From assembly GCA_963082975.1 (NCBI GenBank), contig OY720344.1, positions 13,255,580 through 13,319,579 on the forward strand: a DNA stretch of 64,000 nt. The letters are read 5' to 3'. Origin of the DNA: Labia minor. Its lineage: Eukaryota > Arthropoda > Insecta > Dermaptera > Spongiphoridae. The notes below the pieces were generated by a model. The model saw only the letters and a program-made list of their open reading frames with translations, made no database searches and was not told the origin of the DNA. A program made the translations under genes and the position numbers. The first letter of the stretch is position 1, and every line of letters starts with the position of its first letter. Shown piece by piece: positions 1-64,000 of this stretch.

Positions 1-613
1 AAGTGGTAAATTCACGGACGCCAGCAATCTTTTTTAAAGGAGATTTGCTTAACCAATTAAATCAACCCAATTTACCTGCAAGGTAATTAGGAATCAATTA
101 TTACCAGTTTACTGGTTGGACTCAAATACCTCTCAAATATATAAAGAATATCTGAAGCATCGCCAGGTGACATGTCGCTACGTATTCACGAGGCTTTTAT
201 TCTCACTTTAAAGAAACAAATAAAAACACTGCAAGTTCCCCAAAGTACAATTAATCCAACTCACCTGCGTTTCCCAATGAATCAAGAAAATATTTATATT
301 AAATAAAAACAAATTTATATATTTATATAAAATTAATATGTGTGTGTATGTGAAATACAAAATGATTACACAAGTAGGTAAAGCAAAAAGGTAATTTTAA
401 ACAATAAACAAACTAATTAATAATACATCTAAATTATAATACAAAATTTGAGGTCGTTCAATACGCACTAAAGAAAATGTTAATTAATGGACCTCAAATA
501 AACAATATTCAAATTACAATTTAGAAATTTAAGAAAAAATTAATTAATTATTAATTAGTAATAAATTCAGATGCCTACTCTACTACAAAACATGGTTAAT
601 ATGTGTCTTATAG
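1..613. other. AT-rich non-coding, nothing recognised
   Basis: No open frame of note, no terminal repeats and no similarity to other parts of the window that I can see. It consists of A/T runs and short TTAA-type palindromes. Confidence 0.5.
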
Positions 614-621
614 ACACATTT

Positions 622-1231
622 GGTAATTGATCAGTTTAACCGATGTATCATGGATTTGGAGAAAATTTTAACAGTGGATTACTTTTATTTCACTAATTTT
701 TACACTTATTCACTAATTTTCGGTTTTTAATAAGTTCGGTTTAGATATAGGAAAATAATTTAATTAATTTATTATTATTAATTATTTATTAAAGAAATGA
801 ATTTTTATTTTTTTTCACTCAAAAATTAAAATCCGACATTTTAATATTGCAATTGATTGCAATAAATCCATTGATATTCTATTTAGCTACCATGTTTTAT
901 TTTATGACCAACAGAGGGCTCCACTCATTGGGAATATAATAAGAAAATTAAAAAAATTAATTAATTAAATATTTTTCCTATATATTCAAACCGAACTTAT
1001 TAAAAACCGAAAATTAGTGAATAATTAGTGAATTAGTTAATAAAATATTAATAAATGGCTGCTCACTCGTAATTATAATAGTTTATCTGTCAAACTTAAT
1101 AATTTTTATCTCGTAAACTAGAAGCGACCGCCACATACTGCTGAAGGGAAGTTTGTTTAGAATCAAAAAAGGAATCCACTGGTAAAGTTTTATCCAAATC
1201 CATTATATATCGGTTAAACTGAACAATTACC
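622..1231. mobile_element. Non-autonomous DNA transposon with long inverted repeats (hAT-like)
   Basis: The two ends are inverted copies of each other over about 60 bp, starting ggtaattgatcagtttaacc at 622 and ending as its near reverse complement at 1231. A second pair of inverted blocks follows further in (about 707-745 and 975-1021, both carrying aataagttcggttt or its complement). The flanks acacattt (614-621) and acacatat (1232-1239) match at 7 of 8 positions, which fits the 8-bp target duplication of hAT elements. There is no coding capacity. A block at 783-846 recurs at 4434-4497, so part of the interior is itself repetitive. Confidence 0.7.
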
Positions 1232-1239
1232 ACACATAT

Positions 1240-1698
1240 TTTTTTTTTTTTTTTTAAAATAAAATTTTATATTCACTCCTCATATTATTCTAATAATTTC
1301 ATTTTATTTATTCGAAAAACTATAAAAGTATAGATTATAGACTTACTTATTTACATTGAAATTTGTTCCAAACATGGTATTATTATTGAAATGATTTCTT
1401 CAAAGCTTAAATTTTAATTAGATTATTTGAATTCAGAGAGAAATATTCTCTTTATCCTCTTCAACTTTTGTCATTGTTTAAATTAATCTTTGCACCCTCC
1501 CAAATTGTGAGAAATAATTAAATTATGTGTAATAATACAATTATTAAGATTGAATATTATTTCAAATTAATTTTAGTTTGGAATGTACAGTGATAATTGC
1601 TTTCTCTTCTACTACATCTATTTATTTGAAGAAATAGCAATTCTCCAATGTATGATGACTTTATCCTCCATATTTCCCACCTAATAACCTTTTTTTTC
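1240..1698. other. AT-rich non-coding, nothing recognised
   Basis: Homopolymer-rich sequence without open frames or visible repeat boundaries. Confidence 0.4.
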
Positions 1699-1940
1699 GA
1701 TGAGAAGCAATTCGATTAAGATTGCAACTAAAGCTCAACTTAGGGTGCTAATCGCAAGCAATTATTGGTCGGACAATTTTCTCCCATCAGCGCCGGCTTA
1801 AAAAGGGGGAAGGCCAATCTGTTTTCTCGCCATTAGTGACTCAACATCGCGGCTTTTGTCATTAGTTGAGATCCCAAACAACAATTCTGATAAAAGCTAC
1901 TAACTTCTTGACAAGATCCAATTAACTGGTTTCCGCTTTT
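1699..1940. other. Higher-GC non-coding island, possible cis-regulatory sequence
   Basis: The stretch is clearly richer in G and C than its neighbours and does not recur in the window. It has no sustained open frame. It carries several homeodomain-type cores (taatc, caatta) and gata motifs. Calling it an enhancer is inference only; unannotated exon or old repeat are alternatives. Confidence 0.25.
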
Positions 1941-2114
1941 ATTTTTCAAATTCTATCCTTCTATTTTGGATCATATATATTGAGAAAAATTAGCCAATAA
2001 AATCACCCCCCCCCTCTCGCAATATCGATTGAAATTTATTTTTATATAAAAAATATTGTTGTATATAATTGATGTATTAAATAAATAATTTATTCATTTT
2101 TCACATCTAATAAT

Positions 2115-2289
2115 CAGGGCCGCCCTAACCACAGGGCTAATTGGGCTATAGCCCTAGGGCGCAAGCCTTCTGGGGGCGGCATTTTTTATTGGTTTATATA
2201 TTTTTACTAACCATTGTGTGTAATTTCTTATGAAAAGGGGCGCAAAATTTTAGGAGCCCACGGGCGCCGAAAATCTTAGGACGGCCCTG
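2115..2289. mobile_element. hAT MITE, family CAGGGCCG, copy 1
   Basis: The element starts cagggccgccctaa and ends ttaggacggccctg, an imperfect terminal inverted repeat. It is flanked by a perfect 8-bp direct repeat, ctaataat (2107-2114 and 2290-2297). TIRs starting CAG together with 8-bp duplications are diagnostic of the hAT superfamily. At 175 bp it cannot encode a transposase. A second copy with its own perfect 8-bp duplication is at 26502-26680. Confidence 0.92.
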
Positions 2290-2523
2290 CTAATAATATT
2301 TCTAAATAAATAAATAATTAATAGTATTTCATTCTCAATTTATGTTAAAAAATTTAAAAAAAAAAAATCAATTAAATGAAATATTTTCATTTAAATTCAT
2401 ATACTTAAATTGATTGTATAATTAATTCTAATACAATTTGTATTTTAACATTTTTTTAATAGTTATAAAATGGTAATTCAAAATAAATAAATTAAAAAAT
2501 TAATAAAATGATTCTTAAATCCA

Positions 2524-2670
2524 TCTACGAGTATCTTCGTATCTCTGAGTGTCTAAGCAACTTTAAAGTTCTTCTTGAACGCAACAACCACATTCCTCCA
2601 AACGTTCCTATCCTGAACTACTCTCCTCCAATTCCTATTTTTTACCATCACCCTCACGTCCCTTTCTAAA
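2524..2670 (-). mobile_element. LINE 3'-end fragment
   Basis: Read on the minus strand this resembles the tails of the LINE fragments at 10268-10425, 17240-17893 and 54044-54225: the region coding for the last residues after the reverse transcriptase, ending near a gagtt-type motif. It is strongly diverged and 5' truncated, the usual fate of non-LTR copies. Confidence 0.55.
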
Positions 2671-2810
2671 TTTTTAATTATAAATCATATTATCTACTGC
2701 GTCCTTATCTACCAACTGGTCGCTTCCAAATCGTCCTCCCCAGAAATAAGTTTCTCGTCAGATTTTTTTATTAACTTGACATTTCTGATTGTCTGTAATG
2801 TTAATAATTT

Positions 2811-3665
2811 GTAATTGAATTTTAACCCACTTGTAGTTAAGCGATTTCGCGATTTGAAAAGTATATTGAAAATCGATGACACTACAATGATCAATAATTA
2901 GTTGGAGTGTCTCCACTCGACTATCTCGCAATTTGAATGGGATTAATTAACACATATATTATATTAAAATTAAATTTAATTAATTATAAATTAAAATTAA
3001 TAAATAATATTTATTAAACCAGCGCATGTTTCACTCTTGTTGATGGAATTACGTCACGTGTTGGCGCGTAAGATTTGCATTCTTAAAAAATTAATTCTGG
3101 TACTTTCAGTGATTCAATCAAGCTGAAATACTATATATAGCAGTTTTATACAATTTTTAATCATGTGAAAAATTATCAAACATATATCTTTATTTTTATG
3201 GTCACTTTAAAGGAAAAAAAAATCAAAATGTGGTAGGTAATGATCCTCTTCCGGTTGAGCTACATTTTTCAAAAGTTGATAGAAAACAACAAATTTTGAA
3301 TAATGGCCGTATACCAAATTTCATGATTCTAGCTCTCTGGCGAGATAGTAAAAAGAGATATTTTGAATTTTTCAAAAATACGAATTTTTAAAATTTGTGA
3401 ATTTAATTGACAGATCATATTGTTTTTTATTATATTTCTCTCTCTCTCTTTCTCTTTTTTTTTCTTTATTTTGAGATAGTTAAGATACTAAAAATAAATT
3501 AATAAAATAATGTACACAAAAAATATAAATTTCTTATTGGATTTTAACCTACTTCTATTTAAGTGATTTCGCTCAAATTTGAAACGTATATTGTAAGTCG
3601 ATGACACTAATCAAAAAGAAATATTTTGAATTTTTCAAAAATATGGATTTTTAAAATTTGTGAAT
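2811..3665. repeat. Diverged tandem duplication, one copy split by a HINE-B insertion
   Basis: The segment 2811-2892 continued by 3351-3410 is similar to the uninterrupted segment 3535-3665; both carry gatgacacta and then attttgaatttttcaaaaat. The second copy therefore shows the sequence before the transposon at 2893-3350 landed. No protein is encoded. Confidence 0.7.
2893..3350 (-). mobile_element. HINE-B copy 1 (non-autonomous Helentron-like element)
   Basis: Read on the minus strand the element runs from actatctcgccagag (3350 side) to the reverse block gcgagatagtcgagtgg plus a short hairpin near 2905. It has an internal deletion compared with copies at 9442, 18579 and 58070. It sits inside a duplicated host segment whose other copy (3535-3665) lacks it, so the boundaries are known to within a few bases and no clear target duplication is seen. 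That, with subterminal repeats and a one-sided hairpin, fits a Helentron-type element better than a cut-and-paste MITE. Confidence 0.75.
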
Positions 3666-5191
3666 TTAAATCTTGATGTTAATATAATGTTATATTTATA
3701 TTTATATTTACAATTTTTTTATATTTTACATTTTCTATACAAGGTGCTTGTGATGTTATGTGATTCCGAAAAGAAGTACAGAGTACACGTCAGTATGCCG
3801 ATGGCTTAATAAGCCCCTTGCATAATCAATGTCATCTAGAAAAGGCCTAGAAACTTCTCGAAGAATATGTTCGAGAATAACAGATTTAAATAGTGCAATG
3901 TTTTACATCTGGCAAGCAACAATAAAATATTAAAAAAAAATAAATCTAAAAAAAACTAAACCCTTGAAAATAAATGAATAAAAAAAAACTTTTAATATAC
4001 ACGCTTTTTAATCAAAAATACCATAAAAAATAGAAAATAAAATATTAATTAAACCTCGAATATTATCCTTTACATATCCCATCTTTACCACGCTCATCAT
4101 ACTCATTGTAACCTTCTCGCTTTGAATACTCTAACTATATCTGGAGATGCAATTCCTCGTTATACAGTCTCCGTCATTCCACGGTGACCTCATTAATTAA
4201 TTAATTTTGTTAAAATAAAAACATCTAACGACGTAAATGACAAAGTCCTAGGAACAAAAAAAAAATTCAATCTTGTTTTATAAATATTACATATGGTACT
4301 GAATTTATTCATTTTAAATATATATATATATTATTCGAATAAAATGAGTGTTTGAAAAAAAACAAAATGGAAAAAAATATTAAGCATAAATTATTTTACT
4401 TTTTAATAAAAAAATTTATTTTCATTTTCATTCATTTATTAAAGAAATGAATTTTTATTTTTTTCACTCAAAAATTAAAATTCTACATTTTAATATATTA
4501 TGTTTTAAGGTTTCCTGAGTTAAAAAACAATTTTCAGCAATTGTGAAATATGAAATTTTTTAAAAATATTTTTCTATTTCCTAAATAGAATTAACTTAAT
4601 TTTTTAAAAATAAAATACCAAATATGAACCAGGGATTTAATAATAATATTGCTTATAAAAACACATGTATTTAAATAAAATAACTTATTAAATGAAATAA
4701 ATATTTATAATAGAACAAATAATATAAATTGGTTGAAAGTTTAATTATTACAAATATTTCATAGAATTTAATTCATTGATGATATAAGCATTCAATAAAA
4801 ATAATTATAATTAAATATACAAAACCTGTTCAAATATTTAATTGATTTATACTTATATGTACATATTAATTAATTTGGATAATTATAAATATAATTTTCA
4901 TTTATATCAACAAGAATTGATAAAGATCGAATATATATACAATATTTAGATAATGTATTCTAATGTATATTGGATTTACATTTAATTGCAAATTAAAATA
5001 ATGTAACTTGGCTACAAATTAAAAGTTCATATCCCTCGTACTAGATATAAAGAATGATTTTGTAATTTCTGATATTTTTATTTTAAATTATTTTGTACTA
5101 CCATTTAAATATAGAAAAAGTATTGTGTGACTAATTATCATACAAATAAAAACATTAAACAGTAAAAAAATTATGAAAACAACACTGTAAC
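3666..5191. other. AT-rich non-coding with a few repeat scraps
   Basis: A less AT-rich patch lies at about 3740-3920 and contains the small inverted repeat ggcttaataagcc (3803-3815). The block 4434-4497 repeats the interior of the element at 622-1231. The rest is A/T runs without open frames. Confidence 0.4.
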
Positions 5192-6551
5192 TAGAGGGTA
5201 ACTTTTCCCGGAGTATTTTCGTTCCCGGGAATCGGGAAATTTAAAAATGCATTTCCCGGGATTCCTGGGAATTCTGGGAAATTATAAAAAATACTAAATT
5301 TGAGGTGGAAATTGTAAAAGTTTTACGAAAAAGTTAAATAAATGTTGTTTTTGCCAAAAAATAAAATAAATTTAATTCAAAAATAAAATAAAATTCAGTA
5401 AGATATATTATATAATCATCAAAATATAACATAAACATAATTATTTTCTTTTACTTGTTTAGAAAATAACATTTTAGAAACAAGAGGCAATCAAAGGAAA
5501 TGTCGCCTAAAACTGAGATCCTTCATATTAGAGGAGTAACGATTAGTTATTCCTTTTTATTTTATTTTTTTCTTTCTTTGTTTTTTTTTTTTTTTTTTTT
5601 GCATTATTTTCGATTTTTTTTTTGGCATTATTTTTGTATTTTGTTTTTCTTATTTTGGTTTTTCTTTACTGTATATATTTAAAAAGATGGAAAACTGAAA
5701 CTCTGAGTCTGTGATTATGTATGCCCTCAATTAAAGACATTTATGATCGTTGATTACAGATTGTTAGTTATTATGTAAATATGTTTTGCTTTTTTTTTAT
5801 TTTTGTTTGCTTTTTGGATGTTTTTGCTATATTTTTGTCACCACCCAAAAAGATGGACTGAAATAACATACAGAATGATTGTATATATAATTTTTGAATA
5901 AATAAATAATAATATTTATTTATTTATCACAAAATATAATTAGGTCTTTACCTTACTGGCTCTCAAAGACAGCTTATTTATATTAATTTAAGTGAAGGGG
6001 CAGGTGATGGAGAGGGGTTAATTTTAAGGGTGTAAGGAAAATGACTCTCTTTTCAAATGGTCAAGTGCAATAGTGTATTTTATTATTGTTACCTATTCAA
6101 GAACTATTTTATATAGAACCCCAACCAAGGTGTCAGGTATGGCAATTAAAACAGACCCAAGCTTGTGAAATCGAATTTTAACTCTAAAAGTTGATTGACA
6201 GTTATAACTTATGCCAATTTCTATTACACGTGCAGATATATAACTATATATATATTTATATATATATATATACAAAAAAAAATTTAAATACAAAATAATT
6301 TGGCAATGGCAACTGCCGTCTACCAGAGTTCACTGTAAAAAAACTCGAAAAATAGAAAAATTTAAAGAAAAATTAAAGGGAGAGAAAGAATGAAAAATGT
6401 ATGTATGTACACTTGTATTTTATATTTATTACGATTATTTCAATTAATAAATAAAGATTTCGGCATCATAATCAGCATGAAAAATAAATGTTTCGTTTTT
6501 TTCCGGGAAACGGGAGGAGTTTTCCCGGGAATTTCCAGGAATAACCCTCTA
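5192..6551. mobile_element. hAT transposon, 1.36 kb, non-autonomous
   Basis: The ends are tagagggtaacttttcccgg and its approximate inverse, which ends aataaccctcta. They are flanked by a perfect 8-bp duplication, actgtaac (5184-5191 and 6552-6559). Sub-terminal blocks are rich in tcccggg. The short open frames inside (for example at 5500-5682, mostly phenylalanine from T runs) show no transposase motif, so this is a deleted derivative. Confidence 0.9.
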
Positions 6552-6559
6552 ACTGTAAC

Positions 6560-7020
6560 TTATTTCTGTTTTTATCTTTAGATAAATAGTTTTTATCAAT
6601 AAATCTTTATGTATTTCCAAATTTTATGATTAAAAAATATTTTTAGTTAACTATAACGATTGAACATAAATATATTTATTCCTTAACAAATTACAATTAG
6701 GATTTTATTTATTTAAAATTATTAATTTTAAATTTAAAAATAAAAATATTAGTTAAATAACATTAAATTCAATGAAATAACCAATTTATGTAAGTTTACA
6801 CAAAATCTCTAATGAAAGATTGATTAGAGTGAACCAACATATCTAATTTATTAATTTTTAATGTAAAATGTCAATAAAATAAGTACAAAATTTAATTCCT
6901 ATAATATTTATTGTTTTTACTATAGACTCTTTGAATTCAGTTAAAAAAATATAAACTCCGAAATATTAATTTTCGTTATAGTTAAACTTGATTTTAATAC
7001 ATTATTAATTATATATTTTT
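6560..7020. other. AT-rich non-coding, nothing recognised
   Basis: No frames, repeats or structured sites seen. Confidence 0.4.
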
Positions 7021-7136
7021 ATCGACCGACGATAGTAAGGGAGGTATGTTTTCACACCAAATTTCACATGTGGAGATTTTTACATATCTCCACGAATTAT
7101 GCATTTTATTAACAGAAAAAAGTATTTTTAGCATGA

Positions 7137-7198
7137 TGTCTGTCCGTCCGTCCGTCCGTCCGTCCGTCCGTCCGTCCGTCCGTCCGTCCGTCTGTCCG
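7137..7198. repeat. (GTCC)n microsatellite inside HINE-A
   Basis: About 13 near-perfect tccg/gtcc units. The other HINE-A copies have only two to four units at the same place, so this copy has expanded. Confidence 0.95.
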
Positions 7199-7417
7199 TA
7201 TAGATGTGTACAGCCTGAACGGCTCAACGGATTTTGATGAAATTTGGTGTATATCCGGAAACAGGAAGTGGTAGTATTACCGATCGATGATAGAAAGAGA
7301 AGGGTTATTTTCACACGAAATTTCACATGAGGAGATTTTTTACACATCTCCTCGAATCATTGGTTTTATCCTCGGGAAAAATCATCTTCATTAGTTTTTT
7401 CTTAATTTAAAATTATA

Positions 7418-7445
7418 TGACGTCACCCAGCCTTTCATGACGTCA
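7418..7445. promoter_or_regulatory. Paired CRE-like palindromes tgacgtca in HINE-A
   Basis: Two perfect tgacgtca octamers lie 20 bp apart, the consensus bound by CREB/ATF bZIP factors. The arrangement is kept in the copies at 20407-20969 and 60431-61059. Function is not shown by the sequence. Confidence 0.4.
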
Positions 7446-7727
7446 CAGCCAGCGGCTCCTTATATATTACAAATAAAATAAAATTAAAAATATTTATATT
7501 ATATTCATATCTGTTTTTTATTTCATTAATAGATATATTAAAATTATTTGAAATTGTTTCTGTAGCTGGTAATTAATTTATTTCAAACCGTCGGTCGGTT
7601 CTGTACCAGCCAGATCAACTTATTCAATTATCCGTTTACCTTGAAGGGCTTCACTCAATAACAATAACGCCAAAGATGAAATGAATACAGCTGATTAGAT
7701 ATGTGGTTCTTTTAGTTTAAACTATAA

Positions 7728-7960
7728 CACAAGGTGAAGCTAACATTTGGGGGTAGATTTTGGACCTGATTTCGGTTTAACCAAAGGTTCAAGTCTCGGA
7801 CCTGACAAGGGAATTCGTCTCTTGCTTGAGTTTACGGGAATGAGGTCCACCCAACAGACCTCATAAAATCTGGGTAACTACTTGAAATATAAAGTAGCAC
7901 CTCATATTAAATATATCAAAAAGTTGAGGTGATCCGTTCCGTCCTTTGCCTTGTTTAGGA
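7728..7960 (+). repeat. tRNA-derived SINE, highly diverged copy
   Basis: It contains ggttcaagtctcggacctga, a B-box/T-arm-like block followed by the same order of landmarks as the intact SINE at 25841-26132 (gacaagggaat, a ccaccca or gactcc block, aactacttga, agtagcacctc). The head and tail are too diverged to set exact ends. Confidence 0.6.
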
Positions 7961-9441
7961 GACAACAGACTTGAAAGACTCTATCTTTCTTTTTTTATTT
8001 ATTTTGATTATTTTGGGTGTTATAATAGATTGTTTTTTAAACATCTTCTATGATAGCTCATTACGTGAAAATAAATAAGCCCCCACCCCACTCTTTATGT
8101 ATTGTGATATTTACTAATTCCCATAAATTTATTTAGATCCGGATGATTGAATATTTACTAAATGATGAGCCTAGATTAGATTTCTTCGCTTTCTCATTAA
8201 TCAAAAATAATTCCTAATATTTTGAGTAATATTTTTAGCATTTAGTAGTCATTTAACAAAGGGCTTAGTAACAAAGTCTCGATATTTACTAAAATATTAT
8301 TTTTTTAATCATTATTCTATGTATTGGAGATTAAAAAATAAATAAAACTAACCAAAATAGGATTATAAATGAATAATAATTCTTTGCAAAGGTCTCCAGT
8401 GTTTACCAATCCTCATCGATTATAAGAAATGTCAACAAGTCTCATTAATTAAAAAGTCATTTTGTGTTAGAAAGTTTAATCACATTATATCTCAATATCG
8501 AAATTAACAAACAATCAATATATACAATCAAGATTCTAAATAATCCACTATTCGTCGTTGTTGTCCAACATAATACTAATCGAATTCTATAAATATTAAT
8601 ATAATTAAGAAGCCATTGAATTTGTTCTATTGTAGTTGAGAAATAAGGGTCAAAATCGAAAAGTGAAAAAAATATCAATAAATAATTATATATCTAGAAT
8701 AGTTTTAGTTTTAGTTGAATAAAATAAATTTGAAAAATATTAAAACAAAAATTCAATATTATTCTTTCATCTTAAAAACAAGAACAAAAATAATTAATGA
8801 ATCAGTTTTACAGAGATACGTTGATTAGCCATAATCGGATTATCTGTTAGTCCGTTATCTCATATGAATAATATAAAAACTCAACAAAAACAAATTTTAA
8901 CACTGAGATTATTCTGAAAATATTTTAAATAATACTTGTTTGAACATTTGCTCGGGCTGTAAAAAATTATTTATAGTTGATCACATAATTTATTAAATAA
9001 AGAATGCTTAGAATTTTATTTATTTTATTTTTTTTAAATTTATTTTTACGTTTTCTGGACTGGAGAATACAAACATAGTATTTGAAGAATTTTCTATATC
9101 TGTTCATGAATAAATATTGTGACGCTTTTAACTCTGAATTAAATGTCTATTAATATGAATATTCTTCACTGTAATATGAATATCTTATCTTTTTATAGAT
9201 AAATTATAGATCATTAATTCAAAGAATAAAAATAATTTTTTGGTAAAAAAAGTCTCCACGCATACCATAGTTCAGACTACGCATTGTGAATGAATGAAAA
9301 AAAAAAATACATAATAATTCTGGAAAGAGAGATTGTAAAATTATTAATAAATTTATATATTTCAATTTCATTTCAATAATCGAATGTCATTTAAAATAAT
9401 TAATTAATTAACTTTGAAAGTTTCCAATTAAATGAATATGA
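7961..9441. other. AT-rich non-coding, nothing recognised
   Basis: No supported gene or element. The 73-codon frame at 8457-8678 (minus) has no recognisable motif and biased AT composition. Confidence 0.4.
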
Positions 9442-10052
9442 TTACTATCTCGCCAGAGATAGTATTGCGATCACGAAAATTTTCGATGTCGAGATTTTGA
9501 TGTTTTTATATGTTTTGAAGGGTCCTGAATCATTTTCACTAAGATTGAGAAAATTGTGTGTGTTTGTGAGTGTGTAGACAAGATTAGGCAAAAACGGTTT
9601 GAGCTAGAATAATGAAATTTGGTACATGGACATTATTCAATATCCGTAGTTTTATATCAACTTTTGAAAAATGTAGCTCAACCGAAAGAGGATCATTACC
9701 TACCACATTTTGATTTTTTTTCCTCTAAAGTGTCTAAAGTGACCGTAAAAATAAAGATATATGTTTGATAGTTTTTCACTTGATAAAAAACTTGTATAAA
9801 ACTACTATATAAAGAATTTCAGCTTGATTGAATTGCGGAAAGTACCGGAATTAATTTTTTAACACTGCAAATCACGCGCCAGCACGTGACGTGGTGACAT
9901 CAACAAAGATCCAAACACGCGCTGGTTTAATAAATAATATCTATTAATTTTAATTTATAATTTAATTAATTAAATTTAATTTAAATATAATATTTGCTAA
10001 TTAATCCAATTTAAATTTGCGAGATAGTCGAGTGGAGACACTCCAGCTTATT
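9442..10052 (+). mobile_element. HINE-B copy 2 (fullest copy)
   Basis: It starts attactatctcgccagag and ends gcgagatagtc, then the hairpin gagtggagacactc, then cagcttatt. The first 10 bases of the left repeat, actatctcgc, are the exact inverse of gcgagatagt near the right end. The hairpin lies outside the right repeat only. Internal landmarks are caaaaacggtttgagctaga, gaaatttggtacatgg, and a gc-rich cacgcgcc/cacgtgacg block before the A/T-rich right arm. No coding potential. Confidence 0.85.
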
Positions 10053-10267
10053 TTTTTTGTTAATCATATCATCGAATATAAAAGCATATATATATATATA
10101 TATATAATTGTTTTTTATATTAATTTATAAATAATATTTAAAAAGAATAAAATGAATTGAATGAAATGAATTAAAATAATTTTAAAGTCACCTCTCTATT
10201 AATTTGCAAAATTAAAGTAAATAAATAATTAAATTTATTAAAGTATATATATAGTTAAAAATAAAAA
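10053..10267. other. AT-rich spacer with (AT)n
   Basis: A short (at)n run lies at about 10088-10107. Nothing else was recognised. Confidence 0.5.
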
Positions 10268-10425
10268 TACAGATCTGTGGCACTACGGAACTCGAAAGTT
10301 TTTGGTCTCAGAAATCACATTTCTCCAAATGTCCCTATCCCTTGCCACTCCCATTCAACTCCTATTTTTTCACCCAATCTCTCTTAATTCCCTTCCTTCA
10401 ATGTCTACCCTTTGTTTTCCAAAAC
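10268..10425 (-). mobile_element. LINE 3'-end fragment
   Basis: On the minus strand this gives the conserved tail seen at 54044-54225: a gggag...aggagttgaatgggagtggc block, then gagaaatgtg, then actttcgagttccgtagtgc and cacagat. It is a 5'-truncated non-LTR retrotransposon end. Confidence 0.75.
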
Positions 10426-10700
10426 ACACACACAAAAACAAAAATAAATATAATCACGTATTAAAATAAATAAAAGTAATAATAATATAAATGATAATTG
10501 TACATAGATGACTTCAAAACCAACTAAGTCTTATTTTTCCAAATTTTCTTTTTGAAATTATATCTAATAAAATTGCTAACAGTTATTCAAATTAATTGAA
10601 TTACGATTTTTTTTTAAATAATAATTTTTCAAAATATTTTTATGTTTTTCTTACTTATATTTCATGATTTAGACAAATTTTAATAGGAAGGATAGGTTTG
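10426..10700. other. AT-rich non-coding
   Basis: No recognisable feature. Confidence 0.4.
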
Positions 10701-10704
10701 GTTG

Positions 10705-10835
10705 CATTTACAGGGGTAAATCCAACTGGTGGCGACGCTCTTTGGCCACCCAGTAAACTTATTCTTCTACGGCGGGGAAACGCGCTCCGTCGCTCAGTCA
10801 GTTGGTGCACCGGCTGCGCAGCGCATCCGACCATC
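10705..10835 (+). promoter_or_regulatory. Candidate CpG-containing promoter / first-exon block
   Basis: This block of about 130 bp is strongly GC-rich, with many CpG dinucleotides, in the middle of DNA that is mostly A and T. It does not recur in the window. It contains a match to the arthropod initiator consensus TCAKTY, tcagtc (10794-10799), and a ggtggcgac motif at 10729-10737. There is no TATA box at -30. Downstream, possible donor sites occur at 11272 (aaag/gtaaaa) and 11297 (ccag/gtaatt), but no open frame follows. A non-coding first exon or an enhancer are both possible; strand is inferred only from the initiator. Confidence 0.4.
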
Positions 10836-13800
10836 TTACTTATTTAATTATTTTATATATATCTATATCTATATCTGTATACATATATATATATAGATAG
10901 TTATATATTTAAATATATATCTATACATATATAGCTATCATACATATATACACACATACTTATGACATATACATATACATTCGTTTGTAAACATTGTATA
11001 TATGATAATAATAATTATTTTTTATAGTTAAATTAATTTCGTATTTTTTTTCGTGTTTTAACGTAAGAAGAACAATAATAATTAAAAAAAAAACATTTAT
11101 CAATGTTCAGTGTTCTTAGTGTGGTGGATTTTTTCTTCTTTTATTTTTAAAATTTTTATTTTTTTTTTGTGATTTTCAGTGAAATATATAAGTGTATTAG
11201 AAATTATTTATTTTTTTTTTTATTTTGTGACCTAACATTTGATGTGTTTCTGAATTCTTAAGACTTTAAAGGTAAAATCATCACACAATATCACCAGGTA
11301 ATTATCATTTTAAATATTTACTTATAATCCCTTCTCCCTTGTCACTCACACTTTTTTTAGTACTACCTAATATTTATTTATAATTAAAGAGTTGCAGATT
11401 ATTATTTTTGTCTTTTAAGTGTTCAATTTTTATTATTTCACAAATTTTATTTGAATTGAAGATGAGAATTAAATAAAATAATGAATCTCAAGTAGAATCC
11501 CTCTCTTCTTATCTTTACGTCTCAAGGGAAATTATACATTTATGTAATATATATATATAATAATACAAATAAAAGATAAATAACCAATAAATTAAACATG
11601 AATATAATGAAAAATTTTTTTTTATAATATTCTAAGGGTGAAATTAATAAAGTTTTTTCTTTGTTTTGTTTAAATAAAATACTTAATTAAAAATTTTATC
11701 GACTAACTTGAATTGAAAAAATTGAATTGAGTTTTAGTAGAAGGTTATCAATTCATTGGCATATAAGAGTGGACAGAAACTTAAAAGTTTAAGACTCACA
11801 ATTGAAATCTTTTAAGTTAATTGACCAGGCTACACCTTTTCTAAACGAACTGAAAATAATTCATTTTTAGGTTTTTTTATTTTAAGATATTTATTAACAA
11901 AACTCAAAATATACTATTCTTTTATTAAAATATTTAAAAATATTGGCATATCAAATTTTACTATAGATAAGAGAATATTTATACTTATATATATTATATA
12001 TAATATAATAATATACTACAAATTATTAATACTCTTGTATATGGGAGTTTTGCGTGATCCTAGATGGTCCAGACTCAAATAATAATCATAATATACTAAA
12101 AAATTTCAAGTTAATTTTAATATAGTATGTATCTTTAATTTGTATTTTGTATATTGAATTAAATAATGTATTATATTAAATATATAAAATAATTTATTCA
12201 AGAATAATATAAAAATTTATTTATCGAATATATATATTTTTATATTAGACAGTAATGCTGAAAAGAAATTATTAATTGTTATCGATGAACAAATTCGAGA
12301 ATATATAGTATAAACCAGCCATGCCCCGATAATAATATTTTTCAAGTTTTAAATTTAATTATTCATAAATTCAGAAAAAAAAAAATCTTTCATAAATAAG
12401 AAAATACGATTTATTAAACTTAGTATTTCTAAAGATATTATATTTTTATTTATTTATATACTGTTTTTTTAAATAAAATATGTTATTTACACTTGAGGTA
12501 ACCATTTGATTCTCTTAGATAAATAAATAAATAATCAAGAAATATATTAAAAAATGTTAAATAAATAACGTTTATCATTCATTTTTTTAAATAAATGATT
12601 CTGTGAATCTAGTAAGATGATATTCTATTAAAATTCTTAATATTGTCATTTATTTGTTTTTACTAATTTTTTATTTAATTTTTTTTTTTAATAAATATGG
12701 TACCTAGACGTAGGAATATGTATAAAGAGATATCAAATTAAAAGTTTCAATTACTTGATATAATATGTTAAAAAAAAAATTGTAAAAGTTTTAAAAAAAT
12801 TTAATTTAATTATTAATAAAAATAAGAATTTAGTTGATTTGAATCTATAAAAATCTAAATTCCCGTTTTATATAATAATACACCTAATATTTACGAGTAA
12901 TTTTATTCTTCTTTTCTTATCAATGTCTTTTTATCTTATTTTTCTAAGAAAATATACTAAATAAATTTAGGAAATAAAATAAAATCAATTTAAATAAAAA
13001 TAAATAAATATATTTTTAAAGCTAATTATTTTATAATAAATATGTTAATATAACAAAGATAAAAATAAAAATCTTTCAAATATATGAATTGGAATTGAAA
13101 TTTATTTATTTATAAGTATTAATAAAATTTATAAATAAATAATAGACAAATCCTTTATATATTTTGTTTATCCACTGAACAAAGCGTTTTTGGTTTTCAT
13201 CAGTGACAAAAACTTTATATTTAATTATATTTAAATTACAAATGAATAAAAATAGTAAAATTATAATATGACTTTGTGTGTGTGTGTGGATGGTAAAACT
13301 CAAAAGTTTTCGGAACATTATTCAGTTAATTTTACATTTTGCAGATCTATGCAGACTAATTAATTTATATCTGCAGATAACTTCAGTTTAAAAGTATAAT
13401 AATCTATTATATTTAGATAAATAAACAATTAACATTTCGTTATTAGGATTCTTTTAATAATATTATTTAGTAATATATTTAATTTTTTTTATAATTATAT
13501 AATAATATTGGATTTTAATGAATTATAATATTAGAATAAAGAATGATTAGCGACGGTCAAACTTACTCCGAAGTGAGAGCCATTTTTTCCCAAAATCAAA
13601 AATAACTATTTAGTTAACTTTAATAATATTTATAAAAGAATGTCAAAGATATAAATGTAATTTTAAAAAAATACCATAATATTATTATAGTTCTTATTTT
13701 GGTTCATTCTACAAATACTACGTATATATAATAAAAATTATACAAAAAAAAAAAATATATATATAATATCTTATATTCTTATTTTGAATTTAATATCTAC

Positions 13801-14649
13801 TTTTTTTAATTTGGATTAAAAATATAATTTTATTTAATTTATTTATTTTAATGTTTTGTTTTTACAATTAATTATGAATCAGACCTTGATAGGTAAATAC
13901 ATCTTTTAATCTTTTTAAATTTTTGCCAATTTCTAACTATTATTATTTAGTTTTTATTTTTCAAATGTTTTCTTGTTCAAATCATTAGATTGGAGATTTT
14001 CCTTTTGTTGCTTTCTGTTTTTGCCTAAAGATCATCAATTTTGTCGTTTAATTTTGTCACTTGACCTGCCCATTCTCATTTCAATCTTCTTATGACTATA
14101 TTTATGAAAAAAACGATATTAATCAGGAATAAATGTAGTCTAGTCAGTGTTTTAAAAAATTTCATAATTTTTAATTTAAAAAATGTTTTTTAATGTATTT
14201 TTGTTAATAATTTCTTACAGTTTTTATGTTATTAATTTGATTATTTTTCATAAAATTAAAAGTGATTATAAAACAAAAACAACAGGTAATAATGTCTGAA
14301 AATCCTTTGGAATTTCTACCCACTTAAGTTAAATTAATAGAAAGTTATTAGATTGATGTTTCTTTATTAAGAAAGAATATTTTATTTTAATTTATTAATT
14401 TATTTACAAAATAATGAAATTTCTACAAGTAAAATAATTCTTTAAAGTGGTAGTTAAAATTAATATATTTTACAATCCTTTTTCATATTACTTTATGGAA
14501 AATATAAATTTTAATTATATATTATAAATGAAAAATAAATAATATGATACATACAAGAAATATTCATCTCTTTTTGCTATAATTTAAATTATCATTTCAG
14601 TCAATATTAAGACTATAATTAAACATTTATTTTCAGTAGATAATTTATT
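10836..14649. other. Long AT-rich stretch without recognisable genes
   Basis: It contains (at)n and tat-rich tracts (10855-10960, 11990-12010), many homopolymers, a short (gt)n near 13275 and no sustained frames. A 3'-splice-like ttttgtgattttcag occurs near 11177. I cannot support an exon. Confidence 0.4.
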
Positions 14650-15000
14650 TTATTTATTTTTATTTTATAGATGAATATTCCAACTTCACACGATAAATTA
14701 TATTATTTTCACTTGGCCAGGTCAAATTTGTTGATTATTCATCATTCTTGGTCATTTTGCCAAGAAATAAATTGGAATCATCGTCCCGTTGAGAGGAGCT
14801 ACGTGCAAAGTCCGAGTCCATTTACGGTGTTCTAAATGGAAATAAATAGGAAGAGAACCTATAAAGAAAGAAACCCTCTAGAAAGTGGAACGAACTGTTC
14901 GGATTTGAAAACTCTTATCGAATTTTATTAATAGCCATTTCGAGTTGGTTTATCTAAAGCATATGTGTGGGTGAAGTGAGGAAAGGGTTTAGATTTTTTT
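14650..15000. other. Higher-GC non-coding island
   Basis: Mixed-composition, single-copy sequence with blocks such as cttggccaggtca (nuclear-receptor half-site aggtca) and ctacgtgcaaagtccgagtc. No open frame. A conserved regulatory element is a possibility, but only cross-species alignment could tell. Confidence 0.25.
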
Positions 15001-15305
15001 TTTCAGTCTCTTTAGAGAATTCTTTACGTGAAAATAAGCTTTTCCATGATCAGAGACTTTCATAACAATTTTTTTTAATACATTGCATTCATTCTCATAT
15101 AATAAGAACAAAATGCCTGTGCCTTTAATAATATAAGGTACATAATATATAAAATATTTTTCTTATGGTAAAAAAAATATACAATTAATTTATAACAAAA
15201 TATTATTAGAAATATTCTAGTGAAATCATTCGTTTTTTAAACTTAATACTTATATATTTTTAACTTAGAAAAAAATATTAATTTATTGTATTGAATTTAC
15301 GCTAA
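15001..15305. other. AT-rich non-coding
   Basis: Nothing recognised. Confidence 0.4.
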
Positions 15306-16012
15306 TAAAAAAAAATTGTCTACGACAATCTTTATTTATTGGCGAATTAAACTTTATATTCTATAGTTTTTATAAGTCTTTACTAAGCTATCGAGTAGTT
15401 AGACAAGAATTTTTTTAATCTTTAACGAGGGTGGGGTGAAAAGTTTCCGGCCTGACCAAGAAAAACGATGTTTTTATATTTTTTTTTTTTGCTATATTTT
15501 TCAACATAGTCTCCATCAACACTGATACATGTCTCATAACGGTATTCTAATTAATTTAATTAATCATTTATTTAAATAATTAATGAATTTGATTTAATTT
15601 AATTTAAGTCTCATCAACAGTTATAAATCGATACAAAAATTCGTTTGGATTACGTCTACAGCGCCAAATTGTCATTAGAAATGGTTTTTCGAAGCAGTTT
15701 TTGGTCTAACGTTAGCAAGCGCGGCACCCATATTCAAATGGATGTGCAAAATATTTCACACACGCTCAGCTGACATCGTACAGGTCTCATCTTTCTTGAA
15801 TGGTTTAAATAAAGCAAAAAAAAAAAAAAATTTAAAAACATCGTTTTTCTTGGTCAGGCCGGAATCTTTTCACCCCACCCTCGTATTTTATATATAATGT
15901 TTATACATTACATATTTTTATTTCCCATATTATTTATATTAAAGATGATGAATTTTTTCATATATATATAATAATATATATATATATAAAATACATATAC
16001 CTATAATATTAT
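15306..16012. repeat. Repeat C copy 1, split by a mariner
   Basis: The sequences 15306-15425 and 15884-16012 together match 21259-21492: a short inverted repeat attgtctacgacaat near one end, then tataagtct, actaagctatcgagtag, and a tata-rich tail. Comparison with the uninterrupted copy shows that the mariner at 15426-15883 was inserted later. The repeat class is unknown. Confidence 0.75.
15426..15883 (-). mobile_element. mariner-family transposon, internally deleted
   Basis: Both ends carry the same inverted repeat of about 40 bp, beginning cgagggtggggtgaaaag and continuing through ggcctgaccaagaaaaacg. A TA follows on the right; on the left it is AA, one base off a TA duplication. On the minus strand two transposase scraps are readable. 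One is EFLYRFITVDET, which contains the V-D-E-T motif around the first catalytic aspartate. The other is RYETCISVDGDYVEKY from the C-terminus. The middle of the gene is missing, so the copy is inactive. Confidence 0.88.
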
Positions 16013-16590
16013 TGTTTTATATGAATATCCTCGTTTTTAATGTATCTATATATTTGTGAAAATATAAAAAAAAATCGAGTTTTACAATGCATTGAATATT
16101 CAAAAATGTTAATTTACATGAAAAAACATTTATAATTATTATGATAAGCAGAATAAGTATTATTTGCCTTTTATTATTATAATAAGATATTTTTACAAAA
16201 TAATCACCATAATCATCATTTATATAAACATTTTAATAATTAATTTTAACATTAACGAGAAAACAAACACAAAGAGAATTATAAAATAATTAAAAATATT
16301 CACTTAAATCTGTTTATAACTAAAATCAGGAATAAATATAATCAAAAGAGTTTGTTATAATTATTAGAATAGAATATGATGACGCGTTAATTATTATTTT
16401 CTATTTAATTCTTATAACTTTTCTATTTTAATTTCTAAAAAAACAAATTTTTTTAAGCTTGAAATTATATACAATAGATATAAATTTTTTTGAATGTGAA
16501 TTAATAAAAATCTATAAAATGGATGAATAAATTTACCATTTTGCCATAAATAAATATGAGAAATATATTTATGTGTTGATTTTAAAGATA
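16013..16590. other. AT-rich non-coding
   Basis: Nothing recognised. Confidence 0.4.
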
Positions 16591-16880
16591 AGCGGATCAC
16601 AGAGAAGTGCACTTATAGGTTTGCTTATATTCACTTATATTGTGGTTCGACTACTTGGAATGATTGATGGTTTAAGAATTTATCAAGCCGGATGCAAATG
16701 CACGTTCATTCATGAAGGATTGTTAAGTCTCAATGTTAGCCGGATTTACTCTCCGGCACGGGTAACCAAATAGATGCTGCATAGTGCTGATACGACCCTA
16801 AAGTCAATATCAACATTAATGACGTGACCTGGAATTGTATCGCATCCCACCTGCTAATAGATCCAAACAATTTGCAAAAC
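16591..16880. other. Single-copy mixed-composition block of unknown nature
   Basis: A 66-codon open frame spans 16573-16773 on the plus strand without a recognisable domain. The region also contains ggttcgactac, which resembles a pol III B box, and gccggatttactctccggc, a small inverted repeat. It could be an old SINE-like repeat, an exon or a regulatory block; I do not recognise it. Confidence 0.25.
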
Positions 16881-17239
16881 CTTAGGCTTAAAACAATACT
16901 CAATATTCAAGAGAAATTTAATTTATTCAATAAATTATCATATGAAATTATTTAACATATCCTAATGTTATATTTTGATTTTATATTTAATCATTCATTA
17001 CTATTCATTCATTATTATTCATTCATTAATTCATTAATATATAATATTTTGATATTTTCTCTTTCTCACATTATAATCATTGATTTAAGAAAATATAATT
17101 ATTCATCAATTTTTATATTATTTTTTATATATTTTATATAGTGTTATTTAATTCATTTATTATTATTATTTATAAAATATTAAATATATGGTAAATGATA
17201 TATATATATATATATATTATTTAGTTATATTCTCAAAGA
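16881..17239. other. AT-rich non-coding
   Basis: Low-complexity att and (at)n tracts; no feature. Confidence 0.4.
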
Positions 17240-17893
17240 TTTAACATACAAAATATAGAATTTGAAAATGTAGAAAAATTTAAATACTTAGGTTCTGTAA
17301 TAACAAAGGATAATATATAATATTCAAGAAGAGTTTAAAGCGAGGTTGCAATCGGTAAGCGCCTGTTATCATGCGGTAAAGGGGCTGATCGCGTTAAAAT
17401 TATTATCAAAGGGGATCAAAATTAAAATTTATAAAACAATTATTTTTTGGGTTGGATTATATGAGTGTGAGGCATGGTCAATGACCCTAGGGGACGAGAG
17501 TAGATTTAAAGTATTTGAGAATAGGATACTTCACCGCATTTATGGGCCAAAGATGAGGTCACTGGGGAATGGCGGAGACTGCATAATGAGGAATTGCATC
17601 ACCTCTACATCACCAGACATAGTTAGGATTATAAATTCGAAAAGGCTACGTTGGGTAGGGCACGTGGCTAGAATGGGAGTGAAATGAATGGCAAAAAATA
17701 TATTATTGAGGAGTCCGATTGGTAAACGTCCGCTTGGAAGTCCAAGGACGATGGACCATGTAAGAAGGGATATGAGAGAGAGATGGGAGAAAGTAGGAGT
17801 TGGATGGAAATAGCTCAGAATAGGAAGATTTAGAGGAATGTGGTTGCTATACTGCCAATAACTTTTGAGTTCCGTAGAGCCACATAGATAGAT
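17240..17893 (+). pseudogene. Non-LTR retrotransposon (LINE) reverse transcriptase C-terminal remnant
   Basis: The plus strand encodes pieces typical of the end of a LINE ORF2. First comes EFENVEKFKYLGSVITKD, then after a frameshift SACYHAVKGLIALKLLSK and IKIYKTIIFWVGLYECEAWS. FENRILHRIYGPK and RLRWVGHVARM follow. The last is the signature found in many arthropod RTE/Jockey-like RTs after the catalytic core; the catalytic YxDD part itself is absent. The longest clean frame is 17346-17687. The tail continues as rspigkrplgsp...WMEIAQNRK and ends in a (gata)n tract. 5' truncated, frameshifted and not functional. Confidence 0.9.
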
Positions 17894-18578
17894 AGATTAG
17901 TAAAATACTTAATCAATGTATAAATTATTATAATTTAATCATCTTTATAGAACTACTAGATTATAAAATTATTTATCTCATTAAATTCAAGTTATTTTTC
18001 CCTACTCAAATATTATTTTGCCCATTGCATATAGGCAACTAAATTGACAGTCTTGTAGAGAGATATAAGCCATTTAAGGCGGTTCCATTACTTTTAGAAG
18101 AAATTTTCCCAAAAGTTTTTTCTTTTGGCAAACGTATCGACGAACCTTTTTTTTCATAAAATTGATTTTTCAAATTTATTAACTATATAAGTATAAATAG
18201 GTTTTCATACACTTCAAAAATAATACTTTTATATCTTTTTTCTTTATATTTCTTTTAAAGTAAAGTAAATATTTCAAAATTTATCTTTTTTCTAAATAAT
18301 GTTTATAGAGAAAGATATAATTTTTACAAAGCAATTCGACACATTTTATCGCTATTTGATTGCTTAAATTTACGAATTTTTCATTTTCACATGTCATTGG
18401 CCCGATAAACATTTCATTGAACTTTAATTATCTCTCATGAACATTAATTTTTTGTCAATAGAATAGACTTGAAGCAGATCTGATTCGACTATCTTAAACA
18501 TAACTGCTATTTACAAAAGATAAATGAAATTTCTACAACATTATATTACATTAATTTAATTTAACAAAATGCAATGAA
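17894..18578. other. AT-rich non-coding
   Basis: No element boundaries or frames recognised. A mixed block at 18040-18150 is single copy. Confidence 0.4.
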
Positions 18579-19143
18579 AAATAAGCTGGAGTGTCTCCAC
18601 TCGACTATCTCGCAATTTTAATTTGATTAAATAACATATATTATATTTAAATTAAATTAATTAATTAAATTAATTAATTAAATTATAAATTAAAATCAAT
18701 AAAGCGCGTGTTTGGCCCTTTGTTGATTGCACGACGTCACGTGCTGGCGCGTGATTTGCAGTGTTAAAAAATTAATTCCGGTACTTTCCGCAATTCAATC
18801 AAGCTGAAATTCTATATATAGCAGTTTTATACAATTTTTAATCATGTGAAAAATTATCAAACATATATCTTTATTTTTACGGTCACTTTAGACACTTTAG
18901 AGGAAAAAAAATCAAGACGTGGTAGTTAATGACCCTCTTTCGGATGATCTACATTTTTCAAGAAAACTACGAATTTTGAAAAATGCTCATGCACTAAATT
19001 TCATTATTCTAGCTCAAACCGTTTTTGCGTAATCTTGTCTAAATACACACATATGATTCAGGGACCTTCAAAATGTATAAAAACATCAAAATCTCGGTAT
19101 CGAAAATTTTCATGATCGCAATACTATCTCTGGCGAGAAAGTA
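18579..19143 (-). mobile_element. HINE-B copy 3
   Basis: The plus strand reads aataagctggagtgtctcc, then the hairpin and gactatctcgc at the left, and ctctggcgagaaagtaa at the right. On the minus strand this has the same order of landmarks as the copy at 9442-10052, including the cacgtc/cacgtgctggcgcg block and caaaccgtttttgcgtaatc. No target duplication is evident. Confidence 0.85.
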
Positions 19144-19252
19144 AGAACATTGAAATGATAATAGTCACAAAAAAATTTAATTTAAATCTTCGATTAGGGC
19201 TGCAGTTAATTTAAGCTAACATAATGAATGTCCACTCACCGTTGTTCTATAG

Positions 19253-19675
19253 CAGGCTTGGCCAACCCGCGGCCCACCTTGAAAAGTTGTGCGGCCCGCC
19301 AGTTAACTTTATATTTCTTTTGTAACTTTCATTTCTCGACTTTATATTAAAAAACAGAGAATATAATTGAAATAATTATAATTAATTCATTTTTTTATTT
19401 AAAATATGCCCTACAATATTTAAACTACATATTTGATTCCATTAATTCGAAGAAAAAAGTTAAAAATAATAGTAATTAATAGAGAATATATTTTTTTTAT
19501 TTTAAATTGGTATTATTATTTTTATTTAAAAAAAAGTAGCCGAAAAATAATAAATAAAAACATTAAACATTAAGCATACATTGTAAAGTTTAAATTCGTT
19601 TCCCTAAAATGCGGCCCCTGTAGCATTGCTCCTAATCTAAGAGGCCTATGGAGTCATTTGGATTGGCCAGGCCTG
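19253..19675. mobile_element. hAT MITE, family CAGGCNTGGCCAA, copy 1
   Basis: The ends are caggcttggccaacccg and the inverse of caggcctggccaatcc. The flanks ttctatag (19245-19252) and ttctatac (19676-19683) match 7 of 8. GC-rich ends around an A/T-rich core with no coding potential. A truncated copy in the other orientation is at 53466-53735. Confidence 0.88.
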
Positions 19676-19683
19676 TTCTATAC

Positions 19684-20406
19684 TATTGTGTGACTATATA
19701 TATATATATATATATGTAGGTAATTATATTATCCCTATTCTAATCATGTTCAAGACCGTAATTCAAAATGAAGAAAGAAAGAAATCTAGGAATTAACAAC
19801 CCATTCTATTCATAAAAAAAGATTGTTATTCACAAATGATTCAATAGAGAAGTTTTGATATCATTTACAAACAAATTGTTCATGATATTCAATTTTAAAT
19901 AATATTAGTACTTTGTTCTATCAAACACATCTAATTTTATAAAGTTACAATATTCAAATGATATTATCTCAATTTTAATTTTATTATTTAACTAAATTTA
20001 TAACTACTCATTCACTTTGAATTAATAACACAGCTTAACTTATATATAAAGTAAAATCAGACAACAATCAAATAATATAATCATGGAATTCTAAAATTGA
20101 ATTGAATCATTTGCCTTTAATGGATTTGATTCTATTTTATAAATAATATAAAAGAAAATACCCTAATTATATACCTAATTATTTTATTATACAATTTATA
20201 TGTATAAGTTTTCTTAATGTTATAAAAAAAAAATTGTTTTTGAATGGGATTAAGTCATTAAATAAAATTGGTATACTTAATTTTCTTAATTGTCTGTGCT
20301 TTTTCAAGGTGAATGAATAAAAATGAAAAAAAAAATACTTGCTAATGAAAAATTCTAATTTATATTCTTTTGAAATATATAAATAAAAGTAGAAAAAAAT
20401 AAATTT
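19684..20406. other. AT-rich non-coding with (TA)n
   Basis: A (ta)n tract lies near 19692-19715. Nothing else was recognised. Confidence 0.4.
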
Positions 20407-20969
20407 AATAAGTTGACCTGTGGCCAGGTCCGAACAGTTTGAAGTAAATTAATTTCCAGCTAAAGAAACAATTTCAAATAATTTAAATGTATCTATTAAT
20501 GCAATAAAAAACAAAGATGGATTTAACATAAATATTTTTAATTTTCTTTTATGGCTGTGACGTCATGTAAGGATGGGTGACGTCATATAATTTTAAATTA
20601 AGAAAAATCTAATAATGATTTTTTTCGAGGATAAAACCAATACAAAGTGCATTATTTGTGTCAAAATAACCCTTCCCTTCCTATCGTCGATTGCTAATAC
20701 TACCACTTCCGGTTTCCGGATTTGCACCAAAAGTTGATCAATTCATCATACTGATGCATTAAGTAAATATACCAAATTTCATCAAAATCCGTTGAGCCGT
20801 TCAAGCTGTACACATCTATACGGACGAACGGACAGAAGGACGGACGGAGAGACATCATGCTAAAAATATTTTTTTCTGTTAATAAAATGGATGATTCGTG
20901 GAGATATGTAAAAATCTCCACATGTGAAATTTGGTGTGAAAACAATACCTCCCTTACTATCGGTCGGTA
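20407..20969 (-). mobile_element. HINE-A copy 2
   Basis: On the minus strand it starts accgatagtaagggagg-like sequence at 20969 and ends with the hairpin gacctggccacaggtc and aacttatt at 20407. The right-hand subterminal repeat gtcggtcggt is deleted here, leaving gttcg next to the hairpin. Two tgacgtca octamers and the ggaaaccggaagtggtagta block are present. The 81-codon frame at 20700-20945 is repeat-derived. Confidence 0.85.
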
Positions 20970-21027
20970 AAAAGAATAATAAAATGAAATTTTGTTTATT
21001 TTGAATATATCTTTTAGAGTATTTAGA

Positions 21028-21545
21028 GTAGTGTTTCTCTACCTTTTTGGATCAAACGCCCACTTCGTAAGGCCGGCAAAATTGCATGATAATCCCTAAT
21101 ATAAGGTAGGTACACTTGGTGATACTTAACCTCATATTGAAAAATCGAGTTTCAGAACCTGATCGCAAAATCATTTTACCTTTTTTTTTAGAGTTGAAAA
21201 TGATTTCGCCCCCAAAAAATAACTATCGCCCCCCAAAAGCGTATAGTCAAATAAAATAAAATAAAAAAAAAATTGTCTACGACAATCTTTTTTTATTGGC
21301 GATTTAAATTTTATATTCTATAAGTTTTTATAAGTCTGTACTAAGCTATCGAGTAGTTCAATAATCTTTAACATATTTTATATATAATGTTTATACATAT
21401 TTTTATTTCCCCGTATTATTTATACTAAAGATGATGAATTTTTTTATATATATAATAATATATATATATATATGTAAAATACATCCTATAATATTATCGC
21501 CCCCCAAAAGCGTACACGCCCCCTTTAAGATGTCGATCGGAGACA
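21028..21545. repeat. hAT-like end plus Repeat C copy 2
   Basis: The start gtgtttctctacctttttgg resembles the ends of a widespread hAT group, but no matching inverted right end was found. The 20-bp sequence tatcgccccccaaaagcgta occurs at 21224-21243 and again at 21495-21514. Between the two lies Repeat C (21244-21494), the same unit as at 15306-16012 without the mariner. Confidence 0.6.
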
Positions 21546-21764
21546 AACGAAATTTCTAATTGAAAAAAATGCTTTAAATGAATATTATTTATTATTATTA
21601 TAATTTTTTTCTTTTACGATTTTACATAATTTTACTTAACATGAATAAGGAAGCGATCGTTAAATTGGTCCTGACATGAGATACCATACAGGTCCACAAA
21701 TTTGCCATCAACAATAACAAGAACCAGAATCCGCTTAAACGATTACCAGGTTCCTAAACGTTCC
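21546..21764. other. Non-coding spacer
   Basis: Single copy in the window, with no open frame. Confidence 0.4.
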
Positions 21765-22079
21765 AAGCTCAAAATTAATTGAACATTTTCATCTTGGAAT
21801 TATTCTATATATTTTATTACCTGAATATTCGTAAAGGTAAAATAACTTAGGTTTTAAAGGTATAAGTTTTATAAATACATTCTATATTTTCACTCATTAA
21901 AGAAAATTAATTAAATTAAATTAAAAGCTTGACTACTAATTTTCTTTAATGAGTGACTATAATATATAGAGAAGGTATTTTTAATATTAAAACTTTTTAA
22001 ACCAAATTTATTTTACCTTTATGAATCTGTAGGAAATAATATAGAAATATATTCCTCTAAGGTGAAAATGTTTAAGCTT
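21765..22079. mobile_element. Near-complete palindromic fold-back element, about 315 bp
   Basis: The left arm (21765-21920) and right arm (about 21941-22079) are inverted copies over most of their length. Paired landmarks are aagct/agctt at the outer ends, aacattttca/tgaaaatgtt, gtaaaggtaaaataa with its inverse ttattttacctttat, and a perfect inner 20-mer pair, tcactcattaaagaaaatta and its complement. Only some 20 bases remain as a loop. This is typical of fold-back or MITE elements; no target duplication could be fixed. Confidence 0.75.
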
Positions 22080-22600
22080 TAAATATAAAAATTGTCAATT
22101 ATAATTATAATATTTTAAATAATGATCCACGAAACCATAAATCTATTTAATTATTGGATTCATAATCATCAAATATAATTCTATTTACAGAACAGAATTA
22201 GGAACCGTTTCCTGTAAGAGAATTCAGTTTGCCTTGTGGTTTACCCTGTAGATATTATTAAAAAAAAAAATTGTAGAATTTTTTTTATTCTTCTTATTGA
22301 AAGATAGTCTGTAATTATTCATACTATTATCTACAAAATGAAATATGGAGCTCTTCGTACCTGGCTCTGCCCCCTCGAATTCATACTATTTGGTTAAAAG
22401 TCTGTATATAATAGAGTTTCATTTATTTGATTTATAAAACTAAAACTAACTTTTTAAACTTATTTGGTCTCCCCACAACCATACGAATTTAAATAAATTT
22501 AAATATTTTTTTTTTAATTTAAATACAATTTAATTTAAACTTTTAAGTCATAATAATTGATGTACAGAAATATTTAATGTTCTTAGCAAGAGGAGATTTG
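22080..22600. other. AT-rich non-coding
   Basis: Nothing recognised. Confidence 0.4.
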
Positions 22601-22608
22601 ATCTAATG

Positions 22609-22918
22609 TGCAGGGCTTCTTAAACTTTTTTTATATAGCGACCCCCTTCAAGCTTAGGAAATTTTAAACGACCCCCTCCTCCATATAATGAAATATATAT
22701 TAACCGTAGATGTAGATGTAAGATCGCACTATTTTACAATGTAAATAAAATAAGGATTAAAGAATACATACCCATTCATTTCACATATATTTAATTTAAT
22801 AATTTTAAAATTTTATTTATAATGATTCAAAAGTATCAGATCTTTGCGACCCCCTTTCAGTAGTCTCGCGACCCCCCCCCCCCCCCGGGGGTCGCGACCC
22901 ACAGTTTAAGAACCCCTG
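22609..22918. mobile_element. hAT MITE, CAGGGSTTCTTAAAC ends
   Basis: The right end, read inverted, is caggggttcttaaactgtgg; the left end is (tg)cagggcttcttaaacttt. atctaatg occurs on both sides (22601-22608 and 22919-22926), giving an 8-bp duplication if the first two bases tg belong to the left end. Sub-terminal cgaccccc blocks and a 16-base C run next to gggggtcgcgaccc make the right end strongly self-complementary. Confidence 0.85.
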
Positions 22919-22926
22919 ATCTAATG

Positions 22927-23869
22927 TATTCCGATTTGGTTTTAATCCGCATTGATGTTCTTCTAAGATTAGAAAAAAAACTTATAAATTGAGTCCAATT
23001 CATTTGCCCATCCAAGTTGCATGAGAATATATTATAATCAAATAATATTTATACTAGTATTTTAATATTATAATTAAATATTCAAATTTTAAAGTATTAT
23101 AATTGAACTCATATTTCTGAATTTAATTCCAATTTTTAAAATTCTCTAATTTATTTGCATACGATTGATTTAATGTGTCAAAATATAAAAAAAATTCAAA
23201 TATTTTATAATTTTAAAATTTAAATATTAATTTTTTATTAAAATCACATCACAAAAGAGAATTTATTAAACATAATTAAGTAAATAAAAAATAAAATAAT
23301 AATAAATTTAATAAATTATAATAGAATATAATCATTTGGATATATATATATATAAAACAAATTTAAAAAATTTACCCAATTTTAAAAAAACAAAAATTTA
23401 AAACAACTCATTTAAATATCCTTTGTCTAAAAAATCATATTTTAATTTCTATATAATCTATAAATCATATTTAGCCCTAAAATATAACACTAATTAATAT
23501 TTGAGTATAATTAAAATAAAACAAAAATATTATAATTTAGTCATTTTTAGACTATTTAAAAATATTTTTGACTTTATAAAACACTAAAAAAAAATTGTTT
23601 TTTTTTTTGTTAGACATAAATAAAATCTATTCTCTTCACTTGTGTGAATAGAAAAGAAAAATAATCAAATAAAATATGAATATATAGTTAAAAAAAAATA
23701 ATTTAAGGCAAACATGATTTTATTAAATTAATTATAATGATAATTTATAGAATATAAATGAAATAATTGAAATGATATTAGAATATTAGAAATTCAAATA
23801 AAAATATACATACTATAATTATTGTTTGTATGTTAATTTCTAGAATTATTAATTTTATATTCATTGTCG
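22927..23869. other. AT-rich non-coding
   Basis: Nothing recognised. Confidence 0.4.
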
Positions 23870-24430
23870 AAAATGAATCAACTTTTTCATTGAGCCACGA
23901 GAGGCTCTGAATGGACATTATGGAGTAATATATACATTTTAGAGGTTATTGAATAAATATGGACTATGTTCAAAATTGTGATGTAATTTCATAGTAATTA
24001 GTTCAGCCAACGTCACAATTTTCCGGATGGATAAACAGACAAACATGAAAAATTTCCAAATTAATTTTGGATACAAAAGGTCTTGAATCGCGTGAAGATA
24101 TGCAAAACTTTTCAAATTATGAACAATCAGTAATATATTGGTAAAATAAGAAGTAAGGGAACGCATAGTGGGAGCAAAAAAAAGTCTTATTTTCAGCAAA
24201 CTATTTTATTCCATATAATTTTTTATTTTTTCTTATTCTTACTATACAAAATATTTACGAACACAAAAAAAGAAATTCTAACAGTAGATTTAAGTAGTTG
24301 TCCGGACATGAAAAAGTACTGGAACGCGCTCCGGTTCTGAAAAAAAGTAAGGGAACGTTCCCCCGTGTTATTCTTCCAATACACCACTGTGAACAATGTG
24401 CAGACAAAACCCTTTGTTTTTATTTATATA
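23870..24430. repeat. Possible unclassified transposon remains
   Basis: The minus strand reads, in order, gcgttcccttacttctta, gcatatcttcacgcg, gtctgtttatccatccgg, gtgacgttggctgaactaatt and actatgaaat. That order of motifs is reminiscent of HINE-A but not the same sequence. agtaagggaacg occurs at 24150 and again near 24347. Ends are undefined, so this is only a suspicion. Confidence 0.3.
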
Positions 24431-25446
24431 GAAGAAGAAGATTAGCGAATTATGTAAGGATGGAATTATCACTAAATCATTTAATGATAATAATTAAATA
24501 AAATTCAAAAATTAAACTAATCAGTATAAAGACACTAATTTATTTATTTATTTATTTTTTCATTTACATTTACAATACTTACATCAAATATTATTTATTA
24601 ATCTAAATAAATAAAAATAAAAATAAATAACACTAAATTGAGAATTTATTTAGGCTAATGTATAATTTTGTGATGTTGGTACTCAGTATTTCTAATTTCA
24701 ATTTTTCAATTTTTATAATATAATTAATATTATAATATATAATAAGAAGACATATATAATGAAATATTTATAAGTGAAACTCTTGTTATATATAAAAATT
24801 AACATTCCATAAATACTATTGCTTTTGATTATTGAATTAAAAAATGAATGAGATATATTCGTCAATTAAAAAAAAAAAAAAATTGTGTTTATGTATAATT
24901 TTCAAAGCTATCATGTCAAAGCGAATTGGTCTCGAAATGAAAAAAATGAACCCTAAAATATCCCAAAGAACGAGTGAGGCATCGTGATGTGGGTGGGGAT
25001 GGAATCTCCGATAGAGAGAGAGACTATCTCGATAGGGGTAAATGGAATTTGCCAAGCGAAAAAAAAACTCTAAAATGCGTATCGAATCCCACTTGTTAGA
25101 ATAATTTTTTTTTTCTCTCTTTAATTGGATCAATTTACAAAACGTGCAATCCATTTAAAATTTCTATTATTGATGAACGAACAGGTGACTGGGTATAACC
25201 ACTTCCATTGAAGAATCTCTTTGTGATTTAAATAAAAAGTCAATGGTGAAGCAGACCAATGGATTCCATGACTATATTTAGAAGTGATTTACATCAGATA
25301 AAGCATAGCATAGCTCTTTATACGTTTTTTTTTTTTGATTTGATATATTTATTTCGTCGCTTTGAATGTTACAAAAAAATATTTATTAGTATATAATCTT
25401 TTATGAGTATTTTTTTTTTAAATTCGGGTTAACTGTACTACCCATT
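24431..25446. other. AT-rich non-coding with a small mixed-composition island
   Basis: A more GC-rich patch lies at about 24955-25070 (gtgaggcatcgtgatgtggg and a gagaga tract). No recognised frames; the 105-codon minus frame at 24837-25154 lacks any motif. Confidence 0.35.
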
Positions 25447-25500
25447 CATTGTTAGTTCATCTTTGTTTAAGTTAATATGAAAAGGACTGAACTAACAATG
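25447..25500. repeat. Perfect 13-bp stem, 28-base loop
   Basis: cattgttagttca (25447-25459) is followed 28 bases later by its exact reverse complement (25488-25500). It may be a short structured element or a remnant of a MITE. Confidence 0.7.
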
Positions 25501-25639
25501 TTTATTCACGGCCATAATACCTAACAAAGTATTATATATCCTACTATTTTTTATTAAAAATCAGATAATTATTAAATTGATTATAAACTTAAAAAATGTA
25601 ACTCCTGGTTTTTGAATATTGTATGCTGAAAATAACGGA

Positions 25640-25790
25640 TCCTCTCAACTTATACATTTCTTGATTAGATTGTTGAGTTACTTCTTATTCAAAGAGTTGT
25701 GCTATTTTTTGATGCAGGCTCGTTAGAGATAAACTCCCTTGTCAGGCTTTGGACTTAAACTCGGGTTCACCAGATTGAAAGACAAGCGTT
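25640..25790 (-). repeat. SINE fragment, diverged
   Basis: On the minus strand it retains the T-arm-like gggtt block and the gacaagggag and gaggatccg landmarks of the SINE family, much diverged from the neighbouring intact copy. Confidence 0.5.
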
Positions 25791-25840
25791 TTATTCTTCA
25801 ATTTGGATTATTTAATTTATTATTATTTAATTATTTAATA

Positions 25841-26132
25841 AAAAAAGCAAAACTTCAGACTTTGTACGTCCTACGCAAGGACAACGCCTATCAAACCGGT
25901 TATATCAATGAGGTGTCCTATGATCAGTAGAACGGGTCCTCTCAACCTTTACCTTGATTTTCTTGATCGGAGGCGCTATCAAGTAGCTTTCCCCAATATT
26001 GTTCCCGGAGGCTGGGTTGACTCCGTCCCATAGACCCGAGCTAGAGAAATTCTCTTGCCAGGCCCGGGATTTGAACCCGGGACCATGTGAATGTGAGGCA
26101 GGTTCGCTACCCACACACCCAATGGCGCCTTT
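25841..26132 (-). repeat. tRNA-derived SINE, intact copy
   Basis: The minus strand begins ggcgccattgggtgtgtggg. It has a T-arm-like stem-loop cccgggttcaaatcccggg, which includes a B-box match ggttcaaatcc, and then a tRNA-unrelated body. The 15-bp sequence tttaattatttaata flanks both sides (25826-25840 and 26133-26147), a target duplication of the length produced by LINE machinery. The open frame 25905-26114 simply reads through this repeat. Confidence 0.88.
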
Positions 26133-26147
26133 TTTAATTATTTAATA

Positions 26148-26376
26148 TATATATATAAAGTAGAAAAGTATGTAACTATATCACACAAACTTATTATGAT
26201 TGGGGTCAGAAAATTTTTATCCGATATTGAAAATAGGTTTCGAATTATTTTATTTTATATTAAAATCTCTTAACCAGTTACTTAGAACAAGTCTGTTCTA
26301 ATATATTTTTGCTATTAATTAAATATATATAAATATAATTTACAATTTTACAATTAATAATTGGAATCGTTTAAAT
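26148..26376. other. AT-rich non-coding
   Basis: Nothing recognised. Confidence 0.4.
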
Positions 26377-26795
26377 CAGAGGTTCTCAACCTGGGGAGGC
26401 GAGAGCATATCAAGTGCCCGCGAAGGCATTTCAACTGGACCCAACCCGAAACACCGCCCGGCAGGGCCAATGTCAGCTTGTTATTCATAAAGTTTATCAA
26501 TCAGGGCCGCCCTAACCACAGGGCTAATTGGGCTATAGCCCTAGGCCGCAAGCCTTCTGGGGGCGGCATTTTTTATTGGTTTATATATTTTTACTAACTA
26601 TTTTTTCTGTGTAATTTCTTATGAAAAGGGGCGCAAAATTTTAGGAGCCCACGGGCGCCGAAAATCTTAGGACGGTCCTGTTATCAATACTTTATGTTAT
26701 TTTATAAAAAAATTATGATGTTAAATTATTATTATAAGTGACTATCGGCGACACACCAGAATACCTTGAAAACTACACTGTATTTATATATTTTA
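26377..26795. mobile_element. hAT-like element end hosting a nested MITE
   Basis: The left end cagaggttctcaacctgggg matches the terminal style of many hAT elements. The right end is not clear. The element is interrupted by the MITE at 26502-26680. Confidence 0.5.
26502..26680. mobile_element. hAT MITE, family CAGGGCCG, copy 2
   Basis: It is almost identical to 2115-2289, with ends cagggccgcccta and taggacggtcctg. A perfect 8-bp duplication, ttatcaat, flanks it (26494-26501 and 26681-26688). Confidence 0.93.
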
Positions 26796-28274
26796 TTAAA
26801 GGAATATGAATAAATTACTTATTAATAAAATAATTATTAAATTCAATTTTTTATATATATTTTTTTTAGCTTTTATTTTATAAAATAAATCAATATTAAA
26901 CTAATGTATTAACTTTGTTCATTAATTTTCATTTTTAGAAATTAAAAGAAAAACAATATACAGCTTGTATAATGTCAAGTTGATTGAATTTAAATATTCA
27001 TTTTTAAAATCCTCCTTTTCAATATTCTCTTTAAAAAAAAAACTGTGAAGAAAAGGTGAGATAATCGAGAATAGCTCGTTTGAAGTTAAGTCATTAGAGC
27101 CTCTCTGGCGTTCAAAAAAGCATTTGGCTTATACATTAAAAAAAAAAAAGTTGAAAACTCCTGCCAGCTTCTATTCCCAATTTTTTCTTTCTCTCATTCC
27201 ATACGACTAGGAATGAATTAAAAAAAAAAAAAAAATTGTAATATATTTGAAAAAAGCAATTAAATAAATTAAAAGTAAGACATTTAATAAAATTATCCAA
27301 CCATAATTTTTTGCCGGAAGAAGAGAAGTGGGCCCTTTTAATTTGAGAACAATTAACTGACTGACTCTTATGAATTGGATCAGCCTTGTTTTCTTTATAC
27401 TCGATTATTATAATATTATTATATTGGTTTCAAAATAAAGAGTTATTCAGATGAAAATTAATCAATATTTTATTTTTATTTTAAAACAGTTCAAACGGAT
27501 TGTTTCCAATATTTTAATGATAAAATACTAAATAATATCATTGAATATAACAAAGTTTCAAATAATAAATACAATATTTATTTTGAAAGACTTGGTGATT
27601 TACTAATATTTGAGAATAAATCTAGAATACGAAATAGACAAATGCACATATAATCCCACCCCTTATATAAAGCAATAAATAAAACCCCTAGAGCCTCAAC
27701 TTTCCATAACAATATCCATAAATGGTCATGTTGAGAGATCTCAACATCTATGGATGTCGACTTTATAGCAAGCAACAAGGGTGTCCCACGAGATGGATGT
27801 TCAATAGGATACTTCAATTGCCTTTAGTTAAAACTTCTTCAATTTTCATCTGTAAAGTCAATTTTTACTTTACTTTACAAAAGAACAGTAGCATAGAACA
27901 GTGACCTCTGTTAAATAAGAGACATTTTCTCCTGCCTAAATAAAATCCAACCTTATATTTATTATTCAATATTAATTACCCTTCAATATCTTATGTAGAA
28001 TTCTATGACACTGTTTTCATATTAGAAAATCTAAAATTGAAAATTTATAGACACTAAACAATTATGATTTTCTTTTGGTTAGTTATTATATTATATCATA
28101 GTAAAATTTAAAAAATTGTAGAGTAGTTTATTTATTTAGCTTCGTAAATTTAACGACCTTAGGTCTACAATGTAACAATGTAACATAAAACGAACTACCA
28201 TCTTCGTTAAATGCTACTATAAACAATGTGTGATTGAAATGGACTGAAATAAAATAATACATGTATTTAAATTT
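26796..28274. other. AT-rich non-coding
   Basis: No recognised element. Overlapping frames at 27578-27904 on both strands have no motif; the small inverted-looking catctatgga/tccataaatgg motifs are too short to interpret. Confidence 0.35.
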
Positions 28275-28425
28275 AAAAAGTCCCGGGCCTGGAAAGGGGT
28301 CTATGAGACGGAGTCAACCCAGCCTTCGGGATCAATATTAGGGAGCTACTTGATAAAAAAGTAGCGCCTCCGATCAAGAAAATCAAGGTAAAGGATGATA
28401 GGACCCGTTCTACTGATCATAAGTC
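28275..28425 (+). repeat. SINE 3' portion (5' truncated)
   Basis: It starts within the T-arm block (cccgggcctgg) and continues through ggagtcaacccagcc, ctacttgataaa, gcgcctccgatcaagaaaat and gttctactgatcat, the same order as the other copies. Confidence 0.8.
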
Positions 28426-28436
28426 TGTGTTATACT

Positions 28437-28672
28437 CCAAAGAGGCGGCTCAGGGTGAGAGGTTAGCGTAGCTGACTCACATTCTGGTAGTTTCAGGTTA
28501 AAGTCTCGGGCCTGGCAAGGGAATATCTCTAGTTAGGGTCTATGAGTTGGAGTAAACCCAGCATCCGGGATCAAAATTGGGAAAGCCACTTGATAAAAAG
28601 TATCGCCTCCGATCAAGAAAATCAAGATAAAGGTTGATAGGACCAGTTCTACTCATCATAGGAGTCCTAATG
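28437..28672 (+). repeat. SINE, near full length
   Basis: This is a second copy directly behind the previous one, same strand. Its head reads ggcggctcagggtgagaggt, and ggttaaagtctcgggcctgg occupies the T-arm position. It ends gttctactcatcatagg. Two tandem SINEs suggest insertion of one into or beside the tail of the other. Confidence 0.8.
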
Positions 28673-29514
28673 GATATAATACGAAATCTATATTTTTATT
28701 AAATATTTGTAATGTATACAGTAGAAACATAATTGAATTCACATTTTTTTCTAAGACTAATTTTTATTATCAACATTTTTTTATTTTTATCAAAAGTAAA
28801 TACATATCATTTATCATCCAATATCATTTTATATAATACAAACTTTTCTAAATTTCTTTAATACACTTTAATACAATTTCTAAATTGATTGAGTAAAAAG
28901 GTATACCATTTAGAGTAAAAATCCCTTTTGGTTTCCTTAATAACTGAAAACTGAAAAATTTTTAAATATAGTATTAATATCAATATATATTTATATATTA
29001 TTGGTATAAGATTCTCATATATACATTTCATTACTTTGCATAGATTTAATAAATAATAATATATTTGACCATTAGATATGAAATAATAAAATGTAAAATT
29101 TTCTTTGCCAAGATCAATAATTGTATTATTGTAATTGAATTCTGACAATGATTTATTTTGTTTTTCCAATAATAATTAGAAATACATGATAGATACATTC
29201 GAGGCGATCAATACTCAGTTAGTGAGTAATTTTCTAATATGAACAACGCCACTGATCTCAATTAAACACATGCATGAATGCTATACGATACGAAAAGGTT
29301 GGACACTGATGATCTATTCGATATAAACCATTTATGTAGAAATTTCATATTCTTTTGTACATTGATTGCCCTTATAGGAAATTATATTAAAAATAAATTA
29401 AAAAATAATTTATAATAAAAATATATGTGTGTTTCTCTTCAGCATTCAAGTTGAAAGTTAAATCATTCAATAATAATTTATACCAGCCTGATTTGGAGTA
29501 ATTACCCCTAACTT
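28673..29514. other. AT-rich non-coding
   Basis: The 103-codon minus frame at 28858-29169 has no motif and strongly AT-biased codons, so I do not call it a gene. Confidence 0.35.
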
Positions 29515-29765
29515 TTATTCGTCATACGCAAGGGCAACGCCTATCAAGTCGATTATATCCATTAAGAGTCCTATGATCAGTAGAATTGGTCCTATCAATC
29601 TTTATCGGAGGCGATATTTTTTATCAAGTGGCCTTCCCAATTTTGAACCCGGATGCTGGGTTGACTCCAACTGATAGACTCTAACTAGAGATAGTCCCTT
29701 GCCAAGCCCGAGACTTAAACCGGGGATCAGCTACGCTAACCTCTCACCCTGTGGCGCCTCTTGGG
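29515..29765 (-). repeat. SINE copy
   Basis: On the minus strand it carries the head (ggcgccacagggtgagaggt), a changed T-arm (ccccggtttaagtctcgggc), and the ggagtcaacccagcatccgg and ttgataaaaaatatcgcctc landmarks. Confidence 0.82.
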
Positions 29766-30110
29766 AGTATAACACATCCTAAAATTAAAATCTACATACT
29801 CTGAACTCTCAATATCCATGCAAAATTTTATTGTAATTTATTACTTTTTCTAAATTTATTTCTAAATAAATTTATTTTTCTAGTATAGTGTCAAGTGCAG
29901 AGATTTGAGAAGAACCTTTTTAGTTGTTTCTGAAGAATTAAGGTTCTCTAGGACTGATATAGAAAATCCAATTTAAAATTAAAAATAAATAGTTACTTAC
30001 TTTAAAGAGAATAATTTCAATTTCATAAGTGGTCATAAAAGACAACCAACACTCGTATTTAGTTTATGCTAATATTGGAAATATGAATATTTCTTTTTAT
30101 CAAAATACTT
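29766..30110. other. AT-rich non-coding
   Basis: Nothing recognised. Confidence 0.4.
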
Positions 30111-30440
30111 AACTCAATTGTTAGAGAATAGATTATCCATCACCCAGCGAGTTTATTTAGATCCCACTCGTAATCGACTTTATGATAATATCCAAGAAGT
30201 GGGATGCCAAGTTGGCAAAGTAAACGAGACCCTCAAGAAGAGAATACGACGAGGGATGCGAAGTGGGCTGGTTGAAAGTGGAGTCGGCATCCATCGTCTT
30301 TTTTGGGTGGTAAAATAGAAAATGACTTTCAAATTCGACTAAGCGCATATCAACAGCAACGAGAAAACAAAGGTCTCTGCTGGTGGGTGGCTGTTACGAA
30401 AATCATAATTATCCATTTAAGAGCGAGGGAGATTAAAACG
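30111..30440. other. Higher-GC single-copy block with a short open frame
   Basis: Overlapping frames lie at 30118-30318 (plus, 66 codons) and 30157-30348 (minus, 63 codons). The plus frame contains the basic stretch KKRIRRGMRSGL but no recognised domain, and no splice sites clearly frame it. Composition differs from the surroundings. It could be an exon or a regulatory element. Confidence 0.25.
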
Positions 30441-30738
30441 AAATATGTTTTCTAAGCATTGTTTAATTGTTAATAGGTTCCCTTTGCTGTTGTTTCCCTC
30501 TCTCACACAAATAATAATAATAATTCAAGAGATCTTTTTAAACCCTCTACCCTTTGTCTAAAAACTAAAGCGGCTTGCAAATTTAATTCACTAAATATAT
30601 TTCACTGCTATATTAACTGCTTTACGGTTGTAGTTTAGCTGACCATTTACGAAACAGAGTTTTTGTGGTTTTAGAACAACCATTATCTATAATAACAAAA
30701 ATAAATAATAAATAAATAAATTTTGAAATCTTGAATAA

Positions 30739-31325
30739 TCTTATATATAAAAATAAATCGTAAAATGTGTTGGTAAGGCCATAACTCAACGCCTGGACCA
30801 ATTTTTTGCAATTCTTTTTTTTTAAATGTTCGTTGAAGTCCAAGGATGGTTTTTACGGCGAGAAAAAATCGAATTATTGCTGGGAAACCCCTAAAAACAG
30901 CCCTTTTCTTTTTCCCATACAAACGTAACGTTACCATGGTAACCAATAACAACAAATTTCAAATTTGACTCTACATTTTAGTTAGAAATTGTTTTTCCAG
31001 AATGCCACCGAAAAAATCAAATTTAAGTAGGTATTTAAAAAATAGTAAGAAAAGAATGAACGTTTAAAATTAATCAGGCAGGGTCATCTGATTTGTTAGA
31101 ATTACAAAACAAAGATAGGGAACCTTAAATTATAAAACAAAGATAGGGAACATAAAATTGGGTCTCAGTCTGAGAGAGAAAATAGGCTTTTTAAAGATAA
31201 GCTCTAACATGCAGCTGGTCGCTCTAAAGAGACAGAAGAAGAAAAAGAAGAGGATAAAAAAGATCCTCTTCAGGGGTTCAGGGGAGGGCCCCCATCTAGG
31301 TGTGAAGAGCGCCAAATTCGTTTAA
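30739..31325 (+). mobile_element. Canonical Helitron, short non-autonomous copy
   Basis: It begins tcttatatataaaaataaat directly after an A, the classic A/TC Helitron 5' terminus. Next comes the ggccataactcaacgcctgg region and, at 31013, a start codon with MPPKKSNLSRYLKN, the N-terminal signature of Helitron Rep/helicase proteins; it stops after about 20 codons. The right side (ggggttcaggggagggccc then ctaggtgtgaagagcgcc) parallels the intact Helitron 3' end at 36427-36493, but the final hairpin and CTAG have decayed. Confidence 0.75.
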
Positions 31326-32010
31326 GCTTCCGTAAAAATTTTTATTATATTTATTATTTATGGGTTATTTTCACATTTAATTGTGAAATTTCAGTCTAGA
31401 CGTTTCGGCGCCCATTTTGTCTCCATATTCAAGAGAGTATTTTAGGAGGAAAATTTTGTGAGTTTGAGAGGTGATTTTTATTTATTTCTATAAAAATAAA
31501 TGTTATTTGAAGAAACGAATGAATGCAATGCAATTTGGCAGAGATATTGTTTAATAAAAGAAAACGAGGACTAGCATCTTTTTATTTCCATAAACGAAAG
31601 AGAAACCCAAACAATTTGAACTCAAAGTATATAAATGAATTGACACAAATGAACTTAAATATATGATAAAAATAATAATAGAAAAATCATTTTTTATTTA
31701 TTGAGAAGATTTAAAAGTTTATTTTACAATGTATGGTGACCAAAAATGTTAATGAGGTTTCTCAACTGGATGCATTTTTCCGTAACTATACATTTATGTT
31801 ATTTACAATTAAAAATATGACGTAGAAGGGTATGTAATCTCCAGATTGTTAGGACCTGAAACCGGTATAGATAAACTCGATAGCTAGTTTATTATTATAT
31901 TCGAATTTAATTATGTATAGTATAATTATAATAATTGAAAACTTAGAAACTATAAATATAAGCTCTCATTTTATTGTTTTAAATTTACATATAAATCTAT
32001 ACTTAAAATA
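31326..32010. other. Non-coding spacer
   Basis: Nothing recognised beyond A/T-rich sequence and a single-copy patch at 31390-31460. Confidence 0.4.
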
Positions 32011-32140
32011 TTGAAGTGAAACTTCTTTAGCGGCGTCCTGACATTTGGTTGAGAATGGAGAGTGAATTGAAAAATTGAAATTTCGTAACGCATTCGTAAC
32101 GCAAGAGAGAAAAAAGATATAGATATAACGAGTGAGAATG

Positions 32141-32281
32141 AGATAGCCTCTATCTCCGTCTCTCTTTTGTGCGGTGTTTCGTTATTGAGAAAGAGGCTAT
32201 CTGCGTCTTTCTTTTGTCCGGTCTTTCGTTCTTGAGAAAGAGGCTATCTGCGTGTTGCTTTTGTGCTGTCTTTCGTTCTAA
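32141..32281. repeat. Tandem repeat, three units of about 47 bp
   Basis: Units begin gaggctatctgcgtct, followed by a ttttgt...tttcgtt block and gagaaa. The open frame 32169-32471 results from reading through this array and is not called as a gene. Confidence 0.85.
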
Positions 32282-32870
32282 TACCCTCTCGCTAGGTCCA
32301 AAATCCATGGCGCGCATGCGCGCGAGTACGTTGACCCGGAATAATATTTCTCAGCTTCTACTGGGTCAAAGAATAAAAATTAGTATGACTTATGATCAAA
32401 AGAGGGCGAGATCTCCACCTTGTCCAGTAGATATCGCAATTAAATACAATTTGAATTTAAATATATATTAATTTCAAAATTTGCCTAAACATTTATAAAA
32501 ATAAATATACATATGAAATTTGTTATTTTTTTTTAATATTAAAAAATATTTAATTTGAGATTAATTATATGTAAAAAGATCAACTATCAAATAGATTCAA
32601 ACTTTTATTTTCTTTGATTAGATTATAATTAAATATTATTTATATTATTTAAAAATTATTATTTTTCTATTTATTAAGGATGTCTATTAAAAAATTGTAA
32701 TTAACCTTATCATATGTCAAATATTATAGCTAAGTTTTTTTGAATTTTTTAAAATTTTTTATATAATTAATCTCAAATTAAATATTTTTTAATATTAAAA
32801 AATAACAAATTTCATATGTATATTTATTTATTTTTAATATTAAACGTATTTCATATTTTTTGAGAGAGAT

Positions 32871-33298
32871 TAATAAATATATATATATTTTATTAAAAAT
32901 AAATATTTTTAATTTTATTTCGAAATTAAATAATGAATTTTAAAATATTTTAAATATAAAAAAATGTTAATACAATATCATTTAAAAAAAAAGCGGGATT
33001 AATAAATATATTTATATATTTTATTAAAAATAAATATTTTTAATTTTATTTCGAAATTAAATAATAAATTTTAAAATATTTTAAATATAAAATTTCGAAA
33101 TTAAATAATGAATTTTAAAATATTTTAAATATAAAAAAATGTTAATACAATATCATTTAAAAAAAAAGCGGGATTAATAAATATATATATATATTTTATT
33201 AAAAATAAATATTTTTAATTTTATTTCGAAATTAAATAATAAATTTTAAAATATTTTAAATATAAAAAAAATATTAATACAAAATTAAAAAAAGGCGG
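32871..33298. repeat. A/T-rich minisatellite, three units of about 125-175 bp
   Basis: Each unit runs from gattaataaatatat through atttcgaaattaaataat to atcatttaaaaaaaaagcgg or a shortened form. The middle unit has an internal duplication of atttcgaaattaaataatg. The array is kept unit for unit in element copy 2 at 47750-48170. Confidence 0.85.
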
Positions 33299-33603
33299 GA
33301 GTAAAATTTCAAAATGGATGCCATTTACGTCACCCATATATAATTTTCAATTAAGAAATTAATAATGAAGCTGTAAGTTTCAAGAGATGTAATCAATAAA
33401 ACTCAATTTTTCTTTATAAATACTATATCTAGTGTGAATTTGAAAAAAATCGTTAGAGCGGTTTTTGAGAACCAATGGTTATAGATAAATAGATAGATAT
33501 ATACAATTTTAGCTAGCATAATAAGATAAGATATATATCGTGAAATAATTAAAATTCTCAAGTCAAATATACAGCGTGCACGCATACCGACGCATGTAAT
33601 TGT

Positions 33604-34175
33604 GTGTGTGAACATGGTCGGCGATTCACACGCCAACACATACAGTTATGTGCGTCGATGACCATTCACGTTATTTATCCGAATCTCAACATTACTTTAA
33701 CACTACTAAATCAATTTAAAATTATTATTGCATTTAAAACTGCTTTTCTCTACTCCACAGATTTCACTATGCCGAAAAAAAATAACGACCAAAATTTAGA
33801 CGATATTATTTATTTCATACACCGTTCACTACTGGTTTATAGCCACACAGGTGCTAATGCACTTGAACGAGGCGAAGATAAAATCCCTCTAATTCTCGGG
33901 GGAGATTTTAATGTAAATTTTGGATCTGAGATGATTCGTTGCCGTTGATCAACTTTCTTCGAGAAACATTTGGTCTGCTTATAAATAACGATCCCAAGGA
34001 ATCAACAACAAAATCTGGAACTACAATAGATGCTGTTTTTACACGTTATATAGAAAATATCGAATCACGAACATATATATCTTATTTTAGTTATCACAAG
34101 CCATTAATATCAGTATTACCAATTGAAGCACCAACCGACAATAGTACAGGCAATGTAGATATGATGATAGAGTAG
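33604..34175 (+). pseudogene. Helentron-type endonuclease (EEP fold) fragment, frameshifted
   Basis: The first frame (33604-33948) contains LERGEDKIPLILGGDFNVNF with the GDFN motif of endonuclease/exonuclease/phosphatase enzymes. It shifts at about 33935-33950 into a second frame (33939-34175) that reads PLINFLRETFGLLINNDP, KSGTTIDAVFTRYIENIES and SYFSYHKPLISVLP. TTIDAVF and SYHKP correspond to the C-terminal motifs of this family. From memory, such domains follow the PIF1-like helicase in arthropod Helentrons. The N-terminal half and the Rep and helicase domains are absent. The same frameshift occurs in copy 2. Confidence 0.8.
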
Positions 34176-34363
34176 ATAATAATAATAATAAAGCGAATAT
34201 TTGTTACGAAAATTTTATACTGTTATATGTCTTTCGAAATGATCCCTTTATTTTTCTCTATTTCTCTCTCACTCACACTCTCAACTAAAATTTATCTTAT
34301 TCTCTAGATTGTAAGAAGTTTCACTTCCGCCACGTGTACGATGCTGCACATTTTGCTTTTTTT

Positions 34364-35030
34364 ATTTTATAAACGACTATCTATAAATCTTTTTTCTTCG
34401 TGGTTTATAGAATATATATATATAAATTTTATATAAACATTATAAATGGGTAAATGGATATAATTAAGAAAAATGATGAGTTTTCTTAATGTTATTCATC
34501 ATAAGATAATGAGCGAAGTAAAATGATATAATAACATTTTCGTCAATAGGTTGAAAAGTCATCGAGAAATAGAACGGTGTGGACGGGAAGGGGATTTGAA
34601 GAGTAGAAAAGAAGAGATACGATGAAATTAAATTTCTCATTTCCATTTTGCGAATGAAATGTGAGAACTAATCTCTTTTAACATTTCAACTCGCTCATCT
34701 TAAATGATCTCATTAAATTTTATAATTATAATCAATCTACTTAAATATCGGACCTTTTCAAATTTTCATCCATTTTCTTAAAGTATACTACTAATACTAA
34801 CTGATTGATCATTGACACTAAAATATTAAGATGTAAAATTTAAATGACAATTTTCGTCTAATTAGAAACGATCTAATATTGGCTAAACGAGAAATAAATT
34901 ATTTGTCTGTGCCTACCATTGAGATAAGAATTAAAAACAATATTTCAAAATATGATACAAATTTAGTATAGGATAGTTTCAAGGATTCAGATTGTCTTGG
35001 AGTGATTTTTTCAAAAACATCTTGGATAAT
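34364..35030. other. AT-rich non-coding
   Basis: Nothing recognised. Confidence 0.4.
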
Positions 35031-35274
35031 CTATATATTTAATACGATAGTGTCCGTCTGTACGCAAAAAACTCCAGAGCCTAAACTACAAGGAGTAAGG
35101 TAACCAAATTTTTCTGAGGTGAAGGGTACCTCAAATGATGAAAAATAAAAAAGAAATTAGAATCTTAGGTAACTCCTAAGCTGAGCTGCTGGTGTTCCAT
35201 TTTCCAGAAATATATATAAAGGAGAGTGTTTGTATGTATGTAATTTGTTTACTTTTTTGTTGTCATAGAAACAG

Positions 35275-35275
<1 letters not shown>

Positions 35276-35300
<25 letters not shown>
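35276..35300. repeat. (AT)n microsatellite
   Basis: About 12 uninterrupted at units. Confidence 0.9.
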
Positions 35301-35305
<5 letters not shown>

Positions 35306-35484
35306 GAACCTCTCTCTCTCCCTCTCTTTAAAATTTAAAAAAATTAAGAAATTTAAATTCCTTATGCAACATTGATAGGAAATGAATTGGACTGGAAGAG
35401 GAGACATATGATTAGAGAAATTGGGAAAAAATCAACCGAAATGTAATTAAACAAAAAAATTCAAGAATTATGATACGGATACGA

Positions 35485-36265
35485 CTTACATACAATTAAC
35501 ATACAAAATGCAGAATTTGAAAAAGTATAAATTTTAAATACTTAAGATAATAATATTCGAGAAGAATTTAAATCGACGTTGTAATTGAGTAACGCCTGTT
35601 ATTATGCAGTAAAGGGGCTTATCTCATCAAAGAGGATCAAAATTAAAATATATAAAACAACTATTTTTCATGTTGATCGATGACTAGGGTGACCATATTT
35701 CGAAAACACCAAACCGGGACAAACGGTATACCTTATTTTTTTAGAACTAAATTGAAAAAATTTTGAAAAAAAAAATTACGAAATGTCCTAAATATTGAAA
35801 AAATGGGACAGTAGGGTGTCCCGAAGACATTTTTGGGACAGAGCACCTAAAGACGGGACGTTTGGTCACCCTATCGATGACTCTGGGAGACGAGAGTAGA
35901 TTTAGAGTATTTGTGAGATTAATATTGTTCGCAGCATTTATAGGCCAAAAGAAGATGAGGTCACAGGGGGATGGCGGAGATGGCATAACGAGAAATAATG
36001 TCCAGATATAGTTAAGGTTATAAAATCGAGAAGGCTGGGATGGGAAGGGGACGTGGTTGGAATTGGAGAAACTAGAAATTGGGAGAAACCGATTGGGAAA
36101 CATCCGGTGGAAGACCAAGGACCAAGGTGGGTGGACAATGAAGGAAGGGACATGGGAGAGATGGGACAGGGTAGGATTTGGTTGTAGCTCAGGATAGGGA
36201 CGCTTAGAGAAATGTGGATGCTGCGGCTAAGAACTTTCGAAAACTGTAGAGACACAGAGTTAGAT
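35485..36265 (+). pseudogene. LINE reverse transcriptase 3'-end remnant
   Basis: It matches 17240-17893: gcctgttattatgcagtaaa, gatcaaaattaaaatatata, gacgagagtagattta, and the coding equivalents of RLGWEGDVVGI and the terminal gctcaggatagg...tagagacac motif. It is interrupted by the hAT at 35685-35873 and several frameshifts. The long minus-strand frames in this span are shadows. Confidence 0.85.
35685..35873. mobile_element. hAT MITE, TAGGGTGACCA ends
   Basis: The perfect 11-bp inverted ends tagggtgacca/tggtcacccta are flanked by the perfect 8-bp duplication tcgatgac (35677-35684 and 35874-35881). The 189-bp element is nested in a LINE remnant and non-coding. Confidence 0.95.
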
Positions 36266-36426
36266 AAATATAACATATACAATAATAATATATAATTAAT
36301 TTACTGATTAAATTAAAATATATTTTACAAGAAAACAAATACATGTCTTATCTACTTATACTGATTGAAACAAAATGCATGAAAACCTTTTACATACAGA
36401 CTTTCAACCAAATATTATGTATCACT

Positions 36427-36493
36427 CGGGGGTACAGGGGGCGGAGCCCCCGTCTAGGTGTGAGGAGCGCCGAAGGCGCTCGGAGCAGCTAGT
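36427..36493 (+). mobile_element. Canonical Helitron 3' terminus
   Basis: It contains the GC palindrome gggggcggagccccc, ctaggtgtgaggagc, the hairpin gcgccgaaggcgc and the final ctag followed by t, as expected for CTRR/T Helitron ends. Confidence 0.85.
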
Positions 36494-36626
36494 TTTTATT
36501 AAATTCAAAAACAAACAGTGAATTGTTTTGTAAATCATTAAAATAGGTGTTTATTGTTCACTATAAAAAAGTATTTATTTACGAAAATTGAAAATATTTT
36601 CTATCATTTTCTACAACTTTTATCTT
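36494..36626. other. AT-rich spacer
   Basis: Nothing recognised. Confidence 0.4.
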
Positions 36627-36663
36627 CGTTCTTTCAATATGGCGTTACCATATCGAAAGAACG
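36627..36663. promoter_or_regulatory. 16-bp stem / 5-base loop palindrome upstream of candidate exon 1
   Basis: Arms cgttctttcaatatgg and ccatatcgaaagaacg pair at 15 of 16 positions around the loop cgtta. After removal of the hAT that follows, this palindrome lies about 115 bp upstream of the ATG at 37452, so it may belong to the promoter. This is inference from position. Confidence 0.45.
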
Positions 36664-36673
36664 ATGTTGGTTA

Positions 36674-37333
36674 TAGGGCTTACAATACCGGGATCTCAGG
36701 ATCCCGAATACCGGGATCCCGGACGATTTTTGTCCGGTATTAAAAACCGGTATTTATGTAAAAATACCGGTATTTTGGTATTACGAATTTACAAAATGTG
36801 TATGATTTTAAATGACAATAGTACCGACAAGTGTAGAATCAGAAAGAGCTTTTTCGGGGGCTGGTTATATTTGTACGAAAATTCCGTCCTCGCTTGATGA
36901 TAAAACGCTTGATTCGTTGATTTTTAAGAGCAAACTTTAATAAACAAAACGCAAGCTATTAATATTAAATACTTTCAATTTATATTTTTATATTTTTTAC
37001 TTCTTTAATTATATTTAATTCTTTAATTATATAATACCATACGAGCCTATTATATGTAAAATGTAACATAAAATTTAATATTTACTTTATTTTACTTCGA
37101 CGTTTTTTTGTATCTATCTACTCCTACTCTCTATGTAATAAAATAAATAATATCTACTCATTTCAGAACAATATTTATTGGATTTCGTATATTATTTGTT
37201 AAAAAGTCAATATAACAACTGAGGTAAGTAGAAATATAGTTAGTAAATTTATTATTAATAATACCGGTATCCCGGTATTATTTCAAATACCATATACCGG
37301 TATTCAGATTTTAGTTCGGTATTTTAAGCCCTA
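36674..37333 (+). mobile_element. hAT transposon, 660 bp, internally deleted
   Basis: The ends tagggcttacaataccg and the inverse of tagggcttaaaataccg are flanked by the perfect 8-bp duplication gttggtta (36666-36673 and 37334-37341). Many ccggtatt motifs near both ends are likely transposase-binding sites. The C-terminal part of the transposase remains open. The insertion lies 118 bp upstream of the candidate start codon at 37452. Confidence 0.95.
36818..36940 (+). pseudogene. hAT transposase C-terminal dimerisation domain
   Basis: The frame reads VPTSVESERAFSGAGYICTK, then IPSSLDDKTLDSLIFKSKL and a stop. SxxSERxFSxAG and the following L-x-x-x-T/L-D-x-L-I pattern are the hallmark of the hAT dimerisation (hATC) region. 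It is upstream-truncated by the internal deletion, with no catalytic residues. Confidence 0.9.
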
Positions 37334-37341
37334 GTTGGTTA

Positions 37342-37458
37342 GGCAGCGATCCAATATTATCGATCCATTTTCGCACTCTTCAGCATTTCGAAACCGTGTG
37401 CCAGTCAAGTCATACTACATCGATTTGAACAAGTAATAATCAGAAGGCACTATGTCTG
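37342..37458 (+). CDS. Candidate first exon (5' UTR plus ATG TCT G), partial gene
   Basis: The segment is single copy and balanced in composition. It ends with a start codon at 37452 and two full codons (Met-Ser) plus one base, immediately followed by gtgagtaag at 37459, a near-ideal 5' splice site. Without splicing the frame would stop after four codons, so a phase-1 intron is required. Upstream are tatcgat (37358-37364, DRE-like) and candidate initiators (ttcagcatt, gccagtcaa). The gene cannot be named because the next coding exon lies beyond what I can identify, perhaps outside the window. An unrelated chance ATG plus donor remains possible. Confidence 0.45.
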
Positions 37459-37880
37459 GTGAGTAAGCAAAGTGAACTACTTTAAGATAGCATTATTACA
37501 TATACGTTTTTAAAAGACTTTCTAACAAATATTTTAGAAATTCATATAATTATTACACCATTAAAAAATTATATTAAAATATTTTATTTTCATAGATTCA
37601 TCGTTAATAATTACAGTGTTTTAATGATATAGTGGTGATAGTCAACAAATTTAAACTTTGAAACATTTTTTCATGGGTAGACATTACAAAACAATTTAAA
37701 TCGTTTATTGTTAATATTTTTTTTATACCAACTTATATATTTATGTTATAATATATTTTTTTAAAAATTCTTACTTTTTTTAATTAATCTTTCTTCTATA
37801 ATATAATTAGTAATTACCTTTAAAAATAAACAAATGTAGATTTTGTCAAAAATTTGCAGAATAATTTTCTAAAACTTTTT
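37459..37880 (+). other. Putative start of a long intron
   Basis: The donor gtgagtaag is at 37459, then AT-rich sequence without an acceptor/exon that I can support. Confidence 0.35.
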
Positions 37881-38458
37881 TACCGACCGACGATAGTAAG
37901 GGAGGTATTGTTTTCACACCAAATTTCACATGTGGAGATTTTTACATACCTCCACGAATTATGCATTTTCTTAACAGAAAAAAGTATTTTTAGCATGATG
38001 TCTGTCCGTCCGTCCGTCCGTATAGATGTGTACAGTTTGAACGGCTCAACGGATTTTGATGAAATTTGGTATATTTACTTAATACATCAATATGATGAAT
38101 TGATCAACTTTTGATGCAAATCCGGAAACCGGAAGTGGTAGTATTAGCGATCGATGATAGGAAGGGTTATTTTCACATCAAATTTCACATGAGGAGATTT
38201 TTTCATATCACCACGAATCATGCACTTTGTATTGGTCGGGAAAAGTTTTTTATTAATTTTAAATTATATGACGTCACAGCCAGCGCCTACTTATATATTA
38301 TAAATTAAAATAAATTAAAAATACTTATGTTATATCGATATCTGTTATTTATTGTATAAATAGATATATTAAAATTATTTGAAATTGTTTCTGTAGCTGG
38401 AAATTAATTTATTTCAAACCGTCGGTCGGTTAAGAGCCTGGCCACAGGTAAACTTATT
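37881..38458 (+). mobile_element. HINE-A copy 3
   Basis: The left end is accgaccgacgatagtaagg, the right repeat ccgtcggtcggt, then the hairpin part gcctggccacaggt and aaacttatt. Three gtcc units. One of the two tgacgtca sites was lost by deletion. The frames 37854-38308 are repeat-derived. Confidence 0.87.
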
Positions 38459-39730
38459 TTATTATTTTGTAAAAGTTTCAATTCCAATTTTACCAATTAA
38501 TTTAATTTATCTTTACCTTTAAGTTAAAAAAAAAAGAAAAAATATCTTATAATATTTACTCTCTTATTTTTAAATAAAAAATAAAAATCCCTTAAGATTA
38601 ATTTTTAATTTATATGACTTTTTAATGGATTAAATAAATATGTCTTAAAAATATTTTTCTATATAGGGTGGTTTGAAGGATAAAATTTAAAAAAAAAAAA
38701 TAATAAAACTAAGTTTATAGACATTTATTTAAACTGATACTTGTAACTTATCTTTTATCCTCCAGAAGACGATTGTTATTTTTCTAGACAAAATCCTGAA
38801 AAATCCTTGTGCACAATCGCTTCAATCTTTTGACAACATTCGGATACTCTTTTCGAGAATCATGTTATATCGTTAGAAAGTAAATTTCATTCATGCAATT
38901 CATTTTAAAGAGAAAAAATTAAAGGATAAAAAAATCACTACATTCGTATATATATAATATGTTGTTTTTTTTATCTATTGGTCACATATAAAGATTGATT
39001 GAAATCTAATAGAAAAATGATAATTTAATTTACTGTTGCCCGATTTTTACTCGTCAATCAATTTATCATTTGAATTTCGTAAAATGTTTCAAAACATATA
39101 ACTTATATAAAACAGTAGATTACAGAACAGCATTAATATATTTGTTGAAAATCAATATTGATTATATCAACAGTATTTTATTAATATAATATACTTACTT
39201 ATATTTAGAATATCTAATTAAAGAAATGTATAAACATTTAATATAATAAAATATTAAAATAATTAATACATTCATAGGTATATATTTACTTATATATTTA
39301 AACCAATAAACTCTTAGTTTAATAAAATTTAAATACAAATTTATTTTGATTAATATAAGATAAGTAAGTAATATATTTTTAGAATTGTAAATTATAATTT
39401 TTATTAAAAAAACATTGACTAAAATGCTACGTTGAATCTGAATGATTAATGATTTCTTTGACTAAATATGAAAGTTATAATTTTTTTTTTTATGGTGAGG
39501 TGAAAATTCCATTATTCACGCCAAGGGGCTCAGATCGAATCGTTTGTACATAACATTCCTGCACCTGAGACTTAATAAGTCACTCCCTTGTTGTGCAGAA
39601 TGGTCTAGAAACGACCATTTTTTATGTGAATCTTCTTCATATATTGTGTGAATTCACGTCTCAAGGTTTCTTCAAAATTTCTGTATTAAATTTTCCCTAG
39701 TGCTAACATTTCAACGACCGCTTCCACTTA
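38459..39730. other. AT-rich non-coding, with a small structured patch
   Basis: No gene. At 39569-39581 gacttaataagtc forms a small inverted repeat, followed by tggtctagaaacgacca (39600-39616), another; a similar pair of motifs occurs near 3803. Confidence 0.35.
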
Positions 39731-40721
39731 AGTCTAGTTTACACGGGCTTAGTTCTTGTCATTAGTTCAGGGGTGGGCAAATAGTTTTAAGCGTGGGTTT
39801 TTTGAACGCCCGACGGCCCGTTTGAAAAAGTTGGCCCTTATTTTGATTTTTCGTTCAATATGTCTCTAAAAAAAAATCGGGAGTATCCTCCCCTAGACTT
39901 TCCCGCATATAAATAGGTATAAAGAGTTGTGAATGAATATTTAGAATGTGTAAACTTGGTATTGATAAAGAGCCAGTTCGTGTTAGTTTATTGGTGTCAA
40001 ATTTGATATTTGGTAACATTTATATATATATATATAGAATAAAGTGCTACTTCCGGTTAACTGATATTTTAAATGTAAAATATCTGGAAGTAAACTGTAA
40101 CTTTACTAAAAAAGGTAAACGCTACTTGTAGAGGTAAAATGTCACTTCAGGTAGTCAGATCATGATGAAATTTGGTATCTGAATTTTTTTCATATTTGTA
40201 AATCTATATACAAAATATGAAGCCAATATCTCGAAGCAAACTGTTACTTTACTTGAAAGGTAAACCCAACCAGTATAGGTAAAGTACCACTTCCTGTTAA
40301 CCGATTTTGACGAAATTTTGATAGAAATCTACAAACTGTGAATAATATCGGTGTACCAAATTTCGAAGTCCTAGCTTGATTAGTTTCTGAGTAAATTTGC
40401 TCACAGACATTACATACATACATCCATACATCTATACATCCATACATACACACATACAGACATAATTCGAAAAATGGTATTTTCCGACTCAGGGAGGTCT
40501 AAAACGTCAAGATCTATCGAAATCTCGAAGTCGAAATTTTTGACGATTACAATACTTCCCTTATACGAAGTATGCGGGAAAGTAAAAAGATAAATTTTTT
40601 TTATTAGTGTTTTCGAAATGTCCTCCGGCCCGGAAGACATTTTGAAAATTTAATTTTGGCCCGCGCTTAAAAGTATTTGCCCTGAACTAATGACAAGTAC
40701 TAAGCCTGTGTAAACTAGGCT
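39731..40721. mobile_element. PIF/Harbinger-like element with long TIRs
   Basis: The outer 60 or so bases are inverted copies (agtctagtttacacgggc with the inverse of agcctagtttacacaggc, continuing through cttgtcattagtt and gggcaaata). TTA flanks both sides (39728-39730 and 40722-40724), the 3-bp TWA duplication typical of Harbinger. The interior is mostly the nested element at 39869-40583. Superfamily is inferred from the duplication only. Confidence 0.7.
39869..40583 (-). mobile_element. HINE-E (Helentron-like), nested
   Basis: The 13-bp inverted repeats actttcccgcata (39897-39909) and tatgcgggaaagt (40571-40583) sit at the two sides. Outside only the left one is the hairpin gggagtatcctccc (39879-39892), the same layout as HINE-A and HINE-B. 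On the minus strand the start region (ggaagtattgtaatcg, then aatttcgacttcgagatttc) parallels that of HINE-B. The minus frames at 40244-40640 are repeat-derived, including a (cata)n-type tract. Confidence 0.75.
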
Positions 40722-41425
40722 TTACCTATCACAATTAAACAGAGTTTGTTTGGCATCATCCCTAGTGTTGGGGGAGAAGTGGCTTTTTGGATCTATAACT
40801 TTGTCGATCATTTAAAGGAAGGCTTTAAAATACTCAGGTCTGTACAAGAACCAACTGACATCATACCCGACCTCTCTATAGATGAATTTAGTCCATGGCT
40901 CAACTTTGAGTATGTTTAGCCATTTCATTTCTCAAATTTTATGCGATTGGCCAACACTTATTGTTAGTCTGATTCATAAATATTTATAAAAGATACTAAT
41001 AAATCAATTTTTGTGGTATACCAAATATTTAAATTAAATTAAATCAATTCTGAACTTAAGCAATAATTGGTGTAATTTACTTTTACAAAATGCACATATA
41101 TATATATATATATATTTATATTTACGTACATAAGTATATATATATATTCTACTTATATACGAGAAGCAGACAAGCAAACAAGCAGCTGCAAAATTAACTT
41201 CGAAAAGTTTCAGTAAGAAAAATTAGGAAGAGATGAAAGTTTATAAAGCAACTTTTTAAATGACAGAAAATTAAACTTTACAAACATTTTCTTCCTTTAA
41301 TGGTTATTTATAATTTAAATATCAGTATTAAAAACGATTTATCACATAAATGATTTAGAATTCGTTCAAAGAAATTATTTATTTCTAGGTCTTTAATATT
41401 ATTTCAAATGTAGTATTTAAATTAT
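40722..41425. other. Mostly AT-rich, with (AT)n
   Basis: A mixed single-copy patch spans 40740-40970. (at)n tracts lie at 41096-41112 and 41135-41148. No gene. Confidence 0.4.
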
Positions 41426-41600
41426 TTTTGAAGTGAAAACTTCTTTAGCGGCGTTGAGCACTTTTGCGGGATGGGGAAAAAATATAGATTTCGCGTGAGA
41501 TTCCAAAACTACCGACCGTTCCAAAACGACCCGACCGACCGACCCGACCGATATACGCATGCGCAATACGCCAGAATGTTAGACACTAACCTTCTGATAC
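41426..41600 (+). mobile_element. Helentron-like element D, 5'-end fragment (related subfamily)
   Basis: It starts tgaagtgaaaacttctttag then cggcg, like the left end of the copies at 32011 and 46667, but diverges afterwards. It contains a gaccgacc microsatellite (41516-41550) and cgcatgcgc. The rest of the element is missing. Confidence 0.7.
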
Positions 41601-41875
41601 ATTCTTTACAAAATGTTACATATTTGCCATATTAAATATTATTATTTATATTTACATTAATAATCAGTATTACTAAATTATGTATATATAAAATAAAATA
41701 TTTTAATATATTATTATGTGTTAAATTATATTAAATTAATTTCTAATATATTTATATCATTTAAAATTAATTTCAGAATATATATATATATATATTAAAT
41801 TATATACTATATATAATATATTATATAATATATATTTTAATAAATTAATTTTTAAATATGTGTGTGTGTGTGTGT
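41601..41875. other. AT-rich with (AT)n and (TG)n
   Basis: Microsatellites lie at about 41780-41793 and 41858-41878. Nothing else. Confidence 0.5.
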
Positions 41876-42385
41876 GTGACCGTAAAAATAAAGATATATG
41901 TTTGATAATTTTTCACATGATTAATAATTGTATAAAACTGCTATATATAGAATTTCAGCTTGATAGAATCGCTGAAAGTACCAGAATTAATTTTTTAACA
42001 CTGGAAATCTCACGCGCCAACACGTGACGTGGTGCCATCAACAAAGAGCCAAACACTCCACTATCCACTCGACTATCTCGCAAATTTGAATTTGATTAAA
42101 TAATATTTATTAATTTAAATTAAATTATAATTTAATAAATATTATTTATAACATCAAAAACATCAAAATCTCAACATCGAAAATTGAATTGCTGAAAGTA
42201 CCAGAATTAATTTTTTAACACTGGAAATCTCACGCGCCAACACGTGACGTGGTGCCATCAAAAAAGAGCCAAACTTTCGCTGGTTAAATAAATATTATTT
42301 ATTAATTTTAATTTATAATTGAATTAATTTAATTTAATTTAAATTAATATATGTTATTTAATCCAATTCAAATTTGCGAGATATG
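41876..42385 (+). mobile_element. HINE-B copy 4, rearranged
   Basis: The internal block (gaaagtaccagaattaattt through cacgcgccaacacgtgacg to caaagagccaaac) occurs twice, at about 41968-42055 and 42188-42275. A stray ccactcgactatctcgc block and a catcaaaatctcaacatcg block lie between. The terminal hairpin is lost at the right (gcgagatatgctg). This is a scrambled, truncated copy. Confidence 0.8.
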
Positions 42386-42719
42386 CTGAATATGCTTTTA
42401 AATAAAAAAAAATTTCAAGAAAGTAATTGGAATTATTAATATTAAGAATCAATAAATAAATTTATTAAATATACATTTAAACATGTAAATTAATCTATAT
42501 ATAAATTTAATAAATATTCAAACAATAATTGAAACAATATAAATAAAACGATTCAATATTTTACTTACATTGTGATTTATATTTTTATTTTTATTACAAC
42601 TATTATTATGGGTATGTTATTTTTGGCAGTTTAAAAAAAAATAAAAATATTAATAAAATTTATCAAAATAATAAGTTGAAAAGATTTCCAATTATTTTTA
42701 TTTATTTATTGTAAATTTT
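42386..42719. other. AT-rich non-coding
   Basis: Nothing recognised. Confidence 0.4.
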
Positions 42720-42960
42720 TCAATGTAACCATGGTAACCATAAATAGACTTTTACCAAAATATTACTATTTAAATTAATTTTAGATAAATTAATTTTGGA
42801 TTTAACTACACTAAAACCTTCCCTGGGACGCCCACAACAATCCCTGAAAGTTTCATCGCAATCGGACGGGTAGTTTTTGAGTATTTGACAGACACACACA
42901 CAGACAGACAGACATATATATATATATATATATTCATACACATCGTATTTTTAATATTTT
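42720..42960 (-). mobile_element. Possible Helitron 5' region
   Basis: On the minus strand a tatata run is followed by (gtct)n and ctacccgtccgattgcgatg, then gggattgttgtgggcgtccc and ggttaccatggttac. The order (tata-rich start, a ccgatt...atgaaactt block, then ttaccatggt) parallels the Helitron start at 30739-30960. No A/TC end could be fixed. Confidence 0.4.
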
Positions 42961-43024
42961 TGTAATAATAATCAGTTTGCTGAAAAAAATAATTATGAAT
43001 TTTATATATATATATATATATATA
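42961..43024. repeat. (AT)n microsatellite
   Basis: About 11 uninterrupted ta units at 43001-43024. Confidence 0.85.
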
Positions 43025-43039
43025 CGTATATAAATTTCA

Positions 43040-43138
43040 TTTTTCTCGTGAAGCTGGTGCGCATTCCGTCTGCTTTCAAATTTCTTACGCACAAGTTTTC
43101 ACTTCTGTCGGCCAGTCCTACGACTGCCAATTCGACTT
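43040..43138. promoter_or_regulatory. Short GC-balanced block, possible promoter
   Basis: Single-copy, CpG-containing sequence with gtcggccagtcctacgac, which includes an initiator-like ccagtcc. No TATA box or open frame. Weak suggestion only. Confidence 0.2.
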
Positions 43139-43900
43139 TTTTTAAATCTTATTGTATGTATTAATCAAAAAGTAAATATCTTAGAATTGTATTTTGTTAA
43201 TCACCAGAGATCATCATTCTTATTTATTTATTATATTCTATAGTATAGAAAACATTTCTAGTATAATAAAAATTTTATTAAATTTTATAAATGTTTAAGG
43301 ATCTGAGTAAAGTCATTAGAAAATATAACATGTATATTATGATACATACACAAAACAAGTGGTTTCTAATCTTCTCTTCATATATTATAAATAAAAATTA
43401 TTATCCCTGTTTCCCTTGGATATCGCATCACTTGACAACGGCTTTATTTCATTCATTTTTTTTATATAAAATTTCTAATACTTTGTTCAAGGTTCTTAAA
43501 ATTAAGAAAATTTGAAGAAGAAAGAATTGTTTGTCAGGTGGCGACACTCCCTCGATTCCCCGTGCATATGGAATGTTTATTTATTTATTTTTTATTTTTT
43601 ATTTTTTTTTTTGACTATAAATTATAATTAATTATTTTTGATAAATTAGGGTATTTTTCAAAATCTTAATAATTTTAAAAAAAGATTTATTTTATTTTTG
43701 TGGTTTATTTGTTTATCGTTTATTTTTTCAATTTCATTTTTTGGGGTATACAAAAAAACTAAGAGCGCTGTCCAAAATTGGTACAAAGGGAAAAAGCGAT
43801 TTTTGCATATACCCATGTGTTATGACAAGTGAATTAAGCTCTAGTGAACGTAAAATAATATATATATATATAGTTAAGACAGTACAAAGTCTACCAGCTA
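43139..43900. other. AT-rich non-coding
   Basis: Short frames at 43291-43515 and 43741-43929 have no motif. A GC-rich patch at 43534-43562 (tcaggtggcgacactc) shares ggtggcgac with the block at 10729. Confidence 0.35.
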
Positions 43901-44130
43901 TAGTCGGAGAGGCCAAAGTTGGTGCCTGAGCCGACCCCCACCCTCGGCCAAACAGTTCCCGCGCTTTCCAACAAGACCACACCGCGCAACTCTGTTGCGC
44001 ATATCACATTTTTTATACTTTAGTTTGAGAGAGTAGAAGACTGTGATGGAGGGGAAATCACTCTAGGATGGGGTACCCCTGCCTCTCCTGGCCGCCACCC
44101 CTCACGCACTAACTTCGGTTTCTCCGACTA
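43901..44130. mobile_element. MITE with TA duplication (Tc1/mariner-like)
   Basis: The ends tagtcggagaggccaaagtt and the inverse of tagtcggagaaaccgaagtt match at 17 of 20 positions. TA flanks both sides (43899-43900 and 44131-44132). The GC-rich core has no coding potential. Confidence 0.82.
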
Positions 44131-44139
44131 TAGTTAGTG

Positions 44140-44403
44140 AATAAACTATTAGAGATAGCTCTCATTTGAATTCTCTCGAAATGAATTTCTGCCTTAAAGC
44201 ATCATTGCTTTGCGAAAGGAACGAAAGAATCCGAGAGATAATGGGTGAATGTCTGACGGTGGGTGGCCGAAGAAGATCTACAAGTGACAACTTTTGGAGA
44301 TTGACCAAATAAAATTTGGAATGACGGCGGTGTGGAGGCGAGGCGGTAGGAGTCTGTGACGACTGGGATGTGAGAGGCGTGTGAATCCGTAAATCAACTC
44401 ACT

Positions 44404-44404
<1 letters not shown>
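44140..44404. other. Higher-GC single-copy block
   Basis: Mixed composition with ggtgggtggccgaagaagat and ggcggtgtggaggcgaggcg. No recognised domain in any frame; a (ta)n tract follows at 44405-44430. Could be an exon or regulatory sequence. Confidence 0.25.
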
Positions 44405-44434
<30 letters not shown>

Positions 44435-44980
44435 TGGTTATGAATATAATTTCTAATTTGCAATTAGTCATTGTTTATTCATATTAGTATCATTATTTTT
44501 TACTTTAACCCATTGGTGACCAAATTTTTTATTTCAATTTTTTTTTCAGTTTTTCATTAGATATCATGTAGATAAATAAAGAAAAAAATATATTTCTACA
44601 AAAAAAAATATTTTTGAAAGGATTTTTGGTGTATAAAAATAAATGTTCCCATTTGTGGGAAGGCTGGTCATTCATGCAAGTAAAATAAAGAAATGCATTT
44701 ATAAAATATTTAATTATTTTTTTATTTTTATTGAATTATAGAAAATTATTAACATCAAATTATGTTTTTAGAATTATAAAAAATTAAACAAAACATAGGT
44801 TCCCAAACAAAGAAAAAATTTTCTTCCATTTTATTCAAGAGTCGTACAGCTCCATTTGGTAACAATATCCTGTACAAGCCATAAACCACTGCTTTAGTAC
44901 AAATCTAACAGGCTTTCCTTGAATAAACTGCTTCATGAAATGGTGACCAAAATTTTCATCGTATTTTCAGAAAATATTCC

Positions 44981-45188
44981 AAATTTCATGAAATTATTAT
45001 TCAATTCTACTTAATTACTTAATTTATATTTCTTATTTTGATTAGGTTTATATTTATATTGTATGACTAACTAAAAAAATTCATGAAATTTCATGAAATT
45101 ATTATTCAATTCTACTTAATTACTTAATTTATATTTCTTATTTTGATTAGGTTTATATTTATATTGTATGACTAACTAAAAAAATATA
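44981..45188. repeat. Perfect 105-bp tandem duplication
   Basis: The unit aaatttcatgaaattattat... ending gtatgactaactaaaaaaa is repeated once with a period of exactly 105 bp and no difference that I can see, so it is recent. Confidence 0.93.
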
Positions 45189-45451
45189 TAAGTTGATCAT
45201 GCCACAAAATAAAATAAAATAAATAAAATAAAAATCTTTATATAACAGCCGAAAGACCAGCTTTCCCAAATGGGAACAATTTATTTGTTGATGTTTTGTA
45301 AACTTCAAATGAAATTTTTTTTATTTATTTGAACTAATTATAACTACTACATAGTAAATAAAAAAAATGTATAAAAACAATAAAACAATAATACCTTATC
45401 ATGAATTTACATATGTTTAAAATTCACAATTACTAATATTTCAAATTTTTT

Positions 45452-46070
45452 TACCGACCGACGATAGTAAGGGAGGTATTGTTTTCACACCAAATTTCAC
45501 ATGTGGAGATTTTTACATATCTCCACGAATCATGCATTTTCTTAACAGAAAAAAGTATTTTTAGCATGATATCTGTCCGTCCGTCCGTCGGTCCGTATAG
45601 ATGTGTACAGCCTGAACGGCTGAACGGACTTTGATGAAATTTGGTATATTTACTTAATGCATCAGTGGGATGAATTGATCAACTTTTGGTGCAAATCCGG
45701 AAACCGGAAGTGGTAGTATTAGCGATCGACGATAGGAAGGAAAGGGTTATTTTCACACCAAAGGAGATTTTTTTATATATCACCACGAATCATGCACTTT
45801 GTATTGGTTTTATACTCGAGAAAAATCATATTTATTAGTTTTTTCTTGATTTAAAATTATATGACGTCATCCAGCCATTCATGATGTCACAGCCTGGTCT
45901 TACATATATATTATAAATAAAATAAAATTAAAAATATTTATGTTATATCCATATCTGTTTTTTATTACATTAATAGATATATTAAAATTATTTGAAATTG
46001 TTTCTGTAGCTGGAAATTAATTTATTTCAAACCGTCGGTCGGTTCGGACCTGGCCACAGGTCAACTTATT
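45452..46070 (+). mobile_element. HINE-A copy 4, inside piggyBac-like element
   Basis: Left end accgaccgacgatagtaagg, right repeat ccgtcggtcggt, then perfect hairpin gacctggccacaggtc and aacttatt. T residues lie on both sides (tttttt/accg and cttatt/tgg). One tgacgtca is intact, the second is tgatgtca. Confidence 0.92.
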
Positions 46071-46252
46071 TGGTTTTTGTTGCAAGCAAGTACTAATAAC
46101 TGCTCTAGCTATCAAATATACTTTTAAAACAAAAGTTAGATTATAATATAATTACACTAGCACAAATTTGGTATCAAATTTAACAATTTACAAACGCTAT
46201 TTAGATTTTTTCTGTTGTTCCCATTTGGGAACGGTGACTACAAATGGGTTAA

Positions 46253-46666
46253 AACTGTGTTTAAGTTGAAATTCACGTATGTAACTTTTTTGGTAAAATC
46301 CCAAATCATTAAATAGCACCTGGTCTATGCATTGGTGTACCAAATTTTTTCTCCTATTTATTAAATTTTCCAAATACATAATGTTAGATTATTTTTTAAA
46401 TTAATTTTTCTTCAACTTAGAGGATTATATTTTAATATAACATGATTTTATTAAATATTTTAATATTGTCAAAAAGTAATTAGATTTTAAAAAGGGCCTT
46501 CATATCTTCATATATTTATATATTATCTATATCTCTCTATATCTAAATATATATATATATATATATAAGCTTCTTAAATTATAGATTCTTTCAAGATTTC
46601 CTAGAGATTTAACATAAAAGTTTCCCTTTAAATTCCCTTTTATTAAATAAATGATGCACAAAAAAA
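46253..46666. other. AT-rich non-coding
   Basis: (at)n near 46547-46566. The small frame at 46197-46379 lacks a motif. Confidence 0.4.
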
Positions 46667-49018
46667 AAAAAAAGCAAAATGTGCAGCATCGTACACGTGG
46701 CGGAAGTGAAACTTCTTACAATCTAGAGAATAAGATAAATTTTAGTTGAGAGTGTGAGTGAGAGAGAAATAGAGAAAAATAAAGGGATCATTTCGAAAGA
46801 CATATAACAGTATAAAATTTTCGTAACAAATATTCGCTTTATTATTATTATTATCTACTCTATCATCATATCTACATTGCCTGTACTATTGTCGGTTGGT
46901 GCTTCAATTGGTAATACTGATATTAATGGCTTGTGATAACTAAAATAAGATATATATGTTCGTGATTCGATATTTTCTATATAACGTGTAAAAACAGCAT
47001 CTATTGTAGTTCCAGATTTTGTTGTTGATTCCTTGGGATCGTTATTTATAAGCAGACCAAATGTTTCTCGAAGAAAGTTGATCAACGGCAACGAATCATC
47101 TCAGATCCAAAATTTACATTAAAATCTCCCCCGAGAATTAGAGGGATTTTATCTTCGCCTCGTTCAAGTGCATTAGCACCTGTGTGGCTATAAACCAGTA
47201 GTGAACGGTGTATGAAATAAATAATATCGTCTAAATTTTGGTCGTTATTTTTTTTCGGCATAGTGAAATCTGTGGAGTAGAGAAAAGCAGTTTTAAATGC
47301 AATAATAATTTTAAATTGATTTAGTAGTGTTAAAGTAATGTTGAGATTCGGATAAATAACGTGAATGGTCATCGACGCACATAACTGTATGTGTTGGCGT
47401 GTGAATCGCCGACCATGTTCACACACACAATTACATGCGTCGGTATGCGTGCACGCTGTATATTTGACTTGAGAATTTTAATTATTTCACGATATATATC
47501 TTATCTTATTATGCTAGCTAAAATTGTATATATCTATCTATTTATCTATAACCATTGGTTCTCAAAAACCGCTCTAACGATTTTTTTCAAATTCACACTA
47601 GATATAGTATTTATAAAGAAAAATTGAGTTTTATTGATTACATCTCTTGAAACTTACAGCTTCATTATTAATTTCTTAATTGAAAATTATATATGGGTGA
47701 CGTAAATGGCATCCATTTTGAAATTTTACTCCCGCCTTTTTTTAATTTTGTATTAATATTTTTTTTATATTTAAAATATTTTAAAATTTATTATTTAATT
47801 TCGAAATAAAATTAAAAATATTTATTTTTAATAAAATATATATATATATTTATTAATCCCGCTTTTTTTTTAAATGATATTGTATTAACATTTTTTTATA
47901 TTTAAAATATTTTAAAATTCATTATTTAATTTCGAAATTTTATATTTAAAATATTTTAAAATTTATTATTTAATTTCGAAATAAAATTAAAAATATTTAT
48001 TTTTAATAAAATATATAAATATATTTATTAATCCCGCTTTTTTTTTAAATGATATTGTATTAACATTTTTTTATATTTAAAATATTTTAAAATTCATTAT
48101 TTAATTTCGAAATAAAATTAAAAATATTTATTTTTAATAAAATATATATATATTTATTAATCTCTCTCAAAAAATATGAAATACGTTTAATATTAAAAAT
48201 AAATAAATATACATATGAAATTTGTTATTTTTTAATATTAAAAAATATTTAATTTGAGATTAATTATATAAAAAATTTTAAAAAATTCAAAAAAACTTAG
48301 CTATAATATTTGACATATGATAAGGTTAATTACAATTTTTTAATAGACATCCTTAATAAATAGAAAAATAATAATTTTTAAATAATATAAATAATATTTA
48401 ATTATAATCTAATCAAAGAAAATAAAAGTTTGAATCTATTTGATAGTTGATCTTTTTACATATAATTAATCTCAAATTAAATATTTTTTAATATTAAAAA
48501 AAAATAACAAATTTCATATGTATATTTATTTTTATAAATGTTTAGGCAAATTTTGAAATTAATATATATTTAAATTCAAATTGTATTTAATTGCGATATC
48601 TACTGGACAAGGTGGAGATCTCGCCCTCTTTTGATCATAAGTCATACTAATTTTTATTCTTTGACCCAGTAGATGCTGAGAAATATTATTCCGGGTCAAC
48701 GTACTCGCGCGCATGCGCGCCATGGATTTTGGACCTAGCGAGAGGGTATTAGAACGAAAGACAGCACAAAAGCAACACGCAGATAGCCTCTTTCTCAAGA
48801 ACGAAAGACCGGACAAAAGAAAGACGCAGATAGCCTCTTTCTCAATAACGAAACACCGCACAAAAGAGAGACGGAGATAGAGGCTATCTCATTCTCACTC
48901 GTTATATCTATATCTTTTTTCTCTCTTGCGTTACGAATGCGTTACGAAATTTCAATTTTTCAATTCACTCTCCATTCTCAACCAAATGTCAGGACGCCGC
49001 TAAAGAAGTTTCACTTCA
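46667..49018 (-). mobile_element. Helentron-like element D, copy 2 (inverted)
   Basis: It is the reverse complement of 32011-34363 over its full length: same ends, tandem arrays and broken endonuclease. The only coding difference I found is one codon in the repeat-derived frame at 48559-48861 (His instead of Leu). The flanks share no direct repeat with the insert. The outer homopolymer (A run at 46661-46673) is longer than in copy 1. Confidence 0.9.
46855..47426 (-). pseudogene. Helentron-type endonuclease fragment, frameshifted (copy 2)
   Basis: It has the same two overlapping frames as at 33604-34175: 47082-47426 ending after GGDFNVNFGSEMIRCR, and 46855-47091 starting PLINFLRETFG and carrying TTIDAVF and SYHKP. 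The protein sequences are identical to copy 1, including the frameshift, so the lesion predates the duplication or transposition. Confidence 0.85.
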
Positions 49019-49689
49019 AAAATAAATGATTAAATAAAGTCCCTTGTTTCATAAGTTATCTATCATCTTCTCTTATTATTAATGAATTTTCATTGATATT
49101 CTCCTTTTCCTTTTATAATATAATAAAACTACACCAAGATATTATACTAAAGAAATTTGAATTATTAAATTAACCTTCAAACTTTTTGAATTTTTATCAA
49201 GAATATAAGTAATTTCAATAATAGTATTAGAAGAATTCATTTCTTCAGAGTTGAAATACATATAATAATATTTATACTAACGATCTGGAATTCTAGTGGA
49301 TATTTGAAATCATAATTATTCATGAGTAGATTTCCGTCCTTAACTCAACTCATATATCTCATTGGATCTGTTTGGAGTAGTTCGAAAGTGGAGATTGACA
49401 TTAGCAATCCTCACTCCTCATAAAATAGTTGCCATTGCTTTCAACATTATTGATTTGGTAGATACTGTTGATTATATACTATTCATCACACCACTGTTAA
49501 ATAAACTACAAATTATTCTACTCTAAAATAAAATTAAAAATATATTTTATTTAATACTCTTATTTTTATTAAAAATACTCTTCTATTTTAAACTTATATA
49601 TTTTAATTTAAAAATCATTTTTTTAAATAAAGAAAAATCATCGTAATATTTATATAAAAAAAACTATGAATATAAATTATAAATATTCT
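49019..49689. other. AT-rich non-coding
   Basis: Nothing recognised. Confidence 0.4.
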
Positions 49690-49965
49690 ATGTAAGGGCC
49701 TATCAGAACGGTTGCCAGCTAAGCAGAGTAGAGGTGATGTATGATCAGTACAATAGATCCTCTCAACTTTTATTTTGATTTTCTTGATCAGAGATCACGT
49801 TATGTTAATTAACTTCACCATTTTGAACACATATGTTGGTTGTTACTCGTTCCTGTTGACCACAGAATGAGGCAAAGTCCTTGACAGTTTCGAAACTTGA
49901 ACCGGGATCCTCAAGCTTGAAAGAGAAATGTGTTGCCCTACAGACTATGGGGAGCCTTATCATAA
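49690..49965 (-). repeat. SINE copy, diverged
   Basis: On the minus strand it retains a T-arm-like cccggttcaagtttcgaaac, the caaggac/gactttgcc equivalent, gatcaagaaaatcaaaata and attgtactgatcat, as in the family. Confidence 0.65.
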
Positions 49966-50654
49966 TATTTATATTTTTAATAAGAATAAAACTATTAAAT
50001 TATTCTATTTTTTCAAATAAGCAAATAAGAATTAAAAAATTATGAATCTATATTAAATAAATCAACCCCATTAGGTATTGCACTACAATGGTTCAGAATG
50101 TTTTAGATCTGAATCATTGAAACCTTTTTATGTTATTAATTAATTAATATGCCTTAAGTGGTTGACTCAAGGAAAAGTTATGTCGTAAAGTTGGATGCGA
50201 ATGTTGACACATCCCAGAAGAGCCACCGGCGTTCCATGTTGAGCAGCCAATTTTATCAGATCGTACAAACCCAAAAGTTATTTTATTATTTTTTGAAAGT
50301 TGACAATTCAAGTGTCGATTTAATTCAATTGTTTAATAATTAAATTACTAATTTTCTTAATCTTTAAGAAAAAGTAAATTTGGAATGTTAATTCATTTTA
50401 CTTTTTAAGTAAATAGTGAGTGCTGTTTAATCAAGAATTCATTTGTCAAAAATATAATGTATTTTATAATTTCAAAATAGAATAATTTGTTCTATTATAT
50501 AGATATTATTATATTATAAATTCTAAATGTTTTCAAATGATTGAAATGTGAAAAAACTACTCTTCTACAAAATAAATATTGGAACATCACACGACTCTAA
50601 AGAGAGAAATATTAATAAGTTAATAAACAAAAATAATTTAAAAAAAAATAAAAA
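49966..50654. other. AT-rich non-coding
   Basis: The 61-codon plus frame at 50158-50343 has no motif. Confidence 0.4.
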
Positions 50655-50822
50655 CCTCTGGCTTTGTACGTCCTACGCAAGTACAATGCCTATCCCGGAG
50701 TCTGGGTTGATTTCTTCCCATAGACCCCAGCAAGAGGAATTCCCTTACCAGGCCCAGAACTTGAACCCGGGACCACGAGAATGTGAGCCATCTACGCTAA
50801 CCTCTTACCCTGTGGTGCCAAA
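50655..50822 (-). repeat. SINE copy with internal deletion
   Basis: On the minus strand the head ggcaccacagggtaagaggt, T-arm ccgggttcaagttctgggcc and the distal cttgcgtaggacgtacaaag are present. The central tgataggac...aagctacttg part is missing. Confidence 0.8.
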
Positions 50823-51755
50823 CAAAATAATTAAATATTATATTACTCTATATTATTAGTGAAAAAGTAACATTATCTAAATTTCAATTGTTTAAATTAA
50901 TATATAATAATTATTCATAAATAAATTCAAGGGAATAACCCCTTGAAATTATCTTTAAATCATGTCATTCATATTAAATCAAAGTTTAAATTATTATTTA
51001 ATTTGAAATAGGTAAATTTAAAATAAAATAAATTAAAATGATGATTTTAAATTAATTTAAATTTTGAAAATGAATTAAAAAGATTCACTAGTGAATAATG
51101 TTATTACAAGATATTATATATGAACAAACTTTTAGGGATATTCAATTTGAGAATTTATATATTAAATCTTATTGTTAGTATCTTCCTCTTGGAAAGTTTT
51201 AAATATAATAATGTTGACTAACATTCATATTTATTCTATTTAGATTAAATAGAAAGTTGGAAAGATATGTTCAAAATATCTTAACGTCCTTGTTTAACAT
51301 CAAATTTCTCTGAAATTAAGTAGGTGATCTGTAATGTGGAATGTTATCCCCTCCGGTCGGACATTGCACGCTATTGGCTAGGGCCTCTTTCAAGCCCAGT
51401 CGTCTCATTGTAATTGATTATTGAGGGTTAATGGAAGATAAAGGAACTTGCCAACCTGTATCTTCATGAGAAATGCATAGGCTCTAGATTTAAGAGATAA
51501 ATGATATAACCTAAAAAGACTGTCAATTTATTTAAAGGGGAAATAGAAAGGAACTTGCAGTCATTTCTCTTCATTAGTATTCTAAACCTTACACGAAACA
51601 AGATATTTAATTTCTTTGTATATTTTTGTGTATAACCCCCCTCCTCGCCGCCGCCGCCAGATTAAATATAAAGGTTTTATAACAGACAATATTAAAATAG
51701 ATAATTAACACTAATTACCAAGCAATATTGTATTTTCATTTTTCTCAATTAGATT
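50823..51755. other. AT-rich, with a mixed-composition island at 51250-51500
   Basis: The island is single copy and includes cctccggtcggacattgcac and gctattggctagggcctc (CCAAT-type attgg). No open frame. Possible regulatory element, unproven. Confidence 0.3.
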
Positions 51756-52414
51756 CGAGGTCTGTTCAAAAGAAAAATGGAATTTTGAATTATTTCGAAA
51801 AGTATTTATTTATTCATCAATATCCATTTTGTCCCCTTCAAAGTAATTCCCCTCAGATATAATGCACTTATGTCAGCGCTTCTTCCAATCGTTGAAGCAT
51901 TTCTGAAATGCGCTTTTCGGTGTGGTCATCAGCTCGTTCTTCGATTCCGACTTTATCTCATCAATTGTGGCAAAACGCTTTCCTTTCATTACTCTCTTCA
52001 GTTTTGGGAATAGGAAAAAGTCGCAGGGAGCCAAATCTGGTGAATACAGTGGTTTAGGCATGATAACGGTTTTGTTTTTGGCCAAAAAATAATTAACAAA
52101 CAATGGTGTGTGAGCTAGTGCATTATGGTAATGCAGAATCCATGATTTGTTTTTCCACAATTCTGATCGTTTGAGCCGTATTGCATTACGCCAACATTGA
52201 ATAACTTCCTTGCAGTTTTTTTAAGTAAAAAATCAAAGAACACACAAAAACGTGACTAATCAGTTTGTCAAAAGCAAACTACTAATCCAAAATGGCTGAT
52301 AATATCAACATATGAGAAACATATGTGTACCAACATAACAAAAAAAATGTCGATAATCGAATGTACACAGCCCGAGAAAATTCAAAATTCATCTTTTCTT
52401 TTGTACAGACCTCG
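51756..52414 (-). pseudogene. mariner-family transposon with dead transposase fragment
   Basis: The inverted ends begin cgaggtctgt and share aaaagaaaa and gaattttga. On the minus strand the C-terminal third of a mariner transposase is readable: EVIQCWRNAIRLKRSELW, then WILHYHNALAHTPLFVNYFL, YSPDLAPCDFFLFPKLK, CFNDWKKR, a stop and HKCIISEGNYFEGD. HYHN replaces the family's HHDN, so the second catalytic aspartate is lost. The Trp codon after KKR has become TGA. The third aspartate (SPD) is kept. The N-terminal half is deleted. Uninterrupted frame 51873-52160. Confidence 0.92.
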
Positions 52415-53465
52415 TATATTGCAGATACAACATAAAATTGACATATATTTATTTATATTCACTAATAACTAATAATAGCAAAAACTTTGTAATTTTTTTT
52501 TAAATGTTCAAATAACAAAGACTCAATATAAAATATATGAATATATTGTTTGTATTTTATTTTCTTATTTTATTATTATCTTTGAAACTCATCAATACTT
52601 AAAAACAAATCTTTTCATATTTTTCAAAGAAATTTACAAATATGAATTAATATACTAATATAATATAATTAAAATTGAACTTAACTGAACTTTAATTTCA
52701 TTGCTACAACTCATTGATGAATCATGAAAAAAAGTTTTTAGGAAAAGAGTAAACCGCACAATATTTAAGTTGATATAGTAGTTATCGAACAGACAAAGGC
52801 AAGGTTTCTATCCCTATAAGATTACCTGAAGCAATGATAATATATTATAAACAAATTATTGTGATTATAATACTTTTTATAATAATAATTTTGTTTTTAA
52901 TTTAATTTGTATCTCTTAAGAAGTTTGTATACAAATCTATATTTTTGAAAAAATAGGTATCATATTAATGCACTATCTATGATAAAAACCTTTCAAATTA
53001 AATTCTTTAAAATTTAATAAAATATTATTATATTAATTGTTTAATAAAGAATAATTTAGCTTGTTTAATAGAATCTTAATAAATACACAATGAGATTAGT
53101 TAAGCTATATAAATAGTGAAACTTTAGTAAGTAATTGTGCAAATTATTCCCATCTGTTTTGAATTATCTATGTATATATACATTACTTACTTACTTAGTT
53201 ACTTAGTTATAACTACAAAATCTGATATAACTTGGATAATATGATTAGTGAAAAGATAATAAATTTAAAATCAATTTAAGAAAGGTGTCCAAATTAATTT
53301 CTATTTTCAATTAACTACATACTTAATTCTAACGGAATTATTTATATTTACCTTAATCTTATAATTAAAAAAAAAATGTTAAATTTATAAAAATTAAAAC
53401 TGGTGACAATGTCGACATTTTTAATTGATAAGAGGCATCTTTGTTTTTTTTTATTCTTCTAGATC
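52415..53465. other. AT-rich non-coding
   Basis: Nothing recognised. Confidence 0.4.
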
Positions 53466-53735
53466 AGGCCTGGCCAACCCAAATGACTCCATGGGCCTCT
53501 TAGATTAGGAGCAATGCTACAGGGGCCGCATTTTAGGGAAACGAATTTATACTTTACAATGTATTAAAAAACACTTTTAATACTTTCTTGATGCTTAATG
53601 TTTAATGTTTTTATTTATTATTTGTCGGCTACTTTTTTTAAATAAAAATATTAATAACAATTTAAAATAAAAAAATATATTCTTTATTAATTACTATTAA
53701 TTCTAACTTTTTTCTTTCTATTTATGGAATCAAAA
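53466..53735. mobile_element. hAT MITE, family CAGGCNTGGCCAA, truncated copy
   Basis: The end caggcctggccaacccaaat and following ccatgggcctcttagattag correspond, inverted, to the right end of 19253-19675. The far end is missing where the SINE begins. Confidence 0.82.
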
Positions 53736-53739
53736 AAAA

Positions 53740-54031
53740 AAAACAAAAACCTCCGACTTTTGTACGTCCTACGCAAGGAAAACGCCTATCAAGCCGGTTA
53801 TATTAATGAGGTGTCCTATGATCAGTAGAACGGGTCCTCTCAACCTTTACCTTGATTTTTTTGATCGGAGGCGCTATCAAGTAGCTTTTCCCCAATGTTG
53901 TTCCCGGAGACTGGGTTGACTCCGTCCCATAGACCCCAGCTAGGGAAATTCCCTTGCCAGACCCGGGATTTGAACCCGGGACCATGTGAATGTGAGGCAG
54001 GTTCGCTACCCACACACCCAATGGCGCCTTT
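53740..54031 (-). repeat. tRNA-derived SINE, near-intact copy
   Basis: It is very similar to 25841-26132: head ggcgccattgggtgtgtggg, T-arm cccgggttcaaatcccgggt. Beyond the head both copies share the same flank (attaaataattaaaaa on the element strand). The frame 53803-54021 is repeat-derived. Confidence 0.88.
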
Positions 54032-54043
54032 TTAATTATTTAA

Positions 54044-54225
54044 TCGGAGTCCGATTGGGAGGCGGCCCATTGGAAGAACAAGGACGTGGTGGGCATACTA
54101 TACAGGAAAAGAGGGAGAAAATAGAAGTTGGATGGGAGTGGCTCAGGATAGAGACACTTAGAGAAATGTGGTTGTTGCGGCCAAGAACTTTCGAGTTCCG
54201 TAGAGTCACAGAGATAGATAAATGA
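54044..54225 (+). mobile_element. LINE 3'-end fragment
   Basis: It matches the tail of 17240-17893: gtccgattggga...aggcggccc, gaagttggatgggagtggct, cagagatagataaatgag. A LINE copy truncated to its last 180 bases. Confidence 0.82.
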
Positions 54226-55863
54226 GATATAGTTAGTTTAGCATGTGATGGTTATTTTACATCCATTTTGAATTATTTATTTAGATTTAATTTTGTTATT
54301 GTCTTTAAATTAATTATGAAAAATAAATTCTAAAAATGAATGTGAAGTAAATAAATAGTTCTAAAGAGAAATGAAGGTGAAAATTTAGAATATAATATAT
54401 TCAAAAATATAATAATTAAATTATTTCATAATTTTCTAACAAGTAAAGTTTAATATAACTTTGTACTTAATTCTTCAGAGAAACTGATATAAATTGATTA
54501 TATCGAGAATATAAAGACAAAAATACTTATTTATATAAATAGAAACTTTATTATTTCATATTTGTTACGTGTGTAGTAATTTAACTAAAATTCCTTAGTA
54601 TAATTAATCTTTTTTTCAATTGAATTTTAGTACAATAGATTCTATAATAAATAGAATTGAAAATGCAAATAAAATAGGACATAAACCATCGATTTAAATA
54701 AATATGTATTATTTTTACTATTTTGTTTGAGTTTCAGTTTTTATCTCGACAAGATTTACACACTATAGAAATACGATTATAAAACGTTGAACAATAATAA
54801 ATTGATCTAAATGTAAGGTCATTAGAAGTGTTCATCTATCAAGTGAGATGTGCTTCTTCTTATCTGTTTATTCTGTTCATTGTTATGATTATACCTCTCG
54901 GGTATAGATAGGAAAAGAGAGAGAGATGGGAACCGACAGCTGTACTAACCATCCTTTATAAGTATCTATCCAGTATTATCGATATTTCCTTTCAAATCTA
55001 GCACAGCCCAATCCTGCTATTCAAAGGCTCTTGTTAAATGTTAGCCGATAGTTTTAAAGATAAAAATGATGTAATATTGTTAAACACAATCGAAGATTTA
55101 AGATTTACCTATATTTATATTTAATTTTGTTTTTTTAAATAAATCAATCTGTAAAAAAATTATACAAATCATACGTATTTTTTACATGCTTTTATTTAGT
55201 TTCACATCGTATCCTGTCGTCAAATTCTTGCAAGGTGAATTTAACCCACTTCTTAATGTTCGAATGAGCTGAAATTTTGCATACATATGTAACTCCGGTG
55301 ACAATGCAATATTCAGGTTCATTCATTGGTGAGGTATTATTAATTAATTAATATATAATAGTTTATACATATTAATACATAATATTGAAAAATAGTAATT
55401 ATCTATAAATATATATATATATATTACAATAAGAGCTAATTTTTTCAAAAACCTTATAAAATGTCAATTTGATAAAAATCCTGATATGATACATTTTTCA
55501 TAGGTATATACAACTTATATAATTTAAATATTAAATTCAAAAACTATATTATAATTCTTTCGACATTCACAATATAACACTATACCGCTAATTCTAAAAA
55601 TTAATTTTAAAAATTTATTTTTTTTGAATAGATGGAATTGGCACGTATGATTATTAAGTGGGGTTCTAGGCCCCCAGGGAGAGGTATTACATAACATTAA
55701 ATGAGTTACAACAATTATATTTCACTTCAAATCATGGTAAAGCATTTCTAACCTTTCAGGCACCTTCAAAAACTTTAATTCAATTCAATTCTTTTAACAT
55801 TCACACTATAAATGAAATCAGAAACTAAAAATTATAAAATAAAAAAAATATAATTTTTTTTTT
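54226..55863. other. AT-rich, with mixed islands
   Basis: A single-copy mixed block at 54820-55040 includes ggaaccgacagctgtactaa (E-box cagctg) and ttatcgatatttcc (DRE-like). Another short block at 55225-55330 resembles transposon sequence (cgaatgagctgaaattttgc). No genes. Confidence 0.3.
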
Positions 55864-56178
55864 AAAAACACGTTTTTATTTAAATGCACTAAAAAGGAAA
55901 AAATAATTTCTTCACACGCACCACGATTTCCTTACAATTTATTATATCTAAGAAATGAAAGCTAGGGCGCCAAACATGCAAGGAAAAATTCTACTTCAAA
56001 TAGTCATAGTTATCAAGTATAGTTGAAAAGGGAAAAAAAAAACCAGAAAGGTTTGTGCATATACAATGAAATGTCCTTCGTATTCTTTTCCTTTCCCAGT
56101 AAGGAAATCGTGGTGTGTGTGGAAAAATTATTTTCTCCTTTTTATATATATAGTTCATTTAAATAAAAGCGTGTTTTT
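55864..56178. mobile_element. Fold-back MITE with arms of about 75 bp
   Basis: The left arm (55864-55935) runs aaaaacacgtttttatttaa ... caccacgatttccttac. The right arm (56099-56178) is its inverse, with gtaaggaaatcgtggtg and cttttatttaaatgaa matching. The loop is about 160 bp and contains another partly symmetric segment (gaaaaattct / tattcttttc). No target duplication was identified. Confidence 0.82.
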
Positions 56179-57097
56179 AAAAAGTTTTTTTTAAATTGAT
56201 TTTATATTTCCAATTCATTAGATGAAATTATTATAAAAAAAGCTCTTAAATTTTGTAATTTTTGTGTTTTTAGAAATTATTAATTGAAGTGTTTAAAAGA
56301 AATGTTTAATTGCTGTCTTCCTATATATATAATAACGATTTAATATTTTTTCACAATAATTAGAGAGAAATATTAATATAATTTAAAACCACAAGCATAC
56401 AAAAAGTGATACTATTGCTGCGATCATCTGTATTATGCAATATTACTTCATCCTTGTCACAAAGAACGAAAACAACTGTCGCTCACTTGGCATTGTCAGA
56501 GCCCTAGATCGCAGACTGTCACGACATATCGTTTGCTGAATAACTCTATTTCATTTTATATATTTCAAGTTTTTTTCTATTTAAAATTATTCTTTTCTCT
56601 TCCCTTTCACTTTAAATGATTAAGGGTGAAGACAACGACAAATCGGAAATTAGAAATTTACTTTCCACCAACTTTCCTTTTTTTTCTATTCTTCCAGGAC
56701 AATGCACATATTTTCACTACATTTTGAAAAGAATCATGAAGGTTTATAAATGACACAGTTTGTTTTATATAATATATAATAATTACAATATGCATATTTT
56801 AATTTATGTATCATTTTATCATATTCATTTGGATATGTAAATTTATAAAAAGTTGTATTATAATATTTATAGTTGATATCATATATATATATATATATAT
56901 ATAAATATATGAATCCATATTCTATAATAATAAAAATAATTATATTTAAGATAGAATAATAGATTCTGATCAGTTTGAAATGGAATGGGATGACATTAAG
57001 CCATTTTATTGGTCTTGAACTTTTAACATTTTCTTTAAGACTTTTTCTTGGCATTAGTTGAACAAAATGCGACTGTATTACAATAAATATTGTTAAA

Positions 57098-57134
<37 letters not shown>

Positions 57135-57660
57135 ATATGTATGTATATAATTCTTAAGCTTGTCTTTCTCCATGCTTATATGCCTTTGTGATAAACAAAT
57201 CGTTGACTATAGCGAGAAAGAGGGAAAAAAACCCTTGTAAACCAACCTATTTATGGAAATCAAAATACATTCTTTTTCCGAATGCCAAACACCTTCTGTC
57301 AAATAGATGAAAAAATATTACTATTATCTCTTCTCTTTTTTCCTTTTTTTCCTTCATTATTTGAAATATTAATAAATATATGGATTACTTTAAAAAAATA
57401 TTATTTTTCTTTTCATTTTCCAGAGAAAGAAAGAATCAAAATTTTCAGACTAATAATTCAACTTTGAAATAATATTTATATTTTGATTTATTAAAAAAAA
57501 TAATAAATAAATATTGAAATATTCATATTTTTCTATTAATTTTTTTCCAAGGATTGTAGGGATTCTCTTCCTATACAATTAACTTTGTAGCTTTAAATTA
57601 TCCATTTAATAAAGTTATAAATTTTTATAAGAAAATTGATTGATTAATAATATTTTTTAT
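56179..57660. other. AT-rich, with one mixed island
   Basis: A single-copy block at 56390-56560 (gtcgctcacttggcattgtc, ccctagatcgcagactgtca) stands out. (ta)n tracts lie at 56880-56902 and 57101-57130. No genes. Confidence 0.3.
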
Positions 57661-57691
57661 AAATTACCAGAACATTCAAATATCAATTTTA

Positions 57692-57720
57692 ATTAATTTT
57701 TTTTTTGTTTCTAGGTAAGT
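57692..57720 (+). promoter_or_regulatory. Recursive splice site (ratchet point) candidate
   Basis: A polypyrimidine run (nearly all T from 57697) leads to tttctag, directly followed by gtaagt. Together tttctag/gtaagt is the juxtaposed 3'/5' splice-site consensus of zero-length recursive exons described in long insect introns. Joining exon 37342-37458 here would give ...tctg/gtaagt and regenerate a good donor. It lies about 20.3 kb downstream of that donor. Confidence 0.55.
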
Positions 57721-57761
57721 GAATATTTCAAAAATGTTCCCAAGGCATTCAAAGAAAATTT
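57715..57761 (+). other. 47-nt cryptic exon behind the ratchet site
   Basis: The segment is bounded by the acceptor at 57714 and by a second strong donor, gtaagtatt, at 57762. One frame is fully open (VSEYFKNVPKAFKEN plus two bases). Joined to the phase-1 candidate exon at 37458, it gives GGT AAG TGA, a stop. It could therefore be a recursive-splicing exon that is normally skipped, or a genuine phase-0 coding exon of another transcript. I do not recognise the peptide. Confidence 0.45.
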
Positions 57762-58069
57762 GTAAGTATTTTATTATCATATTTTCAGATTTAATTAAAA
57801 ATGATTATTGATACTTTGCAAGTATCATTTGATTCAATAAAAATTAAAATCTTTCTCAATTATTATTTTTTAATTTTTTAAAAATTATTAAGGAAAGAAA
57901 AACTACCATCTTGAAATTATAAATTAATTTTATAAATGCAATGTAAATTTTAAAAATTTTTCAAAAAATACCAACTTTTTTTTAAATAAAATGTTATTAA
58001 TTTTTTTATAAATTTAATTAAATAGAATAATTAACATAACCTATATTTATCACAATCTTTATTGAAAAT
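57762..58069. other. AT-rich intron-like sequence
   Basis: Nothing recognised. Confidence 0.4.
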
Positions 58070-58537
58070 ATAAGCTGGAGTGTCTCCACTCGACTATCTC
58101 GCAAATTTGAATTGGATAAAATAATATAATATATTATATTTAAATTAAATTTAATTAATTATAAATTAAAATTAATAAATAATATTTATTAAATCAGCGC
58201 ATGTTTGGCTCTTTGTTCATGGCACCACGTCACGTGTTTGCGCGTGATTTGCAGTGTTAAAAAATTAATTCTGGTACTTTCAGCGATTCAATCAAACTGA
58301 AATTCTATATATAGCAGTTTTATATAATTTTTTAACAAGTGAAAAACTATCAAACCTATATCTTTATTTTTACGATCACTTTATACAATTTAGAGGAAAA
58401 AAAATCAAAACGTTGTAGGTAATGACCAACTTCCGGTTGAGCTACATTTCTCAAAAGTTGATAGAAAACTACAAATTTTGAATAATGCTCATGTACCAAA
58501 TTTGATAATTCTAGCTCAAACCGTTTTTGCGTAATCT

Positions 58538-58575
<38 letters not shown>

Positions 58576-58880
58576 GGTACTACTTAATAAAATAAATACT
58601 TAACAAACAAAATTAAAAATAAACATAAACATAAATCGTCCGTTACATTCATCTGCAAGCATAAGAGAGGACTGCAACATAAAACAACCACCGGTCGCAA
58701 GTATCGTAACATAGAGGTCGCTTACATAGCCTTCACACAGCGCCCTCACTTAACTTAAACTTTAAAGGAAATAATTTAAATTATTTCCTACAATATATAT
58801 ATATATATATACACACACATACACAGACAATTTTCTCAATCTTAGTAAAAATGATTCAGGACCCCTTGGTGAGATAGTAA
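58070..58880 (-). mobile_element. HINE-B copy 5, with a later insertion
   Basis: On the plus strand the left end reads taagctggagtgtctcc and gactatctcgc, and the right end is ggtgagatagta. All internal landmarks are present, but the family sequence is broken at about 58545-58810 by (at)n and a foreign segment. Confidence 0.85.
58571..58793 (-). mobile_element. Possible solo LTR inside HINE-B
   Basis: On the minus strand the segment begins tgtaggaaataatttaaatt and includes agggcgctgtgtgaaggc and tgcttgcagatgaatgtaac, ending around gtagtaccctataata. The TGT start, moderate GC and length of about 225 bp resemble a long terminal repeat. The (at)n flanks prevent recognition of a target duplication. 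Confidence 0.4.
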
Positions 58881-59999
58881 TACTAATATAATTCATAATA
58901 ATTCAGGAATTTACTGAAAGATTTTCAATATTAGTTTTCTTTGTCATTTTATTTCAAATTTAAGTTAATATATTTGATAAATTATTTCTCTTAATGTCAT
59001 AAAATAATTAAATCGAAATTAAATATAAATATGTTTGAATTAACTTGTATTACAACTAGAATTTAAAATTATTTATATAAAAATATAGACTATAACAAAA
59101 GAGTACTCTCTTTAATTAAATGCTTAGTAATTTCTTTCTTTTCCTCTGTGCCCCTTGAGAACATTTTAATTTTCATTTTTAATGTCAAGTCACAATGCTG
59201 GTTTTTGTTTTCAATTTTTTTTTATTTTTTCCAACTTTTCATGTCATTTTTATTTAATGTTAGTTTCATATTTATTATTATTATTAATATTATTATTAAA
59301 CTATATTTTTTTTTATTTTCGATTTAAGAAAAATAAAAAAATTCATTAAACGAAAGATAATCAAGTTTGAATAGATTTTAATTTTTTATTTGTCTTTTTC
59401 ATTTTATTCTAAAATATTTTATTGTTACTACTGCTTTAATGAATTTTAAAGTCTAATAGAGATATTATACATTATATATCTTTGTAGGGGTATGCAGATT
59501 TTTCAGATTAATTCGCGAGTTGGTCGTTTTATCTCTAATTATTATTTCAAGATCATTATGATCCGATTAAACAGCTGTGTACACAGTGTTAATGGCTAGG
59601 AAAGAGTTGGCCTTTTGCCTTTAAATATTATCATTATATTATTATTATTTTTTTTTTATTGTTTTATAGAGAAAGGGTAGCAAGTAAAGGGTCATTTTGC
59701 TTATCACAACTTTGATTACACATTAGATGAGAATTTAATTAAAGATTTATTTACTTAACTTGACACACACACCCACACAATATTTTTATTTCTATAAAAT
59801 AATTTTATTTGTTATCTCTCTCTCTATATATATACATTATATACAATATATATATAGAACTATAGAGAATTAAATAATTTATTAATTTAAATAATATTTT
59901 GTTGAATAAATTATGTGAATTTATATCAACCATGCTTTAGAATTTCTTATTAAAATAACAAAAATAAAAATATTTAATAAAAAATAATCTTTGACTTTG
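58881..59999. other. AT-rich, with one mixed island
   Basis: A block at 59485-59640 (ttaattcgcgagttggtcg, aaacagctgtgtacacag) contains an E-box. The rest is low complexity. Confidence 0.3.
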
Positions 60000-60033
60000 C
60001 TTCGCTACCTCCCACCCTATGGCGCCTTTAAAA
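60000..60033 (-). repeat. SINE head fragment
   Basis: On the minus strand ggcgccatagggtgggaggt then agcgaagc equals the first 30 or so bases of the SINE family. Confidence 0.6.
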
Positions 60034-60430
60034 AAATAAAAAAAAAATATTTATGCTAATAATAAATAAATATATAGGTATGTATTTATTTTTTTATTTC
60101 ATCATATTTTTCCTTTCATTTATAAATAATATTTATATAATGAAAATATTTATAGATATCATTTGAAATTATTAAAAAATTTCCAGGTATTTATTTGGAA
60201 TGGAATTTTTTTCAATTCATGCAATATAAATGGTACACGAATTACTGAGAAATCATCATGCTAGAGTTTTAATTAAATTCCACCTGAAATTAAAAGAGCA
60301 CCGGGAATAATAGCAATCCTTCATCACAAAGATAACATAAATATTCGAACACTTGATTAGAATCCTCTTTTAAAGAATAAGAGAAAATAATAGAGAGATA
60401 TATTTCTCATAAATAATATTCTCATTTATT
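60034..60430. other. AT-rich non-coding
   Basis: Nothing recognised. Confidence 0.4.
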
Positions 60431-61059
60431 ACCGACCGACGATAGTAAGGGAGGTATTGTTTTCACACCAAATTTCACATGAGGAGATTTTTACATATCT
60501 CCACGAATCATGCATTTTCTTAACAGAAAAAAGTATTTTTAGCATGCTGTCTGTCTGTCCGTCCGTCCGTGCGTATAGATGTGTACAGCTTGAACGACTC
60601 AACGGATTTTGATGAAATTTGGTATATTTACTTAATGCATCAGTAGGATGAATTGATCAACTTTTGGTGCAAATCCGGAAATCGGAAGTGGTAGTATTAG
60701 CGATCGACGATAGGAAGGGAAGGGTTATTTTCACACCAAATTTCACATGAGGAACTTTTTTTATATTTCACCACGAATCATGCACTTTGTATTGGTTTTA
60801 TCCTCGAGAAAAATCATATTTATTAGTTTTTTCTTGATTTAAAATTATATGACGTCATCCAGCCATTCATGACGTCACAGCCTGGTCTTGCATAAATAAA
60901 ATAAAATTAAAAATGTTTATATTTATTATTTATGTATCCATATCTGTTTTTTATTACATTAATAGATATATTAAAATTATTTGAAATTGTTTCTGTAGCT
61001 GGAAATTAATTTATTTCAAACCGTCGGTCGGTTCGGATCTGGCCACAGGTCAACTTATT
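60431..61059 (+). mobile_element. HINE-A copy 5
   Basis: Left accgaccgacgatagtaagg, right ccgtcggtcggt, then the hairpin gatctggccacaggtc (one mismatch) and aacttatt. Two perfect tgacgtca octamers lie at 60850-60857 and 60870-60877. Closest to copy 4. Confidence 0.92.
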
Positions 61060-61360
61060 TTTATATGTTATCACAACATGCAGAGCGTCTTTCTACAAAG
61101 TTTAAATCATTAAAATTATTATTTATAATTTTTTTTTCTGACATTTTTGTTTTTTTTTTTGCTCTTATTTTGTCCAAATTATCAATCAACTTAATCTTTT
61201 TGGGTGTAAGCCGCAACACATCATGCATACCTACCTCTCTTGATACGGTGCAATATCTCTGTTTGATATTTAGAGCCATTCTTAGTTGAAAATTCTATAC
61301 TTCCTTATATAGGATCTGAAAAAATGAAATTTATTTTATTTTATTATTTTCCCATGAAGA
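61060..61360. other. Non-coding, unrecognised
   Basis: Overlapping frames of 72-74 codons on both strands (61061-61289) without a recognisable domain. Confidence 0.3.
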
Positions 61361-61680
61361 TGTTCTCGGAGCGACTAAGCAAATTCATGTTGCGCCGGGA
61401 CATATATTTAAAACCTCGCTACCCCCTCTTAGAAGCTTACGATTGGCTATAATAAGCTGGCCATCTATTGGGTCTTCGTTCAGCGCCTAGCACGCTATTG
61501 GTTGTCGAGAGTCCCCACCACTCCACTTAGATGTCGCCAGCCGGGTATAAAAAGCCGTGAAGCAGGCTAGCTTGCCAGTAGCAGTTGTGATTCAAGACGT
61601 TAAGAAGAACATATACGAAGAACGAAGAACGAAGAACCGAAGATTTCCAAGACGTTTATTTTTATCTGTGTATATATTTT
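61361..61680 (+). promoter_or_regulatory. TATA- and CCAAT-type promoter, probably LTR-derived
   Basis: The block is GC-rich compared with its surroundings. It begins tgttctcggagcgactaagc. Two attgg/CCAAT boxes (cgattggctat at 61440, gctattggttg at 61494) precede a consensus TATA box, gggtataaaaag, at 61544. About 30 bases further, ccagtagcagttgtgattca provides an initiator. A gaagaacgaagaac repeat follows. Compact layout and a TG start suggest the U3-R part of an LTR retrotransposon; a host promoter is the alternative. No coding region follows. Confidence 0.5.
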
Positions 61681-61820
61681 TTGCTAATATTTCTAAACAA
61701 AAACCATATATTTTTTGCTACACTTTTCAATAAAAACGATATATTTTTTGCTAATACTTTTCATCAAAAACGATATTATTTTTGCTACCTTTTTCTTCAA
61801 AAACGATATTTTTTAATACA
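61672..61820 (+). repeat. Tandem repeat, about four units of 33-36 bp
   Basis: Units of the form atattttttgctaatactt then tcaaaaacg. The 70-codon frame at 61681-61893, with repeated KNxIFFA-like residues, is a by-product. Confidence 0.85.
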
Positions 61821-61927
61821 TCTGCTTCACTATCGAAGCCACCAACCCTACACTTATATATACACCACTTTCATACGAGTAGTACCAACTTGATATCAGT
61901 TTTCTCATTCCAGTTTTTCTTCTAGGC

Positions 61928-62198
61928 CAGTGATTCCCAAAGTAGGCGCTGGAGCGATTCAGGGGGGCGGTGATGGGAAAGTTACTTGTATATTACTTTT
62001 CTATTCCGAGATCAATAAATAGATACATAAATTCAATGTTTCTGACTTACACCTTTATTTATGGTTTCTTGCAAATAAGTACATTTATCTTTCTATTTAA
62101 TTGTTATTAAAATTAAAAAAAGTTAATTTCCAAGGGGGCGCTGAGTAAATTATTTTCTGGAAAGGGGGTGCTTGGCCAAATAAGTTTGGGAACCACTG
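61928..62198. mobile_element. hAT MITE, CAGTGRTTCCCAAA ends
   Basis: Left cagtgattcccaaagtaggc; right end inverted is cagtggttcccaaacttatt. The flanks ttctaggc and ttcaagac agree at 6 of 8. Internal gggggcg blocks near both ends. Non-coding. Confidence 0.85.
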
Positions 62199-62845
62199 TT
62201 CAAGACATTTGTAATCCTAATTACTACATTTTTCATAAAACATCAAATATTAGCTAAAGAATATTTTACATATCAAAAATAACTCATATATTTCAATTAT
62301 TTTTTAATCTGAATTTTTTTTTGTCATGAAAGATAAAGGTGATACTGATTTTTTTGAGGTCTAAATCTAAGGTTAATATATTTTATTTAAAATATCTACT
62401 CAATTATGTGAAAATAAAAAAAAAATAATAAATTGAACATAATATGAATTCTCTCTCTCTTTTGCCAATTTAATTATACTTTTATATATTAATTCCAAAC
62501 ATGAAAATAGTTCTGATAACATTACATTTCATTTATGTTGCATTGGAAGAATTCCTTAAATAATTTTAGTTTTCCTCTGTTATAAAAACAATAAATGCAT
62601 TCTTTATTCAAAAGATAAATATTTATAAAATGACAAAACAATTTGTATATATAAAAAAAAAAAAAATTTCAATTACATAGAAATATTTTTTTCCCCCATA
62701 AACGATTTTTAATGTACAAAACAATTTTAGATTCGATGATTTCTATTAAGTAGATATATATTCATTTGTTAAATATTGTCATAGGTTATTTTTTTTATAA
62801 TATTTTAGTTACAAATATCTAAATTATAAATCGTATCTTATTTTA
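62199..62845. other. AT-rich non-coding
   Basis: Nothing recognised. Confidence 0.4.
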
Positions 62846-63185
62846 TTAGCAAAAATTGTATATATATATATATATATATATTTGAGATATTAAACCGCTC
62901 TAGGGATTTTTTTGAAATTCACACCATAGATAATATTTATAAAGAAAAATCGATCTGTATTGATTTCTCAGGAAAAATCAACTTTATTAATATTTTCTAA
63001 ATTTAAAATAGTAAATTTAAATGACGTCACAAATTACCTCATCCATATTGAAATTTGCCTCCCAACATTCTTTTTTAATTGATATAGTATTAATATTTTT
63101 TTATATTTAAAATATTTTAAAATTTTTTATTTAATTTCGAAATAAAATTAAAAATATTTATTTTAATTATTTAATAATCAAATTA
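62846..63185 (-). mobile_element. Helentron-like element D, diverged internal fragment
   Basis: On the plus strand, after an (at)n run, aaccgctctagggattttt, gaaattcacaccatag, atgacgtcac, and one A/T minisatellite unit (atttaatttcgaaataaaat) appear in the same order as 47515-47830. There is only one minisatellite unit, no ends and no endonuclease region. Confidence 0.75.
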
Positions 63186-64000
63186 CGAAATATATATTAT
63201 GTTATATCCACAGGTCCACAGGCCATACTTTTCAATCTTTCGGTGCATTAATTTAACGTTTAACGACTTTAAGATTATTTTTTTTTTTTAATTTATGTTT
63301 TTTTTTTAAATTATTTGAAATTGTTTCATATAATTTGTCGTTCATTTATTTTTAATAATAATCTTAAATATTCATAGTACAAAAGGAATATTTTAGTACC
63401 GAGCGGCAACTCGGTGAACCAGGTACTACTATATAATATAGGATTAAATATTTTATTTTATCAAGTAAATTTGAATATATTTTTCGTCTTGAAATAAAAA
63501 ATCAAGATATTTTAATTAATATGTGCCATTTTAGTAAACAAATTTTTGATAGGTCATTTTTAGAAAACCCATTTAAAAATTGTAATAAATAATTAAAAAA
63601 TTGTAAAATTTTTAAAGTTTATAATAATAAATTGTTCAAATATTAAAAAGAGAGTATGAATGAGATTTTTATAATTTTTTATTAATTAATAATTGACATT
63701 TAAATATTTTTAAATAGAATAAGCTTCTTCCTTTTCGATTATATATAAATAATATTTTTTTCTCTTTAACAAACAAAAGAAAGAGTTTTCTTTAATAATC
63801 AATTTTGATAGGATATCTCACCACTTTCTTTCTTTTCATTCAATCTATCTTTAACTGATTATAAATATATTCAACAGGTAAAATCATTTTATAAATAGTT
63901 ATTCAGAATTGAGCTCTTAAATGAAATTACTTATTAAATTAAATCAATAATTTTGGGACATTTACAATCTCTTCTAGTTGAAAATTTACATACATTAATA
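63186..64000. other. AT-rich non-coding with one small stem-loop
   Basis: At about 63398-63415 accgagcggcaactcggt forms a 6-bp stem, followed by gaaccaggtact. The stem-loop resembles those at transposon 3' ends but no element could be delimited. An acceptor-like caacag/gtaaaa occurs at 63879 but lacks a pyrimidine tract next to it. Confidence 0.35.

Follow-up and report, generated by a model that had tools for sequence, protein, structure and literature searches.

The plus strand of the window (the whole 64,000-nucleotide stretch of Labia minor DNA analysed here) carries at position 57715 a pyrimidine-rich tract and a TAG that run without interruption into a splice donor, and a further donor follows downstream (Table 1). 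The first-pass annotation had described this arrangement as a T tract and tag directly abutting gtaagt, which proved correct when the bases were read one by one: TTTTTTTTTTGTTTCTAG adjoins GTAAGT, and the upstream run consists of ten T (57697-57706), a G, TTT and a C before the TAG. The further gtaagtatt donor that it placed 47 nt on is likewise present, as GTAAGTATT at 57762-57770. The site thus combines the T tract, YAG and fused GTAAGT that are the sequence hallmarks of a ratchet point (recursive splice site), with the one departure that the base preceding the AG is T where the consensus is C. A segment just upstream of the tract was taken by us as a possible branch-point region, from its position and its likeness to a CTAAT-like consensus.

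Table 1. Features of the candidate ratchet point and of its proposed upstream partner.
Feature	Coordinates	Strand	Basis or remark
Candidate first coding bases ATGTCTG, then donor GTGAGT at 37459	37452..37458	+	proposed upstream partner
Possible branch-point region TTTTAATTAA	57687..57696	+	18-27 nt before last base of AG
Polypyrimidine tract	57697..57711	+	14/15 pyrimidines
Candidate ratchet-point 3' splice site TAG	57712..57714	+	sequence
Candidate ratchet-point 5' splice site GTAAGT	57715..57720	+	sequence
Putative 47-nt cryptic RS-exon	57715..57761	+	open in frame 0 only
Putative RS-exon 5' splice site GTAAGT	57762..57767	+	sequence

Surroundings of the site

The window is AT-rich and repeat-rich, with a G+C content of 20-30% in 4-kb blocks. 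A host gene was sought with Pfam, in three frames each with stops written as X, over 24.1-64 kb of the plus strand and over 1-10, 44-54 and 54-64 kb of the minus strand; the coverage of plus-strand 1-24.1 kb and minus-strand 10-44 kb consisted of two single open frames. No host coding exon was recognised by Pfam in plus-strand 24.1-64 kb or in minus-strand 1-10 and 44-64 kb, the lone match being a sub-threshold one to the hAT dimerisation domain (14.4 bits, where the cut-off is 21.4). Comparison of the three plus frames of 37.3-64 kb with the sequences of solved structures gave no match at E 0.1. As a control of the query format, one minus frame of 37302-52301 was compared with the same solved-structure library and a mariner fragment was found, which indicates that the format works. 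Pfam missed this fragment both in the long scan and when it was presented alone, so that the Pfam negatives are weak; neither of the two libraries is a collection of insect proteins. The lack of coding matches in plus-strand 37.3-64 kb is consistent with a long intron, and also with intergenic DNA. No Rfam family reached its gathering score, and ARAGORN found no tRNA.

Several mobile and repeated sequences were observed in the window. The mariner transposase fragment lies at 51876-52220 on the minus strand and is Mos1-like (E 3.4e-7 among solved structures; no Pfam match at E 0.1). Together with the base composition and the repeats, this match suggests insect DNA. Repeats were considered as the largest 20 of 24 direct families and 25 of 54 inverted pairs. 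Among them is an inverted pair of 2358 nt each (32011-34368 and 46662-49019) with 2 mismatches, separated by 12.3 kb, and both copies carry the same 131-codon open frame. Because inverted sequence resembling GAAGTGAAACTTC occurs close to either end of the copies and the flanks differ, this pair is probably a recently active mobile element. We also noted an exact direct duplication of 100 nt (44981-45080 and 45086-45185, starts 105 nt apart) and a repeat family of at least five copies (7016-7612, 20434-20962 on the minus strand, 37872-38443, 45447-46056 and 60425-61045), several of them with TCCG-repeat cores. At 61361-61660 of the plus strand there is a G+C-richer stretch with TATAAAAAGCC, which by its resemblance is possibly an LTR promoter. 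Within 1-300 of the minus strand, the donor CAG/GTGAGT at 264 has the top weight-matrix score in the window and comes third by U1 duplex, and there is a plausible acceptor at 75; this stretch could be the edge of a minus-strand gene, and minus-strand 1-10000 gave no Pfam match.

A repeat origin of the site itself was looked for by self-blastn of 57301-58062 (E 1e-3, low-complexity filter on). The 10 partial matches obtained all fell in 57356-57522, and none crossed the site. An exact 30-mer of the putative 47-nt exon had no match in viral contigs, an unlikely source in any case.

Splice-site strength and donor order

The strength of the splice sites was estimated by a weight matrix with assumed weights, ranking among the 5068 GT and 5236 AG sites, and by the energy of the U1 duplex, for which the sequence of the U1 5' end was assumed. 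In place, the donor at 57715 forms a U1 duplex of -11.3 (rank 5 of 5068 GT) and ranks 12 of 5068 by weight matrix, while its TAG acceptor taken on its own ranks 248 of 5236 AG by weight matrix. Acceptor and donor were then scored together by a normalised score patterned on the one used by Pai et al. (PMC6110457), with assumed weights in place of theirs. With these weights, 57715 reached 0.90 and came top of the 249 AGGT sites on both strands, the next one scoring 0.75; the prior published by Pai et al. begins at 0.8 (PMC6110457).

The second donor, at 57762, had been called strong. This holds for its six intronic bases, which match the consensus, and fails for the donor as a whole, which follows TTT, forms a U1 duplex of -7.3 (rank 77 of 5068) and by weight matrix comes 519th of 5068. 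A cryptic RS-exon calls for a donor some 50 nt beyond the ratchet point; here one is found at 47 nt, and it is middling when taken whole. The ratchet donor is predicted to be the stronger of the two: regenerated on ATGTCTG it would form a U1 duplex of -9.9, weaker than in place, and either value is stronger than the -7.3 of the RS-exon donor. By weight matrix the scores were 6.8 or 7.8 for the ratchet donor and 0.2 for the RS-exon donor. The weight-matrix ranks of the acceptor alone and of the second donor speak against a ratchet point, as does the weaker duplex of the regenerated donor. The sequence shows the anatomy of the site and the predicted order of its donors.

Rarity of the fused motif

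YAG/GTRAG occurs twice on the two strands of the window, at 57715 (plus) and at 264 (minus), and of this pair only 57715 has at least 12 pyrimidines among the 15 bases before the YAG (14 in fact). Under Markov models with 60 simulations each, YAG/GTRAGT preceded by at least 12/15 pyrimidines was expected 0.033 times (order 2) or 0.0 times (order 4) per 64 kb on both strands. Four further chance models, run over 32 Mb each and two of them trained on 55001-60000, gave 0.004-0.016 of the same strong fused motif per strand of 64 kb. Because Markov models treat T-runs poorly, an estimate based on counts was added, which is independent of T-run clustering: multiplication of the proportion of YAG sites with at least 12/15 pyrimidines (80/2291) by the donor frequency gave an expectation of 0.020-0.025. 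A GTRAGT within 130 nt arises by chance in 3.2% of cases, a further factor of about 0.03, and the fused motif together with a downstream donor was found 0 times in 128 Mb of simulated sequence. One such site in this window is more than chance predicts, on figures that measure rarity and are no pre-planned test, since the site was chosen by eye after the window had been read.

These figures bear on the idea that 57715 is a chance or decaying splice-like motif without function, lying in AT-rich intergenic or intronic DNA. Its choice by eye in a T-rich window would fit such a decoy, as would the failure to recognise a host gene in the stretches scanned and the background of RP-sites in large insect introns, where the opposite strand has 0.000-0.122 of them per 100 kb (PMC2773006). 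With 0-0.033 fused motifs expected per window, however, and about 3% of that number with a downstream donor, we regard a functionless motif as improbable and favour a ratchet point.

Coding potential of the 47-nt interval

The 47 nt between the two donors were examined as a possible coding exon. They are open in one of the three forward frames, and of the 47-nt windows sampled in this DNA 69.7% have at least one open frame. Their coding score, calculated with assumed amino-acid frequencies and an assumed third-position bias, is equalled or exceeded by 29% of open 47-nt windows, so that no coding signal above chance was detected by a score that has low power at this length. The 16-residue peptide, submitted with filler, had no family match (a weak result with so short a query), and its one match among solved structures was to a coiled-coil entry at E 0.19; the 20-residue reading from 57715 had no NCBIfam match. 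Neither the coding signal nor the protein similarity of an ordinary coding exon was thus found, within the low power that 47 nt allow, and a coding reading of the interval is unsupported. Since 47 is not divisible by three, the interval would shift the reading frame unless the flanking introns differ in phase.

A conventional coding exon of 47 nt (phase 0 in, phase 2 out, VSEYFKNVPKAFKEN...), starting with GTAAGT by coincidence, or an RS-exon expressed in some mRNAs in the manner of the 51-nt Ubx microexons, would account for the open frame 0 and for the donor that immediately follows it. Expressed RS-exons are indeed known in the fly, at fewer than 50 compared with more than 500 intronic ratchet points (PMC8605326). 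Against such an exon stand the ordinary coding score in a window where openness in some frame is common, the peptide searches, weak as a 16-residue query makes them, and the solved-structure search, which recognised no neighbouring coding exon in plus-strand 37.3-64 kb; an exact GTAAGT at the start of a coding exon also seems unlikely to us. Taken together, we consider a coding or expressed exon rather unlikely, and a cryptic RS-exon attached to a ratchet point the better description of the 47 nt.

Proposed upstream partner

The first-pass annotation had paired 57715 with a candidate exon that ends at 37458. The donor of that exon, at 37459, ranks 3 of 5068 by weight matrix and 7 of 5068 by U1 duplex (-10.8). 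Joining 37458 to 57715 does recreate a donor on paper, CTG/GTAAGT, and entry into the 47 nt in phase 1 gives the in-frame stop that had been claimed (ATG TCT GGT AAG TGA, with the TGA at 57720-57722). Whereas the reading as a ratchet site fits the motif, the 47-nt candidate RS-exon and a ratchet donor predicted to surpass that of the RS-exon, the one thing that points to 37458 as partner is its high-ranking donor, and the pairing is plausible on that ground.

The candidate exon lies directly past a possible hAT-type remnant at 36812-37333 of the plus strand, in which the sub-threshold dimerisation-domain match covers 36812-36925; the end near 37333 was presumed from a terminal-repeat look. A donor at 37224, inside this possible remnant, is the best of the plus strand by both weight matrix and U1 duplex.

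If ATGTCTG were the start exon of the host gene, skipping of the RS-exon would keep the frame and its inclusion would bring a stop after four codons. That 57715 is a regulated switch of this sort and no silent stepping stone, so that in an insect other than Drosophila the choice of donor sets the amount of protein, strikes us as very improbable.

Comparison with known recursive splicing

Vertebrate RS-exons were reportedly described by Sibley et al. in 2015. As they are recounted in PMC8605326, they are short exons with a competing donor at either end, an arrangement that the candidate RS-exon at 57715 would share. The same source describes the ratchet points of Drosophila as acceptor-donor pairs in tandem, accompanied by a cryptic RS-exon that measures about 50 nt, is generally out of frame and generally has a weaker donor than the ratchet point (PMC8605326). 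The site at 57715 resembles the Drosophila intronic ratchet points with cryptic RS-exons, such as those of kuz and Bx, in the pyrimidine tract, in the YAG that runs into GTAAGT, in a donor about 50 nt downstream, in a ratchet donor predicted to be the stronger and in an RS-exon length not divisible by three; unlike them, it is known here from its sequence alone (PMC8605326). The expressed RS-exons m1 and m2 of Ubx (51 nt) share with it a similar length and a donor at both ends, but are a multiple of three and conserved over their full length, in contrast to the 47 nt and ordinary coding score at 57715 (PMC8605326).

Outside Drosophila, the counts tabulated in PMC2773006 for introns longer than 50 kb give, per 100 kb, 2.196 RP-sites on the own strand versus 0.101 on the opposite strand in the fruit fly, 1.029 versus 0.000 in a mosquito, 0.807 versus 0.101 in a beetle and 0.484 versus 0.122 in a bee, with strand ratios of 21.7 (fly), 8.0 (beetle) and 4.0 (bee). 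Unlike these, the large introns of vertebrates show little or no enrichment (ratios of 0.9-1.5), and no ratio above 1.5 is given outside insects and sea urchin (PMC2773006). If 57715 lies in a long insect intron, function would thus be favoured by about 4 to more than 20:1, the downstream donor not counted, as a guide only, since that enrichment was computed with another motif score (based on the human consensus) that does not transfer exactly to this site (PMC2773006). In the literature that we found, by a search with most subscription journals outside its range, experimental recursive splicing came from Drosophila and mammals, and other insects were represented by computational enrichment only (PMC2773006).

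Predicted splicing pathway

We consider that 57715 is probably (at a rough probability of 0.7) an intronic ratchet point, or recursive splice site, of a plus-strand gene, and that it has a cryptic RS-exon of 47 nt and lies within a long intron rich in repeats. This reading combines the anatomy of the site with the Drosophila mechanism, from which we infer both the intron status of the region and all the splicing steps that follow. The 47-nt exon would be recognised by the splicing machinery through the T tract and TAG on one side and the downstream GTAAGT on the other, and the upstream exon would then be joined to 57715. The junction would regenerate an NNN/GTAAGT donor, predicted to outcompete the weaker RS-exon donor at 57762, and the remaining intron would be excised from 57715 to a downstream acceptor. 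With excision from 57715, none of the 47 nt would be left in the mRNA.

By itself, 57715 adds one further likely site to a kind known from fruit flies. With its downstream donor and its place in what looks like a different, repeat-rich insect genome, this clean site would make a good single test case for the rules of donor competition outside flies.
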